Source of the DNA: a virus
Virus record (IMG/VR): IMGVR_UViG_3300042557_001040
Span: 23,970-87,969 of that record
Length of the DNA: 64,000 bases
Direction: 5' to 3' (one strand)
The notes under the pieces are model-generated. The model had not been told where the DNA came from. It saw only the letters and a list, made by a program, of their open reading frames with translations, and did no database searches. Both the position numbers and the translations under genes were made by a program. Position 1 is the first letter of the stretch. Each line of letters starts with the position of its first letter. This document shows, one piece after another, positions 1 to 64,000 of the stretch.

Positions 1-1
1 T

Positions 2-100
2 GAGAATACTTGTAAGTCTCCTAAAGGGATGTTTCCAACATTTGAAATTGTAAATGACCTTGCTTATGTAAGAGAGTCTATTTTGAATTACGAATCATAA
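2..100 (+). CDS. C-terminal end of an upstream gene (partial)
   Basis: An open frame runs from the left edge of the window to a TAA stop at 98-100 and gives 32 residues with no start inside the window. The peptide ends in a mixed charged/hydrophobic stretch (VNDLAYVRESILNYES) with no motif that I recognise. It points the same way as the replication genes and lies 26 nt before the next start, so it is probably the preceding gene of the same operon. Its function cannot be inferred from this fragment. Confidence 0.6.
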   Translation, partial: ENTCKSPKGMFPTFEIVNDLAYVRESILNYES

Positions 101-126
101 TCTATTAAAATTTAAATCTTAACAAC

Positions 127-735
127 ATGTTTAACACAAAAGGACAAGAAATTAAAACTGGTGGAGGAACACAAAAAAGTTTACAACCAGGTGTAGTGTA
201 TGCACACATTTATGATGCACAAGTTAGAACTGCTAAGAGTGGCAAAAAAGCTCTTGAGCTTACATTGGAAGGCCCTGCAATGGAAAACTTTGAAGGCTGG
301 GCTGTAGATAGAAACAACATTGAGGGTGAGAAGTTTAAAGGTCAGTCTGCCAAAGTTATGGCAACTATTTATACAGATGACTTTAACTCCCAAAGTCCTG
401 CTAAAAATGACATTCTTTATAAACTTTTGTTTATTGCCTCTGAGCTTGGTCTTAGAGATGATCTAGATGGTATCACAAGCAACACCATTGAAGAGTGGGT
501 TAAAGAAGCAATTAACATTCTTAAGAATAAGAATCTTTATTTCTTCTTGAAAGGCACTGAGGAAGAATATAATGGCAAAACCATTATTAAACTGTCCCTG
601 CCTAAGTTTAAGTTTGCCTCTTCTGAAAAGGATGGCTTGGATGCATTTGATAAGAACAATCAATATCATTATAAAGCTCTTCAAAATAAACCCATCTCTG
701 GTTTTGAACCAGCAGCAGATGACTTTGAAATGTAA
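127..735 (+). CDS. Single-stranded DNA-binding protein candidate with acidic tail
   Basis: This 202-residue soluble protein begins after an A-rich leader (cttaacaac) that lacks a Shine-Dalgarno site, as is usual in Bacteroidota. The body is rich in alternating beta-type segments (VVYAHIYDAQVRT, KALELTLEGPA, KNLYFFLKGTEEE), and the C-terminus is acidic and ends in a hydrophobic residue (AADDFEM). That layout recalls SSB proteins, whose acidic tails recruit replication partners. It lies first in a block with a primase, nucleases and a DNA polymerase, which fits a role in coating single strands at the fork. No diagnostic SSB motif is visible, so another DNA-replication accessory role is possible. 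A strong terminator follows the stop codon. Confidence 0.45.
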   Translation: MFNTKGQEIKTGGGTQKSLQPGVVYAHIYDAQVRTAKSGKKALELTLEGPAMENFEGWAVDRNNIEGEKFKGQSAKVMATIYTDDFNSQSPAKNDILYKLLFIASELGLRDDLDGITSNTIEEWVKEAINILKNKNLYFFLKGTEEEYNGKTIIKLSLPKFKFASSEKDGLDAFDKNNQYHYKALQNKPISGFEPAADDFEM

Positions 736-760
736 GGGTTAGTGTTTTATCATTTTTTAT

Positions 761-788
761 GGGGAGTGTTTCTACACTCCCCTTTTTT
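761..788 (+). terminator. Rho-independent terminator
   Basis: A perfect 9-bp stem (GGGGAGTGT at 761-769, ACACTCCCC at 774-782) with a 4-nt loop is followed by six T. It lies 25 nt after the SSB-like gene and before the primase. A sequence resembling the Bacteroidota -7 box (TAnnTTTG: TAAATTTG at 793-800) follows, but no convincing -33 element accompanies it. Confidence 0.85.
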
Positions 789-805
789 ATTCTAAATTTG
801 TGTCC

Positions 806-1780
806 ATGTTTAAAACAAAGAACTTGGTACATAATGTAAAGGATGTACCAATAAAATGGATATTTGAACATTTCTGCAAGTTGAATGAGAAACTCAGCGG
901 GCAAGATGTAAAAATTAAGTCTTTATTTAATCCTGCAGAACGTACCCCTAGCATGTGCATTTTCTTTAATGATACACATGGTGGGTATAGATATAAAGAT
1001 TTCTCTACAGGGAAGGGTGGTTCTGCTATGGATTTGGTAAAAGAACTTTATTCTTTATCTTTTCATAAGGCTTGTGAGTTTATTGTAGAAAGTTATAATG
1101 ACTTTGTACTACATAACAATGGAGGCTATGATGTCCAAGAATTTGTAAAGCAAAGTAAATATAAGGTTACTAGTTATAAGGTGAGAAGCTGGTCTACACA
1201 AGATCAGTATTTTTGGACTCAGTTTAACATTGGTTCTAAGATTCTTGAAAAGCATCATGTCAAGCCTCTGGAAAACTACTTTATGACCAAAGATGAAAAA
1301 GAACTTTGTATAAAAGGACTCTACATCTATGGTTATTTTAAGGAGGACGGTTCTCTCTATAAGATATATCAGCCTAAAACCCTTGATAAAAAATTCATCA
1401 AGGTGGCTAGCTATGTCCAAGGATGGGAACAGCTAGAGAAACATGATCACCTGCTTATTACATCCAGTCTTAAAGATGTAATGGCCATTAAATCTCTTAA
1501 GCTTAAGATAGATGTTATAGCTCCTGATAGTGAAAATACAATATTAAAGGAAGACATAATACAATCTATTAAAAAGAGATTTAAGAAAGTGATTGTGATG
1601 TTTGACAATGATGAAGCAGGAATAAAAGCCATGCAGAGTTATAAAGAAAAACATCCATTTATAGAAATAACACTTCTTCCAATGAGTAAAGATGTTTCAG
1701 ATAGCATTAAAGATTTTGGAGCTAAGGAGGTTTTAAACAAATTAGTGCCTATCTTAGATAAAAAAATCAATAATGGCTAA
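806..1780 (+). CDS. DnaG-type DNA primase with TOPRIM domain
   Basis: A 324-residue primase that would make RNA primers for phage DNA replication. The N-terminal ~110 residues resemble the primase zinc-binding/CHC2-like region, with the pattern SLFNPAERTPS..FF.D..GGYRYKDFSTGKGG, but the zinc-binding cysteines are absent. The C-terminal TOPRIM domain has the D-x-D metal motif (D267, D269 in VMFDNDEAG) and a following KDVSD. The usual first TOPRIM glutamate is replaced in LITSSLKDVMAI. A GTG in the same frame lies two codons upstream at 800; I chose ATG 806. The stop overlaps the next start by 8 nt. There is no helicase domain in the chain. A replicative helicase is not in this window. Confidence 0.82.
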   Translation: MFKTKNLVHNVKDVPIKWIFEHFCKLNEKLSGQDVKIKSLFNPAERTPSMCIFFNDTHGGYRYKDFSTGKGGSAMDLVKELYSLSFHKACEFIVESYNDFVLHNNGGYDVQEFVKQSKYKVTSYKVRSWSTQDQYFWTQFNIGSKILEKHHVKPLENYFMTKDEKELCIKGLYIYGYFKEDGSLYKIYQPKTLDKKFIKVASYVQGWEQLEKHDHLLITSSLKDVMAIKSLKLKIDVIAPDSENTILKEDIIQSIKKRFKKVIVMFDNDEAGIKAMQSYKEKHPFIEITLLPMSKDVSDSIKDFGAKEVLNKLVPILDKKINNG

Positions 1781-2159
1781 GAAAAAACGCATTGTGACCC
1801 CCAAACCCAGAAATGCTGGCACCATGACGGAGTCAGCTTTCTGGTCTTTTATTAGGAGTGCTCTTAGGCAGAAGAGTAGATGGTGGAAGCCTATTACACA
1901 ATGCAAGATGAAGTCACGCAGACCTTATAAAGGACCAAATAAAAGACAAAAGTTTGAATACCAATGCAAACAATGCTCTAACTGGTTTCCTGATAAGAAG
2001 GTAAATGTGGACCACATCATACCTGCTGGTACATTAAGATGTGCTCAAGACCTTCCAGGGTTTGTAGAGAGGTTATTTTGTGAAGTGGGCAATCTACAGG
2101 TGCTCTGCACTACATGCCACGATAAAAAAACAAAAGATGAAAAGTCCAAAAACGTATGA
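1773..2159 (+). CDS. HNH endonuclease
   Basis: A 128-residue protein with a complete HNH/zinc-ribbon core: C65xxC68, the D80-H81 pair in VDHIIPAGT, N107 in GNLQVLC, and C112xxC115-H116. The N-terminus is strongly basic (AKKKRIVTPKPRNAG), which suits DNA binding. It overlaps the primase by 8 nt and the next small ORF by 23 nt, so it is part of the replication operon. HNH proteins in such places can be free-standing homing endonucleases, or can act in DNA processing or host DNA degradation; the sequence does not decide between these. The length is typical for a stand-alone phage HNH protein. Confidence 0.85.
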   Translation: MAKKKRIVTPKPRNAGTMTESAFWSFIRSALRQKSRWWKPITQCKMKSRRPYKGPNKRQKFEYQCKQCSNWFPDKKVNVDHIIPAGTLRCAQDLPGFVERLFCEVGNLQVLCTTCHDKKTKDEKSKNV

Positions 2160-2325
2160 GGATCTTATAGAAACTGTATTAAAACAAATTGAATTAGATG
2201 TACACTGTGGAGATGTGGAAGCTATAGAAGAACTGCTTGAGTTCTGCCCTATACAAAACCTTATAGCCTATTTACCAGAAGAAGATTGGAAAAAATTTAA
2301 ACATTTAGACAATGAAACTAACTAA
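2137..2325 (+). CDS. Small acidic protein, unknown function
   Basis: A 62-residue ORF. The frame stays open upstream to 2080, but that part translates as a shadow of the HNH gene. The ATG at 2137, within the end of HNH, gives a sensible protein starting MKSPKTYEDLIE. It is acidic and apparently helical (VLKQIELDVHCGDVEAIEELLEF, then NLIAYLPEEDW). It has the look of a small conserved phage protein, but I cannot name a function. Its stop overlaps the next start, so translation is probably coupled. Confidence 0.6.
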   Translation: MKSPKTYEDLIETVLKQIELDVHCGDVEAIEELLEFCPIQNLIAYLPEEDWKKFKHLDNETN

Positions 2326-2470
2326 AGAAGAAGTGAAAGCTTTAAGGCTTTACTTGGATGAAACAACTATTAACATCACAAGTCTTATAAAGAAAATAGG
2401 GCTTGTTAATGTTAGACAATTTGAAAAAGTGATTGATAAAATTTACAAGGAAGATGGCACAATTGCATGA
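2312..2470 (+). CDS. Tiny ORF, unknown function
   Basis: A 52-residue ORF from ATG 2312 to TGA 2468-2470, overlapping the genes on both sides. The product is charged and helical (MKLTKEEVKALRLYLDETTI) with no known motif. The support is positional: it fills an otherwise non-coding interval in a tightly packed operon, and its start and stop overlap its neighbours in the way translationally coupled phage genes do. Function unknown. Confidence 0.5.
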   Translation: MKLTKEEVKALRLYLDETTINITSLIKKIGLVNVRQFEKVIDKIYKEDGTIA

Positions 2471-2657
2471 GACCCTAATGGGTAGAAAACTTATAGAAAG
2501 TACACTGCCTAGAATTGCTGATGCTTTAGAAGAAATCGCACGTCAGCTTAAACTAGCAAATAGAGAAAAAGAAGAACAATGGAAACAAGAAGCCTACTGG
2601 GAAGAAATGGAAAGAAAACTCAGTGAGCAAAGAGATGATTTAGTTATTCCCTTTTAA
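2454..2657 (+). CDS. Small helical protein, unknown function
   Basis: A 67-residue protein from ATG 2454. A start 21 nt upstream at 2433 is possible but lies deeper inside the preceding ORF. The sequence MAQLHETLMGRKLIESTLPRIADALEEIARQL followed by a Glu/Lys/Gln-rich helix has the look of short phage accessory proteins with a G-R-x-L/F-x-E start and an amphipathic coil. It is probably a small oligomeric helper. No enzymatic motif is seen. Confidence 0.55.
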   Translation: MAQLHETLMGRKLIESTLPRIADALEEIARQLKLANREKEEQWKQEAYWEEMERKLSEQRDDLVIPF

Positions 2658-2667
2658 ATTATACACT

Positions 2668-2820
2668 ATGCCAGAAGAATTAGTTTTGTTAGACCCCATC
2701 AATGTTCAATCACTTATAGAGTTTTTAGAGTATGAAGAAGGCTATACAAAAGACCCTGAGACAGCAAAAAGAATTAGAGAACTATTAATTAAATTAAACA
2801 TATGGAACTTGAACAGTTAA
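2668..2820 (+). CDS. Tiny ORF, unknown function
   Basis: A 50-residue ORF (MPEELVLLDPINVQSLIEFL..., ending NIWNLNS) from ATG 2668 to TAA 2818-2820. It starts 10 nt after the previous stop and overlaps the start of the next gene by 19 nt. The acidic, helix-forming composition and the coupled arrangement support it as a real gene, but no function can be given. Confidence 0.5.
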   Translation: MPEELVLLDPINVQSLIEFLEYEEGYTKDPETAKRIRELLIKLNIWNLNS

Positions 2821-3830
2821 TGGAAGACTCTGTGAAACTCATAGAGGAAGACTTTTATAAAAAGAAGTTTTATTTTTCTTACAGCAGCTTGAATAAACTG
2901 ATGTGGAACCCCACTGTGTTTTACCAGATGTATGTTCTGGGCCTCAAAGAAGAGAAGACAGACCAACATTTGGTGCATGGAAAGGTTATACATGCACTTC
3001 TTTTAGAAAAGGAGAAGTTTAATGAGAAATTTACCATTTCTCTCACTTCCCTTCCTACAGGAAACACAAAGACTGTTTTAGATATTGTCTATAAACATTC
3101 TCTGGAGCTTATAAAGAATGGAGACCAAAGAACAGAACTCAATGAGTACCAAAATGCAATTATAGATGTCCTTAGAGATATGAATTTGCATCAGAGTTTA
3201 AAGACAGACCAACAAAGAGTTGATAAGATAATCACACCTGAAGCTCTCACCTATTGGTCCTATCTTCAAACAAAGGGGGAAAAAACAGTTATAGACAAAG
3301 AAACATATGATTATTGTGAAAATGCTGTGGAAATGATTAAATTCAATAAAGACATCTGTGGTCTTATTGGATGTAATGTTTCTGAGTTTGACAATAAACA
3401 GGTGTTTAATGAGATTCCCTTACAGGTGGATATCCCCAACAATGTTTTTGGTCTTAAGGGAATTATAGACAATTTAGTATTTGACCATGATAAAAAAATT
3501 GTTTATATTAATGATATAAAGACAACCTCAAAAGATCTTAAGGATTTTTCTGAGACTGTTGAGTTTTATTCATATTGGATGCAAGCTGCAATCTACTGCA
3601 CTCTAATAAGTTTAAAACATCCAAACTTACTGGCATCAGGTTATCAGCTGAAGTTTCACTTTGTTGTAATAGATAAGATGTTGCAAGCTTATGCCTTCCC
3701 TGTAAGAGAAGCCACTCTTGTGGATTGGTTGGATAGATTTAAAGCAGTGCTAGACAAGGCAATGTGGCATTATGAAAAGAGAAGATATGATCTGCCTTAT
3801 GATTTTGCAGTGAATTCTGTCACTCTATAA
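2802..3830 (+). CDS. PD-(D/E)XK exonuclease (RecB/RecE-like)
   Basis: A 342-residue nuclease of the PD-(D/E)XK superfamily. The catalytic signature is visible: D223 in GIIDNLV, then the hairpin with D238-I-K240 in VYINDIKTTSK, followed by a conserved-type Q/Y helix (SYWMQAAIYC). The N-terminal pattern FSYSSLNKLMWNP and the HG..IHALLLE motif match the opening of Cas4/RecB/RecE-type nucleases. Such enzymes resect DNA ends to make single strands for annealing or recombination, which fits an operon with an SSB-like protein and a primase. The gene overlaps the preceding small ORF. No separate annealase is recognised here. Confidence 0.8.
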   Translation: MELEQLMEDSVKLIEEDFYKKKFYFSYSSLNKLMWNPTVFYQMYVLGLKEEKTDQHLVHGKVIHALLLEKEKFNEKFTISLTSLPTGNTKTVLDIVYKHSLELIKNGDQRTELNEYQNAIIDVLRDMNLHQSLKTDQQRVDKIITPEALTYWSYLQTKGEKTVIDKETYDYCENAVEMIKFNKDICGLIGCNVSEFDNKQVFNEIPLQVDIPNNVFGLKGIIDNLVFDHDKKIVYINDIKTTSKDLKDFSETVEFYSYWMQAAIYCTLISLKHPNLLASGYQLKFHFVVIDKMLQAYAFPVREATLVDWLDRFKAVLDKAMWHYEKRRYDLPYDFAVNSVTL

Positions 3831-3840
3831 AAAATGTATA

Positions 3841-4404
3841 ATGATCAAGAGTTTGTATGGAAAATATTTTCAAAAATCCAGGTCTTTTCTTTACCCAGCT
3901 CTTGGTATAAGGAAGAATAGCAAGTTTTCACCTTTAGGAACATACCTTTCTATAAAGAATGTTATAGGTCCTGAAGATGCAAAACTTATATGCACGTTTA
4001 AGAAAGAAGATGATAACAAAGAATTTGAACTTTTTGAAATGAATATGTTGTTAGAAAATCCCTTATTCTTGAAAAAGATAAGTTTAGATGAGTATAATAT
4101 TTACATATTTGATTTTGAAGCATATCAAGCTGATTGGTTCAACTTCATATTGGGAAAATACTCCAGGCTCTCCAATGTGTTAAAGAGAGCAATAAAGAAC
4201 TATTATGGTCAAAATAGCATGGAATATGAATACATGGACAGCTACTTACATCCAGTTGAATACTTTAATTTATATTCTAATCTGTTAGATATTGACACTG
4301 ATAGTTTAAAAAAAATAGGAGAACTTTGTGATGCGTGTGATATTAATAAAGAAACTTTAGAACTTTCAGAAAAAGATTTGGAAAGTTTAAAAGATCTCTT
4401 TTAA
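3841..4404 (+). CDS. Conserved-looking phage protein, unknown function
   Basis: A 187-residue soluble protein starting 10 nt after the nuclease gene. The N-terminus (MIKSLYGKYFQKSRSFLYPALGI) is distinctive and precedes a hydrophilic body rich in Tyr, Asp and Glu, with the segments NIYIFDFEAYQADWFNFI and KRAIKNYYG. The C-terminal third is acidic and helical (LELSEKDLESLKDLF). I recognise no catalytic motif, signal peptide or membrane segment. Its place between a nuclease and the DNA polymerase suggests a DNA replication or repair helper, which is inference from position only. Confidence 0.6.
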   Translation: MIKSLYGKYFQKSRSFLYPALGIRKNSKFSPLGTYLSIKNVIGPEDAKLICTFKKEDDNKEFELFEMNMLLENPLFLKKISLDEYNIYIFDFEAYQADWFNFILGKYSRLSNVLKRAIKNYYGQNSMEYEYMDSYLHPVEYFNLYSNLLDIDTDSLKKIGELCDACDINKETLELSEKDLESLKDLF

Positions 4405-4425
4405 TTTGTGTAAAAATCAACTATT

Positions 4426-4842
4426 ATGAACAATTCAATGTTATTAGTTACATCTGCTTGGGGTAACTTCAAAACCTTCAAGCTGATTCCAATTTCAAAA
4501 GACTGCCCTTACAATGAGTGCATTTTTGATGTCAAGGCAAAAGTGCTGGCTGTAATTTCTAAAGAAAGCAAACAGTCTTTGCACATGCTCCCTAAGTTGA
4601 ACGATCAAGGTGACGTTCAATACCTTAAGATAGGTAAGAAGAGCAATGGTAAAGACTATGCAGAAGAAAGAAAGCTTCTTGACACCTTTTATGAGTATTA
4701 TATTGAAGAGACCCCTGAGGTGGAAAACTTTATAAAGATGTTTGCCATCAATGCTGAGTCCTTTGATTATACCAAGTATATAGATTTTGAAATGCCAAAA
4801 GAAGAAATCAAAGAAAATGCTATTGTAACTTCTTTGGTATAA
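4426..4842 (+). CDS. Conserved-looking phage protein, unknown function
   Basis: A 138-residue protein beginning after an A/T-rich leader (aaaaatcaactatt). The sequence has a beta-rich start (MLLVTSAWGNFKTFKLIPI), a KxKxLAVISKESKQSL segment and an acidic C-terminus (EMPKEEIKENAI). No motif is recognised. It is the last gene before a strong terminator, so it closes a transcription unit that includes the recombination nuclease. It may form part of the replication apparatus, but the sequence alone does not show this. Confidence 0.55.
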   Translation: MNNSMLLVTSAWGNFKTFKLIPISKDCPYNECIFDVKAKVLAVISKESKQSLHMLPKLNDQGDVQYLKIGKKSNGKDYAEERKLLDTFYEYYIEETPEVENFIKMFAINAESFDYTKYIDFEMPKEEIKENAIVTSLV

Positions 4843-4860
4843 TGGTTAGTTGAAATGGAA

Positions 4861-4893
4861 AAAAGGAAGTGTGTAATTGCACTTCCTTTTTTT
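4861..4893 (+). terminator. Rho-independent terminator
   Basis: An 11-bp perfect stem (AAAAGGAAGTG at 4861-4871 with CACTTCCTTTT at 4880-4890) and an 8-nt loop are followed by further T. The A-run on the left arm makes it potentially active on both strands, although no gene points toward it from the right. It separates the 138-aa gene from the DNA polymerase gene. Confidence 0.85.
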
Positions 4894-4926
4894 ATCACCA
4901 TCTTAAAGGGGAAACAGCTTAACTGA

Positions 4927-6870
4927 ATGCACACCACCATGAAGAAAACACACTGGGTGATGGATTATGAGACACTTGTAAACTGTTTCATAGGTGTATT
5001 TATAGATTATAAAGACAGTAATGTAAAACATCTTTTTGTATTACATGAAACTAGAAACGACTTTCAAAAACTTGTAGAGTTCTTACAAAGGAATGTAGTT
5101 CAAAAAGAAAGACACATTTCTTTTAACGGACTTGCATTTGATGCTCAGATTTCCCATTACATTCTTGAACACCATAAGAAGCTCGCTCTTCTTCCTGTAA
5201 ATGACATCATCTCTTCAATTTATAAGTTTGCACAAGAAACTATAAAGAAGAGTGATGAAAACAAGTTTCACACCTATTCTCCTAATCAAATGAAGATTAA
5301 GCAGATAGATGTGTTTAAGCTTAATCATTGGGATAATAAGGCAAAGATGAGTGGCTTGAAATGGATACAGTATTCCATGGACTGGGATAATGTAGAGGAA
5401 ATGCCACACCCCCACTATCAACCCGTGACAGATGATCACACTTTGAATTCTGTCATTAACTATTGCGTTAATGATGTTCTCTCAACCAAGGAAGTATTTA
5501 AGCATTCCAAGGAACAGATACAGCTAAGGAAAGATCTTACAGAAGAATATAGAATAGATCTCTTCTCTGCATCTGAGCCAAGGATATCTAAAGAATTGTT
5601 CCTGCACTTCTTGCATGAAAAACTTGGCTGGCAGAAATCAGAAATCAAACTCCTGCGTACACCTAGAACCCACATTGTTTTAGGTGATTGCATACTTCCT
5701 TATATTACATTTAAGACCCCTGAGTTCAACAAGATGTTGGACTACTTTCGTACAAAGGTAATCACCTCCACTAAAGATGGTTTTAAATATAGTATGCATT
5801 ACAAAGGTGTAAAAACAGATTATGGCTTGGGTGGCATCCATGGTGCAGCAAATAGTGGTGTTTATAAAGCAAAAGCAGGGTGGACAATTATGACAAGTGA
5901 TGTTGTAAGCTACTACCCCAACCTTGCTATTAAAAACAAATGGGCACCAGAGCATCTTCCTAAAGAAGAATTCTGCAGTCTTTATGAGTGGATATTTGAA
6001 GAAAGAAAGAAAATCCCCAAATCCAACCCTAAGAACTATGTTTACAAGATCATTTTAAATTCCACTTATGGTCTCACTGGCGATGAAAATAGCTTCCTGT
6101 ATGACCCTAAGATGACTATGCAAATCACTGTAAACGGTCAGCTCCTATTGTCAAAACTTTATGAAATGGTGAGTTTGGCTATTCCAGAGAGTGTTCCTCT
6201 TATGCAAAATACAGATGGTCTTGAGATGATCATTCCTGAAGATAAGAAAGATGTCTATATGCAGGTTTGTCAAGAATGGGAATATCTAACCAAGCTATCT
6301 CTTGAGCATGATGAGTATTCTAAAATGATTATTGGAGACGTAAATAACTACATTGCGGTTTACAAAAATGGTAAAACAAAATGTAAGGGCAGGTTTGAAT
6401 GGGAAGACCTTGAGAAAAAGAAAGTGGCCATGTTTCACAAGAACAAGTCTTTCCTTATTATTCCCAAGGCTATCTATGCATATTTTGTAGAGAACAAAAA
6501 TCCTGAAAAGTTTTTAGAAGAAAACCAAAATATATTTGATTATTGTGGTGCTGTAAAAGCTAAATCAGGATGGCACTTTGAAGAAAGAAGCATAGAAGAT
6601 GGCTGTTTAGAAGTCAAAAAATTACAGAAAATTGTAAGGTATTATGTATCCAACAATGGTGTCAAGCTTGTAAAATGCCACAATGATGGTAGAGAAATAC
6701 AGGCGGAAGCAGGTCAATGGTTACAAACACCTATTAACAAAATTGAAAAAGTGTCTGAATTTGACACGTATGACATTAACAAAAAGTTTTATTTGGAGAA
6801 TATTTACAAAGAAATAAACCAAATAGAACGTGTAAAAAGTAGGAAATCTGTTCAACTTTCATTATTTTAA
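4927..6870 (+). CDS. Family B DNA polymerase with 3'-5' exonuclease
   Basis: A 647-residue replicative polymerase. Exonuclease motifs: D13/E15 (VMDYET), N67 and D72 (FNGLAFD), and Y179xxxD183 (YCVND). Polymerase motifs: motif A D325 (SDVVSYYPN), motif B K374...NSTYG (K-I-I-L-N-S-T-Y-G) and motif C with D430 in QNTDG. In motif C the first Asp of the usual DTD is Asn, but the second, catalytic one is kept. The length is short for family B. The C-terminus is QLSLF, a match to the bacterial beta-clamp binding pentapeptide. A second ATG at 4939 could be the real start. It would copy the phage genome together with the primase and SSB-like protein. Confidence 0.88.
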   Translation: MHTTMKKTHWVMDYETLVNCFIGVFIDYKDSNVKHLFVLHETRNDFQKLVEFLQRNVVQKERHISFNGLAFDAQISHYILEHHKKLALLPVNDIISSIYKFAQETIKKSDENKFHTYSPNQMKIKQIDVFKLNHWDNKAKMSGLKWIQYSMDWDNVEEMPHPHYQPVTDDHTLNSVINYCVNDVLSTKEVFKHSKEQIQLRKDLTEEYRIDLFSASEPRISKELFLHFLHEKLGWQKSEIKLLRTPRTHIVLGDCILPYITFKTPEFNKMLDYFRTKVITSTKDGFKYSMHYKGVKTDYGLGGIHGAANSGVYKAKAGWTIMTSDVVSYYPNLAIKNKWAPEHLPKEEFCSLYEWIFEERKKIPKSNPKNYVYKIILNSTYGLTGDENSFLYDPKMTMQITVNGQLLLSKLYEMVSLAIPESVPLMQNTDGLEMIIPEDKKDVYMQVCQEWEYLTKLSLEHDEYSKMIIGDVNNYIAVYKNGKTKCKGRFEWEDLEKKKVAMFHKNKSFLIIPKAIYAYFVENKNPEKFLEENQNIFDYCGAVKAKSGWHFEERSIEDGCLEVKKLQKIVRYYVSNNGVKLVKCHNDGREIQAEAGQWLQTPINKIEKVSEFDTYDINKKFYLENIYKEINQIERVKSRKSVQLSLF

Positions 6871-6890
6871 CATTTCAAAAACCAACAAAA

Positions 6891-7718
6891 ATGCCAACTA
6901 AAGTTCCCTTCTGCACAGAAGTAAAACTAAAGAGTGTTCCCCTCCCTAATCATGGAGGACGTTATGCCGTTGTACCTCACGGCTACATTATAGATGAGGT
7001 GAAAAAAGAATTTGCAAGCTGTGGATTCAGTGTTCTCAAAGAAGAATATAGAAGCACAGAATCAGGAGATGTTGCACAAGGTGTATATCATTTGGATTAT
7101 GGCTCTGACCAAGACATGGGTCTTATGTTTGCATGGAGCAACTCTTACAACAAGACAATGCGTTTCAAATGCGCAGCTGGTGGTAGAGTGTTCATCTGCA
7201 TGAATGGTGTGGTTTCTGGAGACATGAACAACTATTCCAGAAAGCATAGCGGCACAGCTCTTCAAGATGTAACAGCAAAGATTAAACTTCACATTGCAGA
7301 AGCTAAGAACCACTATAACAACCTTGTTGCAGACAAGCAAATGTTAAAAGGTGTAATGCTCACTACTAAAGATAAGGGTAGAATTCTTGGAGAATTGTTT
7401 GCCAAGGATGAAATCCTCACTCTTACACAGGTGGGTATTGTAAAGCGTGAGATGGATAAACCCACTTATAATTACAACTGTGATGTTAATTCTGCTTGGG
7501 CGATGTACAACCACATCACTCTTTCTCTGAAAGAATCACACCCACGTTCCTATCTGCATGATCATGAGAGAGTGCACCAGTATTTCATAAATGAGTTTGG
7601 TCAACTTATCACTCCTCAGAACACTCCTGTAAATACAGGATCTGATTATGATGTTGACACAAATACAACTGTTTATGAGCCAGTGGAAGAGTCCTTTTCT
7701 CATGTAAATTTTCTATAA
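6891..7718 (+). CDS. DUF932-like phage/plasmid protein
   Basis: A 275-residue protein that starts after an A-rich leader (aaaaaccaacaaaa). The core has the look of the DUF932 family, which is widespread in phages and plasmids: a beta-rich segment (GVYHLDYGSDQDMGLMFAW, NSYNKTMRFKCAAGG) leading to the typical C.NG-type motif (RVFICMNGVVSGD) and a R.KH.G motif (SRKHSGTALQD). The C-terminal tail is low in complexity and acidic (GSDYDVDTNTT, PVEESF). Family function is not established; anti-restriction or DNA-maintenance roles have been suggested for relatives. It is followed by a terminator. Confidence 0.65.
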   Translation: MPTKVPFCTEVKLKSVPLPNHGGRYAVVPHGYIIDEVKKEFASCGFSVLKEEYRSTESGDVAQGVYHLDYGSDQDMGLMFAWSNSYNKTMRFKCAAGGRVFICMNGVVSGDMNNYSRKHSGTALQDVTAKIKLHIAEAKNHYNNLVADKQMLKGVMLTTKDKGRILGELFAKDEILTLTQVGIVKREMDKPTYNYNCDVNSAWAMYNHITLSLKESHPRSYLHDHERVHQYFINEFGQLITPQNTPVNTGSDYDVDTNTTVYEPVEESFSHVNFL

Positions 7719-7735
7719 TACTGCTTGCTGTAAAA

Positions 7736-7770
7736 AAAGGGGGGATGCTTAATGTGTCCCCCTTTTAATT
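7736..7770 (+). terminator. Rho-independent terminator
   Basis: A G-run (7739-7744) preceded by seven A pairs with a C-run (7758-7762) followed by TTTTAATTTTTTT, with a loop of about 11 nt. It ends the transcription unit of the polymerase and DUF932-like genes. A small ORF begins a few bases later. Confidence 0.8.
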
Positions 7771-7777
7771 TTTTTCT

Positions 7778-7921
7778 ATGAGCAAATTTATAAGAAGTTA
7801 TTACGAACAAACCTATAAAAATTATGTTCGTAAAAACACCTTGATGGGTTGGATTAAGCACATATGGCTTGTGATTTTATCTTTAACAATCAAACCAAAT
7901 AAAAATGATAATCGGCGTTAA
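7778..7921 (+). CDS. Tiny basic ORF with hydrophobic segment
   Basis: A 47-residue ORF from ATG 7778, just after the terminator, to TAA 7919-7921; it overlaps the dNMP kinase start by 17 nt. The N-terminal half is basic and aromatic (MSKFIRSYYEQTYKNYVRKN) and is followed by a hydrophobic stretch (WIKHIWLVILSLTI), so a membrane-associated peptide is possible. The gene call rests on position and on the lack of any other coding frame here; function unknown. Confidence 0.4.
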   Translation: MSKFIRSYYEQTYKNYVRKNTLMGWIKHIWLVILSLTIKPNKNDNRR

Positions 7922-8549
7922 TGGTTATGCGGGCTCAGGTAAGGACACCATAGGTTACATTATACAATACATCTTTGCTATTGATAAACAAGGTGTCAGT
8001 ATAGAAGAACTATGTGCAAACTATAAAGACAATGAGTGGTGGATAGAGGAACAATCAGGTTGGCAGGTGAGAAAGTTTGCAGGTAAGCTTAAAGATATAG
8101 CAGGGCATTTGTTAAATGTGGACGTGGAAAAACTTGAGGATCAGGAGTTTAAGAAAACAGACCTTGGTCCTGAATGGGGAATGACGGTAAGAGATTTTCT
8201 ACAAAAGCTTGGTACAGATGCTATGAGAAATGGTTTACATTCTGATGTATGGGTGAATGCTCTTATGGCTGACTATGAATGTACACCTGCTGATAGAGCT
8301 CCTAATGGATGGGATTGTGATGACTGGATAATCACTGACACTAGGTTTCCTAATGAAGCCAAAGCCATCAAAGATAAAGGAGGCATCATTATACGTGTAG
8401 ACAGACCTGGTATAAAACCTGTAAACCCACATCCTTCAGAGGTGGCCCTAGATGATTGGAACTTTGACTATAAAATAGTGAATATATCAGACATCTACTC
8501 TCTTAAGCAAACTGTAGAGCAAGTGTTAAAACATGCTAAAATACTATGA
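7905..8549 (+). CDS. Deoxynucleoside monophosphate kinase
   Basis: A 214-residue P-loop kinase resembling the T4 gp1 type of dNMP kinase. The Walker A loop is at the very N-terminus (G7-Y-A-G-S-G-K13-D-T), with an aspartate after the lysine as is common in nucleotide kinases. A DW..TDxRFPNEA motif (WIITDTRFPNEAKAI) marks the substrate/lid region of this family, and GVxxRxxRP-like IIIRVDRPG follows. It phosphorylates dNMPs to dNDPs for phage DNA synthesis. The stop overlaps the next start (ATGA), so it is co-translated with the radical SAM gene and lies close to MazG, making a nucleotide-metabolism cluster. Confidence 0.85.
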   Translation: MIIGVNGYAGSGKDTIGYIIQYIFAIDKQGVSIEELCANYKDNEWWIEEQSGWQVRKFAGKLKDIAGHLLNVDVEKLEDQEFKKTDLGPEWGMTVRDFLQKLGTDAMRNGLHSDVWVNALMADYECTPADRAPNGWDCDDWIITDTRFPNEAKAIKDKGGIIIRVDRPGIKPVNPHPSEVALDDWNFDYKIVNISDIYSLKQTVEQVLKHAKIL

Positions 8550-9397
8550 AAATAATAAAACAGAAAACCAAGACACTGGTTACAAGAGATAATGGGAGAA
8601 GTGCTGATGCAATTTCTCCCAATTTTATCTATGGATGTCTTGGTGGTTGTATGAAGTCCTATTGTTATGTAGGAAGATACAACCATGATAAGGTATATAT
8701 AAATGAGAATATAGATGAGATAACTAATTCTATTAATGACTGGGTATTTAAACAAAAATGGCCTAAAACTCCTAATCAGTGTGATGCTACTTATTACACT
8801 ATAGATATAGGATGCAGCACAGATGTAGCTTTAATGTCCAAACATTATGATTGGAATCAAGTTTTTCAGTTTTTTAATACTTGGCCTAAGATAAAAAGCA
8901 CATTTGCCACTAAATATCCTACTATGTTTAATCCAGGTGACTACAATTTGTTGCCAACTAAACATAGAATAAGAGTGAGCTTAATGCCTCAAAAGTATTC
9001 AGACATACTAGAACCAGGTACAGATAAAATATCAGATAGAATAGACTGCATCCCCAAACTTCAAGAGAAGATGGAAGTGCACATTAATTTCTCTCCTATT
9101 ATATATACAGACGGTTGGTTGGATGAATATAAAAAGTTGTTTGAAGAGTTAAAATCTAAGGGAATAGATGTAAAGTGTGAGTGTATTTTCCTAACTTACA
9201 ACACTATTCAGCATGAGCGTAATGATCCTGCAGTAGACAGTTTGTTATGGAGACCTGAGATACAAGAAGCCAAGGACTCCCAGTATGCTCCAGATAACAT
9301 AAGGTATCAGTGGAAACTAAAAAGTAAGATGGTTACACAATTCACCGACCTTTACAGAGAGTATTTTAATCCTTTAAACATTAGATATATTTTTTAA
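8546..9397 (+). CDS. Radical SAM protein resembling spore photoproduct lyase
   Basis: A 283-residue protein with a cysteine cluster near the N-terminus: C31-x3-C35-x4-C40 in GCLGGCMKSYCYVGR. The YGC..GC..SYCYV layout and the downstream DIGCSTDVAL / ECIFLTYN segments recall the radical SAM spore photoproduct lyase / photolyase-like group, which repairs thymine lesions. The third cysteine is four residues from the second, not the two of canonical CxxxCxxC proteins. The gene overlaps the dNMP kinase by 4 nt. Possible roles are repair of damaged phage DNA or modification of a nucleotide. I am fairly confident of the iron-sulphur/radical SAM type and less so of the substrate. Confidence 0.65.
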   Translation: MKIIKQKTKTLVTRDNGRSADAISPNFIYGCLGGCMKSYCYVGRYNHDKVYINENIDEITNSINDWVFKQKWPKTPNQCDATYYTIDIGCSTDVALMSKHYDWNQVFQFFNTWPKIKSTFATKYPTMFNPGDYNLLPTKHRIRVSLMPQKYSDILEPGTDKISDRIDCIPKLQEKMEVHINFSPIIYTDGWLDEYKKLFEELKSKGIDVKCECIFLTYNTIQHERNDPAVDSLLWRPEIQEAKDSQYAPDNIRYQWKLKSKMVTQFTDLYREYFNPLNIRYIF

Positions 9398-9399
9398 TC

Positions 9400-9801
9400 A
9401 TGAAACCATTAAGCAAAGAGTTCTTATTGAAGAGAGGATTTTGTTGCCACAATGGTTGTAAAAACTGTCCTTATATGACATTTAGAGACTATCAAGAAAA
9501 AGCTGTAGAGACAGCTGTTTATGGAAATGGAGACAAGATTATTTACCCAGCACTGGGACTGGCCAATGAGGCAGGAGAAGTGTTAGGGAAAATTAAAAAG
9601 GTTCTCAGAGACAATGAAGGAAGATTCACCACAGACAGGTGTGTTGCTATTGGTGATGAGATAGGAGATGTGCTTTGGTATATTGCAGCATTGGCTAAAG
9701 ATTTAGACCTATCTTTAGAAGACATTGCAAAAAACAATATTGAAAAACTATTAGACAGAAGAGCTAGGAATGTTATTCAAGGCTCAGGAGATAACCGTTA
9801 A
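9400..9801 (+). CDS. MazG-type nucleotide pyrophosphohydrolase with Cys-rich N-terminus
   Basis: A 133-residue protein with two parts. Residues 11-25 (KRGFCCHNGCKNCPY; C15, C16, C20, C23) match the short Cys signature of DUF5522-like proteins and may bind a metal. Residues ~28-125 are an all-alpha MazG-like NTP pyrophosphohydrolase: E57xxE60 (NEAGE) and E87xxD90 (DEIGD) give the Mg-binding ExxE...ExxD motif. MazG-type enzymes remove non-canonical dNTPs or alter nucleotide pools and (p)ppGpp during infection. It starts 2 nt after the radical SAM gene. The Cys-rich extension is not usual in phage MazG proteins. Confidence 0.8.
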   Translation: MKPLSKEFLLKRGFCCHNGCKNCPYMTFRDYQEKAVETAVYGNGDKIIYPALGLANEAGEVLGKIKKVLRDNEGRFTTDRCVAIGDEIGDVLWYIAALAKDLDLSLEDIAKNNIEKLLDRRARNVIQGSGDNR

Positions 9802-9811
9802 AAACAATTAT

Positions 9812-10009
9812 ATGATATGCATGCATTTTAAAAACTACATGTTAGGTATACAGTTTGAATTTTTAAGCCAATGGAGGTGTTTATTAGGAATTTTTTTTCA
9901 AAAAGGTTCAGAATTTATAAATAATGAAGAAAAACAATTTGCAGAAGTTTCAATAGGTATTATATTCTTTTATCTTCGAATTGCTAAATATGAAAAAGGG
10001 GGAAACTAA
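9812..10009 (+). CDS. Small hydrophobic protein, unknown function
   Basis: A 65-residue ORF from ATG 9812 (another ATG at 9821). The frame is also open back to 9770 inside mazG, but that part is a shadow. The sequence is rich in aromatic and hydrophobic residues (WRCLLGIFF, VSIGIIFFYLRIAKY), consistent with a small membrane or core-packed protein. The stop codon lies in the loop of the terminator that closes the + strand block. Function unknown. Confidence 0.5.
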   Translation: MICMHFKNYMLGIQFEFLSQWRCLLGIFFQKGSEFINNEEKQFAEVSIGIIFFYLRIAKYEKGGN

Positions 10010-10025
10010 TCCCCCTTTTTTTATT
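9993..10025. terminator. Bidirectional terminator at the convergent junction
   Basis: A perfect 10-bp stem (AAAAAGGGGG at 9993-10002, CCCCCTTTTT at 10011-10020) has an 8-nt loop (AAACTAAT) that contains the TAA stop of the + strand gene. T-runs occur on the 3' side of both strands. The last + strand gene ends at 10009 and the first - strand gene ends at 10021, so this hairpin can stop both transcripts. Confidence 0.9.
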
Positions 10026-13000
10026 TAATATAGAATGATTTTACTTGATCATAACTATCCCATTTATTTAAAACATTTAAAGCTGGGATCACATCTTTCC
10101 ATTCTTTCCAAACTTTAAGATCACCTTTGTGTGTTCCTCTTTCATAATAATTTTTTTCATAAGGAGGTATTGGTAAACTTAAACTTTTTTCTACGGCTTG
10201 GCCAAAATCTTTTAAAGTTGTTAAAATAGCAAATGGAGATTTTGCAATCTGATATTGTTCTTCAATACCCACAAGCGGCATCATTGTAGAAATTTCTTTA
10301 ACTTGTCTACTTTGTTGATAAGCTAAGAAATTAAGCCATCTTTTTATAAATTTATCTTCTGGTGGAATACCATCTGCAATTCCACGAACAATCCCATACA
10401 ATGCAAAGCTTGCTGCAAGAAATGCAAGTTCAGCTAAGTTTTTATACATATTTTTTATTTGAACAGAATCCATGTCTTTCCATCCTGTTCTTAATTTTTC
10501 TATAAATGTGCCTTCTGCTTCTTTAACATACTTTAAAAAACTTAATACGGTTACGTACCTACCTTCAACTGTTCCTAAATTTTCATCTATATATCTTTCT
10601 TTAAATCTTGATTTGTAAGCAGGATAAATCCATTTATGAAATTGTGCAGCAAGTTGCCCTATCCAATGATCTTGTATAACCATTCGATCTTGAAAAGCAT
10701 AGTTACCGTGGATTTGTTTATTTACTTCTAAAATATAATTAATTAAATCATATCTTTCTTTATCTGACATTTCAAAACCATCTTTTAATTTTAACTCACC
10801 GGTATTTGGATTAAAATCAAAAGCATCATAGACACTTAAAGTTTCACCAGTTTTGGAATTTTTAAGTGTTCTTGTCATTGTTATAGCTACACCAGTCTTA
10901 CTTTGAACATTAAATTCACCACCTTCCTGTAAAAGATAAGCCCAACTCATAAAATCTACCTTACCCTGATCTTTTTGATAATGCCTCACCATTCTAAAAT
11001 ATTCAACTATAGCTTCATATTTACTTTTTGCTTTTTTTCCAATTTGATACCCATCACTGTGCTCACCCAATCCTCTAAATATATTTGGCAAATAATCTTT
11101 ATTATATTCCCCAACAGCTCTATTTGCAGCAGGTCTATCATAATATAAAGAACCCGCTGTTTCAATAGAATTGTTTATTCTACCCATTACATAGTTGTTT
11201 ATATTACCAAATATATTAAAACCTACACCTTTTAAAGATGTTAGATTTTGAATACGTTTAGAAATAAGAGCCATTGTTGTTCTGTTAAATTCCTCATTAT
11301 TATAATAAACCATTTTAAACCATTTATTAAGCCTTTTGATCGCAAATACATTTTCTTTTCTTTTTACAACAGCCTTTCCTTCACTTTCTTTATTTAATTT
11401 AGAACCTTTGCGTATAAGTTTATTACCTAATGAATCAATTTCATAATAGTCCCTGTCTTCCATTATTTTAGCAATAGCTTGTAAATCTGATTCTATATTG
11501 CTCATTATTTCAAAATTTTCAGCCATTGCTGCAAATTGAATAAGATTTTCTACCAAATCACCTTCAATTTCTTCCACCTTAATTTTACTTTCCTCTATCT
11601 TAATATACTCTTTAAGTTTATTTCTTTTTTCTAAAAATTCTTTTTGGGATATTTTACCTTCAAGTTTTTTTTGTTTAAAAGCTTCTAGCTCTTTTTTGAG
11701 ATATTCTACTCTTTTTTCATTTTGCAATTTACCAACATAAAGTATGGGAAGACCATTTTCAACTTGACCAAGTTCATCAACTATTCTTTGATTCGTGTAT
11801 ATTTCTGTACTAAAAAAATCTTTTAAAGATTTGGCTACAGCTTTAGTAAAACTACCTCCATTTTTTTTAAGTGTTTCCATAAACTTTCCTCTCACTCTTC
11901 CCACCTTTCCTCTTTGAGCAGAAGCTACATCCTGAGGAAGCTTTTCTAACTGATTCTGATACTCTTCCACCCAACCCTTATAAAAATTAGATTGAGCTTT
12001 TTCCTGTTCTGTAACAGGATTCATAAGTTTAACATATTTTGGATCTCTAAGATCAGTGCCATCTTCAGCAATATCTCTAATTTCAACAAATTCACTTTTT
12101 ACAAACCAATTTGTTTTAAGAGTAACTCTTCCTTGAAATGTTCCGTCAGATTCAAATTGAGGAGACCAATACGTTGCTTCATTAAAATACTTAAGTCTGA
12201 ATTGCTCATATTGTTCATCAGTTACGTCTTCTTTCTTTTCCCATTTATAAAACAGCTCACCATCTGGTTTACTATATGCAACTAAGTCTTGATACCTATC
12301 TCTTATTGTTTTAAAAAAGTCTGTATATTTATGATATTTTCCATCTTTAGCTCCTTGTGGACCTATTGTTTCAGCATTCATAAATTCTCTATATGCTGTT
12401 TTATCTCTAAAAAGAAGGATGTTAAATTGTAAATCTTCATCACTGGCTTTGGTGATATCTGTTATAGGAATGTATTGTTTTTTATCACCGTTTTTTTCTC
12501 GTAATGTATTTTTAATTTCATAATATTTATCATAATATTGACTACCCACTCTACTAACATACCTTCCCGTAAACTTGCCATTTTTAAAAACTTTCATAAA
12601 ATCATAAAAATCTTTAGTAGTTTTTTTAATACCAAAAGCCTTTAATAAATTATTACCAAGTTGAGCTATTTTAGAAGCCGTACTTTCTGAGTTATCTTTA
12701 GCTTTATTAACAGCTGCTTTATATATTTTATCTGCTATTGCAAGAAGAGTGTCTTTGCTTGTTGCAAGATCTCCAAGATAATAATCTTCAGCAGGAATAT
12801 CATAAACTTCCTTCATTATTTTATTAAGCTCGTCTTGTGTAAGATCTCTAGATGTATTGCTTTTTATAACATTTTTAACATAACTTTCTAAATTGTTATC
12901 AATGCTTTCTTTAACATCATCTAAAGTATCAATAAGTTTAACGAGCATAAGTTGTTGTTCTTTACTACCAACACCTTTAGCATTAATTATACCTCTATAT

Positions 13001-14589
13001 GATTCTATATACTTATCCACTTCAATAAGTAATGAGGCATAATTTGGTTTTTCCATATTTTTTGGATCAGATATTTCTTTATGATAATCAGTGATTTCTT
13101 GCATTGCATAATTTAAAAAAGCACCATAGGCAAGTGATGGTCTATCATTTCTAAGATCTGAACCCATCATTGCCATGAGTTCATTTATCTTATCAATCAT
13201 AACATCTTTTTCTATAAATGTTTTTCCTTTACGTATTTTTTCTAAATACTTTTTACGAGCTTCAAATGTGTTAATTACCTTTTTACTCTCATCATACATT
13301 TGAGTAAACTTATCATCCCCATATATTTCAATTTCTGGTTTACTATCTTCTTCACTTAAGAAATCAGGATCATTTACAGGATTATCGATTCCTAATTCTT
13401 TTTTGAGCTCATCAAGTCTATTTCTAGGTTCTAAATCTGTTGGTATAAGTTTATTTACATAAGTTTGATTCATACTAATAGAATGCTGTTCCTCACCCTC
13501 CCACTCAATATCTTTTATTTTTTTATCAACATCCAAATCTAACTTTAGATGTAAAGTGTGAAGTTCAACAACATCAAAACCTTTAAGCTCAATAAGTTTT
13601 TTATATGCCGCTAATTGAATACCATGTTGCTGTCTTGTAGATAAACTTTGCCCTTTAAAAACAGAACCTTCTGCATCATCTTTTATTAAATATTTTTTAT
13701 CATAATTTTCTGATTTAACACTATTTTTAGAAGCTTTTAAATCTACAATTTTTATTTTACCATCAGGTGTTATTACCAAAAGATCAAGTGAGCCAGCTAT
13801 TTTAGAATATTTATCACCAATTGCGGCCTGTGTTACTATAATAGAACCATCTTTAGTAAGCATATTTATATACACTTGAAATAGCCCATAAGCTGTTTTT
13901 AATTTATCATGAGGAATATTGTCAATGTCTTTTACAGCATCTTCAAATTTTTGACCAAGAATAACACCCTGTAAAAGTTTATCAAATGAAGTTCCATATT
14001 CTCTATTAATAGCAAACTCATCATTCATAAGCTTACCTTTGATACCGGTAGTAACAGAAGTGTAGGTTTCACCATCTTCATCTACATAAACATGTTCACT
14101 AGGTTCAAGAACTACAGGATTATCAGAATTTTCTATAAGATCGTTTACAATACGTTTTTGTAATGCGTTTCCTTTTTTACCAGCTTTATTAAGAAATTCT
14201 TTTCTTTCAGGGTCCAGTACAAATGCCACACTGGTACTAACAAACTTTTTTGTAGGATCATCTAACAAATCATTATTAAATATATTAGATTTGGGTTCAC
14301 CATTAGCATCAGCAAAACTGCCAAACATGCTATTTTTTTTAGTAAAGTATTCTTGATACTCTGAGCTATATGCAATACTCCATAAACCAACCGCTATTTC
14401 TTCTGGAGATTCATTAAGCAGTGTCCCATCATCAAGACGATTTTTTAAATAAGGAATTTGATCAAGGTATTTTTTTACACCTTTTTCTTTTACTTTATTA
14501 AGAAGTTCTTTATAAAGTATTGAATCTTCACCATTAGGGGCTAAAACCCTATCCACCTTACCATCTTTTCTATATAATTGACAGGCCAT
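10021..14589 (-). CDS. Giant virion/transcription-module protein with PD-(D/E)XK domain
   Basis: A 1,522-residue protein, last gene of the leftward block, starting 22 nt after the RNA polymerase giant. Residues ~150-350 form a RecB/Cas4-like nuclease segment: a VYVDEDGETYTSVT opening, D269 in AGSLDLLVI, D283-L-K285 in VDLKAS, then a Q.AAYKKLIE helix. The middle is charged and coiled-coil-rich. Near the C-terminus are two apolar stretches (LAELAFLAASFALYGIV and a nearby helix). In crAss-like phages the proteins around the RNA polymerase are long and are packaged and ejected with DNA; this one probably belongs to that set. A nuclease in this position could cut host DNA early or process phage DNA. 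Confidence 0.65.
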   Translation of the reverse strand: MACQLYRKDGKVDRVLAPNGEDSILYKELLNKVKEKGVKKYLDQIPYLKNRLDDGTLLNESPEEIAVGLWSIAYSSEYQEYFTKKNSMFGSFADANGEPKSNIFNNDLLDDPTKKFVSTSVAFVLDPERKEFLNKAGKKGNALQKRIVNDLIENSDNPVVLEPSEHVYVDEDGETYTSVTTGIKGKLMNDEFAINREYGTSFDKLLQGVILGQKFEDAVKDIDNIPHDKLKTAYGLFQVYINMLTKDGSIIVTQAAIGDKYSKIAGSLDLLVITPDGKIKIVDLKASKNSVKSENYDKKYLIKDDAEGSVFKGQSLSTRQQHGIQLAAYKKLIELKGFDVVELHTLHLKLDLDVDKKIKDIEWEGEEQHSISMNQTYVNKLIPTDLEPRNRLDELKKELGIDNPVNDPDFLSEEDSKPEIEIYGDDKFTQMYDESKKVINTFEARKKYLEKIRKGKTFIEKDVMIDKINELMAMMGSDLRNDRPSLAYGAFLNYAMQEITDYHKEISDPKNMEKPNYASLLIEVDKYIESYRGIINAKGVGSKEQQLMLVKLIDTLDDVKESIDNNLESYVKNVIKSNTSRDLTQDELNKIMKEVYDIPAEDYYLGDLATSKDTLLAIADKIYKAAVNKAKDNSESTASKIAQLGNNLLKAFGIKKTTKDFYDFMKVFKNGKFTGRYVSRVGSQYYDKYYEIKNTLREKNGDKKQYIPITDITKASDEDLQFNILLFRDKTAYREFMNAETIGPQGAKDGKYHKYTDFFKTIRDRYQDLVAYSKPDGELFYKWEKKEDVTDEQYEQFRLKYFNEATYWSPQFESDGTFQGRVTLKTNWFVKSEFVEIRDIAEDGTDLRDPKYVKLMNPVTEQEKAQSNFYKGWVEEYQNQLEKLPQDVASAQRGKVGRVRGKFMETLKKNGGSFTKAVAKSLKDFFSTEIYTNQRIVDELGQVENGLPILYVGKLQNEKRVEYLKKELEAFKQKKLEGKISQKEFLEKRNKLKEYIKIEESKIKVEEIEGDLVENLIQFAAMAENFEIMSNIESDLQAIAKIMEDRDYYEIDSLGNKLIRKGSKLNKESEGKAVVKRKENVFAIKRLNKWFKMVYYNNEEFNRTTMALISKRIQNLTSLKGVGFNIFGNINNYVMGRINNSIETAGSLYYDRPAANRAVGEYNKDYLPNIFRGLGEHSDGYQIGKKAKSKYEAIVEYFRMVRHYQKDQGKVDFMSWAYLLQEGGEFNVQSKTGVAITMTRTLKNSKTGETLSVYDAFDFNPNTGELKLKDGFEMSDKERYDLINYILEVNKQIHGNYAFQDRMVIQDHWIGQLAAQFHKWIYPAYKSRFKERYIDENLGTVEGRYVTVLSFLKYVKEAEGTFIEKLRTGWKDMDSVQIKNMYKNLAELAFLAASFALYGIVRGIADGIPPEDKFIKRWLNFLAYQQSRQVKEISTMMPLVGIEEQYQIAKSPFAILTTLKDFGQAVEKSLSLPIPPYEKNYYERGTHKGDLKVWKEWKDVIPALNVLNKWDSYDQVKSFYIK

Positions 14590-14611
14590 TATTTATATTG
14601 ATTTAAAATTT

Positions 14612-17600
14612 TTAGGGTTGTGCGCATCTATCATTTAAAGGATTATCATCATCTAATTTTGTATCATCTGATTTGATACTACCAAATCCCATCAATCTTT
14701 CAAACTCTTTTCTTTTTTCCATATCCGTTATGCCAAGTTTTTCTTCTTTTGACCCAACTGCTGGTACATTTTTACTAGCTTGAGATGGTTTTTCATTATC
14801 ACCCATTCCTAATGCTGCAAGAAATCTATTTCTTAAAGCGGTATCCGTAACACCTAATTCTTTAGCTTTTTCTTCAGTAAGGTTTTCATCAACAATAGGC
14901 GTTTCTCCTAATGTTTCATTTCCTTTTATTTGAGGAGCTGATGATGTAATGTCATATCCTAACATATAAACTAATTGTCCTGGGGTTTTTACAGTTTTTT
15001 TCGCATCATCTGGTATAGCATCCCAGACATCACCTACAAATTTAAAGGATTTACTAGCGGTATCAAAAGTAAAAGTAATGCCTTCTCTAGCGAGTATTTC
15101 TTTTGGCGTACCAGTCACATTTTTAGTAGCAGCGGTTGCTATTTCTTTTTTTTGTGTAACAGATGTTTCTCCTGGTTTAACAAATCCTCTGTTAATCATC
15201 CACATCTCCTCTTTTTCAGGATCGCTAAAAGCTCTTTCATAATAAGGATTATAAGAAGAAGGATTGGTTGTAAGCTTTCTATATCTAGGAAGTTTAGCAG
15301 TATCAGGAATTGGGTCAAAAACCTCTCCTGCCTTAAAAGTTTTTGAAGAACCCTTTCTTTCTATTTTTTGGTATACAGCTTTTACACCAGAAGCAACAGT
15401 TTCCCCAGGTTGAATCATTCTTTTAGGGGAACCTTTAGGTTGTTTTTGTGCTTTAGTAACCGATTTAAGAACAAAGAAAGTGTTTTCAAAATATTTTTTT
15501 CCTTCTGGTTTTATACTTTGTTTTATAATATATGGAAAAACAACCTCACCTTTTTTATTAGTATAAAAACCTTTAGCCCTTAAAGAATCCATATTTTTAG
15601 CAAATCTTTTCTTTTCATCAGGTGAATACTTAAAACTATCTGCCTTGGCTTTAGCTGCCTCTTCTTCTTTTTTAATCCATTCTTTTTTTCCTTCTTCATC
15701 TAATTGAGAAAACTTTTCAGTTTCTTCAGCCAACATGGTATAATAATCAGCATCATCCATCCATGTTATTTCAGATTCTTCTTCTTCAGTGAAAGCCTTT
15801 TGTTTTTCTTTTATACGAGCACCATTGAAAATATCAATTTTTATTTTATCACCGTCTATTACAACAGATTTGGGTTCAAAGCCATCTACATTTTTATTTC
15901 CTACATCTTTGAACTTAGGTTCAGCAAATAGAGTCATACTTCTAACATAATATCCATTTCCAACATGCCTTGTATATATATGCATAAATTCATTAAACAA
16001 ATCATTAGCTGTTAACCCAAATACTTTTTTATACTCTTCATCTATATTTTTTGTTGTGACCATGTTTAATTTCAAAACATCATTAGCTATTCCTGTACTT
16101 TGCATCAAATCTGTAAACATAAAGTTAGGAATAAACTTAATAAAACTATTACTTCTAAACTGACCACCATCTTTTACCAACAGATAATTAAAAAGAGCAT
16201 TAGCCATGTCTCTACCGTTTCTACCATTGCCATCAAAATCAATATCAGATTGATAGATTTCTATAAAACTATCTCTTAATTTTTCTATTTGATATTCATT
16301 AAGTTTAGCCCAAGTGTTAGATTCTAGTTTATTAAATCCATCTTTATTTTTAGGATTGAGTCCAGCCTCTCCTTTAGCATTAACTATGGTGGTAGATATT
16401 ACATTTAAAAATCTTTTGGCAATATAGTTATTTGGAAGTTTTTGTCTAATCGTTCTAATAACATCCACTATATCAGAAAACTTGTCTCCTTTTGCTATAG
16501 CACCTTCATCATATATAAGGGCATTGGTCATTGTAGATAAAGTTCCTGCTCGCCCTCTATCAGCAAGAAATTTTCTATATGCTTTTATAGAAAGATAAGA
16601 AATCAAATCTCTTTTCAAATCTACATTAAATTTATCTTTAAGAGATGCTCTTACACTCAAGTTATCTTTTACAATATTTTCAATACGCTTAAACACACTT
16701 GTTCTTTCCAAGAACATGCTTTTGCTGAGATCATTAATTTGATCAGCTATTTTAATCCATTTAGAAATATAGTGAGATTGTTTAGATTCATCATAACCCA
16801 TGAATACTTGACGTAAATCAAATGGTGGAGGAGTTTTTCTACCTTCAGGTATAAATTTCTCAAAAGCATCATCATTTTGATTTCTTAAACCCAGTTTTTC
16901 TATTTTGTTATTAATACCATCATAGTCTTCCCAAGATGTACCAAGTCCTTTAACAAGCTTAAGTACTTGAGCAACATCAGAAAAGTATTTAGTTTGATTT
17001 GATATCCCTATAAAATCTTCTAATACAGAAGCCTGATATATAGCACTACTCCCATTATTTTTAATATTGGATACCATTATATCATCTGTAAGATCTTCTT
17101 TTACATAGTCATCTCCAGCTAATTTCTTATATTTTTCAAAAAGTTTTTTAGCCACTTGAGACTTGTATATTTTACTTTCCTCATTTGTTTTAATATTATT
17201 TGAAGCTATTTTGGTTAGTTCAAAATACTCTCTTACAGCAGGTTGTAACATTAAAAGAATAGAAGATTTTAAAGGAACACCTTGAGCTACCATATTAGAA
17301 ACATAACCAAGAGCCTCCATGTTAAGACCAAGTCTAGCAGCCAAACGTTCTTTAGCATTATCTGTCATAGCTGATACTAAAGTAGATATAATGTTTGTTA
17401 TACGATCTTCACCATCATATTTACCAGTGGCTGCATTATAACTATTAGAATGTGAATAACTATCAAATGTGTGACCATTTATTTTAATCTTATACATTTT
17501 AACCTTCTTGCCCTTAGCATCTTTAAAAGTGTCTCTAAGGTTAATCTTAAAGTTATTCAGTATGGCATAAGTAAGCATTGAGTTAACAGCCGCACCAATG

Positions 17601-20600
17601 TTTCTAGAACCTTCTTTATTATTTTTAAAAGCTTTGTATTTACCTATAATAGAATCAACATCAACTCCTCCTTCTGTAAGAATATTTTCTATTTCTGTTG
17701 GTAATACTTTTTGTCCATTTTCATTTTCTGTAGATAATAAATCAATAAGATTACCAGCTACATTTGGATCTAATAAATTGGTAAGAGCAGTTAAGGACGC
17801 AACTTCAAATGCTATAGATCTGCTTCCACCTGAAATAACATGTTCATTAGTAAGCATCAATAACTTCTGCTCTAAAATTCTATTATTAAGAACACCATTA
17901 TTAAGTTCTTTTTTACTTTTGGCATAATCTAAAACATTAGATGGAAGTTTTAAAGACCCAAGGGCCTGAGCTATAAGTTTTTGTTCTACACCGTCTAACT
18001 TTTTTACTAAATCTTTAAATTCATTTACCCATTTTTTACCCATATCAATAATAGCTTGACGTTCGTCCGCTGTTATTTTTCCACCAAGTTCTTCACTAAA
18101 ATAAACACTTTCAAATATTCTAAACTCATCTAAATCTTTTGTAAGTTTTTTATACTCTTTATATTTTTTAGATAGTTCTTGATATATAGGATTTGTTTCT
18201 TTTAATTCTTGAAGAACATCTCTAAATGCCTTGTTATTATTTGCATTCCAGCGTACATATTCTTCAAATTTTCCTTCTTTAGAAGTTTCTGTTCCATAAG
18301 GAAAACGTTGACCATCTTTTACATATGTATCATATATGTGCATATACAGTTTATCAATATCAAAGTCAGCACCAGATATTTCTATGAGTTCATGGGGAAA
18401 GATAGCAGTGGAACCATAATATGCTGGCATAAATCCAACAAGTCTAAGGGCTACAAAGCTATGTTTTGCCTGTGATGGGATACGTACACCAAACATTTTA
18501 GCTATGTGATCAGGAATAGGTTCACCTGGCTTTAAGTTAAAGTACTCAGCATAGTGAGCTGGCATAATAAACTCTGTATATCTACCTATAATTTTACCAT
18601 TCTTATCATATTCTGGTACGTTATGTCTAAGATCATCTACATAGATGTCTCCTTTTTTCATTTGCTCAAACTTGCGATCAATACTATTATTCCATCTTTT
18701 AGCATTCTTTATATATCTATTTGGATTTTGTTTAATAACTCTTTCATCTACCACTGTTCCAATAGGATTACCCTCTTCATCATAACGTCCAGTAAATATT
18801 TTAACTACTTGTTTACCGTAATTGGACATCAAGGCAACAGAGTGACCTGGAGTTTTTTCACTCATAACTCCTTTAGAAAAATAAGCTAAAAATAATTGAG
18901 TGTATTTGTCAAGAGTGATATTGTTGTTAAGATTATATTTAGGTTTTCCATCTTCTCCTAAAGAAAAGAAATCAATAAGTTGACTATCTGCTCCTGTAGA
19001 ACGTAATGTTTCTACAGCTCTTTTTTGAAACTTTTGAAGCTGTGGACTTATTTTACCTTGGTCCATAGACTTTCCTAGCTCTGAATAAGCACTGTCTATA
19101 TTAAAGATTTCATCTCTACTTCTTGTATAGTTATTTGTAACACGTTGGTCAACATCACTAAGATACATTTTTTTAATATCTCCAATTGTTAACTGACTAC
19201 CATCTTCTTTAGTGCTTCTACCCATAAAAGTAACAGGAGTAGAATCTTCTTGTTCAGAAAGTATAATCTGTTTGGCCTGACTGGGATCTGTAATTTGTAT
19301 TTTATTAGAAGGGTTAACCAACTGAAGTCTCCAATAATTTGTATCTTGCTTTACAAAATTTTCATCTTTAGCATTTTGAAATCCTAAACTATGATCAAAT
19401 ATATTTCTCTTAATACCCTTACTAGATTCTCTATCTCCAGCAAATACTACAGTATTATTATCTTTTTCAAACTTTTCCATTCTTTCCCTAAGTTCATGTA
19501 ACTCTTCAGAACCAGGAATAGCTACCCACTTACCATTTACTTTCATAGAAGTAAACTCTTTAGTAAGCATTACAGTGGATGTTTTAATATATTGAAGACC
19601 ATCAAAATAAACAAGCTTTTTAGAGTTAAACATTGCTTCCATATCTTTTAACCCACCTGAACCAAAAATTTCTTTTTCAGTGAGTTCTTGACCAGCTTCT
19701 AACTTATCAAGAATTTTAGCAATTGCCGGTGTAAGTTGACCTAAACCATGAAGAGTATATCTCATACTCTTTACAGTTTGATAAGATTGGGCATCTGCTT
19801 TATTTTTTAAACCACCAGCATAGTTAGCTTTAAATTTAGGACTTGTAAAAGTAAGCATGTAACTTTTAGTAAATGCTTCTGTAATACCAAGTTCAGGAGA
19901 TGTTACAACAGAATATAAACTGGGCCCACTACCATTAGCACCTCTAGCACGTTTAATAATATCAATTTCATCTTTAAATGCTTTAGCCTCATCACCATAC
20001 AGTATTTGATTAATAGATAATGTATTAATATAATCATTTATTAATATCTGACCAAGATTATGTCTGAGATTTCCTGGTTTAATGTTTAACAAATCATTTC
20101 TTCTTTCATCTATAACATCCTTACCATTTTCTTTTTTAGTAAAGCCTATCCTTAAAAAATCATCAACAAGATTATTTTGAATTTCTTCTTCATTACCTTC
20201 TTCAGATTTACTTACTGTAACAACACCAAGGTCATTGGCAAGTTTAACAAAATCTTCAATTTGTTTTTCCCAATATTCTTTAATTCTACTATTTATCTTA
20301 GTATTTTTAGAAGCAATATCAAAAGCATCATCTAAACTATCTTGTTCTAATTCATCAGCTAATTCTGTTCCTAGCATATTAGCCATCTTATAGAACTTTA
20401 AACCTCTTGGTTTTTTCTTATCTGTTCTTCTACCATCACCATCTACAGCATAATGATAACCTTGTATTTCACCATCTGGATATATGCCTGATTTTATTTC
20501 AGCTCTTACTTTCTTAATACGATTAAACTCTCTAACTACTTCTTTATTAATAATATTAATAGCCTCTTGACTTAAACTAACCTTCCCACTTGTTGTAGAA

Positions 20601-23600
20601 GTAACCACCTTATTGACCGGTAAAGCAATTGTATCACCTGTATTAGAAGCTTCTATCACTCTAATAAGATGATTGCTAGTCATAAATCTATTTCCATTTT
20701 CACCCCTATGTTCCTTATTATATTGATACAATTCTAATAAAGATATTAAAAACTCACGATCAGAAAAACTACCATAGGTGATACCTTCATTTTGATTAGC
20801 TTGAATTGTTTTATCTTCTATTAGTTCACCAGTCTCATTTTCTTTAAGAATTGAACTCTTCATTCCTTCAATTCTTTGCACTCTAAGATTTCCAAGAAGA
20901 GATTTAAAATCTTCTGAACTTAATAAATGATTTTGCTCAAGAAAATCATCAAGCTTAATTTTATTTAATTCATCTATATCATTAAGAGAATTAATCTTGA
21001 CTAAATGGAATGTAGGAAGCTGATGCGCATACACTAATTCACCTTCAGCATTTCTATAGGATGTACCACTAACCGTTTCATCAAAAACAGCATTACCTTT
21101 AGCTAACTCATTAAGACGAGATATATTACCACCCTCTCCTAAACTGTCTGCTTCTTCTTCACCATCTTCTTCTCCCGTAATGGGCATGTTTTCATCATTA
21201 AGGCTGTCTATATTTTTAGCAAAAGGATTTTCCAAAGCTTGTATAGACTTAACAATAGCTTTTAAACCATTTAAATCCATTGGTCCAACTTCACTATATG
21301 ATTCAGCAAGTCTTCTTTGATTTTCAGTTCTGAGATCAGGTTGCTTAGATGCAGCTATAGAGAATTTAATATAAAGTGGAGATAAGGAAATACCCAAGTC
21401 TTCTTTAAGCCTATTGCTTAAATCTTGAGAAAGATCATCTAATCTTTCATCAGAAAAATATACACCAGGATCATGTGCGCTCAATAGTTCTTGAAATGAT
21501 AAACTTTTTTCCTTAGCAAACTCTCTTCTTTCTTCTTCAGATTTAAGTGCTAAAACAGGAGTTTCAAACTGATGTATATAAGCATTCTGCCATTGTGTAA
21601 ACTGAGTTTTAGCAGCACCCATTCTATTAGCCAACATTAATCTTGTAACCCTACCTTTATTACGAATATCTTTATTCATAAAAATATAATCCACGGTGTA
21701 TTGTTGAAATCCTTTAACCACCATTTGAAAAAGAGTAGCTTGTTTAGGATTTGTAATATCAAAATCACCGGTATTTGGATCTATGACAAGACCAACTTCA
21801 TCAAAGAATTTATTTAAAAACTTACCAGTTTCTGTATTATTGTCTCTTAAATAAAGCAGCCTATTTATAAATTTCTTTTGATCTGTAATATTAGCAACAG
21901 CCTTGAGAATACCACCATAAACCAAATTAGCATTTACAGATTGTATTAGTGGTTCCCCATTTACCATTTCTGTATTTCCAAACTCATCCCTATCTATTAC
22001 ATAAGATGTAGATGCTATGTACTGACGTAAGAATTTAGAAAGACTACCAAATCCTCCAATAGAATGAGTTTCTTTCCAATTATCTGTAGTAACTCTAGTA
22101 CCAAATTCTTCTTCTGTAGTAGTAAACTCATCATCTTCAAGCTCCTGTTGATATCCCATTATATTTAAATGAACATCTACAGCCTCCATCAAAGTTTCCC
22201 TATTCTCTTTACGATAGAATATATTAAACTTTTGATCTAATTTATTCATATAGGCTTTAGCTTGGGCAGGATCTATATCCATCAGCTTTGTCTGTTCATC
22301 ATAATAAAACTCTTTTCTAGAACCTCTAGGGTTATATAATTCTAAAAAGTCATCTATAATACCATTAAGAATTTCTTTTTTATTATACTTTCCAGTTTCA
22401 GTATTAAGTGCTCTAACATGAAACATTGAAGCTATCGTACTAGCTATCTGATCTCCTTCTTGCTGAGGAAGGTATTTGTCTATTGGTATAATATCTCCAT
22501 TTTCATCATCTACATAATCTTCACCTATTTTAATAGCTTTTAATGCAGGTTCATTAATACTAAGAGCATCTGGCTTGGTAAACCTATTATCTTTGATATT
22601 AGAATTTTTATACTTACCTCTGTCTATCTCACGGAATAAACCAGTAAGTTCATTACTTGTAAATTTTCCAAACAGTCCCTTTATGAAATCCCAAATCTTT
22701 TGAAATAAACCACGAATACCTGGAAGAATTTTTTTAGAGTCTTGATTCATTTTCCATTCATCAAACTTATCAGCCATATATTCCTCATAGTATCTATTTT
22801 CTAGCTCAGCATCTGTCATGTCCGCATAAATAGTATGAAGCTCTCGCATTGCTTTAATTTCTGAAGCAAGTGTTTTACCTTCTTTGGCAAGTTCTTTTTT
22901 CACTTCAAGTTTTGCATATGCCAAAAACTTATTTATTTCTTTATCAGTGAGCATTAAACGAAAAACAGCATGAAAAGCCTCATGGTATTTAAATGGACTA
23001 TTCTCACCAACTTCAATACGTCCTCTCACTTGAGTTTTACCATTCTGAAGTTTTTGTAAGTAAGTTAAGAATCTACCTACAGTGATATTACCATTTTTAA
23101 GATTAGTAGCAAGTAAGTCCATATCTTCTACAGATACAATATCACCAAGGATACGACCTACATACTTTTTAAACTGATCAATATTAACCACACTAGTGGC
23201 ATCAAAGGTTGGCTTATTTACCACCTTGGGAGCCATGTTTCTATTTGAATTTCTAAGTTCATTTAGTTTAGCTTTTTCAGCGTTAATTCTATCTTTAAAT
23301 AAATCAACAGCTTCATCATTAGATAATCTTAAAGCTTCACCGGATCTCATTCCAGCCTTTACTTTTTCTTCCAGTATTTTTTGAGCCTCTATTTCTCTTT
23401 CAGCCTCAAGCTTTTTTATATTATCTCTTATTTGTTGAGCAGGGGATAATCCTGTTTCTTCAAGTTTAGTTTTTTCAACAGGAGTTTCTTCTTTTTCTTG
23501 TACAGAGGGGCTTGCCCCAATTCCCATTTCTTTTAAAAACCTAGCTCTTAAATTTTCATCTATTGGTACCCCAGCATTATTTTGCATAGACTGAGCAGGT

Positions 23601-26600
23601 GCTGGCGCCACACCTTTCGTTTGTACACCTGTTTTAATATCAGGTGCAGGAAGACTAAAACTTGCTTTAACAGAAAGAGGTATATTCTTAACCATCTTTT
23701 CTGATAAATTAGTTTTTAATTTTTTAATATCATCATATCCACTAACATCTGGAGTACCTTGTCTAAAGTTTTCTCTAGTTAATTTAAACCCTATAGCGTC
23801 TCTTTGATCAATAACAGCTTTATCATGCTCTTCTATACGTGAATTTATTTTAGATATCAAATCATCAATATCTTTTATGTTTACAGGATCAGTGAGTTTA
23901 CTGCCATATAAACGTATTTTTCTACGTTTAATTTCTTTACCCTCAAACATATTGTAAAAAGTCAATTCCAAATTGCCAGTATCACTTACACTAAAATCAA
24001 TATACATACCTTTCTTTTCGATTGGTACAGATATAAATAAATTAGCAGCTAATTCAGAGTTAAGCTTTTCATTAAAATCTACCTTTTTACGCTGATAAAC
24101 TATTTCTTTTTTATCAGTGAGAGTTTCTTGTAAGTTCTTTTCTTTTGTCTCTTTGGCACGCTCATTAATTTGTTTAATAAAATCATTAAATTTTTCTTCT
24201 TCTAAAACATCTGTATTAAGTTCTACAAATCTAATTCTACCATTATCCATTTTAATAACGGCTACATATCTACCAAGTTGCTGAGTGGCATCTCTTTCAT
24301 TTTTAACTTGTTTTACTTCTTCTTCTATTTTTCTTCTATCAGCACCAAAGGCGTTTGTTATAACATTTTCAGTGTTACTAAATGTATATCCAGACCCATA
24401 GCGTTTAGCGCGATCTAAAATATAATAAAAACCATTAATTGTTTTATTGGGAAGATCTTCAAAAGAAACACCTGTTCCTTTAGGTACAAAATCAAATTCA
24501 CCTGCACCAATTTCAAATGAAAGTATTTTATCCAGTTGTTCTTTAGAAATTTCAATCTCTTGGCCTGGTTTTGCTAAAGAACTTAAAGCAACATATACTT
24601 TTTTAGAATTTTCAAATGAATTTTTAAAATCAAGCATTTGTTTTTCAATACCTCTACCTTTCAAATCAAATATACTTCTAAATTGATTTTTTGTAAGATC
24701 ACTCATTGGTACGTTTACACCACCATTAGTGATATATCTAAGAGTATCATAATTTCTTAAATATCCAATAGGTTCTCCTTTGTATACTATTTGAATTTGA
24801 TATTTTTCAGAGTACTGTATAAGATTTGGATTGGTTTTTTTATCTTTTCCTCCTGCTTCCTTTGAAGAAGCTATAGTTGTATTTTGTTTTATTCTAATAG
24901 TAGTGTTTGCTTTAATATCATTAGCATTAGTTTTCTTTAAGAAGTCGTCCATTCTTGCTTGAGCTTCTGCTTCTGTTTCCCCTTGTTTTCTATGAGGATA
25001 AATTCCACTGAGTTCATTGGTTCTATAAAGTCTAAACACATCTTTATCCACTGGTTCACCAGTGTCATATTTTTCTACTTTTTCTTTTATGGTGTAATTA
25101 CTAAAATCTTTTTGACTTACAATTACAGCATCACCATACTGTCTTACTCTATTTCTAAGAAGAAGTAATTTAATAAGAGGATTATTTTTTTCTTCATCAG
25201 CTTTGGCATAAAAAGGTCCACCTTTTGTATCAACTACAAATTGTTTTCCTGTTCTATTATCTACTAATATAAGACCGGCTCTTATTTCTGTACCTGCAAA
25301 AGGATAGTAAGAGCGATCTTTTTTAAAGTCAGCAGTATCTTTAGCAATAATGGCATCTCTAGCAGCCAAGGCTTGTTCTTTAGTAGAGTAGGTTAAAGCA
25401 ACTGTTTCTTCATTTCTTTCAGACTTTGCTACTTCATATTCTCCATTACTACTAATAATAAATAATCCATCTTTACCACTGTCTACTAACACTTCTCCTT
25501 TTTTCAATGTAGGAGGGGTAAGTTTTCTTTTTTTAGAAGGCAATTCTAATATGTCATGATTATCTTTTCCCGTAGGAGTTTTTTCTTTTTTTAAAGCAGC
25601 TAGTTCTGTTTCAATTTCTCTTGCAATTTTATCCTGAGCATCTAATACTTCACCTGCAGGTAATTTAGAAGCATCTGTCCATTTATTTATTAAACTTAAT
25701 AAATTTTTAGGAACATATTTATCAACTAAGTCCTGAACATCTTTTTCACTTGGATATTCTAATGTGGGTTTATATGTACCATCTGGTTGTTTTTCTCCCC
25801 ATAATGTAGGTTTGTTTGAGTTTCTACTCCAAGTTAAAAGAAAGTCTTTTTTCTCTCCCCTCACCTCAATGTAAAATTGAGTTTCTTGTTCTGCAAACTT
25901 TGCCTCAATTATTCTATCAGTTTTAGCAGCATCTGTAGGCTTAGCTCCTTCTAAAGCTGTTAGTTCTGCGTCAACATTTTTAGAATCAATTTCTCTTTGA
26001 ATTTTATCAGAAAGTATTTGACTATAAGATTTGCTCTTACCATCTATAATTTCATCTTTACCATAAGATGATTCTAATATTTTATCACCATAAAAAAATT
26101 TAGCCACCTGTAAAGCAAGTTTAGCATCAGCTTCTGAATATCCATGCATTACAACTTGATCACTTAATGCAGGACCTTGAACTTCAAGATCTTGAAAAAT
26201 TTTAACTCCTCCGTTATATCCTCTTTTTTGAAGCTCAATCATAAAATCTTTAAACATTTCTGGAGAAAAGTCATTAAGATTTTTTAAAGAGAAATAACTT
26301 TTATGTGTTACAGATTCTTTATCATTTGTTCCATTATTAATAGAAAAAAATAACCAAGAATTAGAATCTTTAGTTCCTGATAAAAGTCTAACATTCTTTG
26401 CAAGATATCTTTCTATTTGCGGCTTATTTACAAGAGATAACATTGCATTATAAAAACTTTCAAATGCATCTTTTGCAGTTTGTGATAAAGACGCTCTATC
26501 AGCTTTAACCATATCTAGTACTTCTTGTACAGATGTTGCATTTCTATGTTTAGGATTTGCTCTTAATTGAGAATCATCTATTTTTAAATAGTTTTTAATA

Positions 26601-29600
26601 GCATAGTCAGCATACTCTTCTCTAGACATTTTAGATAAATCTACACCTTCTGCTTTGGCAATTTTAGCTAACTCATAAGATGCACTCCAACCGAATAGTT
26701 TTTTTCTTCTTTCTATATCAGCTTTAGCATCTGTAACAACAGGAGCTACATCAGGTTTTAATCTACCTTCTTTTATGTATTCATTAAACTGTTCTTTACT
26801 CCATACTCCTTTAGACTTATTTTTTGTATTTTCAAACTGGATATCTCCTTTCTCACTAAATCCTCTAATTACATAGTTTTGTCCAGAGTCAGAGGTAAAT
26901 GTATCACCAACTTTTGGAGTTGTAGAAACAGGAGCTCCTTCTGTTGGGGTTACTGTAGGTTTTTCTGCAGTCTCATCTAATTTATCAGCAACAACTTTGG
27001 CCTCTTCTTCTGTAGCATACCCTTTGGCTACAGTGGCCCCCGTAGGACTAACCACCGTAAATGTTTCATCTTCTTTTACTACAACATGCTTTTTTTCTTC
27101 CTTATCTACATCAGCAGCTTTATAAACTTCATCAATATGATCTTTTTTAAATAATTCACTAACTTCTTTATGAGCAGAAATCATTGAATTAATTACCAAG
27201 TTCATATTATAAGGATCAGCAAGTAAATTTACAGCATCTACATATGCTTTATTATCTTTATTAAGACGAATGTAATCTATGATGTTTATAAAGTTTGCAT
27301 CTACATCTTCTTTAGATACAACAGCCTTATTCTTAGACCTTTCATTATAAAGATTTATAAGATCAGCATAGCTCTCATAAGCTCTTTTTTCAGCAGCAGG
27401 AGAATAAGACTCATCAGAATTATCAACTATATCCTGGTAAGAGCTTTCCCATTTTTTTGCTAAGGCAAGTTCTTTTTTCTTTTGTTTTAATATTTCTTTT
27501 AAATCAGGAGTGAGCGTGTCCGTAGATTCATAGTTTTTAATCTCTGCTTCAAGATTCTTTACATGATCATTAAGTGCTTCTTCACTGCCCATTTTAGTGA
27601 GCACTTCTAAACTTGAAGCACCAATATTTTTATTTTTAGAAATCTCTGTTTGTAAAGAAGCAGCCCTTATAACAGCTTGTTTTGCTTTATGAACATTAGT
27701 AGCAAGTATCTCTATAGCATCTTCTAGTGCTTTCTTTGATATCTTTGCTTGCGCATATTCTTCAGGGGTATTATATTTATATAACTCAGGAAGCACCTTA
27801 TCACCATACTTATCTTTTAAATTTTCATAAGTGGTGTAATATTCATCCATTTGATTTGCAATGTTTTCCATAAAGGATTTTACATTGCCTCTATTTTTTT
27901 CTGTAGCATCAATTCCATATGCATCTTTAAATTCCTCATCTGTCATGTTAGAACCAGCTCTTTTAATAGTGTCTCTAACAGTTTCAAACATGTTTAATTT
28001 AATAGCACTACTTACAGTTTTTGCAAAAGCAGAATCCTTTGCATTATAAAAAACATATTTATTATGATTTTTAGCTGCCTCATCCATTGTCTCAGCAGCT
28101 TTATTATTTATCTTAACATTTGCAATCCACTCTTTTTTAAATTGTGTGGGATCTGCATATAGAGAATTAACAAGAGCAATGCTTTCCTTTGCTCTTTCTT
28201 TTCTTGTTAAATAATCAGGATCTTCTTTTTTCTTTCTACTCTCTTCTATAGACTGATTAACCTTACTAATAATTTTAGTGCCAGGAGATATTAATGCACC
28301 AGTTAACGCGCCCATTAAGAATGTTCGCATACCTTCAGAGCTGGTAATAGGATTTTCTATACTGTCTATAATGCGTTGCATCTTTCCACTATGCCCCTGT
28401 TTACCATGATAAAGATCATAGTAATAGCCGCTTAAACCTTTATTTGAAGCATCCTGTATAAGTTCTTGAACACCTTCCAATCCTTCTATTCTGGTGAGCC
28501 CCTTTCCTAACATTTTAGTAGCTTCCCAACCTGCTTTTGTTTTTCCAAAATCTTGAGCAATACTTCTTACAGCACCTAATTCTCCAAAGAACCAGCTTTT
28601 TGAATATGCTTTAGTCAAATCTTTTCCTGCTACCTTACCTGTCACTTGGAATGCTTCCTCTGCAAGGGGTGCCGCTGCTTCATTAAAAATGTTTCTAGTG
28701 CGACTAAAACTTTTGAACATGTTATTAAACTGTAATCTATTCATTACAGAAATAACACCTACGTTTGTCCAAAAATTGTCATGAGAGGCATCTTCTGCCT
28801 TTTTATTTATTTTTTCAAGGTCGTCTCCATCTGGATTTTTTCCATTGGCTTCTATATATTCATTTACAAGTTTATCTCTTAATTCTTTAAATGTACTAGC
28901 CGCTTCAAATATTGATTCAGAACGTGCCATGTTAAATTCACTAAGTGCACGTTTTACCCCACCTAGAGTAGTCATTGCTAATTGTCCATACCCTGCGCCA
29001 GCTTTACCAAGCTTATAAAGATCTTGAAATCCACTATATAAAGGAACAATAGTTCTAGCAGCATTATTGAATGCATTAGTGACTCTTGCAGAACTAGTTA
29101 CAATTTCTGTAGCTTTGTTAACATCATTAACAATTTCACCTAATGTTGTAGCAGTTTTTACACCTCTTGCAATATTTAATCCTTTTAAACCTGCACCAAC
29201 TATATTTCCAAGACCTGCTGTAAGATATGTTTCTAAAGCAAATTGTGCCATGGCACCTACAGTAAATCCAGCTTGCTGAAACATATTACCAAAGAACTGA
29301 CGATTAAAATATCCATCTTTAGACTCCGCTGTATCAAATATTGCATATTTATTAAAGATGTCTTCCTGTTCTTTAGCTATATCATATCTCTCTTCAGGGG
29401 TTCCCATTAGTTTGGTAGAATCCCATGTAGACAAAGCTTGAGCCATTCTTGCCCATCCTTTCCATCCTTCAGCAAACGTGTTTACAGCAATTTCACCAAA
29501 TCCACCAAGTGCTTTTCCAATAGTATCTCCCCAAGTCATAGCTCTGCCATATCTATATTCTTGTTCAGCACCTAAACTAGGAATATATCCAAATGTTTTA

Positions 29601-30001
29601 AAATCATCTGATTGAACATATCTTTCAAAATCCTCTCCTTTACCAACACTTAATGGTTGGCTTATTGCAGAATAAGTTGGAGCACCATTGATTGCTTCAG
29701 AAAGCTTTTGTGTATTTTTCTGAGGATCAAAATAAAAAGGAGAAACATTCCCCCCACTTCCTTCCAGTCCAGAAGGGTAGTTATTTAAAAGATTTTTTGT
29801 AGCATCTAAGTAAGCATTTGTTTCATTGATCAAATCAGTGATGCTTTTTCCACCTACTGTTTTATAGGGAAAACGTGACTCTATAGATGCTTCATCCATT
29901 AAGTCTTTATTTACAGTATCTGCCTTTCTCTCGTAGTAAGAAAAACCTAAAGGAATGTCAGGCAAACCTATCCCTAACTTTGCTGGTTCTGGAGGATTCA
30001 T
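14612..30001 (-). CDS. Giant virion RNA polymerase polyprotein with HExxH domain
   Basis: A single 5,129-residue frame. The RNA polymerase catalytic loop D-F-D-I-D is at residues 3879-3883, within GADFDIDKLYM and preceded by RIPSQAKHSF and GSTAIFPHEL, the typical context in crAss-like single-chain polymerases (phi14:2 gp66 type). Residues 2340-2344 are HEAFH with a downstream ENRYYEEYMADKF helix, a zincin metalloprotease signature. The N-terminal ~600 residues contain amphipathic/apolar stretches (~240-275, ~562-572) that could cross membranes on ejection; ~600-1000 is charged coiled coil, and a Pro/Thr linker lies near 1014-1034. Three copies of an R..F...(M/L)G.G motif occur (M2159, M5066, M5104). 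By analogy the protein would be packaged, ejected, and transcribe early phage genes. Confidence 0.85.
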   Translation of the reverse strand: MNPPEPAKLGIGLPDIPLGFSYYERKADTVNKDLMDEASIESRFPYKTVGGKSITDLINETNAYLDATKNLLNNYPSGLEGSGGNVSPFYFDPQKNTQKLSEAINGAPTYSAISQPLSVGKGEDFERYVQSDDFKTFGYIPSLGAEQEYRYGRAMTWGDTIGKALGGFGEIAVNTFAEGWKGWARMAQALSTWDSTKLMGTPEERYDIAKEQEDIFNKYAIFDTAESKDGYFNRQFFGNMFQQAGFTVGAMAQFALETYLTAGLGNIVGAGLKGLNIARGVKTATTLGEIVNDVNKATEIVTSSARVTNAFNNAARTIVPLYSGFQDLYKLGKAGAGYGQLAMTTLGGVKRALSEFNMARSESIFEAASTFKELRDKLVNEYIEANGKNPDGDDLEKINKKAEDASHDNFWTNVGVISVMNRLQFNNMFKSFSRTRNIFNEAAAPLAEEAFQVTGKVAGKDLTKAYSKSWFFGELGAVRSIAQDFGKTKAGWEATKMLGKGLTRIEGLEGVQELIQDASNKGLSGYYYDLYHGKQGHSGKMQRIIDSIENPITSSEGMRTFLMGALTGALISPGTKIISKVNQSIEESRKKKEDPDYLTRKERAKESIALVNSLYADPTQFKKEWIANVKINNKAAETMDEAAKNHNKYVFYNAKDSAFAKTVSSAIKLNMFETVRDTIKRAGSNMTDEEFKDAYGIDATEKNRGNVKSFMENIANQMDEYYTTYENLKDKYGDKVLPELYKYNTPEEYAQAKISKKALEDAIEILATNVHKAKQAVIRAASLQTEISKNKNIGASSLEVLTKMGSEEALNDHVKNLEAEIKNYESTDTLTPDLKEILKQKKKELALAKKWESSYQDIVDNSDESYSPAAEKRAYESYADLINLYNERSKNKAVVSKEDVDANFINIIDYIRLNKDNKAYVDAVNLLADPYNMNLVINSMISAHKEVSELFKKDHIDEVYKAADVDKEEKKHVVVKEDETFTVVSPTGATVAKGYATEEEAKVVADKLDETAEKPTVTPTEGAPVSTTPKVGDTFTSDSGQNYVIRGFSEKGDIQFENTKNKSKGVWSKEQFNEYIKEGRLKPDVAPVVTDAKADIERRKKLFGWSASYELAKIAKAEGVDLSKMSREEYADYAIKNYLKIDDSQLRANPKHRNATSVQEVLDMVKADRASLSQTAKDAFESFYNAMLSLVNKPQIERYLAKNVRLLSGTKDSNSWLFFSINNGTNDKESVTHKSYFSLKNLNDFSPEMFKDFMIELQKRGYNGGVKIFQDLEVQGPALSDQVVMHGYSEADAKLALQVAKFFYGDKILESSYGKDEIIDGKSKSYSQILSDKIQREIDSKNVDAELTALEGAKPTDAAKTDRIIEAKFAEQETQFYIEVRGEKKDFLLTWSRNSNKPTLWGEKQPDGTYKPTLEYPSEKDVQDLVDKYVPKNLLSLINKWTDASKLPAGEVLDAQDKIAREIETELAALKKEKTPTGKDNHDILELPSKKRKLTPPTLKKGEVLVDSGKDGLFIISSNGEYEVAKSERNEETVALTYSTKEQALAARDAIIAKDTADFKKDRSYYPFAGTEIRAGLILVDNRTGKQFVVDTKGGPFYAKADEEKNNPLIKLLLLRNRVRQYGDAVIVSQKDFSNYTIKEKVEKYDTGEPVDKDVFRLYRTNELSGIYPHRKQGETEAEAQARMDDFLKKTNANDIKANTTIRIKQNTTIASSKEAGGKDKKTNPNLIQYSEKYQIQIVYKGEPIGYLRNYDTLRYITNGGVNVPMSDLTKNQFRSIFDLKGRGIEKQMLDFKNSFENSKKVYVALSSLAKPGQEIEISKEQLDKILSFEIGAGEFDFVPKGTGVSFEDLPNKTINGFYYILDRAKRYGSGYTFSNTENVITNAFGADRRKIEEEVKQVKNERDATQQLGRYVAVIKMDNGRIRFVELNTDVLEEEKFNDFIKQINERAKETKEKNLQETLTDKKEIVYQRKKVDFNEKLNSELAANLFISVPIEKKGMYIDFSVSDTGNLELTFYNMFEGKEIKRRKIRLYGSKLTDPVNIKDIDDLISKINSRIEEHDKAVIDQRDAIGFKLTRENFRQGTPDVSGYDDIKKLKTNLSEKMVKNIPLSVKASFSLPAPDIKTGVQTKGVAPAPAQSMQNNAGVPIDENLRARFLKEMGIGASPSVQEKEETPVEKTKLEETGLSPAQQIRDNIKKLEAEREIEAQKILEEKVKAGMRSGEALRLSNDEAVDLFKDRINAEKAKLNELRNSNRNMAPKVVNKPTFDATSVVNIDQFKKYVGRILGDIVSVEDMDLLATNLKNGNITVGRFLTYLQKLQNGKTQVRGRIEVGENSPFKYHEAFHAVFRLMLTDKEINKFLAYAKLEVKKELAKEGKTLASEIKAMRELHTIYADMTDAELENRYYEEYMADKFDEWKMNQDSKKILPGIRGLFQKIWDFIKGLFGKFTSNELTGLFREIDRGKYKNSNIKDNRFTKPDALSINEPALKAIKIGEDYVDDENGDIIPIDKYLPQQEGDQIASTIASMFHVRALNTETGKYNKKEILNGIIDDFLELYNPRGSRKEFYYDEQTKLMDIDPAQAKAYMNKLDQKFNIFYRKENRETLMEAVDVHLNIMGYQQELEDDEFTTTEEEFGTRVTTDNWKETHSIGGFGSLSKFLRQYIASTSYVIDRDEFGNTEMVNGEPLIQSVNANLVYGGILKAVANITDQKKFINRLLYLRDNNTETGKFLNKFFDEVGLVIDPNTGDFDITNPKQATLFQMVVKGFQQYTVDYIFMNKDIRNKGRVTRLMLANRMGAAKTQFTQWQNAYIHQFETPVLALKSEEERREFAKEKSLSFQELLSAHDPGVYFSDERLDDLSQDLSNRLKEDLGISLSPLYIKFSIAASKQPDLRTENQRRLAESYSEVGPMDLNGLKAIVKSIQALENPFAKNIDSLNDENMPITGEEDGEEEADSLGEGGNISRLNELAKGNAVFDETVSGTSYRNAEGELVYAHQLPTFHLVKINSLNDIDELNKIKLDDFLEQNHLLSSEDFKSLLGNLRVQRIEGMKSSILKENETGELIEDKTIQANQNEGITYGSFSDREFLISLLELYQYNKEHRGENGNRFMTSNHLIRVIEASNTGDTIALPVNKVVTSTTSGKVSLSQEAINIINKEVVREFNRIKKVRAEIKSGIYPDGEIQGYHYAVDGDGRRTDKKKPRGLKFYKMANMLGTELADELEQDSLDDAFDIASKNTKINSRIKEYWEKQIEDFVKLANDLGVVTVSKSEEGNEEEIQNNLVDDFLRIGFTKKENGKDVIDERRNDLLNIKPGNLRHNLGQILINDYINTLSINQILYGDEAKAFKDEIDIIKRARGANGSGPSLYSVVTSPELGITEAFTKSYMLTFTSPKFKANYAGGLKNKADAQSYQTVKSMRYTLHGLGQLTPAIAKILDKLEAGQELTEKEIFGSGGLKDMEAMFNSKKLVYFDGLQYIKTSTVMLTKEFTSMKVNGKWVAIPGSEELHELRERMEKFEKDNNTVVFAGDRESSKGIKRNIFDHSLGFQNAKDENFVKQDTNYWRLQLVNPSNKIQITDPSQAKQIILSEQEDSTPVTFMGRSTKEDGSQLTIGDIKKMYLSDVDQRVTNNYTRSRDEIFNIDSAYSELGKSMDQGKISPQLQKFQKRAVETLRSTGADSQLIDFFSLGEDGKPKYNLNNNITLDKYTQLFLAYFSKGVMSEKTPGHSVALMSNYGKQVVKIFTGRYDEEGNPIGTVVDERVIKQNPNRYIKNAKRWNNSIDRKFEQMKKGDIYVDDLRHNVPEYDKNGKIIGRYTEFIMPAHYAEYFNLKPGEPIPDHIAKMFGVRIPSQAKHSFVALRLVGFMPAYYGSTAIFPHELIEISGADFDIDKLYMHIYDTYVKDGQRFPYGTETSKEGKFEEYVRWNANNNKAFRDVLQELKETNPIYQELSKKYKEYKKLTKDLDEFRIFESVYFSEELGGKITADERQAIIDMGKKWVNEFKDLVKKLDGVEQKLIAQALGSLKLPSNVLDYAKSKKELNNGVLNNRILEQKLLMLTNEHVISGGSRSIAFEVASLTALTNLLDPNVAGNLIDLLSTENENGQKVLPTEIENILTEGGVDVDSIIGKYKAFKNNKEGSRNIGAAVNSMLTYAILNNFKINLRDTFKDAKGKKVKMYKIKINGHTFDSYSHSNSYNAATGKYDGEDRITNIISTLVSAMTDNAKERLAARLGLNMEALGYVSNMVAQGVPLKSSILLMLQPAVREYFELTKIASNNIKTNEESKIYKSQVAKKLFEKYKKLAGDDYVKEDLTDDIMVSNIKNNGSSAIYQASVLEDFIGISNQTKYFSDVAQVLKLVKGLGTSWEDYDGINNKIEKLGLRNQNDDAFEKFIPEGRKTPPPFDLRQVFMGYDESKQSHYISKWIKIADQINDLSKSMFLERTSVFKRIENIVKDNLSVRASLKDKFNVDLKRDLISYLSIKAYRKFLADRGRAGTLSTMTNALIYDEGAIAKGDKFSDIVDVIRTIRQKLPNNYIAKRFLNVISTTIVNAKGEAGLNPKNKDGFNKLESNTWAKLNEYQIEKLRDSFIEIYQSDIDFDGNGRNGRDMANALFNYLLVKDGGQFRSNSFIKFIPNFMFTDLMQSTGIANDVLKLNMVTTKNIDEEYKKVFGLTANDLFNEFMHIYTRHVGNGYYVRSMTLFAEPKFKDVGNKNVDGFEPKSVVIDGDKIKIDIFNGARIKEKQKAFTEEEESEITWMDDADYYTMLAEETEKFSQLDEEGKKEWIKKEEEAAKAKADSFKYSPDEKKRFAKNMDSLRAKGFYTNKKGEVVFPYIIKQSIKPEGKKYFENTFFVLKSVTKAQKQPKGSPKRMIQPGETVASGVKAVYQKIERKGSSKTFKAGEVFDPIPDTAKLPRYRKLTTNPSSYNPYYERAFSDPEKEEMWMINRGFVKPGETSVTQKKEIATAATKNVTGTPKEILAREGITFTFDTASKSFKFVGDVWDAIPDDAKKTVKTPGQLVYMLGYDITSSAPQIKGNETLGETPIVDENLTEEKAKELGVTDTALRNRFLAALGMGDNEKPSQASKNVPAVGSKEEKLGITDMEKRKEFERLMGFGSIKSDDTKLDDDNPLNDRCAQP

Positions 30002-30006
30002 TATAG

Positions 30007-33000
30007 TTATTGTATTTTAATTGAACTCAAAATATTATTAAGTTGACCCATATCAGTTGTAGATAGCCCAGCTGGACTTCTTTGTTTTTGCTGGTTATAA
30101 TTCATTCTTGAGCTAAGATACGGAACTAAGTAGTTCATACGTATAACATTTTTTAATTCTGGATAAGTCATTGTGGACATATTGTAAGGCAACTCAGTAG
30201 TAATATTGTCATTTAAATAGGCTCCTGTAGTAGGATCTTGTTTCTGTGCTGTAATATAAATCTTTCCGTCATCACTTTGAGTGCTGTTTGGCAGTATTTC
30301 CACTTTGATTCCAAGATTTGTAAAATCATACATTGTATGAACAGCCCCCGCATTTCTTATTTTAAGATATTCATTTTGATCATTGATCACTGCAAAGTTT
30401 TGAAGTATCTCTGGAATACCCCTTCCTGCTCCCAAATTAATTGGAAAAGTGTATGTTCCTCCCCAATGAGTTTCTTCTGCTTTAGTTTCATCCTTCTTAG
30501 CATCTCGTAAAGTTACTTCAAGAGCAAGTCCCTGATTATTAAGAGAAGAACTTGAATGCACCTTTAATGATGTGACATTTTTAGGATCTTTTAAAGCAGT
30601 TCTAATCCTGTCTATTTCTTCAGGTTTATCTAACACTGTTGCTGTCGTTCCTGATCCAGAAAATACAATTCCCGTATGTTGATAGGGACCATCAATTGTT
30701 TTTACCAAGTTATCTTTTACATCACCTGTAACATCCCAAATAGGATTTGCTTTAAAATCACTATCTGCAGATACGTTTTGATCAATGGGTATTTGTGTGT
30801 AAAGTTTTGTCAATTTTGCTTGAAAATCAGAACTGTTCATTGGGAAAGCAGCTTTTTCATAATCTGTATTAAGCGTATAATAGTAGCTATTATTTCCCAT
30901 TTTCATTGTAACCTTTCCAGGAAGCCATGTTCCTGTTTTACCCTGATATGTACCAGGCTGAATTGTAACAACAGTTTTTCCATTTAAATAACCTTCAGCA
31001 ATTAAATTTTTTAATTCAGGAGTAAGGGCTACAACATCATCACTAAAAAATCTAGAACCTGTAACTTTAACCTGAGGAATCCTATCTAAACTTTTTAAAA
31101 TATTTTCTTTTGTTATAACCTGCCCATTTTCTATCAATCCCCTATATTCAGGATTATTAGCAGCTATTTTCATCACCACATCTTTGGCTTTTTTTAACAT
31201 ACCAGCTTGTTGCTGCATACTTTGCAAGTCATTTTTATGATCTTGCCATTGCATCAGTTGTTGTAAATTTTCTGGCTTTTGTAAAGCATTCCAACCAACT
31301 CCTGAAAGTGATAAGTCTAAAAGTTCATGAAAATCTATTTTACCAGGATCAACACCATGTAGCTGACGAAGCTTATTTAGTGCAGCTTCATTTCCAGTTT
31401 GTTTAGAGAATGCAAATAGTGAAGAATAAACATCTCTTAAAGCAGCTTTTTCTTTTTCTGTAGGAGTGTATTTTTGCTCGTTAGCAGTGGCTTGCTCATA
31501 ATTTCTAAAATAATCTCTAATAACAGGCATATAATTTCTGTCAACGCCCATATTTTCTAATATGCCAACAGCTCCTCCATTGGTACCAATAAGATTGTTT
31601 AAAGCATCTGCTCTTTTTAAAGCAAGTTTAGATTGAAGCGTGCTAATATAATTTAAAGGACGAGATATGTCGCTAGCACTCATACCACTAAATGTTAGTG
31701 GACTCTTTTTTGCCCGTGTTGTAGTAGTACCATCAGCATTAGTTACTGTTTCTGTTCCTTCTAATTTACCTGTAATAGGTTGGTCTGCTTTTTTCCAATC
31801 AAATATATCTTCTTTAAGATCCTGCCCTCTTTCTGATATATCTGTTTTTCTCATTGCATTTAATATTGATGCAAATGTTTTTTGTATTTCAATATCAGAA
31901 TTTAGTGCTGAGAAATAAGCATCATTTTTCTTAATGGTTATTTTTTCAGAAGCAGACTTTATATTAGAAAAACTAGTTATATCCTGTTCTCTATACTGAG
32001 AAGAAAAGATTTCTTTTGGATTTTCTGTAAAAGATTTTATATATTTTAATCTTTTTTCCTCACTGCTCTTTTTATCTCCACCAAACTCATTATCATAATC
32101 TTGTTTAAGAGAGTTATACTGACCAAGATTTTGTTTTAAAGCCATTGCTCTACTAGTAAGTTCTGCATTTTTTTGTTGACCATCTGGTGTAGAAAGATCA
32201 ATCACACTTTTTTCAGCTTGTATTTCTTTAAGTTCTTTTTCTAAATCACCTTGTATTTGTGAAATATATTCTTTCCTTCTATTTTTATATTTATCATAGC
32301 TGGTTGTAGCATATTCTAAAATTGTTTGTTTTTCATCTTTTTCCTGGGCTTTACCCTGATCTAAAAGTTGTTCATAAGTGGCTTCACCTAATATATTAGA
32401 TTGTTGTGTATATAATGGATCACTAAGCAATACTTCTTGTGCAAATTGCCTATAGTTTTTCTTGAATTTAACACCGTCTTTTACACCTGTAATATATGTA
32501 CCACCATCAATATCTTGGAATGTTTCAAACCCATAATCTTTTACAGCCTTAGTTAGTATTTCTTGAGGATTAATATACGCCCAAGATTTTCTACCCATCA
32601 CTTTATAATTTGAAACATTTCCATTTCCTGTTTTTAAACTATCCAAATCTCTTTTAAGCCAGTCATATATTTGAGGATTAAATTTACGTCTTGTTTCTAA
32701 ATCGTCAGAGTTTCTCCAAGATTCCATTTTTTCAAGCTCTTTTTTATTTTGAGCAGTATAATAAGCATCGTATATAAATGCTTTATCTGTAATCATTGGC
32801 TCAAACAAACTATTTGCAGCGTTAACGTTTTCTTGTAAAGAAAAATCAGAACCAGCTAATTTTTGTAGCTGCACATCTGCATTTTTAAAATACTGATTTC
32901 TGCGTTCTATATTAGTTGGATCTGTAAGTTGTTTCCTAAGAGCACTATAAGAACTTGAAACTGAGCTTAAACCTTTTTCGTATCTCTCAGTTTTTTTATC

Positions 33001-33087
33001 TATGACATATTTTAAAAAAGTAAAGTCTGGTGTAAATAACACCGGACTAAAACTTTGATCTATGGATGTTTGAAATTGAAGAGGCAT
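30007..33087 (-). CDS. crAss-like virion cargo protein
   Basis: A 1,026-residue protein ending 5 nt before the start of the polymerase giant. The N-terminus (SFSPVLFTPDFTFLKYVIDKK, then SVSSSYSALRKQLT) resembles the conserved opening of ejected cargo proteins of crAss-like phages. The first ~450 residues are mostly charged helices (KELKEIQAEKSV), the middle is helical with Gln-rich patches (LMQWQDHKNDLQSMQQQ), and the last ~350 are beta-rich. I see no catalytic motif, signal peptide or membrane helix. The tight spacing and shared operon suggest that it is made in equal amounts with the polymerase protein and packaged beside it. Confidence 0.65.
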   Translation of the reverse strand: MPLQFQTSIDQSFSPVLFTPDFTFLKYVIDKKTERYEKGLSSVSSSYSALRKQLTDPTNIERRNQYFKNADVQLQKLAGSDFSLQENVNAANSLFEPMITDKAFIYDAYYTAQNKKELEKMESWRNSDDLETRRKFNPQIYDWLKRDLDSLKTGNGNVSNYKVMGRKSWAYINPQEILTKAVKDYGFETFQDIDGGTYITGVKDGVKFKKNYRQFAQEVLLSDPLYTQQSNILGEATYEQLLDQGKAQEKDEKQTILEYATTSYDKYKNRRKEYISQIQGDLEKELKEIQAEKSVIDLSTPDGQQKNAELTSRAMALKQNLGQYNSLKQDYDNEFGGDKKSSEEKRLKYIKSFTENPKEIFSSQYREQDITSFSNIKSASEKITIKKNDAYFSALNSDIEIQKTFASILNAMRKTDISERGQDLKEDIFDWKKADQPITGKLEGTETVTNADGTTTTRAKKSPLTFSGMSASDISRPLNYISTLQSKLALKRADALNNLIGTNGGAVGILENMGVDRNYMPVIRDYFRNYEQATANEQKYTPTEKEKAALRDVYSSLFAFSKQTGNEAALNKLRQLHGVDPGKIDFHELLDLSLSGVGWNALQKPENLQQLMQWQDHKNDLQSMQQQAGMLKKAKDVVMKIAANNPEYRGLIENGQVITKENILKSLDRIPQVKVTGSRFFSDDVVALTPELKNLIAEGYLNGKTVVTIQPGTYQGKTGTWLPGKVTMKMGNNSYYYTLNTDYEKAAFPMNSSDFQAKLTKLYTQIPIDQNVSADSDFKANPIWDVTGDVKDNLVKTIDGPYQHTGIVFSGSGTTATVLDKPEEIDRIRTALKDPKNVTSLKVHSSSSLNNQGLALEVTLRDAKKDETKAEETHWGGTYTFPINLGAGRGIPEILQNFAVINDQNEYLKIRNAGAVHTMYDFTNLGIKVEILPNSTQSDDGKIYITAQKQDPTTGAYLNDNITTELPYNMSTMTYPELKNVIRMNYLVPYLSSRMNYNQQKQRSPAGLSTTDMGQLNNILSSIKIQ

Positions 33088-33113
33088 ATAATAGAATTTA
33101 AGAAAAAATCTAG

Positions 33114-33142
33114 AAAGTTTAAAATTAAACTTTAGAAGTTTA
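33114..33142 (-). promoter_or_regulatory. Recurrent 18-nt element and palindrome between cargo genes
   Basis: The 18-nt element reads TAAACTTCTAAAGTTTAA on the - strand (33142 to 33125), and its first three bases are the stop codon of the 1,333-aa gene. It overlaps a perfect 9-bp inverted repeat (33114-33122 and 33125-33133, AAAGTTTAA type) followed on the - strand by a T-run. Related copies occur at 38982-38999 and 49373-49390. It may be a weak terminator, an RNA processing site or a phage promoter. Confidence 0.4.
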
Positions 33143-36100
33143 TCTTAGAAAAGGATTGTGATAAGCATAGCCCCCATATGCATATGATAGTTGTTGATCT
33201 GCATCTGCAACAGGGATTCTTGTGTTATTTTTTGAAGGATTGTAAGGATAAGTAGTGGCATAACCAGATCTTCTTCCTATCATATTATTCAGTATTGTTT
33301 GAGCGGCTCTATGCTTTTCTTCAGGAGTTCCTTCTATATTCTGAAGAATTTGATTATAGTTGTCTATATAAGCTTTTGCATTTTCAGGAGTGCTGCCACT
33401 AAGTTCTTGTCTTTTCATGGCTTCAAAAGCTGCTCTTCCACCATACGGATTAAACGTTAAAAGACCTGTTTTAGGATTAATAAAATAATAAGGACTTTCA
33501 GTGATGTTCATATTGTACAGTTTTGCAGCATTTGTCATACCTGTACCAAGGGCTTGTGTAAGAGCAGTATCTGCCAATCTTTTTTCTCTTCTGTACTTGT
33601 CATTAATATTCCACCTATTTTCCCTATTTGTATTAACTACATTTGCATTATAAGCTGCCGCATTATTCATAATGTTAGCTAAGTTTTCTTGATACCTGTT
33701 ATATACACCAAGATTTCTTGTGTTAACTCCATTAATAATATTAGCTACATTTTCTCCAGTTTGTCCTTGTAAATAAGAAAGATTTGCAGCTAAACTTTGA
33801 CCAGGAAGAGATTCTTGCAATGCTCTTGCTGCAGTATTAACACCCTGATAGACATTTTGAACTGCTCCTTTCCAATCTTCCAAAGTAACATCTGGAACAT
33901 ATGGAGTGGCTTTTACATAGTCAAATGGTTCTTTTTTAATACCACTTCTATTAAGTAGTGCGTTTAAAGCTGATAGCTTATCTTCAGGAAGCCACCCATA
34001 GGGAGGATTCATAAAAGGAACATTTGTTTGTACAGGAGATACTTTAGGGGCTTCTTCTTTTTTATCAGAAGGTTTTTCTTCGATTTTACCAGTTCCACCA
34101 CCTGTAGGTGTAGTGCTAGGCTCATCTCCTGTATATACATATTCAGGTTCTGTTCCAGGGGTTGTTACAACTTTTCCTTTAGGATCATATAAATCCGTTG
34201 TATATGTTTTTCCATTCCAAACAAAAGTACCAAGACCTTGATTTCTAGCATTAGCAAAAGCTCTATTAAAACTTGAGCTCCCTCTGCTAGGCGCAGCACC
34301 TGCAGCAATTGTTTGAGATGTGCCAGCTACCCCTGGTTTTTCATAAAGATCTTTTATAGGAGTGGGATTGTAACCACCAGGGACACCAGATGCTCTAGGA
34401 AAAAACTTAGCTCTAATTTTTCTTTTATTGTAATCAAATTCTTTTTCAGGAGGAAACTGACTATTCTGAGTGCCTTGATATTTAGGAAGACCACCATATC
34501 TCATTTCTTCTTGTGGCATTTCTTCTTGAGACTGTTGTTGAGGTTGAGGAGATTCTTGACTCATGCCTCCTCCCATAATATTTTCAGCAACTTTGGGAAT
34601 ACCCTGAGGAAATCCTTTCATAGATTCTTGTACAACAGAAAGATAGGCAAGCTTTTCCTCATAGTTGTCTATCATTTTTTTAGCCGTGTTCTTACTTATA
34701 TTGTCAGAATAAGGATCTTGAAGAACAGCTTTATATTTATTTACATCATACTTTTTAGCTATTTCAGCTGGAGTGTAACCTTTCTTAGAAGGAGACATTC
34801 CAAACATCTTGAGAACATTAGGATCTTTAATTATCATCTTCTTTGTATCAGAATAAATAAAGGTTCCTTCTGGTACATTAAGTGGTGTGCCACCTTGAGT
34901 GTGACGTTTGCCTCCAATCTTCATGTGCTCATTCATACCATCTCCATCCATATCTCCATAAGCAGTTTCTCCTTTCTCAGCTTCTATGTTAGCTTCTTCT
35001 CTAGGAACTTCTTGTATTGTATTTGAAGCATTTTCATAAGTGTTGTCTGTCATCTTAGAGTAGGTGTTTCTTTGACCAAGGTCAAAACCATATCCAGATT
35101 GACCACCATATGCCATTTCTTGATTTGGAGTGCCAACAATTCTCACTCTACTCATAGACGGTGTTTCTTCAGAATCAGGTGTTTCAAGGATGCGTATTTT
35201 CATATCTTCATCTGTTTCTCCCCCCTCTTCAGAAGCAGGAAGGTTGTTTTTTATTCTAAAATATTTATCTTGAGCTTTCTTAAGATATCCTCCCCAAGTT
35301 ATTTCATTTCCATAATCCTCTCTTGGAATCTTATTTAGAACTCCAGTTTTACCCTTTAAGAAGTTATTTGTAAAAGTGGGATCATACCAAGCTCCAAATA
35401 TTAAAGAACCATATTTAGGAAGCAAGTCATTAACTAATGATTTAGCAACCTGTCTTTCAAAATTTGGGTCAGTATTATAAGCATTTTCAAACTCATTCCA
35501 ACTCATGGATTGTTTAAAGTGCTTATTAAATAAACCTTTACGAGTACCTTCTACAATACCCCATCTTCCCATAGCAGTGGCTCTTTGACCTTCAGGACCA
35601 ACAAGTTGGGTTCTTCCACCAGTTTTTGATTTTTCTGTAGCAGCTAATGTATCTAATACAGCATCTGCATCCATTTGATTGGCATCTAATACAGTGATTT
35701 CAGAAGGATCAATTATAGTATTTCTATTATACTTTCTTCCTTTAGGGGCAAACTTGTGAGAACTTGCTTCAGAAGATACTGGACCAGAAGAATAAGACTG
35801 AGGAACAGGTGCTTTTTGTTGAACAACAGGCACATTAAAAAAATCAGCAGGAAGAGAAATAGGTGTACTTGGTAAATAAAGATCCCCTGTTTGACGAGGA
35901 ACCTGAAGACCATCTTCTGCATAACTTATTCTAGGATGGAATTGGTTAGTCATCTGACCTTGATTCACTGTATACTGAAGATCAGGATTTTGCCAACCCT
36001 CATTTACAGTCCACATCCCCTTGTTTCTTTTTTCAACAAGTTGATTATCGGGAAGCATGTCTCTTCTATACTTTAAATCAAATTGCCTATCAACGTCTTT

Positions 36101-37141
36101 ATTATTAAAGAAATTAGAAGCAGTTTCTGCTAAATTAAGTCCTGCATTTAAAGCATAATTATATGCTCCTAACTTTTGAACAAATGTTTTATTTTTAAAA
36201 GGAGAAGTTGTGTCAAAATTTATATTTGAAATCGGTTCAGGCATTCCATAAGTCCCTGTTATAGGATTTCTAATAAAACCTTCTCCTAAATCAGTTTTTA
36301 CTTGAGGAGACGCAGGAATATTTGCTGAAGAAATCGGTTCACATTTTCCTGTAAAAGGATTTTTTTGTTGACCATCTGGACAAGTTTTTCCTAAAGATTG
36401 TGAAACACCTTGCTGAAAAGCAGAATTCATACCTTTAAAAGTAGGAGACATTTCAGTATTAAATGTGGGTTTTCCTGCTATACCAACAATACTATTTTGA
36501 TATTGTGCTTTTGGCAACCCCTTTCCTGTTATGCGCACTCTAACAGCTTCAGGTTCACCACCATATGCTTTTTGTTCAGATTTTCCTGGAGACACCCAAT
36601 CAAGAAAAGGAACAACATTATTGTATCCTGCTTCATATAATCTTTGACCTCTATTATATTGACCAAAAGGATTTAAAAAAAGTCCTGGGGTATGCAAACC
36701 AACTTTTTCTATACCTTTATTTAAAACTTTAGAAGGATAACGACCTGTTTTATCAACTGCCTGAAATACTTTTTTTCCAGCCAAATAAGGTACATCAATT
36801 AACTTAGCCCCCAAACCTTTAACACCTCCAATAACTTTTGGAGATTTTCCAATTTTTGTAATTTTTCCATAAATAGGAATTGAACCAAGAACATTCCAAG
36901 CAAGACCTAAAGTGTTTAATGCCTTATTTTTCCAACCAGGTTCATTTATTAATTTTCTAGCAGAAGAAGTTACATAAGGAAGATTTGATAAACCGGTGGG
37001 ATCAAAAAAAGAAATTAAATCATCTACATCATCTGGTTCATGCATAGCAAATTTTGTTATAGGCAAACCTAGGATAGGACCTGTGCCATAAAGTCCTTTT
37101 TGAGCTTTGGGAAGATCTTTACCTGTAATGCGTATCTTCAT
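33140..37141 (-). CDS. Ejected virion protein with transglycosylase-like segment
   Basis: A 1,333-residue protein. It opens with MKIRITGKDLPKAQKG and repeats this motif at L209 (RITGKGLPKAQ) and, in shorter form, at L885 (GGLPKYQG). Residues ~497-600 resemble a lysozyme/lytic transglycosylase: E503 in AATEKSKTGGRTQ, then GPEGQRATAMGRWGI, and a long helix with W and Y. Around 740-800 is a segment with an EF-hand-like DMDGDGMNE loop and the pattern GGKRHTQGGTPLNVPEG. The tail has Asn/Tyr-rich helices and many A-Y-G-G motifs. It lies in the cargo block and probably helps DNA or polymerase cross the cell envelope by opening peptidoglycan. Confidence 0.6.
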   Translation of the reverse strand: MKIRITGKDLPKAQKGLYGTGPILGLPITKFAMHEPDDVDDLISFFDPTGLSNLPYVTSSARKLINEPGWKNKALNTLGLAWNVLGSIPIYGKITKIGKSPKVIGGVKGLGAKLIDVPYLAGKKVFQAVDKTGRYPSKVLNKGIEKVGLHTPGLFLNPFGQYNRGQRLYEAGYNNVVPFLDWVSPGKSEQKAYGGEPEAVRVRITGKGLPKAQYQNSIVGIAGKPTFNTEMSPTFKGMNSAFQQGVSQSLGKTCPDGQQKNPFTGKCEPISSANIPASPQVKTDLGEGFIRNPITGTYGMPEPISNINFDTTSPFKNKTFVQKLGAYNYALNAGLNLAETASNFFNNKDVDRQFDLKYRRDMLPDNQLVEKRNKGMWTVNEGWQNPDLQYTVNQGQMTNQFHPRISYAEDGLQVPRQTGDLYLPSTPISLPADFFNVPVVQQKAPVPQSYSSGPVSSEASSHKFAPKGRKYNRNTIIDPSEITVLDANQMDADAVLDTLAATEKSKTGGRTQLVGPEGQRATAMGRWGIVEGTRKGLFNKHFKQSMSWNEFENAYNTDPNFERQVAKSLVNDLLPKYGSLIFGAWYDPTFTNNFLKGKTGVLNKIPREDYGNEITWGGYLKKAQDKYFRIKNNLPASEEGGETDEDMKIRILETPDSEETPSMSRVRIVGTPNQEMAYGGQSGYGFDLGQRNTYSKMTDNTYENASNTIQEVPREEANIEAEKGETAYGDMDGDGMNEHMKIGGKRHTQGGTPLNVPEGTFIYSDTKKMIIKDPNVLKMFGMSPSKKGYTPAEIAKKYDVNKYKAVLQDPYSDNISKNTAKKMIDNYEEKLAYLSVVQESMKGFPQGIPKVAENIMGGGMSQESPQPQQQSQEEMPQEEMRYGGLPKYQGTQNSQFPPEKEFDYNKRKIRAKFFPRASGVPGGYNPTPIKDLYEKPGVAGTSQTIAAGAAPSRGSSSFNRAFANARNQGLGTFVWNGKTYTTDLYDPKGKVVTTPGTEPEYVYTGDEPSTTPTGGGTGKIEEKPSDKKEEAPKVSPVQTNVPFMNPPYGWLPEDKLSALNALLNRSGIKKEPFDYVKATPYVPDVTLEDWKGAVQNVYQGVNTAARALQESLPGQSLAANLSYLQGQTGENVANIINGVNTRNLGVYNRYQENLANIMNNAAAYNANVVNTNRENRWNINDKYRREKRLADTALTQALGTGMTNAAKLYNMNITESPYYFINPKTGLLTFNPYGGRAAFEAMKRQELSGSTPENAKAYIDNYNQILQNIEGTPEEKHRAAQTILNNMIGRRSGYATTYPYNPSKNNTRIPVADADQQLSYAYGGYAYHNPFLR

Positions 37142-37148
37142 AAGTTTA

Positions 37149-38894
37149 TTAGATTACTTCAATTTTATAACCCATTTGCTTAAGTCTTTCCACTTCAGCT
37201 CTAGAAAGATCTCCTTCCCATCCCACTTCATAATCTTCAACTCCACCTCCTTCAGCATATCCATACTGTGACATCATGTCTTCATTACCAGCAGCCTTAA
37301 ACCTGCGCTCAGCTAACCACTGAGGCATTTGACCACCTTGCGCCATACCCATACCATACATTGCTTTATTGGGTCTATCTACAGGTTGATTAAACAGTCT
37401 TGGTATTTCAGAATGATAACCACCATATGCAAATTGACCATATTCAGGAATATATGTTCCTCCCCATTGACCACCATCATCAAACCTTAGTTTACTAAAA
37501 AGTTTTGCTGCTTTTCCTAATCCTTTAAGTTTTCCCAATTGTTGAAGAAGCTCACTTCCTTTAAAAGCTTCTTTTATTCTAGAGCCAAGGCCCAAAGCCT
37601 CTGCAGCTTCTGCAGCTTGAACAGGAATAGTAGAAGGAGCAATGGGCAGTGGTTTTCCCCAACGGGCAGCTGCCGCTCTTTGAGCATTAATAGATCTCAT
37701 AGCTGCTTTTTCTTCTTCTACAGCTTGCAAAGCTGCCCTCGCATCTCTATCAGCAGATAAAGATTGTGCAAGACGTTCTTCTCCTGCAGCTTCTTGGAGC
37801 ATTCTATTTGTTCTTACAACATTTTCAGCAGTGCCTGGTTTTGTAAAAGCCAATGCATTTGGAATCTCAGCTTGATCTAAAGCTTTTAATATATCTTTCT
37901 GACGTTTTGGTAATTTTTTATACCACTCTGAAGTAGTTTTAAGATCTTCAAGACTTTTACCCTGCACTTCTTTCAGTAACTCTTTAAAACCTTTACTGTC
38001 TAAACCCATTTTTGTTGCCATTTCCAACATCCTATTATAGTTTAAACGAGAGCTGCCAGGCATCATCATACTTTTTAATCTTGCTAATTCTTGAGGACTT
38101 GTATTTTTTAAATATCTTTTTCCTAAAGCATAAGCTGCCCCTAAACCCCCTATTCCTGTACCTGTTAACACTAAAGCAGAAGGATTTATTCCTCCTGAAG
38201 GACCTGTTTTTTTAGGGGTGGGTTTATTAGGAGAAGGTTTGGGAGTAGAAACAACATTACCACTACTGTCTATAGAAACTGTAGGAATTGAATCAGGAGA
38301 AGAAACAATAGGTGAAGGTGTCACAACAGGAGGAACAGAAACAGGGGCAACAGAAGATGAGTCTGAAGAAACAACTGTTGGGGGAATTATAGCTCCAGAT
38401 GTAGTTGAAACACTACTTTTATATTCTGATAAAAGATTTGGATTATTAGCAATACTGTTTATTAATTTTTTATTTTGTTGTGCAGTGCCTCTATAGTTAC
38501 TAATACCTGCCGCTTGTGCAAGTTTTTTTCTAAAACTATATCCTGATTGTTTTCCTTGAGCACCTAAAAAATCAACAACACTAACTCCTTCATATGGATT
38601 TATACTAAAATTAGGAGGAGGAGGTGGTGGCGCAACAGTATATGATGCTTGTGTGTAAGGAGCAGCTGCCATTTGTTGTGCGGCTGCTTGTTGATAAGGA
38701 TTAGATTGAGTGACTGGTAACTGACTTAACCAATAATCCATTGCTTCTTGCCAACTTTCATAGTCGGGGTAGTCTTGTTCTTGGGGAGCACCATAACCAC
38801 CACCATTTTGATACCAAAGTGGGCCTGAGTTTGTAGAACCTTGATAGTTGCCGCCATGTGCCATATAAGGCATGTAATCATAAAAACTGTACAT
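37149..38894 (-). CDS. Virion-associated Pro/Ala/Gly-rich protein
   Basis: A 581-residue protein starting at ATG 38894. Residues 1-100 are Tyr/Gln/Pro-rich with a PPPPPP run; residues ~100-160 contain a distinct motif (VVDFLGAQG...GYSFRKKLAQAAGI..YRGTAQQN) seen in Bacteroidota-linked surface or phage proteins. A Ser/Pro/Val linker (~165-230) leads to an apolar Gly-rich stretch (LVLTGTGIGGLGAAYALG) that could span a membrane, then long Ala-rich helices. The C-terminus has repeated x-G-G motifs (DDGGQWGG, FAYGGYH, MAQGGQ, YAEGGG) that also occur in the proteins on both sides. It is probably an ejected or tail-associated protein; no enzyme motif. Confidence 0.55.
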   Translation of the reverse strand: MYSFYDYMPYMAHGGNYQGSTNSGPLWYQNGGGYGAPQEQDYPDYESWQEAMDYWLSQLPVTQSNPYQQAAAQQMAAAPYTQASYTVAPPPPPPNFSINPYEGVSVVDFLGAQGKQSGYSFRKKLAQAAGISNYRGTAQQNKKLINSIANNPNLLSEYKSSVSTTSGAIIPPTVVSSDSSSVAPVSVPPVVTPSPIVSSPDSIPTVSIDSSGNVVSTPKPSPNKPTPKKTGPSGGINPSALVLTGTGIGGLGAAYALGKRYLKNTSPQELARLKSMMMPGSSRLNYNRMLEMATKMGLDSKGFKELLKEVQGKSLEDLKTTSEWYKKLPKRQKDILKALDQAEIPNALAFTKPGTAENVVRTNRMLQEAAGEERLAQSLSADRDARAALQAVEEEKAAMRSINAQRAAAARWGKPLPIAPSTIPVQAAEAAEALGLGSRIKEAFKGSELLQQLGKLKGLGKAAKLFSKLRFDDGGQWGGTYIPEYGQFAYGGYHSEIPRLFNQPVDRPNKAMYGMGMAQGGQMPQWLAERRFKAAGNEDMMSQYGYAEGGGVEDYEVGWEGDLSRAEVERLKQMGYKIEVI

Positions 38895-38981
38895 AAGAAT
38901 TAGTTTTATGTGCTTTTAGAGAAGCACTATTTGTAATATAATTTAAGCTTTTTTGTTAACATTTTAAAATTTATTATTCAT

Positions 38982-38999
38982 TTAAACTTTTAACGTTTA
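38982..38999 (-). promoter_or_regulatory. Recurrent 18-nt element at a gene 3' end
   Basis: The - strand reads TAAACGTTAAAAGTTTAA, one base different from the copy at 49373-49390. The TAA stop of the 1,046-aa gene lies inside it (38990-38992). The 95-nt gap that follows also holds a small hairpin (GTGCTT at 38910-38915 with AAGCAC at 38922-38927) about 16 nt before the ATG of the 581-aa gene. Its role is unknown; its recurrence in the wider gaps of the left-pointing block suggests a transcription or processing signal. Confidence 0.4.
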
Positions 39000-41900
39000 A
39001 CTCCTCCTTTCTTATAATAATATTGTAAGAGTGGTCCTCCTTTTTCAGGAAGTTGTGGTATGGATATATCTCCACCATTTCTTTTTTGTGGTTTAAATTT
39101 TGGGTTATTTGGATTAAAATCGTTAAAATCATTTGTGTTCCATATTCTACCATACCAGGTATCATAATAATCACTATTAGGAACTCCGGGAGCAGGATTA
39201 TTTATATTTTGATAATACCAATCTCTTCCTCTATTTAAAAATTGTCTACGAGTATTAGCAGGTAATTTATTTATTTCTGGAGAATATTGATTCCAAATTG
39301 CATCTAATTCTGGTTTTTTCTTTGCCCACTTTCCTGGCTCTTTATTCATATCTATATTAAAAGACCCTCTATTAGGAATACCCTCTTGCCCTTTAGACTT
39401 TAAATACTGATCTAACATGTAGATTCTAGGATCACGTCCAGAATTGAATATAAAATCCATTGCTTCTGCTGATTCCATTGCACTAGCATTAGGCATAATT
39501 TTTTTAACTTCTGGATATATTTTATTCATTAACATATTCATATACTTAGAATCAGCATACTCAGGAAGAGGTGCTCCACCTGGCCCTCCTCTTAGCTGTT
39601 CATAACTAAGTATTTTACCTGCTTGATGTCTTACACTATCTTGTGTAGTTAAATCCTTACCTGTTTGTGCTTTTGGTAATTTTAATGTAGATATATCTCC
39701 ACCATTATTAAATGTAGGAACACCATATCCTTTGTTGTAATAGTATCTATTAGCTTGACCACCTTCAGCAAACTTAGATATACCACCACTGTATGAATTG
39801 CTATCTCTATCTCTTCTATTCTGTCTAATTACAGCATCTAAGCTTAAAGGTTGTCTTGGGTTCACTGAACCACCATTTTTAAAATGATAGTTCAAACCTG
39901 CACTAAAAGAAGGTTGAAATTGATTTATCCCTGCAATAGGAACTCTAACATTTGTAATATTAGCTCCACCTGTAAAACCAAATCTATTGTTAAGTCTTAA
40001 ATTTCCTTGTGCACCTGCTCCTAAAATGTTTGTATAAAAATCAGGTTGCATTGCATATAGATATGGATTTATTCTGTTTTCATTTGGTTTTTTAATAATA
40101 GGGAGATTTAAAGAAACTGCATTAGAACCTCCAACTTGAAATATTTCTCCATGATTCATCTTACCAGCATAGTAATCTGCTAAAGGCCCACCATATGCTT
40201 TATTTAAAGGATATTCTGTAAACTTTGTTGCTCCAGGAAATGTATGATTACCTGTGTTTGGATTAATCACTCTTGATTCTCCCACATCAGGAACTACATA
40301 TAAAGGAATGTCTCCATATCCATGAGTAGCCATTGTATTCCCTTGTATCTCTGTTATCTTACCAGGATGGGCCCATTGTCCTCTGTTATCTTTTATTACA
40401 CCACCTTGCTTCTTTTTTTGTGCATTATAACCAGCTGATAATAAACCTGTTCCAATTCCTACGCCTGCTGCTGTTTTCCCTACTTTAGACCAATCTATTT
40501 TTCTTGGTCCTTCCACCCATTTATCAGCTTGAATTATTCCTTGTTCAGGATTAAAAAAACTAAACTTAGGTCTGTATTGTGGGATAGCGGTTTGTTGTAT
40601 ATATCCACCTAAAGGATTTCCAGGAACAGGGTTTTCATAAGTCATCTTGCCCTTAAAGAAATATTCTGGATAATTAGTAGCGTGATAAAGTTCTTCTCCA
40701 TAAGGAACATTCTGCGGTATTCTTGGATCAGTACCTGACATATGAGGATATTGATCTTCCAATAATGTAGAAAGTTTATACTGTTGCTCTGTACCTTTTC
40801 CATATCTAGGATCTATTTCAGGATATATTTCATAACTACGAGCTTCCCCTGGAGCATTGCCTTTTATAAACCAACCTCCCATATCTTGACCTTCATAAGG
40901 ATACCAAGCACCTTTACTTTTTCCAGAGTTAGTACCAGAACTTTTATAAAAGTGTTGAAACTCTCCTTTATCATTTACTAAGTTCATAATATCTCTGGGC
41001 TTACGACCTTCTTTTCCTGCTGTAAATTTATTTACTATGTGCCAGTTTTCATCTCCAGTATTTAAACTACCATATGTATTAATTTTATTTCCTTTAAATT
41101 CAATATGACTTGTTGAACCGTCTGCGTTTTTTACAACTTGAAACTTATTAGAGTATTGAGTGCCACCAGGAACAAATCTAGATTCTCCAGGTTTAGTAAA
41201 ATATTGTTTAGGATCAGTAAACATTTGTTTTACATCACCTAAAAATCCTGCTTGTTTAGGAACAACTTTATTTGCAGAAGGACTTCCAAGTGTAGGTCTA
41301 TTTAAATCTTGCCAATAATCTCTAGAATGTTTTCTAAGACCACTTGTATATTTTCCATACTCTTCTTTAGACATGTCCCTTATGATTTTGGGCTCTAATT
41401 CTTTAGGAAGTTCTTTATATGAAGCTTTTCCAAATTTCCCAACATCATTTAAATATGTTTTAACAAGATCATCTATTTTTCTTCCAGGAAATGATTCGGT
41501 TATTTTTTTAACAAAATTTGGCTCATCCTGCCAGTTAATAGGTCCTCTTGTAATAGATATGCTTGATGAAGGTTTAGGAAGAGCCGCTGATTTCATAGAA
41601 TTAACGAAAGGAACTTTTAAACCTCTAAATTCACCTAACATAGGTAACACTGAAGCAGCATTTAATCCTGCTTGTAAAAATTCTCCTTTAGCTACATTAC
41701 CAGGTATAGACACTGCAGCATTTATATATCCAAAAGGATTAATCATGTTTACAGCATGTTCGTATGGGTTAATCTCACCTCTTTCAAAATTTTCTGGAAT
41801 ATCTTGTCCTTTAAGTTTATATTTTAAAGCAGTCATAGGATTAGCTGCAATAGCCAATGCTCTAGAAGCTGTAGATTGTTTTGGACCAGCAGCTCTAATT

Positions 41901-42130
41901 TCCCCTTGCTTTTCTCTTCTAGCATTTAGTTCTTTTTGTCTATTAGCCTCAGCAACTTTTAATAGGTCCGCAGGTTTTTGTGTATAAGAATCAGAAGTTC
42001 TTTGTTGAGCACTTTTAAGACCAGCCATCTGCTCATCAAGAGATTTTCTTTGTATAGGAACTTGTCCCGCACCCTGATATTTAGGAAGCTTCTTATAATA
42101 ATATTGCTGAAGGATGGAATCTTTTCTCAT
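38990..42130 (-). CDS. Ejected virion protein with lysozyme-like C-terminus
   Basis: A 1,046-residue protein overlapping the end of the muzzle-like gene by 4 nt. It begins with a YYYKKLPKYQGAG motif (L15) and repeats LPKAQTG at L818. The middle includes the segment NRGQWAHPGKITEI...MATHGYGDIPLYVVPD, a pattern I associate with Bacteroidota phage virion proteins. Residues ~690-755 alternate polar and apolar residues, with a final LNYHF like an outer-membrane beta-strand. Residues ~840-1000 (SYEQLRGGPGGAPLP, AEAMDFIFNSGRDPRIY, RRQFLNRGRDWYY) look like a lysozyme-type peptidoglycan hydrolase. It ends with GG-rich tails. It is likely to be packaged and to help in envelope penetration. Confidence 0.6.
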   Translation of the reverse strand: MRKDSILQQYYYKKLPKYQGAGQVPIQRKSLDEQMAGLKSAQQRTSDSYTQKPADLLKVAEANRQKELNARREKQGEIRAAGPKQSTASRALAIAANPMTALKYKLKGQDIPENFERGEINPYEHAVNMINPFGYINAAVSIPGNVAKGEFLQAGLNAASVLPMLGEFRGLKVPFVNSMKSAALPKPSSSISITRGPINWQDEPNFVKKITESFPGRKIDDLVKTYLNDVGKFGKASYKELPKELEPKIIRDMSKEEYGKYTSGLRKHSRDYWQDLNRPTLGSPSANKVVPKQAGFLGDVKQMFTDPKQYFTKPGESRFVPGGTQYSNKFQVVKNADGSTSHIEFKGNKINTYGSLNTGDENWHIVNKFTAGKEGRKPRDIMNLVNDKGEFQHFYKSSGTNSGKSKGAWYPYEGQDMGGWFIKGNAPGEARSYEIYPEIDPRYGKGTEQQYKLSTLLEDQYPHMSGTDPRIPQNVPYGEELYHATNYPEYFFKGKMTYENPVPGNPLGGYIQQTAIPQYRPKFSFFNPEQGIIQADKWVEGPRKIDWSKVGKTAAGVGIGTGLLSAGYNAQKKKQGGVIKDNRGQWAHPGKITEIQGNTMATHGYGDIPLYVVPDVGESRVINPNTGNHTFPGATKFTEYPLNKAYGGPLADYYAGKMNHGEIFQVGGSNAVSLNLPIIKKPNENRINPYLYAMQPDFYTNILGAGAQGNLRLNNRFGFTGGANITNVRVPIAGINQFQPSFSAGLNYHFKNGGSVNPRQPLSLDAVIRQNRRDRDSNSYSGGISKFAEGGQANRYYYNKGYGVPTFNNGGDISTLKLPKAQTGKDLTTQDSVRHQAGKILSYEQLRGGPGGAPLPEYADSKYMNMLMNKIYPEVKKIMPNASAMESAEAMDFIFNSGRDPRIYMLDQYLKSKGQEGIPNRGSFNIDMNKEPGKWAKKKPELDAIWNQYSPEINKLPANTRRQFLNRGRDWYYQNINNPAPGVPNSDYYDTWYGRIWNTNDFNDFNPNNPKFKPQKRNGGDISIPQLPEKGGPLLQYYYKKGGVKR

Positions 42131-45100
42131 CTGAAGGACTGTTGTATTTTCTGATTAGAAAATTTAAATAAATACTTTATGTTTCCATTTATCTTGGCTC
42201 TTAGAAACACATGATTAACATGATGTCTAAACTTTTTACGCTCTAATGGTGACTTATCATAATTGATATAGTCAGGGTTGATATTAAACTTATATCCATT
42301 GGCTTCTGTAATAAACATTGGAATATTTGCAGGGTCTGGAAGATTTGGAGGATTAAACTCACTTCTATCTTTTGTAATGTCCCAAAACTGATTAAACCTG
42401 TATTTGTTTTCTTCTTTTGCGTAAAGAATATCTATATAGTCTGTTTTTACAGAAGGATAGTTTAAAAGAGCTAAAGGATTGTTCTTTGGTTTAATATTAA
42501 GTTGTAAAGTTCCAGATATTTGTTCTGAATTATATATTACAGCCTCATCAAAGTTTCTGTCTAATACATGAAACTTATCTCTACAGTCATTGTAAAACTT
42601 ATACGCTTCCAATACATATTCAATGCTTCTTGTTGTTGTCACTGTCTGCCCTGTAGAAGAAACAAATTCAATTTCCCAAGGATGACTCACGCCATAAAAA
42701 TTACAGTAGTCATCACACCTCACATTATGCTTCCATATAGAATCAACATTTACAGACATAAAGTGATTCTTGCTAGGAATTAAAAATGTAGGAATCCAGT
42801 CATGGAAACTAATCCATGCTTTTGATTTAGGGTCATAGCTTATTGTAAAACTTGCATCTTCAAAAGCCCGTTCATCTCCAAGATTATAATATTCGTTTTT
42901 AACATTGTCATAAAATGTATTGCTTGCTTCTTGATAAACTAAAGATATTTTAGGCTTATAATCTTTTTTTGTAATGTATATGATTTCATTTGTGTTATCA
43001 TATATCATATGAACTCCAATGCCAACAACAGAATTATCAAAGTATTTATATTCAGGAAACACTTTAAGAAGTTGAGACGGAAGATATTTAGCAAACCACC
43101 ATTTCATCCCTCCATTTGAGATTTCAATTAACCCTCCACCGCCATATTGGAAAACTTTTCCTTGGTTTTGACTCACCCAGAAAATTCCGTGGTTAGTACC
43201 AAGTTGAGCATATCTATTCTGGCAAGAACCATATTCATAATATTCATCTGCATTAACTATTGCTTGAAGCTGTTTTGCATCACTAAATAATTTACCATCA
43301 CCAATTGTTATTCTTGCTCCAGTGCCATCTAACTTAAGTTCTTCTGTACCAATAAATTGATAAGGACTTTGAGACCTTAGCATAAATAAAGAACCTGTTT
43401 TATTTAAATTTTTAACAGCGGTTATTGGTGAAGGAAAATCATAATAGTTATTTGCCAAGAAAACTCGCCAGTTATCTTTTTTAGATATATCACTTTGACT
43501 TAAGGAATAAATTATTCTACTTGGGTTATACGCATAACAAGTGCTAGCCACTGCAGGATCATAGTCTCTAGGAAGAACATTGCCCCAACTTATATTGCTG
43601 CTAAATAAGTTGTTAACGCTTAGAGATTGTTCATATTTATAATAATTGCCACTCTTAATGATATCACTTCTAAACATGATTCCCAAGTCAGTAAATCTAT
43701 ATGGGTCATAATGACGTTTTTCTGTTGCGTCTTCCCAATCTCTATAAGCAAGGTTGATTTCTGATTCTACAAAAAAGTCTCTAACGCCAGAGTTAAATAA
43801 ATAAAAGTAACCACGATCTATATAAAACCCTTTTGCTTGCTCTCCATCTAAAGATTTATATTTAGAAGCAACAGCTATAAACTCTGAATGAGATTCATTT
43901 GTGTTCACCCAATATCTAGGATAGGGTACATTTATATGTAAAGTGTAATCATATTCATAGTTGTCAACTTCATTAAACAACCAATCTGTAAAGAAGAACA
44001 TGCTGTTTTTTTCTGTAAACCTGTTAACATAAACATCCCCACCAAAGTAGACTGGAGATCTAAATTTCATATTTGCAACAGGCATTGTTTCTTCAGTACA
44101 ATTAGAAATAACTAATTGCTTAATGGAATCAATTTGACCATACTGGGAAGGCAAAGAAACTTTTAAAGCCCCGTAGTATGATGATATATTTCTTGTTACA
44201 TTTGTATTCAATGTATACCCAACATCACTCATCCTCACTCTACTATTATCAACATTAAGTGGTTTATCAAGTGTACCATCTATTTCAAAAGCTAAAAAAC
44301 TACTTCTGTTAAGATTGTTAATTTGGTAGGAAGGATTAAATGCCTGTACATGAGAACCAACATATGTAGAAGTTACTATTTTTCTTCTTCTATTACCTTC
44401 TTTATTTAATACAGATTCATCGTATAATCCATGAGAGTTATACTGAGCAGCATATTGTCTCTTTGGTATAAAACCCACTATAATGTTATATAACTGCTGT
44501 TGTTGTGCCGATAACTTTAAAGCAGACATTGCTACTGTTAATGTTATATTTGTAGCTTTAATTATATTATTTTCAACAGTTCTAGTAGTAGCTGCTGCAT
44601 TACCAAGTGTTGCTCCAGTTGTAGAATCTACTATTCCTGGAGTAGACCCAAATCCTCCTCCAAGTGTACCAGTACCAGGAAGGATTACACCATAAAAAGC
44701 ATCTGGTTTACGTTTAGTTAACAAATCTGTTGTAAGAGGAATATCACTCGTAGCTCCCAAAATAATAGAAGAATCTGCACCAAGCCCCACCGCAACAGAA
44801 TTTGCTATTACATTAAGTGAGGCAACAATTGTAGAAATAACAGTAACTTTTTTACTTGGTATTTTAAATTTAGGATGTTTGTAAGGAGTTGTAAAGTATC
44901 CTGTAGATTTACCATAAACTTCCTGATACACCTTTACCTCCACCGCATTTAAATACGGATTACTAAATGTTACATCAGGACCATGAAAAGAAAAAATATT
45001 GTCTTTATATGTTGTAAGAGGAGGACTTGTTACAGGACTTTTACCATTGTTTCCTAATTGAGCAGCTGCTGTTAAATACAAATCATTTCCCAAATCATTA

Positions 45101-46806
45101 TAAGGGTAGTTTTGGTAAAGACCCTTTACATCTGCATTCTCTGGTATATCATATTGTCTCATGTTATTTATGAGACCTTTTGATACAATAGTTTTATTTC
45201 CTTGACGAGAACCTCTTAAAATTTCATAACCAACAATAGATTCTATTGGATTGCCATTAAGATCTACTGGTGCTTTTATATTTAAAAACTGAACACCTAA
45301 AATGGTTATTGTATTATCATCTTTAGAATAAATCTTTAAAGAATCATCAACTGTTTCATCTGGAAATTTATGATGACGAATAGATTTACCACACAGCGCA
45401 TCCCAAATATCAGGCTTATTATCAGGGTATTTTTCTGTTGATTCCCAATACGCCATTTTACCCGTAGCTATAAGCTTTCCTCCATCAGGTAAATTAGATG
45501 ATGTAGATGTAAGAATACCTGCTGTATTTTCAACTTGCCATTTTTTTACATTAACCCCATCTTTTAGCTCATACGCATCATCTCCAGAAACATTTGCTAT
45601 TTCTGAAGCAAGAGGAGCTCTTCCAGGAATATGATAAGAATCAGATTTATCACCTGTATTATACACCCATCTTATAAAAAAAGAGTACACTTCATCTCTC
45701 ATGTATCCTACATTATTTCCACCTTTATGGTAATAGTCTGCAGGATATTTAGCAGCCACCCAACGCGTTTCAATTTTATTAGCTAAGGGTTGGTAGTTAA
45801 ATTTAAACTTAGTATAGGGACCTACACGCAATAAATAACTTCCTATTGGATACATTGCGTCAGACTTTTCTACAGGCTCTGTTCTAACAACAATATCGGA
45901 AATTGGAACAATTGCTTGTTCATTTGTAAACCTGTCTATATAAATGGTAGAAACATTTGTAGAGTAGAAACCTAAAAGTTTAACTGTTGTCTGTGATGCA
46001 ATATTAGCTATCAAAACCAATTCAAATTCATCAAATGTTTTATCAACATCTAAAACTCTTAGTTCAAGAGACCCCATCATGTTATCATGATTAAATATAG
46101 ATTGAACTTCTGTAAGTCCTAAATAATCTGTAACACGAACTTGATCTATAGTATATGCAATTGCAACTTGATAAGAACCATTTAAAAGACTCCCTGCACC
46201 CTTTCCTTTTTCAAGAGAAAGACAAGGTTGTTTAATTAATGGTGCAATTCTTAATGCTTCACAATTTAAAACCGATGACTTTTTTTCTACAACACAATCA
46301 TTAACAATGGTTTTAGTTGTTAAATATGGAACATCATTAATGTTTAATATTCTTGTAGGATTTAATCCATCATCCCAATAGATTAATCTTTCACAATCAT
46401 ATCTTTCGCGAGAAGTGCCCGCAATAAGATTTGTCCTCTTAAAGTTTAAGCAAGAATCATTAACAATTTTTGTGTATGTGCAATCTGATTCATCAAATAT
46501 ACCAATCTCAGAATCTATGTCATTTGTTGAAAAGATTGCCCATCTATCATCTGAAAGATGCACATATCCAATTACAGTGTAAGGAATAGTTACACAATGT
46601 AAATTAGAGGGTTCATTCCCTATAACTCCCACTTCACCAAGATGAGAATTGTTAACAGCATTGCGTGCGTGTACCCACATACCTTCCCCTTCGTAACTTG
46701 CGTTATAATCTCTATTCATTCCTTTACTAAAGGAATTTGTTACGATTGGTTCTCTACTTCCTCCTCCACTTTGAGGCGATGGGCTAGTATCTTTATCCTC
46801 TGCCAT
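42127..46806 (-). CDS. Tail muzzle / tail stabilisation protein of crAss-like phages
   Basis: A 1,559-residue structural protein. The N-terminal region (TNSFSKGMNRDYNASYEGEG, WVHARNAVNNS, GVIGNEPSNLHC, SEIGIFDESDC, RYDCERLIYWDDGLNP) matches what I recall of the conserved crAss-like tail stabilisation (p-crAssphage gene 74-type) or 'muzzle' protein. It is predominantly beta-structured with many aromatic and Asn residues, as expected for a large tail-tip/tube assembly. One apolar stretch around 630-750 (VISTIVASLNVIANSVAVGLG) may be internal. It overlaps the upstream small zincin gene by 14 nt. The muzzle would close the short tail and gate DNA and cargo release. Confidence 0.75.
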   Translation of the reverse strand: MAEDKDTSPSPQSGGGSREPIVTNSFSKGMNRDYNASYEGEGMWVHARNAVNNSHLGEVGVIGNEPSNLHCVTIPYTVIGYVHLSDDRWAIFSTNDIDSEIGIFDESDCTYTKIVNDSCLNFKRTNLIAGTSRERYDCERLIYWDDGLNPTRILNINDVPYLTTKTIVNDCVVEKKSSVLNCEALRIAPLIKQPCLSLEKGKGAGSLLNGSYQVAIAYTIDQVRVTDYLGLTEVQSIFNHDNMMGSLELRVLDVDKTFDEFELVLIANIASQTTVKLLGFYSTNVSTIYIDRFTNEQAIVPISDIVVRTEPVEKSDAMYPIGSYLLRVGPYTKFKFNYQPLANKIETRWVAAKYPADYYHKGGNNVGYMRDEVYSFFIRWVYNTGDKSDSYHIPGRAPLASEIANVSGDDAYELKDGVNVKKWQVENTAGILTSTSSNLPDGGKLIATGKMAYWESTEKYPDNKPDIWDALCGKSIRHHKFPDETVDDSLKIYSKDDNTITILGVQFLNIKAPVDLNGNPIESIVGYEILRGSRQGNKTIVSKGLINNMRQYDIPENADVKGLYQNYPYNDLGNDLYLTAAAQLGNNGKSPVTSPPLTTYKDNIFSFHGPDVTFSNPYLNAVEVKVYQEVYGKSTGYFTTPYKHPKFKIPSKKVTVISTIVASLNVIANSVAVGLGADSSIILGATSDIPLTTDLLTKRKPDAFYGVILPGTGTLGGGFGSTPGIVDSTTGATLGNAAATTRTVENNIIKATNITLTVAMSALKLSAQQQQLYNIIVGFIPKRQYAAQYNSHGLYDESVLNKEGNRRRKIVTSTYVGSHVQAFNPSYQINNLNRSSFLAFEIDGTLDKPLNVDNSRVRMSDVGYTLNTNVTRNISSYYGALKVSLPSQYGQIDSIKQLVISNCTEETMPVANMKFRSPVYFGGDVYVNRFTEKNSMFFFTDWLFNEVDNYEYDYTLHINVPYPRYWVNTNESHSEFIAVASKYKSLDGEQAKGFYIDRGYFYLFNSGVRDFFVESEINLAYRDWEDATEKRHYDPYRFTDLGIMFRSDIIKSGNYYKYEQSLSVNNLFSSNISWGNVLPRDYDPAVASTCYAYNPSRIIYSLSQSDISKKDNWRVFLANNYYDFPSPITAVKNLNKTGSLFMLRSQSPYQFIGTEELKLDGTGARITIGDGKLFSDAKQLQAIVNADEYYEYGSCQNRYAQLGTNHGIFWVSQNQGKVFQYGGGGLIEISNGGMKWWFAKYLPSQLLKVFPEYKYFDNSVVGIGVHMIYDNTNEIIYITKKDYKPKISLVYQEASNTFYDNVKNEYYNLGDERAFEDASFTISYDPKSKAWISFHDWIPTFLIPSKNHFMSVNVDSIWKHNVRCDDYCNFYGVSHPWEIEFVSSTGQTVTTTRSIEYVLEAYKFYNDCRDKFHVLDRNFDEAVIYNSEQISGTLQLNIKPKNNPLALLNYPSVKTDYIDILYAKEENKYRFNQFWDITKDRSEFNPPNLPDPANIPMFITEANGYKFNINPDYINYDKSPLERKKFRHHVNHVFLRAKINGNIKYLFKFSNQKIQQSFR

Positions 46807-47158
46807 GTTTTATAGGTAGATTCTTTTTTTGTAAAAATTTATAAATCTCTCCAGTTATGTACCCAGCCAACCATGCTTGTGCTTCCTCATCTGTAACATC
46901 CCTATCTTCTGACACCCTTACAGCAGCATGATAAACCTCATGGGCTATTGTATCATGAGTGAGGTATTGAGAGCTTATAATTAAATAATAATTGTCCATA
47001 TCAAATGACAGCACCACTCCCTCCACAACATCTGAAAACGTATCATTCAGTTTAGATTTTTTATAGATGCTGTTTACTTTTTCTATTACATCATCTGTCA
47101 CCATAAAGGTCACACTACAGGAATAGGTGGACAGTTTAATTTTTTTTAAAACCTTCAT
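46793..47158 (-). CDS. Small HExxH zincin-like protein
   Basis: A 121-residue protein. The frame is open up to 47230, but those 24 residues overlap the connector gene and are probably not translated; ATG 47158 follows 7 nt after the connector stop. H73-E-V-Y-H77 within THDTIAHEVYHAAVR is followed by D-E-E-A at 90-93, giving the H-E-x-x-H...E layout of zinc metallopeptidases such as SprT/ImmA-like proteins. There is no signal peptide. Being placed between connector and muzzle genes, it may process a virion protein during assembly or act on the host cell wall; which of these is inference. Confidence 0.6.
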   Translation of the reverse strand: MKVLKKIKLSTYSCSVTFMVTDDVIEKVNSIYKKSKLNDTFSDVVEGVVLSFDMDNYYLIISSQYLTHDTIAHEVYHAAVRVSEDRDVTDEEAQAWLAGYITGEIYKFLQKKNLPIKHGRG

Positions 47159-47165
47159 ATAAGGA

Positions 47166-48053
47166 TTATTTAATGGGTGCAATCCATGTTGTGAACTCCT
47201 GAGCCTTGAACATGTCATAATACTTAACATATTGAGCTCTTCTGTTCATCTCCCATAGTTGTTTCATCTCTCCATAGTCTGGAGTGTTCACTATTGTCAA
47301 GGCATAGTTTCTGGCAGCTCTAAGACGTTGCTCTACAAGTTGTATTCTTTGAGAAACATCCTCACCATTCATATAAAGATTTTCAAGAATACGCTGCTTT
47401 ACAGCATACTCATAATACTCATTTATCATTGGGTGATCAAGCACCAATAGCTCTCCCTCAGAGTTTTCCAAAGCACCCTGATACGATATAAACAATTGAG
47501 CCTGAGGTACATTTGTATAAATAAAACCATTTTTAATTTGACCAGATGGTAGGGTGTCATCCAACGCATCCACTGTACCTGTGCTATTAGAGATTCTTAT
47601 CTTTTGAAACTGATCATACACTCTTACATCGTTCACTCTTTTTTCAATAACCTGAACATTAATCTTCTCTCCCCACTGACACTCAACTGTATATGTTGTT
47701 TCACAATCACAGGTTAAATCTTTACATCCACATTTAGGACAATCTGATCTTCCTAAAATGATGTTTTCAGTTTGCCTTCCCATCATTCTGGGTTGAACCA
47801 CCTCATATTTACCACACAGATAAGCATAGTTCAAAACATAAAAATCATCAGGTAATTTAGTCTTACTATGGGATAATTCTAATACTTTTTCTTTTGTACC
47901 ATGGATTCTCAATCCAAGATCATATGTAACGCGCTGGGCCACCTTAATGAGCTGTGCAGGATCAATCAGCTTTTCAGTGTTATACATTGTAAAGTCAACA
48001 GCTACATCACTTAGCAGCTGTGTAAGAGTTTTATATTTAAGTTCTGTTTTCAT
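47166..48053 (-). CDS. Head-tail connector / tail ring protein
   Basis: A 295-residue protein of the type found between capsid and muzzle genes in crAss-like phages (P22 gp4-like adaptor or ring proteins). The N-terminus is helical (LTQLLSDVAVDFTMYNTEKLID, AQRVTYDLGLRI), the middle is beta-rich, and the C-terminus has long helices with Arg and Tyr (EYYEYAVKQRILENLYMNG). A cysteine cluster (CPKCGCKDLTCDCE) in the middle suggests a zinc ribbon. Family placement is by architecture and gene order and not by an exact motif. It would join the portal to the tail. Confidence 0.55.
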   Translation of the reverse strand: MKTELKYKTLTQLLSDVAVDFTMYNTEKLIDPAQLIKVAQRVTYDLGLRIHGTKEKVLELSHSKTKLPDDFYVLNYAYLCGKYEVVQPRMMGRQTENIILGRSDCPKCGCKDLTCDCETTYTVECQWGEKINVQVIEKRVNDVRVYDQFQKIRISNSTGTVDALDDTLPSGQIKNGFIYTNVPQAQLFISYQGALENSEGELLVLDHPMINEYYEYAVKQRILENLYMNGEDVSQRIQLVEQRLRAARNYALTIVNTPDYGEMKQLWEMNRRAQYVKYYDMFKAQEFTTWIAPIK

Positions 48054-48064
48054 AGGAGGATGTA

Positions 48065-48739
48065 TTATCTAACGTTACTTTGTTTGTCACCAGCTAAATC
48101 TGAAGGAAGCTGATACATTGCGTAGAGGTCTTTGAGAGCAGCTGCTTCCATTTCACCATGAAGATAATCTGGGACATTAAAAGGCTGACTTTGACGAAGA
48201 TTGCAGCAATCATCCTCACAAGTGAAGTTACAGATGTCATCTTCAAATATGCCTTCTACTCTTACACTATCCCAGTCTAAATCAGGAAAGTAGAGATAGT
48301 CATTCAAATACCAGTAGTATTTTGTTTTATTATATTTGAAGCTGGTGGCATTAGAAAGTTTTACATATCCACTAGGAAGCGTGGGCTGTAATTCTTGTGA
48401 GCCATCCACTGAGGTGATGTTTCTTATAAGAGGACCATAATATCCCTGCATAAATACAGGAAGCTTCTTCTTTGATCTCTTAATTGTACAATTAGATTTT
48501 AAACCACTGCAAGCAGCCTCTATCTTGTCAACCTCCACAAGCTCAACATCATCTATAGATTGTATTACACTTGAAAAGGAAAGAAGCTTAAACTTACCAT
48601 CTTCTCTTTTCATAAGCCATTTGGCATGCTTAATGAGAAGACTGTATAAAAAACGATCAGTCAAGAAGGCATCCTGCTTGACTGCTTTAATTTGGTTTCT
48701 CACCCTAGAGACGGCATCTCCTATAGTATATCTAGACAT
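48065..48739 (-). CDS. Tail ring/connector protein
   Basis: A 224-residue protein starting 2 nt after the upstream gene. It begins with SRYTIGDAVSRVRNQIKAVKQDAFLTDRF, a helical region like that of tail-completion or ring proteins, and contains a beta-rich middle (KYYWYLNDYLYFPDLDWDSVRVEG). A Cys pair region (ICNFTCEDDCCNL) may bind a metal. The C-terminus (PDYLHGEMEAAALKDLYAMYQLPSDL) is helical. Its place among connector-type genes in a crAss-like order supports a virion ring role; the exact position in the tail is not known from sequence. Confidence 0.5.
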   Translation of the reverse strand: MSRYTIGDAVSRVRNQIKAVKQDAFLTDRFLYSLLIKHAKWLMKREDGKFKLLSFSSVIQSIDDVELVEVDKIEAACSGLKSNCTIKRSKKKLPVFMQGYYGPLIRNITSVDGSQELQPTLPSGYVKLSNATSFKYNKTKYYWYLNDYLYFPDLDWDSVRVEGIFEDDICNFTCEDDCCNLRQSQPFNVPDYLHGEMEAAALKDLYAMYQLPSDLAGDKQSNVR

Positions 48740-48741
48740 TT

Positions 48742-49326
48742 TTATAACATATTAAATTCATCATAATCATTTAGAAGATCTTCAGTTTCATCTTTTTTAA
48801 ACTGTTTAAACTTTTCTTTTCTAAACAATCTAGACACCTTCACTAAGTTGTCTACCATTATATATTTCTTCCATTGCAAAGGGTAGGTTTTTCCTACCGT
48901 TCTTGTAAACCCTCTGATTCCCTTAAATGCCCAAAGCTCATGATTTTTAAATCTATACTTAGTTTCATAGTTAGTATAGAATATCTTAGCTATGTAATTA
49001 TCTGATTCCCAATTTTGATTTTGAAGCTTCACACCATATATTGCGCTTTTATTAAAATCAATATTGTCTTTTTTTCTAGGGCAAGTTCCTATAAAAATGT
49101 ATCCCAGCTGTTCAGGAAGCTCCACCCCATCTCTGCATTCAACCACTTCTTCCCAAATTCTTTGGTTAAAAGTGTTGATGATTTCCTTAAACTGCTCTAT
49201 TGTAATATGGGCATGTTTAGGATTTTCTTCAATAAACTTTTTATAAAAAGTTACATTAGTTAAATTAAGCTTCTTTGGCCTATATCTAGGTGCATTAAGA
49301 TCTGGCTTCTTGTATTTTTTTAACAT
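48742..49326 (-). CDS. Structural or connector-region protein, conserved in gene order
   Basis: A 194-residue basic protein. It starts KKYKKPDLNAPRYRPKKLNL and has FKEIINTFNQRIWEEVVECRDGVELPEQLG followed by a short beta segment (YIFIGTCPRKKD). The C-terminus is Lys/Phe-rich and acidic at the end (KQFKKDETEDLLNDYDEF). In crAss-like phages the gene in front of the two ring proteins is a small conserved protein of unknown precise function, and this fits that slot. The basic nature could mean DNA contact. It begins about 60 nt after the upstream gene, in a gap that holds the 18-nt element. Confidence 0.45.
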   Translation of the reverse strand: MLKKYKKPDLNAPRYRPKKLNLTNVTFYKKFIEENPKHAHITIEQFKEIINTFNQRIWEEVVECRDGVELPEQLGYIFIGTCPRKKDNIDFNKSAIYGVKLQNQNWESDNYIAKIFYTNYETKYRFKNHELWAFKGIRGFTRTVGKTYPLQWKKYIMVDNLVKVSRLFRKEKFKQFKKDETEDLLNDYDEFNML

Positions 49327-49349
49327 GCACTTTATATATTATAATTTAC

Positions 49350-49390
49350 AAAAAATTACTGAAGTTTCCTACTTAAACTTTTAATGTTTA
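49350..49390 (-). promoter_or_regulatory. Recurrent 18-nt element with weak terminator-like hairpin
   Basis: The - strand reads TAAACATTAAAAGTTTAA (49390 to 49373), starting with the stop codon of the phosphoesterase gene. Just after it, AAGTTT (49380-49375) can pair with AAACTT (49367-49362) across a 7-nt loop, and a run of six T on the - strand (49355-49350) follows. The short AT-only stem makes it a weak terminator at best; attenuation or RNA processing is also possible. Confidence 0.4.
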
Positions 49391-50587
49391 AGCTGTATGT
49401 ATAAACTCTGAAACCTTGCCATGGTCTTTACTATGACACTCTAAAATGGCTTGTCTCTTAGCCCCAGTATATTTATTATGGTAGTGCCAATAGTCTGTCT
49501 TAGAAAGACTGGGAAGATGCTTTATAGAGAAACCATGATGCTCATTATCAGTGACAAACTCTGTAGTCTTTTTACTATGGAAGTGTCCTGTGTAGCAGGT
49601 TCTATATTTGGTGTCCCCCCAGAGTTCAGGATATTCTGTTGCATAAACCAACGGGGTGTTTTTCTTAGAAACATCCCCGTGTTCAAATGCAAAGAAATTT
49701 GCACCATATGTAATCACTTTTCTCTCTGAGTAGTCTGCATGGAAAGTGATGGCTTTCTCATCTTTAAAGCACTTACTTAAAGCATGTGCAATATGATAAG
49801 AACTCAGTCTATCATGATTACCTGGAACGTACACAACGTCCAACTCAAGACAAAACTGTTTAATATAGTTAATAGACCAATAGAGAGCATCAAAGGCATC
49901 CTTATAGGCATCATAGCATCTTTGACTATTATCTACAGGCGTGCCTGAGGTGGTGGTACCAGAAAAGCTGTCCATGTTAAGAAGATCTCCTCCTACAACA
50001 TACACCATCTTTGCAAGGACATGTGCCATATAAGCCCTTGGTACTAAGTTAGTTATAGCATTCTCAAAGTCTTTTACAATAGTCTCATTATTCTCTTTTC
50101 CAAAATGAAGGTCCTGAATTGACAGGACCCCACATACATCATATTCAAACCTATCGTTTATAAAAGGCTTTTTTATAGGAGTGTAGCTAGGGGAGAAGTC
50201 TTCCAACACTCTTGCAAGAACATCTTTCTCTTCTTGCTTTACTGCTGTAACTAGAGCTGAGATATGCCACCCGTCATGTCTTTCCTTATTCCAATAACTG
50301 GAAAGTTTCCATTTTGCAGTGTCAATTTTAAGAAGTGCAATAATCTCTTCTGCACTTTTAGGCTCACTGACAGAAACCCCTTTTATTTCAGCTGTACCAT
50401 TGTCCAAATCTTCTTTAAACTCAACCACCCTGTTAGGTCTAGGATGCTCAATAATTTCACCAAATTGGAAGTTAATTTGTTTCTTCAACTGTTTGTATTT
50501 CTCAACAGAAATACCTAGTTTTGCAGCCACTTCTTTATTTGACTTTTTCCATTTAAGTGAGTTCTTCACTTGATCAAGTAATGTCAT
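49388..50587 (-). CDS. Metallophosphoesterase (SbcD/Mre11-like) with N-terminal HTH-like region
   Basis: A 399-residue protein. Residues 1-45 (NKEVAAKLGISVEKYKQLKKQ) look like a helix-turn-helix. From ~150 the calcineurin-like fold motifs appear in order: D-x-H in SIQDLHFGKEN, GDLLN in VGGDLLNMDS, GNHD in VYVPGNHDRLS, then FEHGD, and GHFHS in YTGHFHSKK, which together supply the two-metal site. Such enzymes include the SbcD/Mre11 nucleases and phosphatases. It is the first gene after a terminator and possible promoter, ahead of the connector genes. It may act on DNA during packaging or degrade host DNA, but a structural association cannot be ruled out. Confidence 0.7.
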   Translation of the reverse strand: MTLLDQVKNSLKWKKSNKEVAAKLGISVEKYKQLKKQINFQFGEIIEHPRPNRVVEFKEDLDNGTAEIKGVSVSEPKSAEEIIALLKIDTAKWKLSSYWNKERHDGWHISALVTAVKQEEKDVLARVLEDFSPSYTPIKKPFINDRFEYDVCGVLSIQDLHFGKENNETIVKDFENAITNLVPRAYMAHVLAKMVYVVGGDLLNMDSFSGTTTSGTPVDNSQRCYDAYKDAFDALYWSINYIKQFCLELDVVYVPGNHDRLSSYHIAHALSKCFKDEKAITFHADYSERKVITYGANFFAFEHGDVSKKNTPLVYATEYPELWGDTKYRTCYTGHFHSKKTTEFVTDNEHHGFSIKHLPSLSKTDYWHYHNKYTGAKRQAILECHSKDHGKVSEFIHTA

Positions 50588-50607
50588 ATGTTATAGTATT
50601 AGTTTCA

Positions 50608-50637
50608 TAAAGATAAGCATTATTATTAAATATCAAA
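50608..50637 (-). promoter_or_regulatory. Possible Bacteroidota-type promoter
   Basis: On the - strand TTTG (50637-50634) is followed after 18 nt by TATCTTTA (50615-50608), one mismatch from the Bacteroidota -7 consensus TAnnTTTG, with the usual -33 TTTG. It lies about 20 nt before the ATG at 50587 and just after a terminator, so it could drive the phosphoesterase-connector-cargo operon. A one-mismatch match in AT-rich DNA is weak evidence on its own. Confidence 0.35.
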
Positions 50638-50671
50638 AAATAAGTCCCCAGTATAGAAATACCGGGGATCT
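50635..50671 (-). terminator. Terminator after the glycosyltransferase genes
   Basis: A hairpin is formed by TCCCC(A)GTAT at 50645-50654 and ATAC(C)GGGGA at 50659-50668, with an AGAA loop and one internal mismatch. On the - strand it is followed by CTTATTTTTT. It would end transcripts coming from the glycosyltransferase and adhesin genes. Confidence 0.7.
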
Positions 50672-50678
50672 TGTTATT

Positions 50679-50703
50679 GGAGGAACCAACAAACCTCCTT
50701 TTT
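50679..50703 (+). terminator. Second hairpin with T-run, + strand orientation
   Basis: GGAGG (50679-50683) pairs with CCTCC (50694-50698) over a 10-nt loop and is followed by TTTTT on the + strand. No + strand gene lies nearby. It may block antisense transcripts, or may act as a stem in the 3' end of the glycosyltransferase mRNA. Confidence 0.4.
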
Positions 50704-50708
50704 ATCTT

Positions 50709-52391
50709 TTATTGCTTTATTGTTAAACAATATTCAATTAATTTTTTAATTCTTTGATTGTGATCAGGGCTTTTCCAACCTCTAGAAAACCAAGAGTGGT
50801 ATGCAAAATCAACACCTGAATGATTTTTTAAAACTGTTGCATACTCATCATCTTTAAAATCATATGCATTTAGGTATAATGGTATCATACCTTTTCTTAA
50901 ACATAAGAAGAAAATTGCATAATATGGTTCAAAATTATCATAGGATATTTTAAAATCTTTTTTAAGCAAGTGATAAGGTGTAAACTTTTCTAAATCTTTA
51001 GAATACAAATTAAATCCTTTAGTATTTAAAAACTCTTCTCTTAATCTTTTAAGATTGATTATACTAAAAAATAAATTTATCCCAACTGGATTATGAAATC
51101 TATGACTTATTACTCCACCGTCTGGCATACCTGAGAAACCTATGTTATTTCTAATTTGATAAAATAACAAATCTAACATTGCAGTTTTGTTTGTTATAAA
51201 ACAATCTTCATCTATATAGATCATCCAATCTATATCTGTAAGAGTTTTAATAGCATCCTCAAGAAACTGTAAACCATATCTACCACCTTTACCTGAAATG
51301 TTTATACATTCAAAAGGAAGATCAGAATAAAAACTTTTTGAAATTTCAAACAAGTCATCATGCTGAGAATTTGTAACAATTTTTATTCTACTAAAATCTG
51401 GTTCTTTTGATAAATGGGTAAATCCTATTCTATTTGCAATAGTTACAAAATTATTTTTACCATAGTCATTATCATAAATACTTACGTTGTTTCCATAGTT
51501 ATTACCTCCAGTAAAAGAATCAGAATGATAAAGATGAATCATTTGAGCATTAAGTCTTTTAGAACTTAATCTAAATTCCATACATTTATTATGAAATGCA
51601 TCATCTTCTACACCCCAACCTTTAAAACGCTCATCAAATCCGCCCACCCTATAATAATTATTAGAACTGAGTATTCCAATACCACCTGATGCACTTTTCA
51701 AGGAATCTACTTTTCTATTAGAGTTATCTCCTGTATTATCTTCATTATTTAAAATAAACTGTTCTGTTTCTTGTTTAGATAAATAATAAACAGGATTACC
51801 ATAAGGTATTACAAAAAAACTATCAAAATCTGCATAATATGTGTGAATACTATTTAGAAATGCTACATCCAATAAACAATCAGCATCAGCTAAAATTACG
51901 TAATCACTATTACTAACATTAAATCCTTGATTAAATCCTAATGATCTAGAATAAAAATCACCATTTGTATTTAAATGAACATACTTATCTATCTTATCAT
52001 ATATTACACTTAAGTCAGCTCTAGTATCTTGTTCAACAATTATTATTTTAGCATCAGGAAGATGTTTCTTATAATACTGAACTGTATAAATAAGATTTCT
52101 AAGTCTATCTGGTGTAGCATCTCTAAATCCTATTATAACAGAAAAAGTTTTCTTTGATGAGTTTATATTTATGGTTGATTCTTCTGGCCAAGAATTTTCA
52201 CTATCCTTACCAAACTCTTTATATTTTAGATATAAAGATTTAAAATGCCCAGGACAAGGATCTCCAAAAATTGCATTAGAAACATACAGATTTAAACTAT
52301 CATCTTTAATATATGATTTTACAATATCTGTTACATCTGTAGAACCATTTCTTAAACTACCATAAACCGCACTAATAATTTCCAAACTCAT
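50709..52391 (-). CDS. Two-domain glycosyltransferase with N-terminal lectin-like region
   Basis: A 560-residue protein from ATG 52391, one base after the upstream TAG. A start at 52418 is possible but would lie inside the previous gene. Residues ~1-55 (IISAVYGSLRNGSTDVTDIV, NAIFGDPCPGHFKSL) resemble the DUF3395-type beta domain linked to carbohydrate proteins. Residues ~70-300 are a GT2/GT7-like GT-A fold: SVIIGFRD, ILADADC (~165), and GGFDERFKGWGVEDD (~248-262), the acceptor-site motif of galactosyl-/GalNAc-transferases. Residues ~320-555 form a second GT-like domain with YIDEDCF. It may glycosylate the Thr/Ser-rich fibres encoded next to it, or host-type glycans; the acceptor is not shown. 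Confidence 0.78.
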   Translation of the reverse strand: MSLEIISAVYGSLRNGSTDVTDIVKSYIKDDSLNLYVSNAIFGDPCPGHFKSLYLKYKEFGKDSENSWPEESTININSSKKTFSVIIGFRDATPDRLRNLIYTVQYYKKHLPDAKIIIVEQDTRADLSVIYDKIDKYVHLNTNGDFYSRSLGFNQGFNVSNSDYVILADADCLLDVAFLNSIHTYYADFDSFFVIPYGNPVYYLSKQETEQFILNNEDNTGDNSNRKVDSLKSASGGIGILSSNNYYRVGGFDERFKGWGVEDDAFHNKCMEFRLSSKRLNAQMIHLYHSDSFTGGNNYGNNVSIYDNDYGKNNFVTIANRIGFTHLSKEPDFSRIKIVTNSQHDDLFEISKSFYSDLPFECINISGKGGRYGLQFLEDAIKTLTDIDWMIYIDEDCFITNKTAMLDLLFYQIRNNIGFSGMPDGGVISHRFHNPVGINLFFSIINLKRLREEFLNTKGFNLYSKDLEKFTPYHLLKKDFKISYDNFEPYYAIFFLCLRKGMIPLYLNAYDFKDDEYATVLKNHSGVDFAYHSWFSRGWKSPDHNQRIKKLIEYCLTIKQ

Positions 52392-52392
52392 A

Positions 52393-53307
52393 CTACAAAT
52401 GTTTTTTAGAAGTTTCAATAATTTCTTTTACATAATTGTATGAGCAGTATTCTTTGCTATATTTATTTAAATCAATGTTGGTATATGGATCTGTATTTAT
52501 AAACTCCCCTTTAAAAAATAATTCTTTTCTTTCAGGAGTTACACCAGCATTGTGAAATATTGGAGCTTCATCCCATCTTTGTATATTATCTGTTGCCCAG
52601 CAAAAGTCCAATCTTTTATCCACCTTGGTTTCATTTCCAAATAACCAAGCATTCCATAAAAGAGACCACATACCTGCTGTCCATTTCTGTATAGAATGAC
52701 CTTGTCCTTTCCAATGTGGTTCAATATCATTAAAGTATTTATACAACTTTATTGAATCTTTCTCCACCTTATCCCAATATTCATAACTACTGTTTTTTAC
52801 AATGTACTGTGCTCCTCCAGAATTACTGTTTAAAAGCTTAGGAATTAAAGGATCCATCCCAATAACATTACACATTCCAAGATAAACATCATCACCCTTA
52901 GTTAAAATATACTGTGTACCTATATAACCAACAGTATCACTCATGTACCAAATTTTATCATGCTCCATGCTTTTAAAGTCCACGGGCTTTGTAAAAATTA
53001 TGTCTGAATCATGAAGAAATAAAGTGGTTTCTTCAAGTTGAGGGTGGGCTTTAAGATGTTGCTTTAGAAGGTTAAAGTAAACAGAAGGTATGTATGAATA
53101 CTCTTCGCGTGTGTCTGTGTAGAAATAAAATCCTACATCACTATATGTTTTTTGTAAAGTTTTCCAATTTTCTGGAACATTCTGGTCATATGAACAAAGT
53201 ATATGAATATCACCAGGGTTTATTCCGTTCTTTACAAAGTTGTTAATCATTACTTCCACCTGCCAAGTGTAATACTCTATAGCAGGTTGTGCACAGATAA
53301 ATTTCAT
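52393..53307 (-). CDS. Glycosyltransferase resembling hydroxyproline O-arabinosyltransferases
   Basis: A 304-residue protein starting 27 nt after the adhesin gene. The GT-A metal motif is H-D-S-D at 99-102 (LFLHDSDIIF). A later motif, QKWTAGMWSLLWNAWLFG (~207-224), is like the Q.WTADMW..LWN signature of plant-type hydroxyproline O-arabinosyltransferases. There is no signal peptide, so it acts in the cytoplasm. It ends in TAG, the only in-frame TAG stop I found among the intact genes. Paired with the two-domain transferase downstream, it could add sugars to the Thr/Ser tracts of the phage fibres. The acceptor assignment is inference. Confidence 0.7.
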   Translation of the reverse strand: MKFICAQPAIEYYTWQVEVMINNFVKNGINPGDIHILCSYDQNVPENWKTLQKTYSDVGFYFYTDTREEYSYIPSVYFNLLKQHLKAHPQLEETTLFLHDSDIIFTKPVDFKSMEHDKIWYMSDTVGYIGTQYILTKGDDVYLGMCNVIGMDPLIPKLLNSNSGGAQYIVKNSSYEYWDKVEKDSIKLYKYFNDIEPHWKGQGHSIQKWTAGMWSLLWNAWLFGNETKVDKRLDFCWATDNIQRWDEAPIFHNAGVTPERKELFFKGEFINTDPYTNIDLNKYSKEYCSYNYVKEIIETSKKHL

Positions 53308-53334
53308 TAGTATGTTGGTTTTTTGGTTACACTA

Positions 53335-56300
53335 TTATGGTGGTGTAGTGGTTGTAGTTGTACACCATAGATTTGTAGTTACTACACCTCCAGATTTTTC
53401 ATAAATTAATATAGCATTTGTAAAATCAAATGCAGGCTGAAATGATGATGTTGATAAAATTGCTCCACTTAAATTCAAGTTTGAGTATACTTGGTAGTTA
53501 TCGTCAACATCCGCAGGAATAGTTGCACTAGTTATTATTCTAATTGCACTATATATTAAAGTTATTCTACCATCATTAAAAAGTCTAGTCCATCCTGAAC
53601 CAGCCCCTACTGCAGAAGTAAAGTATTTATTTACTACAGAATAGTTTTTATAAACAGACGTTCCACTATTAAACGGTGCATTAATATATTGATTTGTAAT
53701 CAAAAATGCGTCAAATAATTGAAACCTTGGGAACCAATCTACTTGAGTTCCGTTGTTTGTTGCTCTTATTAGTTTATGACTACGAACAGCATCAATATTA
53801 ATATTATTTGTAACAAAAGATGTTGATGTTGCAGAAACATTTGTTCCAATATAAGCTGCAAGTTGATTTATTTTAACTAAATAGTTATTGTGTATAGCTG
53901 CGCAATTTGTGCAAGTGCCCATCACAGTAGATGTCAGCGTTTGATATTGTATAGTAATTTTATTTAAACCAGCATCAAAAATAATTGGTGTAGTATAATG
54001 TACCCAAACACCATCACTAAAAGCATTTCCACTTGTTCCAAGAATAACAAAAGTTTCTGAAACGTCTCCACAATTTCCATTTAAGAACTTTGTAATATTA
54101 AAGTAAAGATATTGATAATATTCCGGAACTGTATTGCTAGGATTAAATATTGGAGCAACAGTATTCATCCAATTTATTCCAGCATCATAATCATTTTTAT
54201 ATTTATTAAAATCAGTAGAACTAGAAAACTGAAGATATACTTCATTGTTATTTCTTGTTATTGTTATTGATCCAGAAGCTGTTTGACAACTAATAGAATT
54301 TTTAAACTGAGTGCTATAATTACAATCTACAAGTCCAAGAGGTATATCTGTACTCCAAGGACCCAAACTAGTAGAATTAGAAACTTTTAAATATTTACCA
54401 ACAAAACTACTATCATTAAATGCTGCAGATGTTGTTTGATATAATTGAAATCTAGTTTGACAAAGTGGAGATGCATATGAAATAACAGTTGCTGGGTCAT
54501 CTAATTTACAAGCATCTATGGATGGTCTTGCAACAGTAGTACTAAAATTAGCAACTGTTTCGCACTTCATATAAAGTTTCCAAGATGTGTTTGCATTTGG
54601 TGTTGGTGTAATACCGCTTTGGTAAGCCCAGTTTGCAGTGACTGTAATTCTTAAGTAATCTCCAGCAGCATATGTAAAAGATGTTAATTCTAAAACATCA
54701 TAATATATACCAGAATTATATAATACAGGATTTTGATTTGACCAAGTTGAAGTTATAGCTCCTAAATCACCACCAGTTGCCAAGTTCAATATAGTGGTAG
54801 ATGTACTATTAGTTGGAGAAACATACTCAACCAACAACTTATCAGAAATACTACCAGGCGCAAAATAATACGGGAAGTATTTTGTTGTAGGATCTAATAT
54901 AAAACCAATTGTTTTATCAGCATCAGTTGGAATATTTATTGAAGGATTGTAAGTTAATCTGTGTGTATAATTAGCAAGTTGTCCTGTATCAGTATTACTT
55001 AAAGGACTTCCTACTGGTGGAGTAGCACATGTTAAGTTTTCTACACTTATTGTATTTAAACAAGATTGATTTGCTAAGTCTGGTGCATATTGTGTAACAC
55101 CAGGTATGTAGTCAGCAATATCTGAAACATATTTTATTGTATCTAATATAACATATCTTATAACAGGAATCCATGTTCCCCCTTGAACAGGTCGTGCATT
55201 TGCTCCTGTAAACGGATGAAGTTGAAGAGCACCACTACCAGCATTTCCTGATGTAAACTGATCAACAGGACTAGATGTACTATCTAAATACCAATCAATA
55301 AAATAATCAGTAAGACTACACGAGGCAGCTTCCAAAACACCAACAGACAAGAAACCAATACTGCCTGAATCAATTGTACCTGTTCCAAAATCTAAACCAC
55401 AATCAGCACATCTTCCAGCTATAACAGCAATAGTGGTAGTTGTAGTGGTACTTGTAGATGTTGTAGTGCTGGTACTAGTGGTAGAAGTTGTAGTTGTAGG
55501 CTCTTCGGTCGTAGTGGTAGTAGTTGGCGCAACTGTTGTAGTGGTTGTTGTCGTACTCGTACTTGTGGTAGACGTAGTGCTAGTAGTAGACGTAGTAGTC
55601 CACCCCTCAGGAAGAACACTTGTAGTAAGCCTTATTCTAATATTATCTGAATATAAGAATGATATTGGGTTTGAGGTGTATGTACCTGTACCTGTTAAAA
55701 TACTACTGCCACTAGATGTCCAAAGAACATTGTTTTTAAATATAGTAATTACACCACCATCTGTACTATTGATAAAGTAGTCAACAACAACTTGATAACT
55801 ATTTCTTGTTGCATCTACAGTGCCTGTTTCTAAAATAGTTACAGGATAGCCACCAGAAGTTAAAGAATACCAGCCATCATTTGTAACATCATTTATAGAA
55901 GAACCACCTGGACCCTGAACCTCCACTCTAAATATTCCATTAGGTTCGGTAGGACAAGATGTAGAAGATTGAACAGTAGATACCACTCCATTATTTAAAA
56001 CATAATAACAATTTGTTCCATCACTATAATATCCTGTTTGAACATTTCCATAAGGACTAGGAGCAGCTGGAGCAGTTGTTAAAAAGAACAAATTACAATC
56101 AACTCCAAAACTCAAAGGATCACAGTTTGTATAATATACAAGTGACGAAGAGCAATTACACGCAGACTGACAAGAAGAACCAAAACAAAGTTCAATACCA
56201 TTTAATTCAGCGGGTGGAGTTGTTGTAGTGGTAGTTGTAGGTTCAATAGTCGTAGTGGTACTTGTAGTGCTAGTGCTTGTAGTGCTAGTAGTGGTGGCTA

Positions 56301-57195
56301 CAGGGCAACCATCTGCACAAAGACCAATTAATTGTGTAAAGTTACCTCCTCTATATTCAATACTATCTGTTCTAGCACATTGATATTTTTGTAATCCTGC
56401 ACCTACACTACTAATTAAAGTGTTTCCTGTTTCACAATCAGAATAAGAATAACTAAGAGCTGCTGGAGTTTCATTCTCAAGCAAGTAACAGAGGCACTCA
56501 ATAACTGGGGGAACAGTGGTTGTAGTTGTTGTAGAGCTAGTGGTAGTTATTATACTAGAAGGAGGGCAACTAATGTTTTGAAGATATTTGTCACAATTAT
56601 TAAGACTAGTTAAGAAAGAAGTTCCTGAAGCCAATAAAACCAAATTTGTTGGTGTAGGAACATACAAGGAAGTTGGCCCACTATACCCCAAAGACTCAAT
56701 ATTTGCAAATGTTGCAACAATCCAAATATAAGTTGTAGTGGGACTTAGAACATCTGCATAAACTTCTCCAATTGTAAAGCAAGGAGTAGTTGGGTTAACT
56801 ATAATAGGCAACCCTGTCTGGTATGACTTGCAGCAAACTAAATAGTAAGGTGGACAAGTAGTTGTGGTGGTTGTACTTGTCGTAGTTGTAGGAGGAAGAG
56901 TGGTGGTGGTTGTTGTACTAGTGCTTGTAGTGGTACTAGTTGTAGTTGTTGAAGTGGTGGTAGTTGTAGGCAGAGGAATGCAGCATTGCTGAATGCCCTG
57001 TAACAACTTGATAATCACCTCATTAAAATCATCACCATTTTTAATATCAGCACAGGGATGGTCTACACCATTATATATAATACAATGACTTTTTTCGTAT
57101 TGTCCTTCACAAATATCTACAGAAGGACACAACGGGTTTATCGTTGTAGTTGTCGTTGTAGACGTTGTTGTTACACAATTTATTTCTAAAGCCAT
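53335..57195 (-). CDS. Modular Cys-rich adhesin/fibre with Thr/Ser linkers
   Basis: A 1,286-residue protein made of beta-rich modules joined by Thr/Ser tracts. Modules in order: an N-terminal C-rich head (CIIYNGVDHPCADIK), a YYLVCCKSYQTG module, an E-C-L-C-Y module, a long module with VQTGYYSDGTNCYYV and GIFRVEVQGPGG, and a C-terminal half (~600-1280) without linkers that starts GRCADCGLDFG. Six or more tracts such as TTTSTTSTTSTT separate them. It ends with NLWCTTTTTTPP. Proteins of this type are tail fibres or surface adhesins; the linkers look like O-glycosylated mucin-type spacers. Several modules have counterparts in the next gene upstream. No enzymatic motif. Confidence 0.7.
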   Translation of the reverse strand: MALEINCVTTTSTTTTTTINPLCPSVDICEGQYEKSHCIIYNGVDHPCADIKNGDDFNEVIIKLLQGIQQCCIPLPTTTTTSTTTTSTTTSTSTTTTTTLPPTTTTSTTTTTTCPPYYLVCCKSYQTGLPIIVNPTTPCFTIGEVYADVLSPTTTYIWIVATFANIESLGYSGPTSLYVPTPTNLVLLASGTSFLTSLNNCDKYLQNISCPPSSIITTTSSTTTTTTVPPVIECLCYLLENETPAALSYSYSDCETGNTLISSVGAGLQKYQCARTDSIEYRGGNFTQLIGLCADGCPVATTTSTTSTSTTSTTTTIEPTTTTTTTPPAELNGIELCFGSSCQSACNCSSSLVYYTNCDPLSFGVDCNLFFLTTAPAAPSPYGNVQTGYYSDGTNCYYVLNNGVVSTVQSSTSCPTEPNGIFRVEVQGPGGSSINDVTNDGWYSLTSGGYPVTILETGTVDATRNSYQVVVDYFINSTDGGVITIFKNNVLWTSSGSSILTGTGTYTSNPISFLYSDNIRIRLTTSVLPEGWTTTSTTSTTSTTSTSTTTTTTTVAPTTTTTTEEPTTTTSTTSTSTTTSTSTTTTTTIAVIAGRCADCGLDFGTGTIDSGSIGFLSVGVLEAASCSLTDYFIDWYLDSTSSPVDQFTSGNAGSGALQLHPFTGANARPVQGGTWIPVIRYVILDTIKYVSDIADYIPGVTQYAPDLANQSCLNTISVENLTCATPPVGSPLSNTDTGQLANYTHRLTYNPSINIPTDADKTIGFILDPTTKYFPYYFAPGSISDKLLVEYVSPTNSTSTTILNLATGGDLGAITSTWSNQNPVLYNSGIYYDVLELTSFTYAAGDYLRITVTANWAYQSGITPTPNANTSWKLYMKCETVANFSTTVARPSIDACKLDDPATVISYASPLCQTRFQLYQTTSAAFNDSSFVGKYLKVSNSTSLGPWSTDIPLGLVDCNYSTQFKNSISCQTASGSITITRNNNEVYLQFSSSTDFNKYKNDYDAGINWMNTVAPIFNPSNTVPEYYQYLYFNITKFLNGNCGDVSETFVILGTSGNAFSDGVWVHYTTPIIFDAGLNKITIQYQTLTSTVMGTCTNCAAIHNNYLVKINQLAAYIGTNVSATSTSFVTNNINIDAVRSHKLIRATNNGTQVDWFPRFQLFDAFLITNQYINAPFNSGTSVYKNYSVVNKYFTSAVGAGSGWTRLFNDGRITLIYSAIRIITSATIPADVDDNYQVYSNLNLSGAILSTSSFQPAFDFTNAILIYEKSGGVVTTNLWCTTTTTTPP
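55430..55599 (-). repeat. Thr/Ser-coding tract (longest linker)
   Basis: About 170 nt of ACN/TCN codons on the - strand (seen on + as GTAGTGGTAGTTG-type sequence), encoding two TTT/STT linkers split by VAP and EEP. The mix of codons stops it being a pure microsatellite, but the short-period repetition would allow slippage or recombination. Confidence 0.75.
56216..56300 (-). repeat. Thr/Ser-coding tract
   Basis: A short-period ACN/TCN repeat encoding TTTSTTSTSTTSTTTT-IEP-TTTTTTT in the 1,286-aa adhesin, between the C-L-C-Y module and the NCYYV module. Confidence 0.7.
56856..56970 (-). repeat. Thr/Ser-coding tract
   Basis: A repeat encoding the two first linkers of the 1,286-aa adhesin, with LPP between them, joining the head domain to the second module. 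Confidence 0.7.
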
Positions 57196-57210
57196 TATTA
57201 TATTAATTTA

Positions 57211-58830
57211 TTATATTGAACATGGTGCTAGAGTTCCAGGTCCATATAAAACATAAATGGTATATATTTCTCCACTAAGAACATTTAAAGAAATGCTTGT
57301 GCTACCACCACCAGGAACTGTCGGACCAAATGTAGCATATGTGGTTGTTAATGCCCCAATACTCTTACAAACTAAATATTGCATTATAGTGCCACTTCCA
57401 GTCCAACTTAATTGAACAAGATAGTCACCATTACCAGTTGTACTTCCACTGGTTGGTCCAGTAGCATTTTCTATAGAAGTGCTAGGTAGTAACTTATCAA
57501 TAACTGTTGAATATGTTCCACCACTTCCACTAACACTCCATGATACCACCCCTGCACCAAGCGGTGCTGCTGTAGTGGTTGTTGTCGTACTTGTTGTTGA
57601 TGTAGTAGATGTGGTTGTACTTGTTGTACTAGTAGATGTTGTTGATGTTGTAGTTCCACCTGCAGGAAGAACTTGCCATCTAACATCATCATTAAGGTTT
57701 ATTGCAACTCCTGGTATAACAAAACCTGATCCAGGATCATTTGCAGGAATGGTTGGAGATGTATATACTAAAATATTGTTAACGTATAAGTATACAATAC
57801 AAGCAATTGGTCCAGTATTTATATCAAATTGAACACGATTTGGATCATCTACACCTGTAAATGAACCCATCAAAGTACTTGAATAAGATGTGTTCTCTGT
57901 AAAACTTTGAAATCCACCTAACCAATAAGAAGAATTTCCAATAGGTGCAGAAGCATACAAAGAATAACTCGTATTAAAATAAAATAAAGGAGATGATCCA
58001 ACACTACCGATATTTACTTGAAATGCACCATTTTCACAATCTGTCAATGGATCATTACAAGAAGCAAGTTTTGTAATTTCTAAATCAACATCTCCCGTAA
58101 CTTGAGATCTGCTACATCTTAAAATACTTTGAACAGCATTTAATTGATATGTAACAGGGGCTCCTGTTACACAATCCGTAATTGTATAGTCTAAGTTATC
58201 AATATCTGTAAGATTGTCTATTCTATAACAATCACAAGGTGGAATAGTAGTAGTAGTTGTGCTTGTACTAGTACTTGTAGTAGTACTTGTAGTAGTGCCA
58301 GGAACACAAGGTGTTATTGCTATAATCTTACCATCTATGTTTGTTTCATAACAATCTACCCCATTACTATAAAATCCTGCTTGTACATCTCTTGATGTAT
58401 TTGTATATATAACACAATCTGTCTGAAGATCCGTGCAGCAAGAATAGTAATTACCAGCACTATCTGTAAAGTTTGAACATGCTTTAACGCAACTACTATT
58501 ATCATATCCCAATGTGTAATCAAACAAACTACAAAGAGCTTGTGTTGTAGTGGTAGTAGTTGAACTTGTTGACGTAGTAGAAGTGGTAGTGGACGTTGTA
58601 CTTGTTGTGGATGTTGTCGTTGTACTAGTTGTGGTGGGAGGAGGAAATAAACAGTTATTAACAGAAATCACCACCTTCTCAATTGTTTCTGTTAATGTCT
58701 CACAGTTCTTTATCCCAAAACAATCTACATTACATCCTGTATATGTAACACAATCTGTATTGTACACAGCAGAATACCCTATTGCATCTGGGCAAGTAGT
58801 AGTCGTAGTGGTGCTGGTTGTACCCACCAC
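57211..58830 (-). CDS. Modular Cys-rich adhesin/fibre, probably the 3' part of a split gene
   Basis: A 539-residue frame whose first usable codon is GTG at 58830, directly before a Thr tract (VGTTSTTTTTTC). Modules: a head (CVTYTGCNVDCFGIKNCETL), a module with VQAGFYSNGVDCYE, a module starting CDCYRIDNLTD and containing GAFQVNIGS, and a short C-terminal beta module. All are joined by Thr/Ser linkers. The same frame stays open upstream of GTG for about 11 codons with sensible content (CNTDCVDQ), while the overlapping ORF becomes nonsense there. That suggests the real protein is joined to the 220-aa ORF by a frameshift. It is a tail fibre/adhesin. Confidence 0.6.
   Translation of the reverse strand: MVGTTSTTTTTTCPDAIGYSAVYNTDCVTYTGCNVDCFGIKNCETLTETIEKVVISVNNCLFPPPTTTSTTTTSTTSTTSTTTSTTSTSSTTTTTTQALCSLFDYTLGYDNSSCVKACSNFTDSAGNYYSCCTDLQTDCVIYTNTSRDVQAGFYSNGVDCYETNIDGKIIAITPCVPGTTTSTTTSTSTSTTTTTIPPCDCYRIDNLTDIDNLDYTITDCVTGAPVTYQLNAVQSILRCSRSQVTGDVDLEITKLASCNDPLTDCENGAFQVNIGSVGSSPLFYFNTSYSLYASAPIGNSSYWLGGFQSFTENTSYSSTLMGSFTGVDDPNRVQFDINTGPIACIVYLYVNNILVYTSPTIPANDPGSGFVIPGVAINLNDDVRWQVLPAGGTTTSTTSTSTTSTTTSTTSTTSTTTTTTAAPLGAGVVSWSVSGSGGTYSTVIDKLLPSTSIENATGPTSGSTTGNGDYLVQLSWTGSGTIMQYLVCKSIGALTTTYATFGPTVPGGGSTSISLNVLSGEIYTIYVLYGPGTLAPCSI
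57570..57654 (-). repeat. Thr/Ser-coding tract
   Basis: A repeat encoding TTTSTTSTSTTSTTTSTTST-type linker before the last module of the 539-aa fibre. Confidence 0.7.
58243..58297 (-). repeat. Thr/Ser-coding tract
   Basis: A short repeat encoding TTTSTTTSTSTSTTTTTIPP, joining the DCYE and CDCYR modules. Confidence 0.65.
58543..58635 (-). repeat. Thr/Ser-coding tract
   Basis: A repeat encoding the first long linker of the 539-aa protein, after the head domain (PPPTTTSTTTTSTTSTT type, ending TTTTTTQALC). Confidence 0.65.
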
Positions 58831-59441
58831 TTGATCAACACAATCAGTATTACAATAATGGTGTCAACCAATTCATCATCACCAACTAATGTTCTGATGG
58901 TTAAAGTATCTTCATCAGTTCTTTCAATTGCAATACTGGTATAGGAAGCTGTTGTTCCACCAATATAAAATGTCTTTTGACTTTCAAATTGACCAATAGC
59001 AGTAGCCGTATAAACACCAGATGATACATATGCCCAAGTAATAGGGAGCAATTCATTTTGTAAAACAGTAGCAATTGGATCCCCACCTGCCGTTTGATTT
59101 AACAAAGCAGAATAAACTGCATAGGGACGTTTTGCGTCTACATATGTCTTTATAGCCTTCTGAGAAGGAAACAAACTATCACTAGGAGTGGCTCCACCAA
59201 GTGTATCATCTGTAGACTTTGCAGAATCTACATAAGCTTTAATAGCCTTTTGAGATGCCACTAGATCATCAGAGTCAGCAGTGAGAGTACCGTCTACATC
59301 AATTTTATCATTGTTAATCTTACTGTCAATAATGTCATTAAGCATGTCTCCCACGCGCGTAGCTGTGTTTGCATTAGCAACTGTTTCATTCTTAATAACA
59401 TCTGCCGATACAATTAATTGACTATCATTTTGTTGTGCCAT
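58779..59441 (-). CDS. Tail fibre proximal part, probably truncated by a frameshift
   Basis: A 220-residue frame. The first ~190 residues are a typical phage tail-fibre start: a helical head (SADVIKNETVANANTATRVGD) and two copies of the fibre motif SQKAIKxYVD (DLVASQKAIKAYVDSA, LFPSQKAIKTYVDAK), then beta strands (FYIGGTTASYTSIAIE). From about residue 190 the composition changes to an unlikely hydrophobic tail (IVLIKWWVQPAPLRLLLAQMQ), ending at TAG within the next gene. At the same place the next gene's frame reads well. The ORF end is therefore probably not the true protein end. Confidence 0.6.
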   Translation of the reverse strand: MAQQNDSQLIVSADVIKNETVANANTATRVGDMLNDIIDSKINNDKIDVDGTLTADSDDLVASQKAIKAYVDSAKSTDDTLGGATPSDSLFPSQKAIKTYVDAKRPYAVYSALLNQTAGGDPIATVLQNELLPITWAYVSSGVYTATAIGQFESQKTFYIGGTTASYTSIAIERTDEDTLTIRTLVGDDELVDTIIVILIVLIKWWVQPAPLRLLLAQMQ

Positions 59442-59446
59442 ATTAT

Positions 59447-59716
59447 TTAGTTAAATGTATTATCAAATGTGTCATCAAATACTCCAAAACAATTTGGGTA
59501 TAATAAAGCTACAAGTTTATTTACAATAGTTGTAAGACTATCTTCAGGTTGTATGTTATAGTTTAGAAGATCAGATTTCATATATAACACCTGATCTGAT
59601 GTTAATATTTGCACACAAGTTTGTTCTCCACTACATTCACTACTAGGACAAGGGTCTACATAAGTAGGTTCAAACGGGCAGTATTCTGGACAATATGGTG
59701 TACAAACATGTTGCAT
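59447..59716 (-). CDS. Small Cys-rich fibre-associated protein
   Basis: An 89-residue protein. ATG 59716 shares a base with the TAA stop of the upstream gene (TAATG), so translation is coupled; the upstream extension to 59767 is a shadow. It has a Cys-rich start (CTPYCPEYCPF, CPSSECSGEQTC) and then a helical segment (PEDSLTTIVNKLVALL) resembling the second half of the head domains in the larger adhesins. It ends in an acidic DDTFDNTFN. It is probably a small structural partner or an adhesin head domain made on its own. Confidence 0.55.
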   Translation of the reverse strand: MQHVCTPYCPEYCPFEPTYVDPCPSSECSGEQTCVQILTSDQVLYMKSDLLNYNIQPEDSLTTIVNKLVALLYPNCFGVFDDTFDNTFN

Positions 59717-60324
59717 TATAAAGGCGGTGCAGTGGTTGTTGTTGTAGTTGGTAATGTTGAATAACAAGGTTCAACAGATGTGTAAGTAATAGGAAGTACA
59801 CAAGATGTTGTTTCTCCATTAATATTTAAAGTAACAGTATTGTCATTACTTTTTATTATAATTACTGGAACGTCTTCACCTAAAACTTTTAGTATATAAG
59901 AATTAGATATTTGAAACTCTGAACTTCCAATTCCAAAACCTTCTAATTTATAACCAATTACTTTTAATTCATCTATTTGTAAATCATTGATTGCATCAAC
60001 TAAACTTTTTCCACTATTTGGAAAAGATACATTTGAAATACTATATGTAGTTTCACCAAGTACAATATTTGCAATTCTAAAGTTTATTGTAGATATTTCT
60101 TTCCAATTAACTTTATAACATGTGGCAGGCAATTCAGTTATGGTTAAACAACCTGATGATGCTATTAAATCACCAGAAAGTGTTGTATATGTTACATCTG
60201 TTGCTGTGTCATCAATATAAAAACTTCCAATAGATGTTTCAATACTATAGGGAACACTGCTTATTTTATAATCTATTTTAATTACACCATTTGTACCAGT
60301 AATAGTGATTAAACAAGCTGCCAT
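59716..60324 (-). CDS. Fibre-region protein ending in a poly-Thr tail
   Basis: A 202-residue, mostly beta-rich protein (LITITGTNGVIKIDY, SFYIDDTATDVTYTTLSGD, NTVTLNINGE) with no motif I recognise. The last residues are LPTTTTTTAPPL followed at once by the stop, so the linker leads to no domain. It lies within the adhesin gene row and is coupled to the next gene by TAATG. Probably a fibre or baseplate-like accessory with a tail that might be glycosylated or serve as a junction. Confidence 0.55.
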   Translation of the reverse strand: MAACLITITGTNGVIKIDYKISSVPYSIETSIGSFYIDDTATDVTYTTLSGDLIASSGCLTITELPATCYKVNWKEISTINFRIANIVLGETTYSISNVSFPNSGKSLVDAINDLQIDELKVIGYKLEGFGIGSSEFQISNSYILKVLGEDVPVIIIKSNDNTVTLNINGETTSCVLPITYTSVEPCYSTLPTTTTTTAPPL

Positions 60325-60341
60325 ATTATTTTATTTTTTAA

Positions 60342-60917
60342 TTATTCTAAACAATTACAAACTCCAGAATTTCCTTCAGCAATTATATCTTCTCTAGTTT
60401 TACAAGGTATTCTAAATTCAACTTGTGGAATACCACTAGAACTATTGGGAGCATCTGTTTGAGCTTTTAAAATTAAATTATCACCAATAGAAGGAATAGT
60501 ATTAAAAATAATATACGTTTTATAGGAGTTTCTAAAACTATCATCTGAACTAGAAGAACAAACATTTGTAATCAAATTTCCAAAAGGCAGAGAAGCTAGT
60601 GCATCTTCAGGTGATGGCCCTGAACCCCAATATAATGTACCTGCTGGAAAAGGATAAAATACATTATTTAAATAAACACCATCATAATAAAGATCATCTC
60701 CTTCACCATCATAAGGTTGGGATCTTCCTGAATTCCAATCTTGTCTTGCTACTAAAATAAATCCATAACAAACAGGAATTTCTAAATTATCCAAATTAAC
60801 ACAATCAGATGTGATTAAAGAAGGATCTGTGGCAGATACTATTTCTGCACCTGAAGGAAGAACAAATTTCTCACCATTCTGTAAAGTAACTGTTTTATAA
60901 ACGCAAGTACTTGCCAT
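60342..60917 (-). CDS. Fibre-region protein, unknown function
   Basis: A 191-residue protein. It begins MASTCVYKTVTLQNGEKFVLPSGAEIVSATD, a beta-rich start with a Pro-Ser-Gly turn as in receptor-binding tips, and has the segment GEGDDLYYDGVYLNNVFYPFPAG and a C-terminal Cys pair (CNCLE). It is acidic, with no signal peptide or membrane helix. Its neighbours on both sides are adhesin-like, so it is most likely another part of the host-recognition apparatus. Confidence 0.5.
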   Translation of the reverse strand: MASTCVYKTVTLQNGEKFVLPSGAEIVSATDPSLITSDCVNLDNLEIPVCYGFILVARQDWNSGRSQPYDGEGDDLYYDGVYLNNVFYPFPAGTLYWGSGPSPEDALASLPFGNLITNVCSSSSDDSFRNSYKTYIIFNTIPSIGDNLILKAQTDAPNSSSGIPQVEFRIPCKTREDIIAEGNSGVCNCLE

Positions 60918-60933
60918 ATTATAAGTATTTTAA

Positions 60934-62280
60934 TTATAAGGGAACAGTGGTTGTTGTGGTTGTTGTAATTGTTGAACAAACCTTATATGTAATTGTCACT
61001 TCACCTGTTGCTGTAATCTCACAGCATCCTACACTTGTATAAGGAACTTCTTTGTTAAGACACTTAACACAATTTGTGCTACCATCCGTCACACAGATAT
61101 TAGATTCTATAGTGAGAGGGAGAGAGGGATCAATTGGGCTAGCTCCAAGATTAATTTCATAACCAGCATTAAAATAATCAGGATCCATTAGAATTCCTGT
61201 ATTCAATGTTTGAGAACGAAGTTGGATGTATACGGTAGCTATATGCCCTTCACTATCTGTAATTGTAAGCTTATTTCCTTGGTAACCATATGGTTGTGCA
61301 GGATTTACTGTTTGATCACAATCATACCATGTACCAGGAAGAAGAGTTTTAGGATTGAAGAAAAGAAGAAGAACGAGTTCTCCATCTTCATTTGTAGAAC
61401 GCTTAACATCAAAATCAACAATAATATCATCACAACTAACCTTGCAACAAGTGTCTTGAATAAGTTTTACAGCAGTTCTAATATCGCAAACAGTTATCCA
61501 AAGATTCTGCAAACTCTCAGCCAGATTGGTAGGACTCATCACCCATGTAGGATATTGACTAGGCATCAATAAACCACTAACCAAAGAAGGTGAACTGCTC
61601 AAGTTTTGGCACTGATTTCCTCTCACTTTAGTGATGTCTGAAACTGTACCAACGGCATCACTTAATTGACAAAATTGATTCTCTAGCTCATCCACTACAA
61701 GATTAATAGCGGTTGGTATAGAGGGCAATACACAATTTGGAGTGACAGTGGGGATTGTAGCAGCAGGTGTACTAATCAAAGTGTTTACCTGTTGTTGTAA
61801 AACTGTAATTTGACTAGTATGTGTAGCTACTGTACTTGCAATAGAACAAAGCTTTATACCAATTTGATATACATATTCACTTACTGGAAGCTTTGTTAAA
61901 GGAACACCAAAAGGATTAAGAATGTTAAAACAACTAGCTAAAACCACCTCAATTTCTGCACCAACACTTGTATCTATAGCAGCAACAATATCACTTAAAC
62001 AACAAACCTTATTAATAACAAGATTTAGAATATTAGTTAAAGTTTTTTGGGGTTCAGGAGTAGTTTGGCATATATCCAAAAGACATGTAAGATCAACATC
62101 TGTAAAACCAAAACTGTCTTTAATATCACAAAGTTCTTCTGCTATTTTATATATAACATCTGATACAGTATCTCCTGTACACAGCCCTATACAAGGGAGG
62201 TCTTGTCCTTGCCACATCACACAATTAGATGATGTAGGGGTACAGTTTTCTTTATTTAAGTTGGACTTAATAGGAGTCAT
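60934..62280 (-). CDS. Cys-rich fibre/adhesin with helical core and poly-Thr tail
   Basis: A 448-residue protein. Residues ~15-55 (CVMWQGQDLPCIGLCTGDTVSDVIYKI) repeat the head domain seen in the 1,286- and 539-aa adhesins. Residues 60-260 are helical with heptad-like spacing (IASTVATHTSQITVLQQQVNTLI) and may trimerise as a fibre shaft. The rest is beta-rich with Cys residues (NCVKCLNKEVPYTSVGCCEIT). It ends ITTTTTTTVPL directly before the stop. A trimeric fibre or adaptor that holds adhesins is likely; the gene lies first in the adhesin row after the membrane genes. Confidence 0.6.
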   Translation of the reverse strand: MTPIKSNLNKENCTPTSSNCVMWQGQDLPCIGLCTGDTVSDVIYKIAEELCDIKDSFGFTDVDLTCLLDICQTTPEPQKTLTNILNLVINKVCCLSDIVAAIDTSVGAEIEVVLASCFNILNPFGVPLTKLPVSEYVYQIGIKLCSIASTVATHTSQITVLQQQVNTLISTPAATIPTVTPNCVLPSIPTAINLVVDELENQFCQLSDAVGTVSDITKVRGNQCQNLSSSPSLVSGLLMPSQYPTWVMSPTNLAESLQNLWITVCDIRTAVKLIQDTCCKVSCDDIIVDFDVKRSTNEDGELVLLLFFNPKTLLPGTWYDCDQTVNPAQPYGYQGNKLTITDSEGHIATVYIQLRSQTLNTGILMDPDYFNAGYEINLGASPIDPSLPLTIESNICVTDGSTNCVKCLNKEVPYTSVGCCEITATGEVTITYKVCSTITTTTTTTVPL

Positions 62281-62376
62281 ACTCTTACATATTAAAATGT
62301 TTCTTCATATTATTTTTTGCTTCTTTACCCTAGAGCCACAATATAATATACTGAATTTATAAAAGACTACCAAAAA

Positions 62377-62658
62377 TTAATAGCCTATATACACCCCTCT
62401 AGCTGCCTGTTCTTTAGTGGTGTTAGCAGATATTTCTGAGGGTCTCACTATAAGAGTGAGAATAAAGAACAGGATGCACAGCCCCATCACTAAGATTCTC
62501 TTTCCAGCACCCCATCCTGTACCATCATTAAGCACTGTTCTAATCACTACAAAACCAGCAATTAACACTAAAAACCCAATTACTAGCCAAACTACATAAC
62601 TTGTAGTAGTGAGGCAATAAAGAAAAGCTTCCCAGGTGGATATGTATTCTTGTCCCAT
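62377..62658 (-). CDS. Small two-helix membrane protein (holin candidate)
   Basis: A 93-residue protein with two transmembrane helices (SYVVWLVIGFLVLIAGFVVI and ILVMGLCILFFILTLIV) and a short Lys/Arg loop between them (GAGKR). The stop lies 96 nt before the next gene. Its ATG overlaps the stop of the upstream membrane gene (TAATG). Size and topology suit a phage holin or a small membrane effector; there is no enzymatic motif. Confidence 0.5.
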   Translation of the reverse strand: MGQEYISTWEAFLYCLTTTSYVVWLVIGFLVLIAGFVVIRTVLNDGTGWGAGKRILVMGLCILFFILTLIVRPSEISANTTKEQAARGVYIGY

Positions 62659-63077
62659 TATAAAAAGATTTTAAGGATTATAGATAAGATTAAAAGACCA
62701 AACATTAAATACCACTTTGTACTCCCTAACTTCTTGTCTATCATTCCTGTAGTTCCATTATAAAAAACAGGCATTTGTAAAGCAATTACATTAATTCCTA
62801 TTTCAAATAGAAGGATGTTAATAGAACCTGCCAGTAGATAATCCTTCCAGTCTGATTGAAAAAATTGAACAAGAAAACAAGACACAAAAAATAAAACCCT
62901 CATAGAAGCACCATATTTCTTCCATTCATAAGTTTTCCTATCTACAGCATGCTTAAATTGATACTTACTATAAAAAATAAAAAGAAGCGTAAATATTATA
63001 GATGTTATGTATATCACGGTTAGTATTAATATATTATGAGGTTTGTAACGTTGCACCAAACTGCCTAATGACATCAT
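62658..63077 (-). CDS. Membrane protein with several helices (holin-like candidate)
   Basis: A 139-residue protein with about four predicted transmembrane helices: ILILTVIYITSIIFTLLFIF, MRVLFFVSCFLVQFF, LAGSINILLFEIGINVIAL and WYLMFGLLILSIILKIFL. Basic residues lie between helices 1 and 2 (KHAVDRKTYEWKKYG). Two ATG codons at 63077 and 63074 could both serve. It overlaps the 150-aa gene by 44 nt and the small membrane gene by one base. Together the two membrane proteins form a lysis-type pair, which is inference from topology. Confidence 0.5.
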   Translation of the reverse strand: MMSLGSLVQRYKPHNILILTVIYITSIIFTLLFIFYSKYQFKHAVDRKTYEWKKYGASMRVLFFVSCFLVQFFQSDWKDYLLAGSINILLFEIGINVIALQMPVFYNGTTGMIDKKLGSTKWYLMFGLLILSIILKIFL

Positions 63078-63486
63078 GTATCTTTATAGATACATTTTCT
63101 CCAATATTGTTAAAGAAATCATATTGCCCTATCCAGGGAATAGTACTTGGTGTAACTATCTCCTCTCCTGTTATGGGGTCAATTGTAATTGTTGGTTGAA
63201 TGTCCTCTTTGTTAATAGGAACACCTGTAACGGGATTGACAGGAACTTCATTTGTTGCTATCTGTTCTCTTGTATAATTTGGAATAATTAATGAAAGACT
63301 ATCTCCATAAGAACCGTCTGAGTTCTTTGAGTAGTGAATAATTGTCCAAGAAATGCTCACCTGTTTTGAGTTCATGTTATAGATGAGGGTGAACAATTTT
63401 GCCTTACGCTTTATTACAGTGGTGTCTATAACAATGTCAGGAATATCGAGAATGATGTCTACAGGATTTGTTGTGAGTTGTGGCAT
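63034..63486 (-). CDS. Fibre-region beta protein, unknown function
   Basis: A 150-residue protein from ATG 63486; the frame is open to 63525, but this start follows directly after the upstream stop. It is beta-rich (NPVDIILDIPDIVIDTTVIKR, KQVSISWTIIHYS) with a motif PVNPVTGVPINKED..PTITIDPITGEEIV that reads like a repeat of the type found in Bacteroidota phage fibre proteins. No signal peptide. Probably a small fibre or baseplate component. Confidence 0.55.
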   Translation of the reverse strand: MPQLTTNPVDIILDIPDIVIDTTVIKRKAKLFTLIYNMNSKQVSISWTIIHYSKNSDGSYGDSLSLIIPNYTREQIATNEVPVNPVTGVPINKEDIQPTITIDPITGEEIVTPSTIPWIGQYDFFNNIGENVSIKIHDVIRQFGATLQTS

Positions 63487-63487
63487 T

Positions 63488-64000
63488 TTAGTATAAATAA
63501 AGTGACAAATAAAATTGACTTGCATTCCATGTGCTCATTGCTTGTGTTGATGGTGGTGCAATAATTCCGCCTGTTATTCCTCCAAAAATTTTTCTTGAAT
63601 TCGATAAAATAGTAAATGTTCCAATCATTCCTGAAATTGATGGCAATATTCCCAAAGATGGAGCGGTTCCACTTGAACTATTATATAAGGCCATTAAATA
63701 ATATACACCAGGTTGCAATATTTGAGTACCTCCTGCAAATGCCCTTTGATTCCATGTAGTTGTTGCTGCTTTCCATATATTCCCATCGTTTGTTGTTGAA
63801 TCAACCAACGTAACTGTACCTGATGATTCACTATACAAAGCAATCCCATTATAATTTGTCGCAGTATAAACGCCTTGATTTGCTTGAAACCATGTTGCAC
63901 CTGTTATTGTAATTTCCTTATTTACATAAATTGCATTGAAATAACTTCTACCTGAAAGCATAGCGCCTCCAGTTGATGGCAATAAAGGAACACCAATCGG
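63488..64000 (-). CDS. C-terminal part of a tail fibre protein (partial)
   Basis: An open frame that runs off the right edge of the window; about 170 residues are seen (beginning PIGVPLLPSTGG), and the true start is outside. An internal TTG is not a credible start. The sequence is rich in Gly, Ser, Thr and aromatic residues with repeated beta-strand patterns (ITITGATWFQANQGVYTAT, YYLMALYNSSSGTAPSL), as in the distal parts of tail fibres. It is the first gene seen in the fibre/adhesin cluster. Confidence 0.6.
   Translation of the reverse strand, partial: PIGVPLLPSTGGAMLSGRSYFNAIYVNKEITITGATWFQANQGVYTATNYNGIALYSESSGTVTLVDSTTNDGNIWKAATTTWNQRAFAGGTQILQPGVYYLMALYNSSSGTAPSLGILPSISGMIGTFTILSNSRKIFGGITGGIIAPPSTQAMSTWNASQFYLSLYLY

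Follow-up and report, generated by a model that had tools for sequence, protein, structure and literature searches.

The window analysed here, a stretch of 64,000 bases, spans bases 23970-87969 of a virus record in IMG/VR that is 87,969 bases long. On its minus strand it carries a giant ORF that opens with an ATG and runs for 5,129 residues without an internal stop, exactly as located in an earlier note on this DNA, made from the sequence alone. The mass of the encoded chain, as an estimate from its length, is about 0.57 MDa. The coordinates of the ORF, of its parts and of its neighbours are given in Table 1. The giant protein, searched in pieces against Pfam and PHROGs, gave no match above the cut-offs, and the window had no match in Rfam.

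Table 1. Features of the giant ORF and of the adjoining genes (positions in the window)
Feature	Residues or length	Position	Strand	Remarks
Giant ORF	5,129 aa	14612-30001	minus	gp47-like and gp50-like (RNAP) parts fused in frame
N-module	1-1005	26987-30001	minus	all helices by prediction; related by homology to crAss001 gp47 (N-terminal part); a unit of exchange
Linker	1006-1414	25760-26986	minus	no detectable relatives; at the recombination joint
Middle region	1415-2205	23387-25759	minus	by position the middle of a gp47-like part; sides with the RNAP lineage
Zincin-like domain	2206-2519	22445-23386	minus	homologous to the crAss001 gp47 C-terminus
HEAFH motif	2340-2344	22970-22984	minus	invariant in 44 sequences
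RNAP N-terminal region	2520-3199	20405-22444	minus	like crAss001 gp50 292-860 (hhalign E=2.1e-6)
RNAP core	3200-4399	16805-20404	minus	resembles phi14:2 gp66, with both double-psi beta-barrels in a single chain
DFDID catalytic loop	3879-3883	18353-18367	minus	by motif and conservation
RNAP C-terminal region	4400-5129	14615-16804	minus	
gp49 / phi14:2 g065 homologue	1,522 aa	10021-14589	minus	separate next gene; gp49 E=9e-32, g065 E=4e-14
Upstream cargo-type gene	1,026 aa	30007-33087	minus	travels with the N-module
Upstream cargo-type gene	1,333 aa	33140-37141	minus	conserved central block and repeated LPK[AY]Q and YGG motifs

The C-terminal half of the protein contains the catalytic loop of an RNA polymerase (RNAP), DFDID, at the residues where the earlier note had placed it and in the sequence context FPHELIEISGADFDIDKLYM. 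The pattern ADFDIDKLYM occurs only once in the 87,969-base record, and DxDxD is invariant across 43 sequences. A search of the PDB with the single sequence returned only an ejection protein at E=0.74, which is not significant, so that a profile was needed. The profile of residues 3200-4399, made from 43 relatives, found 6VR4, the structure of phi14:2 gp66, as the sole significant PDB entry (E=5.7e-33), in two segments (804-1055 and 1322-1789). The RNAP core profile also matched crAss001 gp50 (E=8.7e-32), phi14:2 g066 (1.2e-36) and p-crAssphage gp44 (4.3e-20), among others. The AlphaFold model of the same region (pLDDT 87.5, pTM 0.84) was aligned by Foldseek to 6VR4 with E=3.4e-29, a probability of 1.00 and a TM-score of 0.60 by query length over 1,256 columns; the remaining matches were far weaker and mostly to other two-barrel RNAPs. 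This comparison, which the earlier note had proposed as a check, bears out its identification of a crAss-like single-chain RNAP, with a predicted double-psi beta-barrel fold around residue 3880. Homology and predicted fold together identify residues 3200-4399 as the core of a phi14:2-type virion RNA polymerase.

In the genome of phage cr116_1 (L125, NC_055882) an ORF-bearing element (13905-14747) interrupts the RNAP gene inside the catalytic loop, the exon ending in ...GSDFD. This element has matches to group I introns that are below the Rfam gathering score (E=9e-7 and 5e-6).

The part of the protein preceding the RNAP is related to gp47 of crAss001. The profile of the N-module (A4) matched residues 405-695 of gp47 (E=1.6e-8; hhalign E=6.8e-8) and that of the zincin-like domain (A5) residues 2154-2295 of its 2,341 (E=6.9e-16). 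AlphaFold predicts the N-module to be entirely helical, in an only moderate model (pLDDT 69, pTM 0.43) for which a fold search of the PDB gave no match. In BFVD this model had significant matches, with low TM-scores, to crAss-like structural and RNAP-associated proteins, and Foldseek matched it to the ctbg_1 'RNAP associated protein fused to zincin protease' (E=7.3e-6). By sequence, the N-terminal part did not reach p-crAssphage gp45, and the N-terminal 2,133 residues had no match among 50,697 phage records. The coiled coils described in the earlier note are present as long predicted helices, but its membrane-active-looking helices proved to be weak, the mean Kyte-Doolittle value being at most 1.24 in any 19-residue window. 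For the N-module, transmembrane helices are likewise unsupported, no classical one being found with these windows.

An HExxH site upstream of the RNAP loop, already noticed in the earlier note, is HEAFH (Table 1). It belongs to a YHEAFH that is invariant in 44 sequences and is followed by an equally invariant EE (positions 207/208 of the aligned segment), which is a candidate for the third metal ligand of the domain. The match of this domain to the Pro-Pro endopeptidase 6FPC was marginal (E=0.044), and a Pfam search with every sequence in the zincin and N-module alignments gave scattered chance matches and no peptidase family. The conserved residues suggest that the zincin-like domain is probably a metalloprotease.

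A single profile spanning the joint between the two halves matched crAss001 gp47 up to residue 2295 of 2,341 and then gp50 from residue 292. These coordinates indicate that the parts are joined end to end, presumably near residues 2400-2540. As judged from these homologies, residues 1 to about 2520 correspond to gp47 and about 2520 to 5129 to gp50, and the giant protein is an in-frame fusion of both.

The gene neighbourhood is like that of phi14:2 and crAss001, with IHF, tail tubular, muzzle-type and cargo genes. The IHF, tail tubular, muzzle-type and gp40/g074-type genes form a block, as in the order Crassvirales, and the RNAP gene block adjoins the tail and cargo genes. Matches of the structural block to phi14:2 are weak but clustered (g073 E=3.4e-10, g072 1.1e-5, g071 2.2e-5, g074 9.2e-7). 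The crAss001 major capsid protein was not found by a protein search of the 88-kb record, which is possibly a fragment.

The gp49 homologue contains an exonuclease-like stretch (residues 147-350; phrog_298, E=3e-11). The same stretch resembles residues 1713-1849 of crAss001 gp47 (E=2.9e-5), which suggests the transfer of a nuclease domain from one cargo protein to another.

In the proteins of 1,333, 581 and 1,046 aa encoded at 33140-42130 (minus strand) we observed five copies of LPK[AY]Q, against 0.01 expected by shuffling, and seven of YGG, against 1.5 expected. The longer form [KR][IV]RIT..LPKAQ is also present in relatives L092, L094, L103 and L104, and no LPK-type motif is found in the giant protein. 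These repeats are possibly a packaging or docking tag of the cargo proteins. Further along, two large proteins of 1,286 and 539 aa (53335-58830, minus strand) are encoded by genes with tandem repeats and had no match in PHROGs; the smaller has long Thr/Ser-rich linkers (TTTSTTSTT...). They are perhaps tail fibres or adhesins.

The crAss001 proteins gp47, gp49 and gp50 each have a homologue in the window. In crAss001 they are encoded by three genes, with gp47 on the opposite strand, whereas in the window gp47 and gp50 share one ORF and only gp49 is separate. Gp66 of Cellulophaga phage phi14:2 has in common with the giant protein the RNAP core fold, the sequence, the DxDxD and the position in the transcription block, but it is a protein of 2,180 aa that is not fused to a gp47-type part. 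In p-crAssphage (Carjivirus communis) a giant RNAP fusion, gp44, and an RNAP-associated zincin protein, gp45, annotated as an RNAP-associated protein fused to a zincin protease, are adjacent and co-directional. The fused joint is however a different one, gp50 and gp49 being united in gp44 (4,070 aa) and the zincin protein remaining separate.

The same fusion as in the window is found in at least two published gut phages, the Suoliviridae cr50_1 (KNV26_gp059, YP_010110216.1, 4,774 aa) and cr1_1 (KNV31_gp076, YP_010110695.1, 4,551 aa). Along their chains YHEAFH (at 1665 and 2001, respectively) is followed by DxDxD in the form G[SA]DFD[IV]D (its G at 3152 and 3443), with a spacing of 1,487 and 1,442 residues, compared with 1,539 in the window. 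In both a separate gp49 homologue comes after the giant, as in the window. Nevertheless the sequences are very divergent from that of the window (RNAP profile E=4e-16 and 2e-27), and their N-terminal parts had no match to the N-module profile. In the public records these giants are annotated as 'DNA helicase' (NC_055868, 65825-80149) and 'hypothetical protein' (NC_055873, 64854-78509), labels that are apparently wrong or missing and that may be the reason why the fusion looks unfamiliar.

Thermus phage P23-45 carries its virion RNAP within a protein of similar size, gp96 (5,002 aa; PMC10770324). There the RNAP is N-terminal and fused to the tail tape measure protein, whereas in the window it occupies residues 3200-4399 of 5,129; a P23-45-type structure, 8h2m, gave only a weak Foldseek match to the RNAP core (E=0.026). 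A tape-measure RNAP fusion of this type was rejected on the position of the RNAP, and the matches to tape measure proteins that BFVD gave for the N-module were not significant.

Giant proteins have been described in the crAss-like transcription apparatus by Yutin et al. 2021 (PMC7886860), and a review names RNAP genes reaching about 6,000 aa as a crAss-like hallmark (PMC10136315). Since cr50_1 and cr1_1 have the same architecture, and in view of the gene lengths given in that review, the giant RNAP fusion belongs to a kind already known and does not represent a new system. The contrast drawn in the earlier note, of functions split in other crAss-like phages and fused here, is right for crAss001 and phi14:2 and does not hold in general; nor is this phage special among crAss-like phages, as p-crAssphage fuses gp50 with gp49 and the two Suoliviridae match its architecture.

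We consider it very likely that the giant protein is a gp47-type and gp50/gp66-type cargo and transcription fusion of a divergent environmental crAss-like phage, which would be packaged and injected and would transcribe the early genes. Virions of crAss001 contain gp47, gp49 and gp50 by mass spectrometry, and these cargo proteins, whose place of storage is probably the capsid, are expected to exit through the tail partly unfolded (PMC10172136). In phi14:2 the RNAP transcribes the early genes (PMC7886860), and the record of this phage notes g065, g066 and g067 as present in the virion. By analogy, the chain of about 0.57 MDa would be packaged in the capsid and would leave through the tail, partly unfolded, together with other cargo proteins; its C-terminal half would then refold in the host, where it would transcribe the early genes of the phage as the DNA enters. 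As the N-module shares its inheritance with the upstream cargo proteins rather than with the polymerase, its most likely role is one alongside these proteins, in packaging or ejection.

Cleavage of the chain may occur, either before it is packaged or afterwards. One way would be a polyprotein whose own zincin cuts it, in cis or in trans, at two places, the linker and the vicinity of residue 2520, thus freeing the RNAP from the cargo part. The invariant HEAFH and downstream EE suggest that the site is probably active, and the zincin lies directly upstream of the RNAP both in the clade of the window and in Suoliviridae. Moreover, both joints are natural points of division: in L092 and L094 the N-module is a gene of its own followed by zincin and RNAP, and in L090 the gene boundary falls between the gp47-like and gp50-like parts, so the parts can work unjoined. 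However, the zincin of crAss001 stays on gp47 although the RNAP is a separate gene on the other strand, and phi14:2 g067 is devoid of any HExxH, from which it follows that cleavage of a fusion is not the general role of the zincin. No cleavage motif was identified, and we regard such self-cleavage as unlikely.

Returning to the fusion protein, its two ends were found to have different relatives. Compared with L012, L020, L025 and L057, the window protein is 31-48% identical in the N-module and 45-73% identical between approximately residues 1400 and 4700. With L090-L095 the identity is 46-62% in the N-module and afterwards 23-38% or undetectable, and the upstream 1,026-aa gene, and largely also the 1,333-aa gene, side with this second group. 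The trees agree with these values, the window grouping with L090, L092 and L094 in the N-module tree (100/100) and with L012, L020, L025 and L057 in the RNAP tree (98-100/99). A first AU test on the RNAP tree included the very long branches of L092 and L094 and was uninformative (p-AU 0.20 for the N-module grouping); it was replaced by a rerun without them, in which the N-module grouping was rejected (p-AU 1.6e-5). With the N-module data the RNAP grouping was rejected as well (p=0.005 without the L090 group, 1.4e-8 with L090-L094).

If there had been no crossover, very unequal rates, with a fast RNAP in L090-L095 and a slow N-module, would be needed to make the gene appear chimeric. Such rates would fit the failure of the RNAP tree to reject a grouping of the window with the long-branched L092 and L094, but the conflict persists when these branches are removed, and the upstream genes side with the N-module; this explanation is very unlikely. 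On the phylogenetic evidence the giant gene is a chimera, with the N-module and the upstream cargo genes from one lineage and the zincin-RNAP part from another. This is most simply explained by a crossover, in either direction, that took place within the ORF at about residues 1005-1415, where the linker lies. In the lineage that shares the N-module of the window the genes are split. L101, with identities of 39% in the N-module and 21% in the RNAP, looks like a second case. The gp47+gp50 fusion itself being already known, the modest novelty here is the chimeric gene.

A further source of free RNAP would be an internal translation start, yielding the RNAP half on its own in addition to the full chain. 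All five close relatives share Met codons at 2385, 2395, 2409 and 2615, but three of the four are within the zincin domain and the fourth is beyond the mapped joint, and we judge such a start highly improbable.

The fused ORF is not confined to this record. Zincin and RNAP profiles fell on one ORF in 82 distinct IMG/VR contigs, each counted once, and the 59 closed ORFs with both have 3,136-5,461 codons (median 4,640). Equivalent giants from other metagenomes include L012 (4,751 codons), L013 (4,743), L020 (4,791) and many more; in the first four relatives the RNAP part is 63-68% identical and the fused frame is kept as far as the contigs extend. A wider scan, based on an alignment, yielded 79 loci, and 32 were obtained when the N-terminal part was used. 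Since the patterns of the first of these scans were confined to the zincin domain, forms with zincin and RNAP split were detectable too, and three contigs (L090, L091 and L095) have the N-module and the RNAP on separate ORFs. Given this recurrence the giant ORF is real, neither a chance frame nor a frameshift or assembly artefact. Frame changes of the opposite kind do occur in relatives, inside the RNAP of L066 (13564-13603) and the gp49 homologue of L004 (18837-18846), as sequencing errors or programmed shifts, but the fused ORF recurs across many metagenomes (82 contigs) and the architecture is repeated in the genomes of cr50_1 and cr1_1, so that there is practically no chance that an error of sequencing or assembly joined separate genes here, the event which the earlier note had named as fatal to its reading.

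One of the most abundant orders of phages is marked by giant virion RNA polymerases, and such a chain would have to be packaged, passed through a narrow tail and folded again. In this clade, as far as can be read from the sequences, the domain order is constant and the gene boundaries are variable, one order being cut into genes at different joints. We are tempted to go further and picture a self-maturing train of swappable cargo, in which the zincin would cut during or after ejection to free the polymerase and the front parts, which serve ejection, would be exchanged by in-frame crossovers inside the ORF. This is distinctly unlikely; if true, the covalent state would be nearly neutral and the gene boundaries would float between several joints. 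The chimera, whose front tracks the cargo proteins and whose back tracks the polymerase, provides a sequence-based argument for an ejection half and a transcription half, and the natural split and fused versions offer material for experimental comparison.
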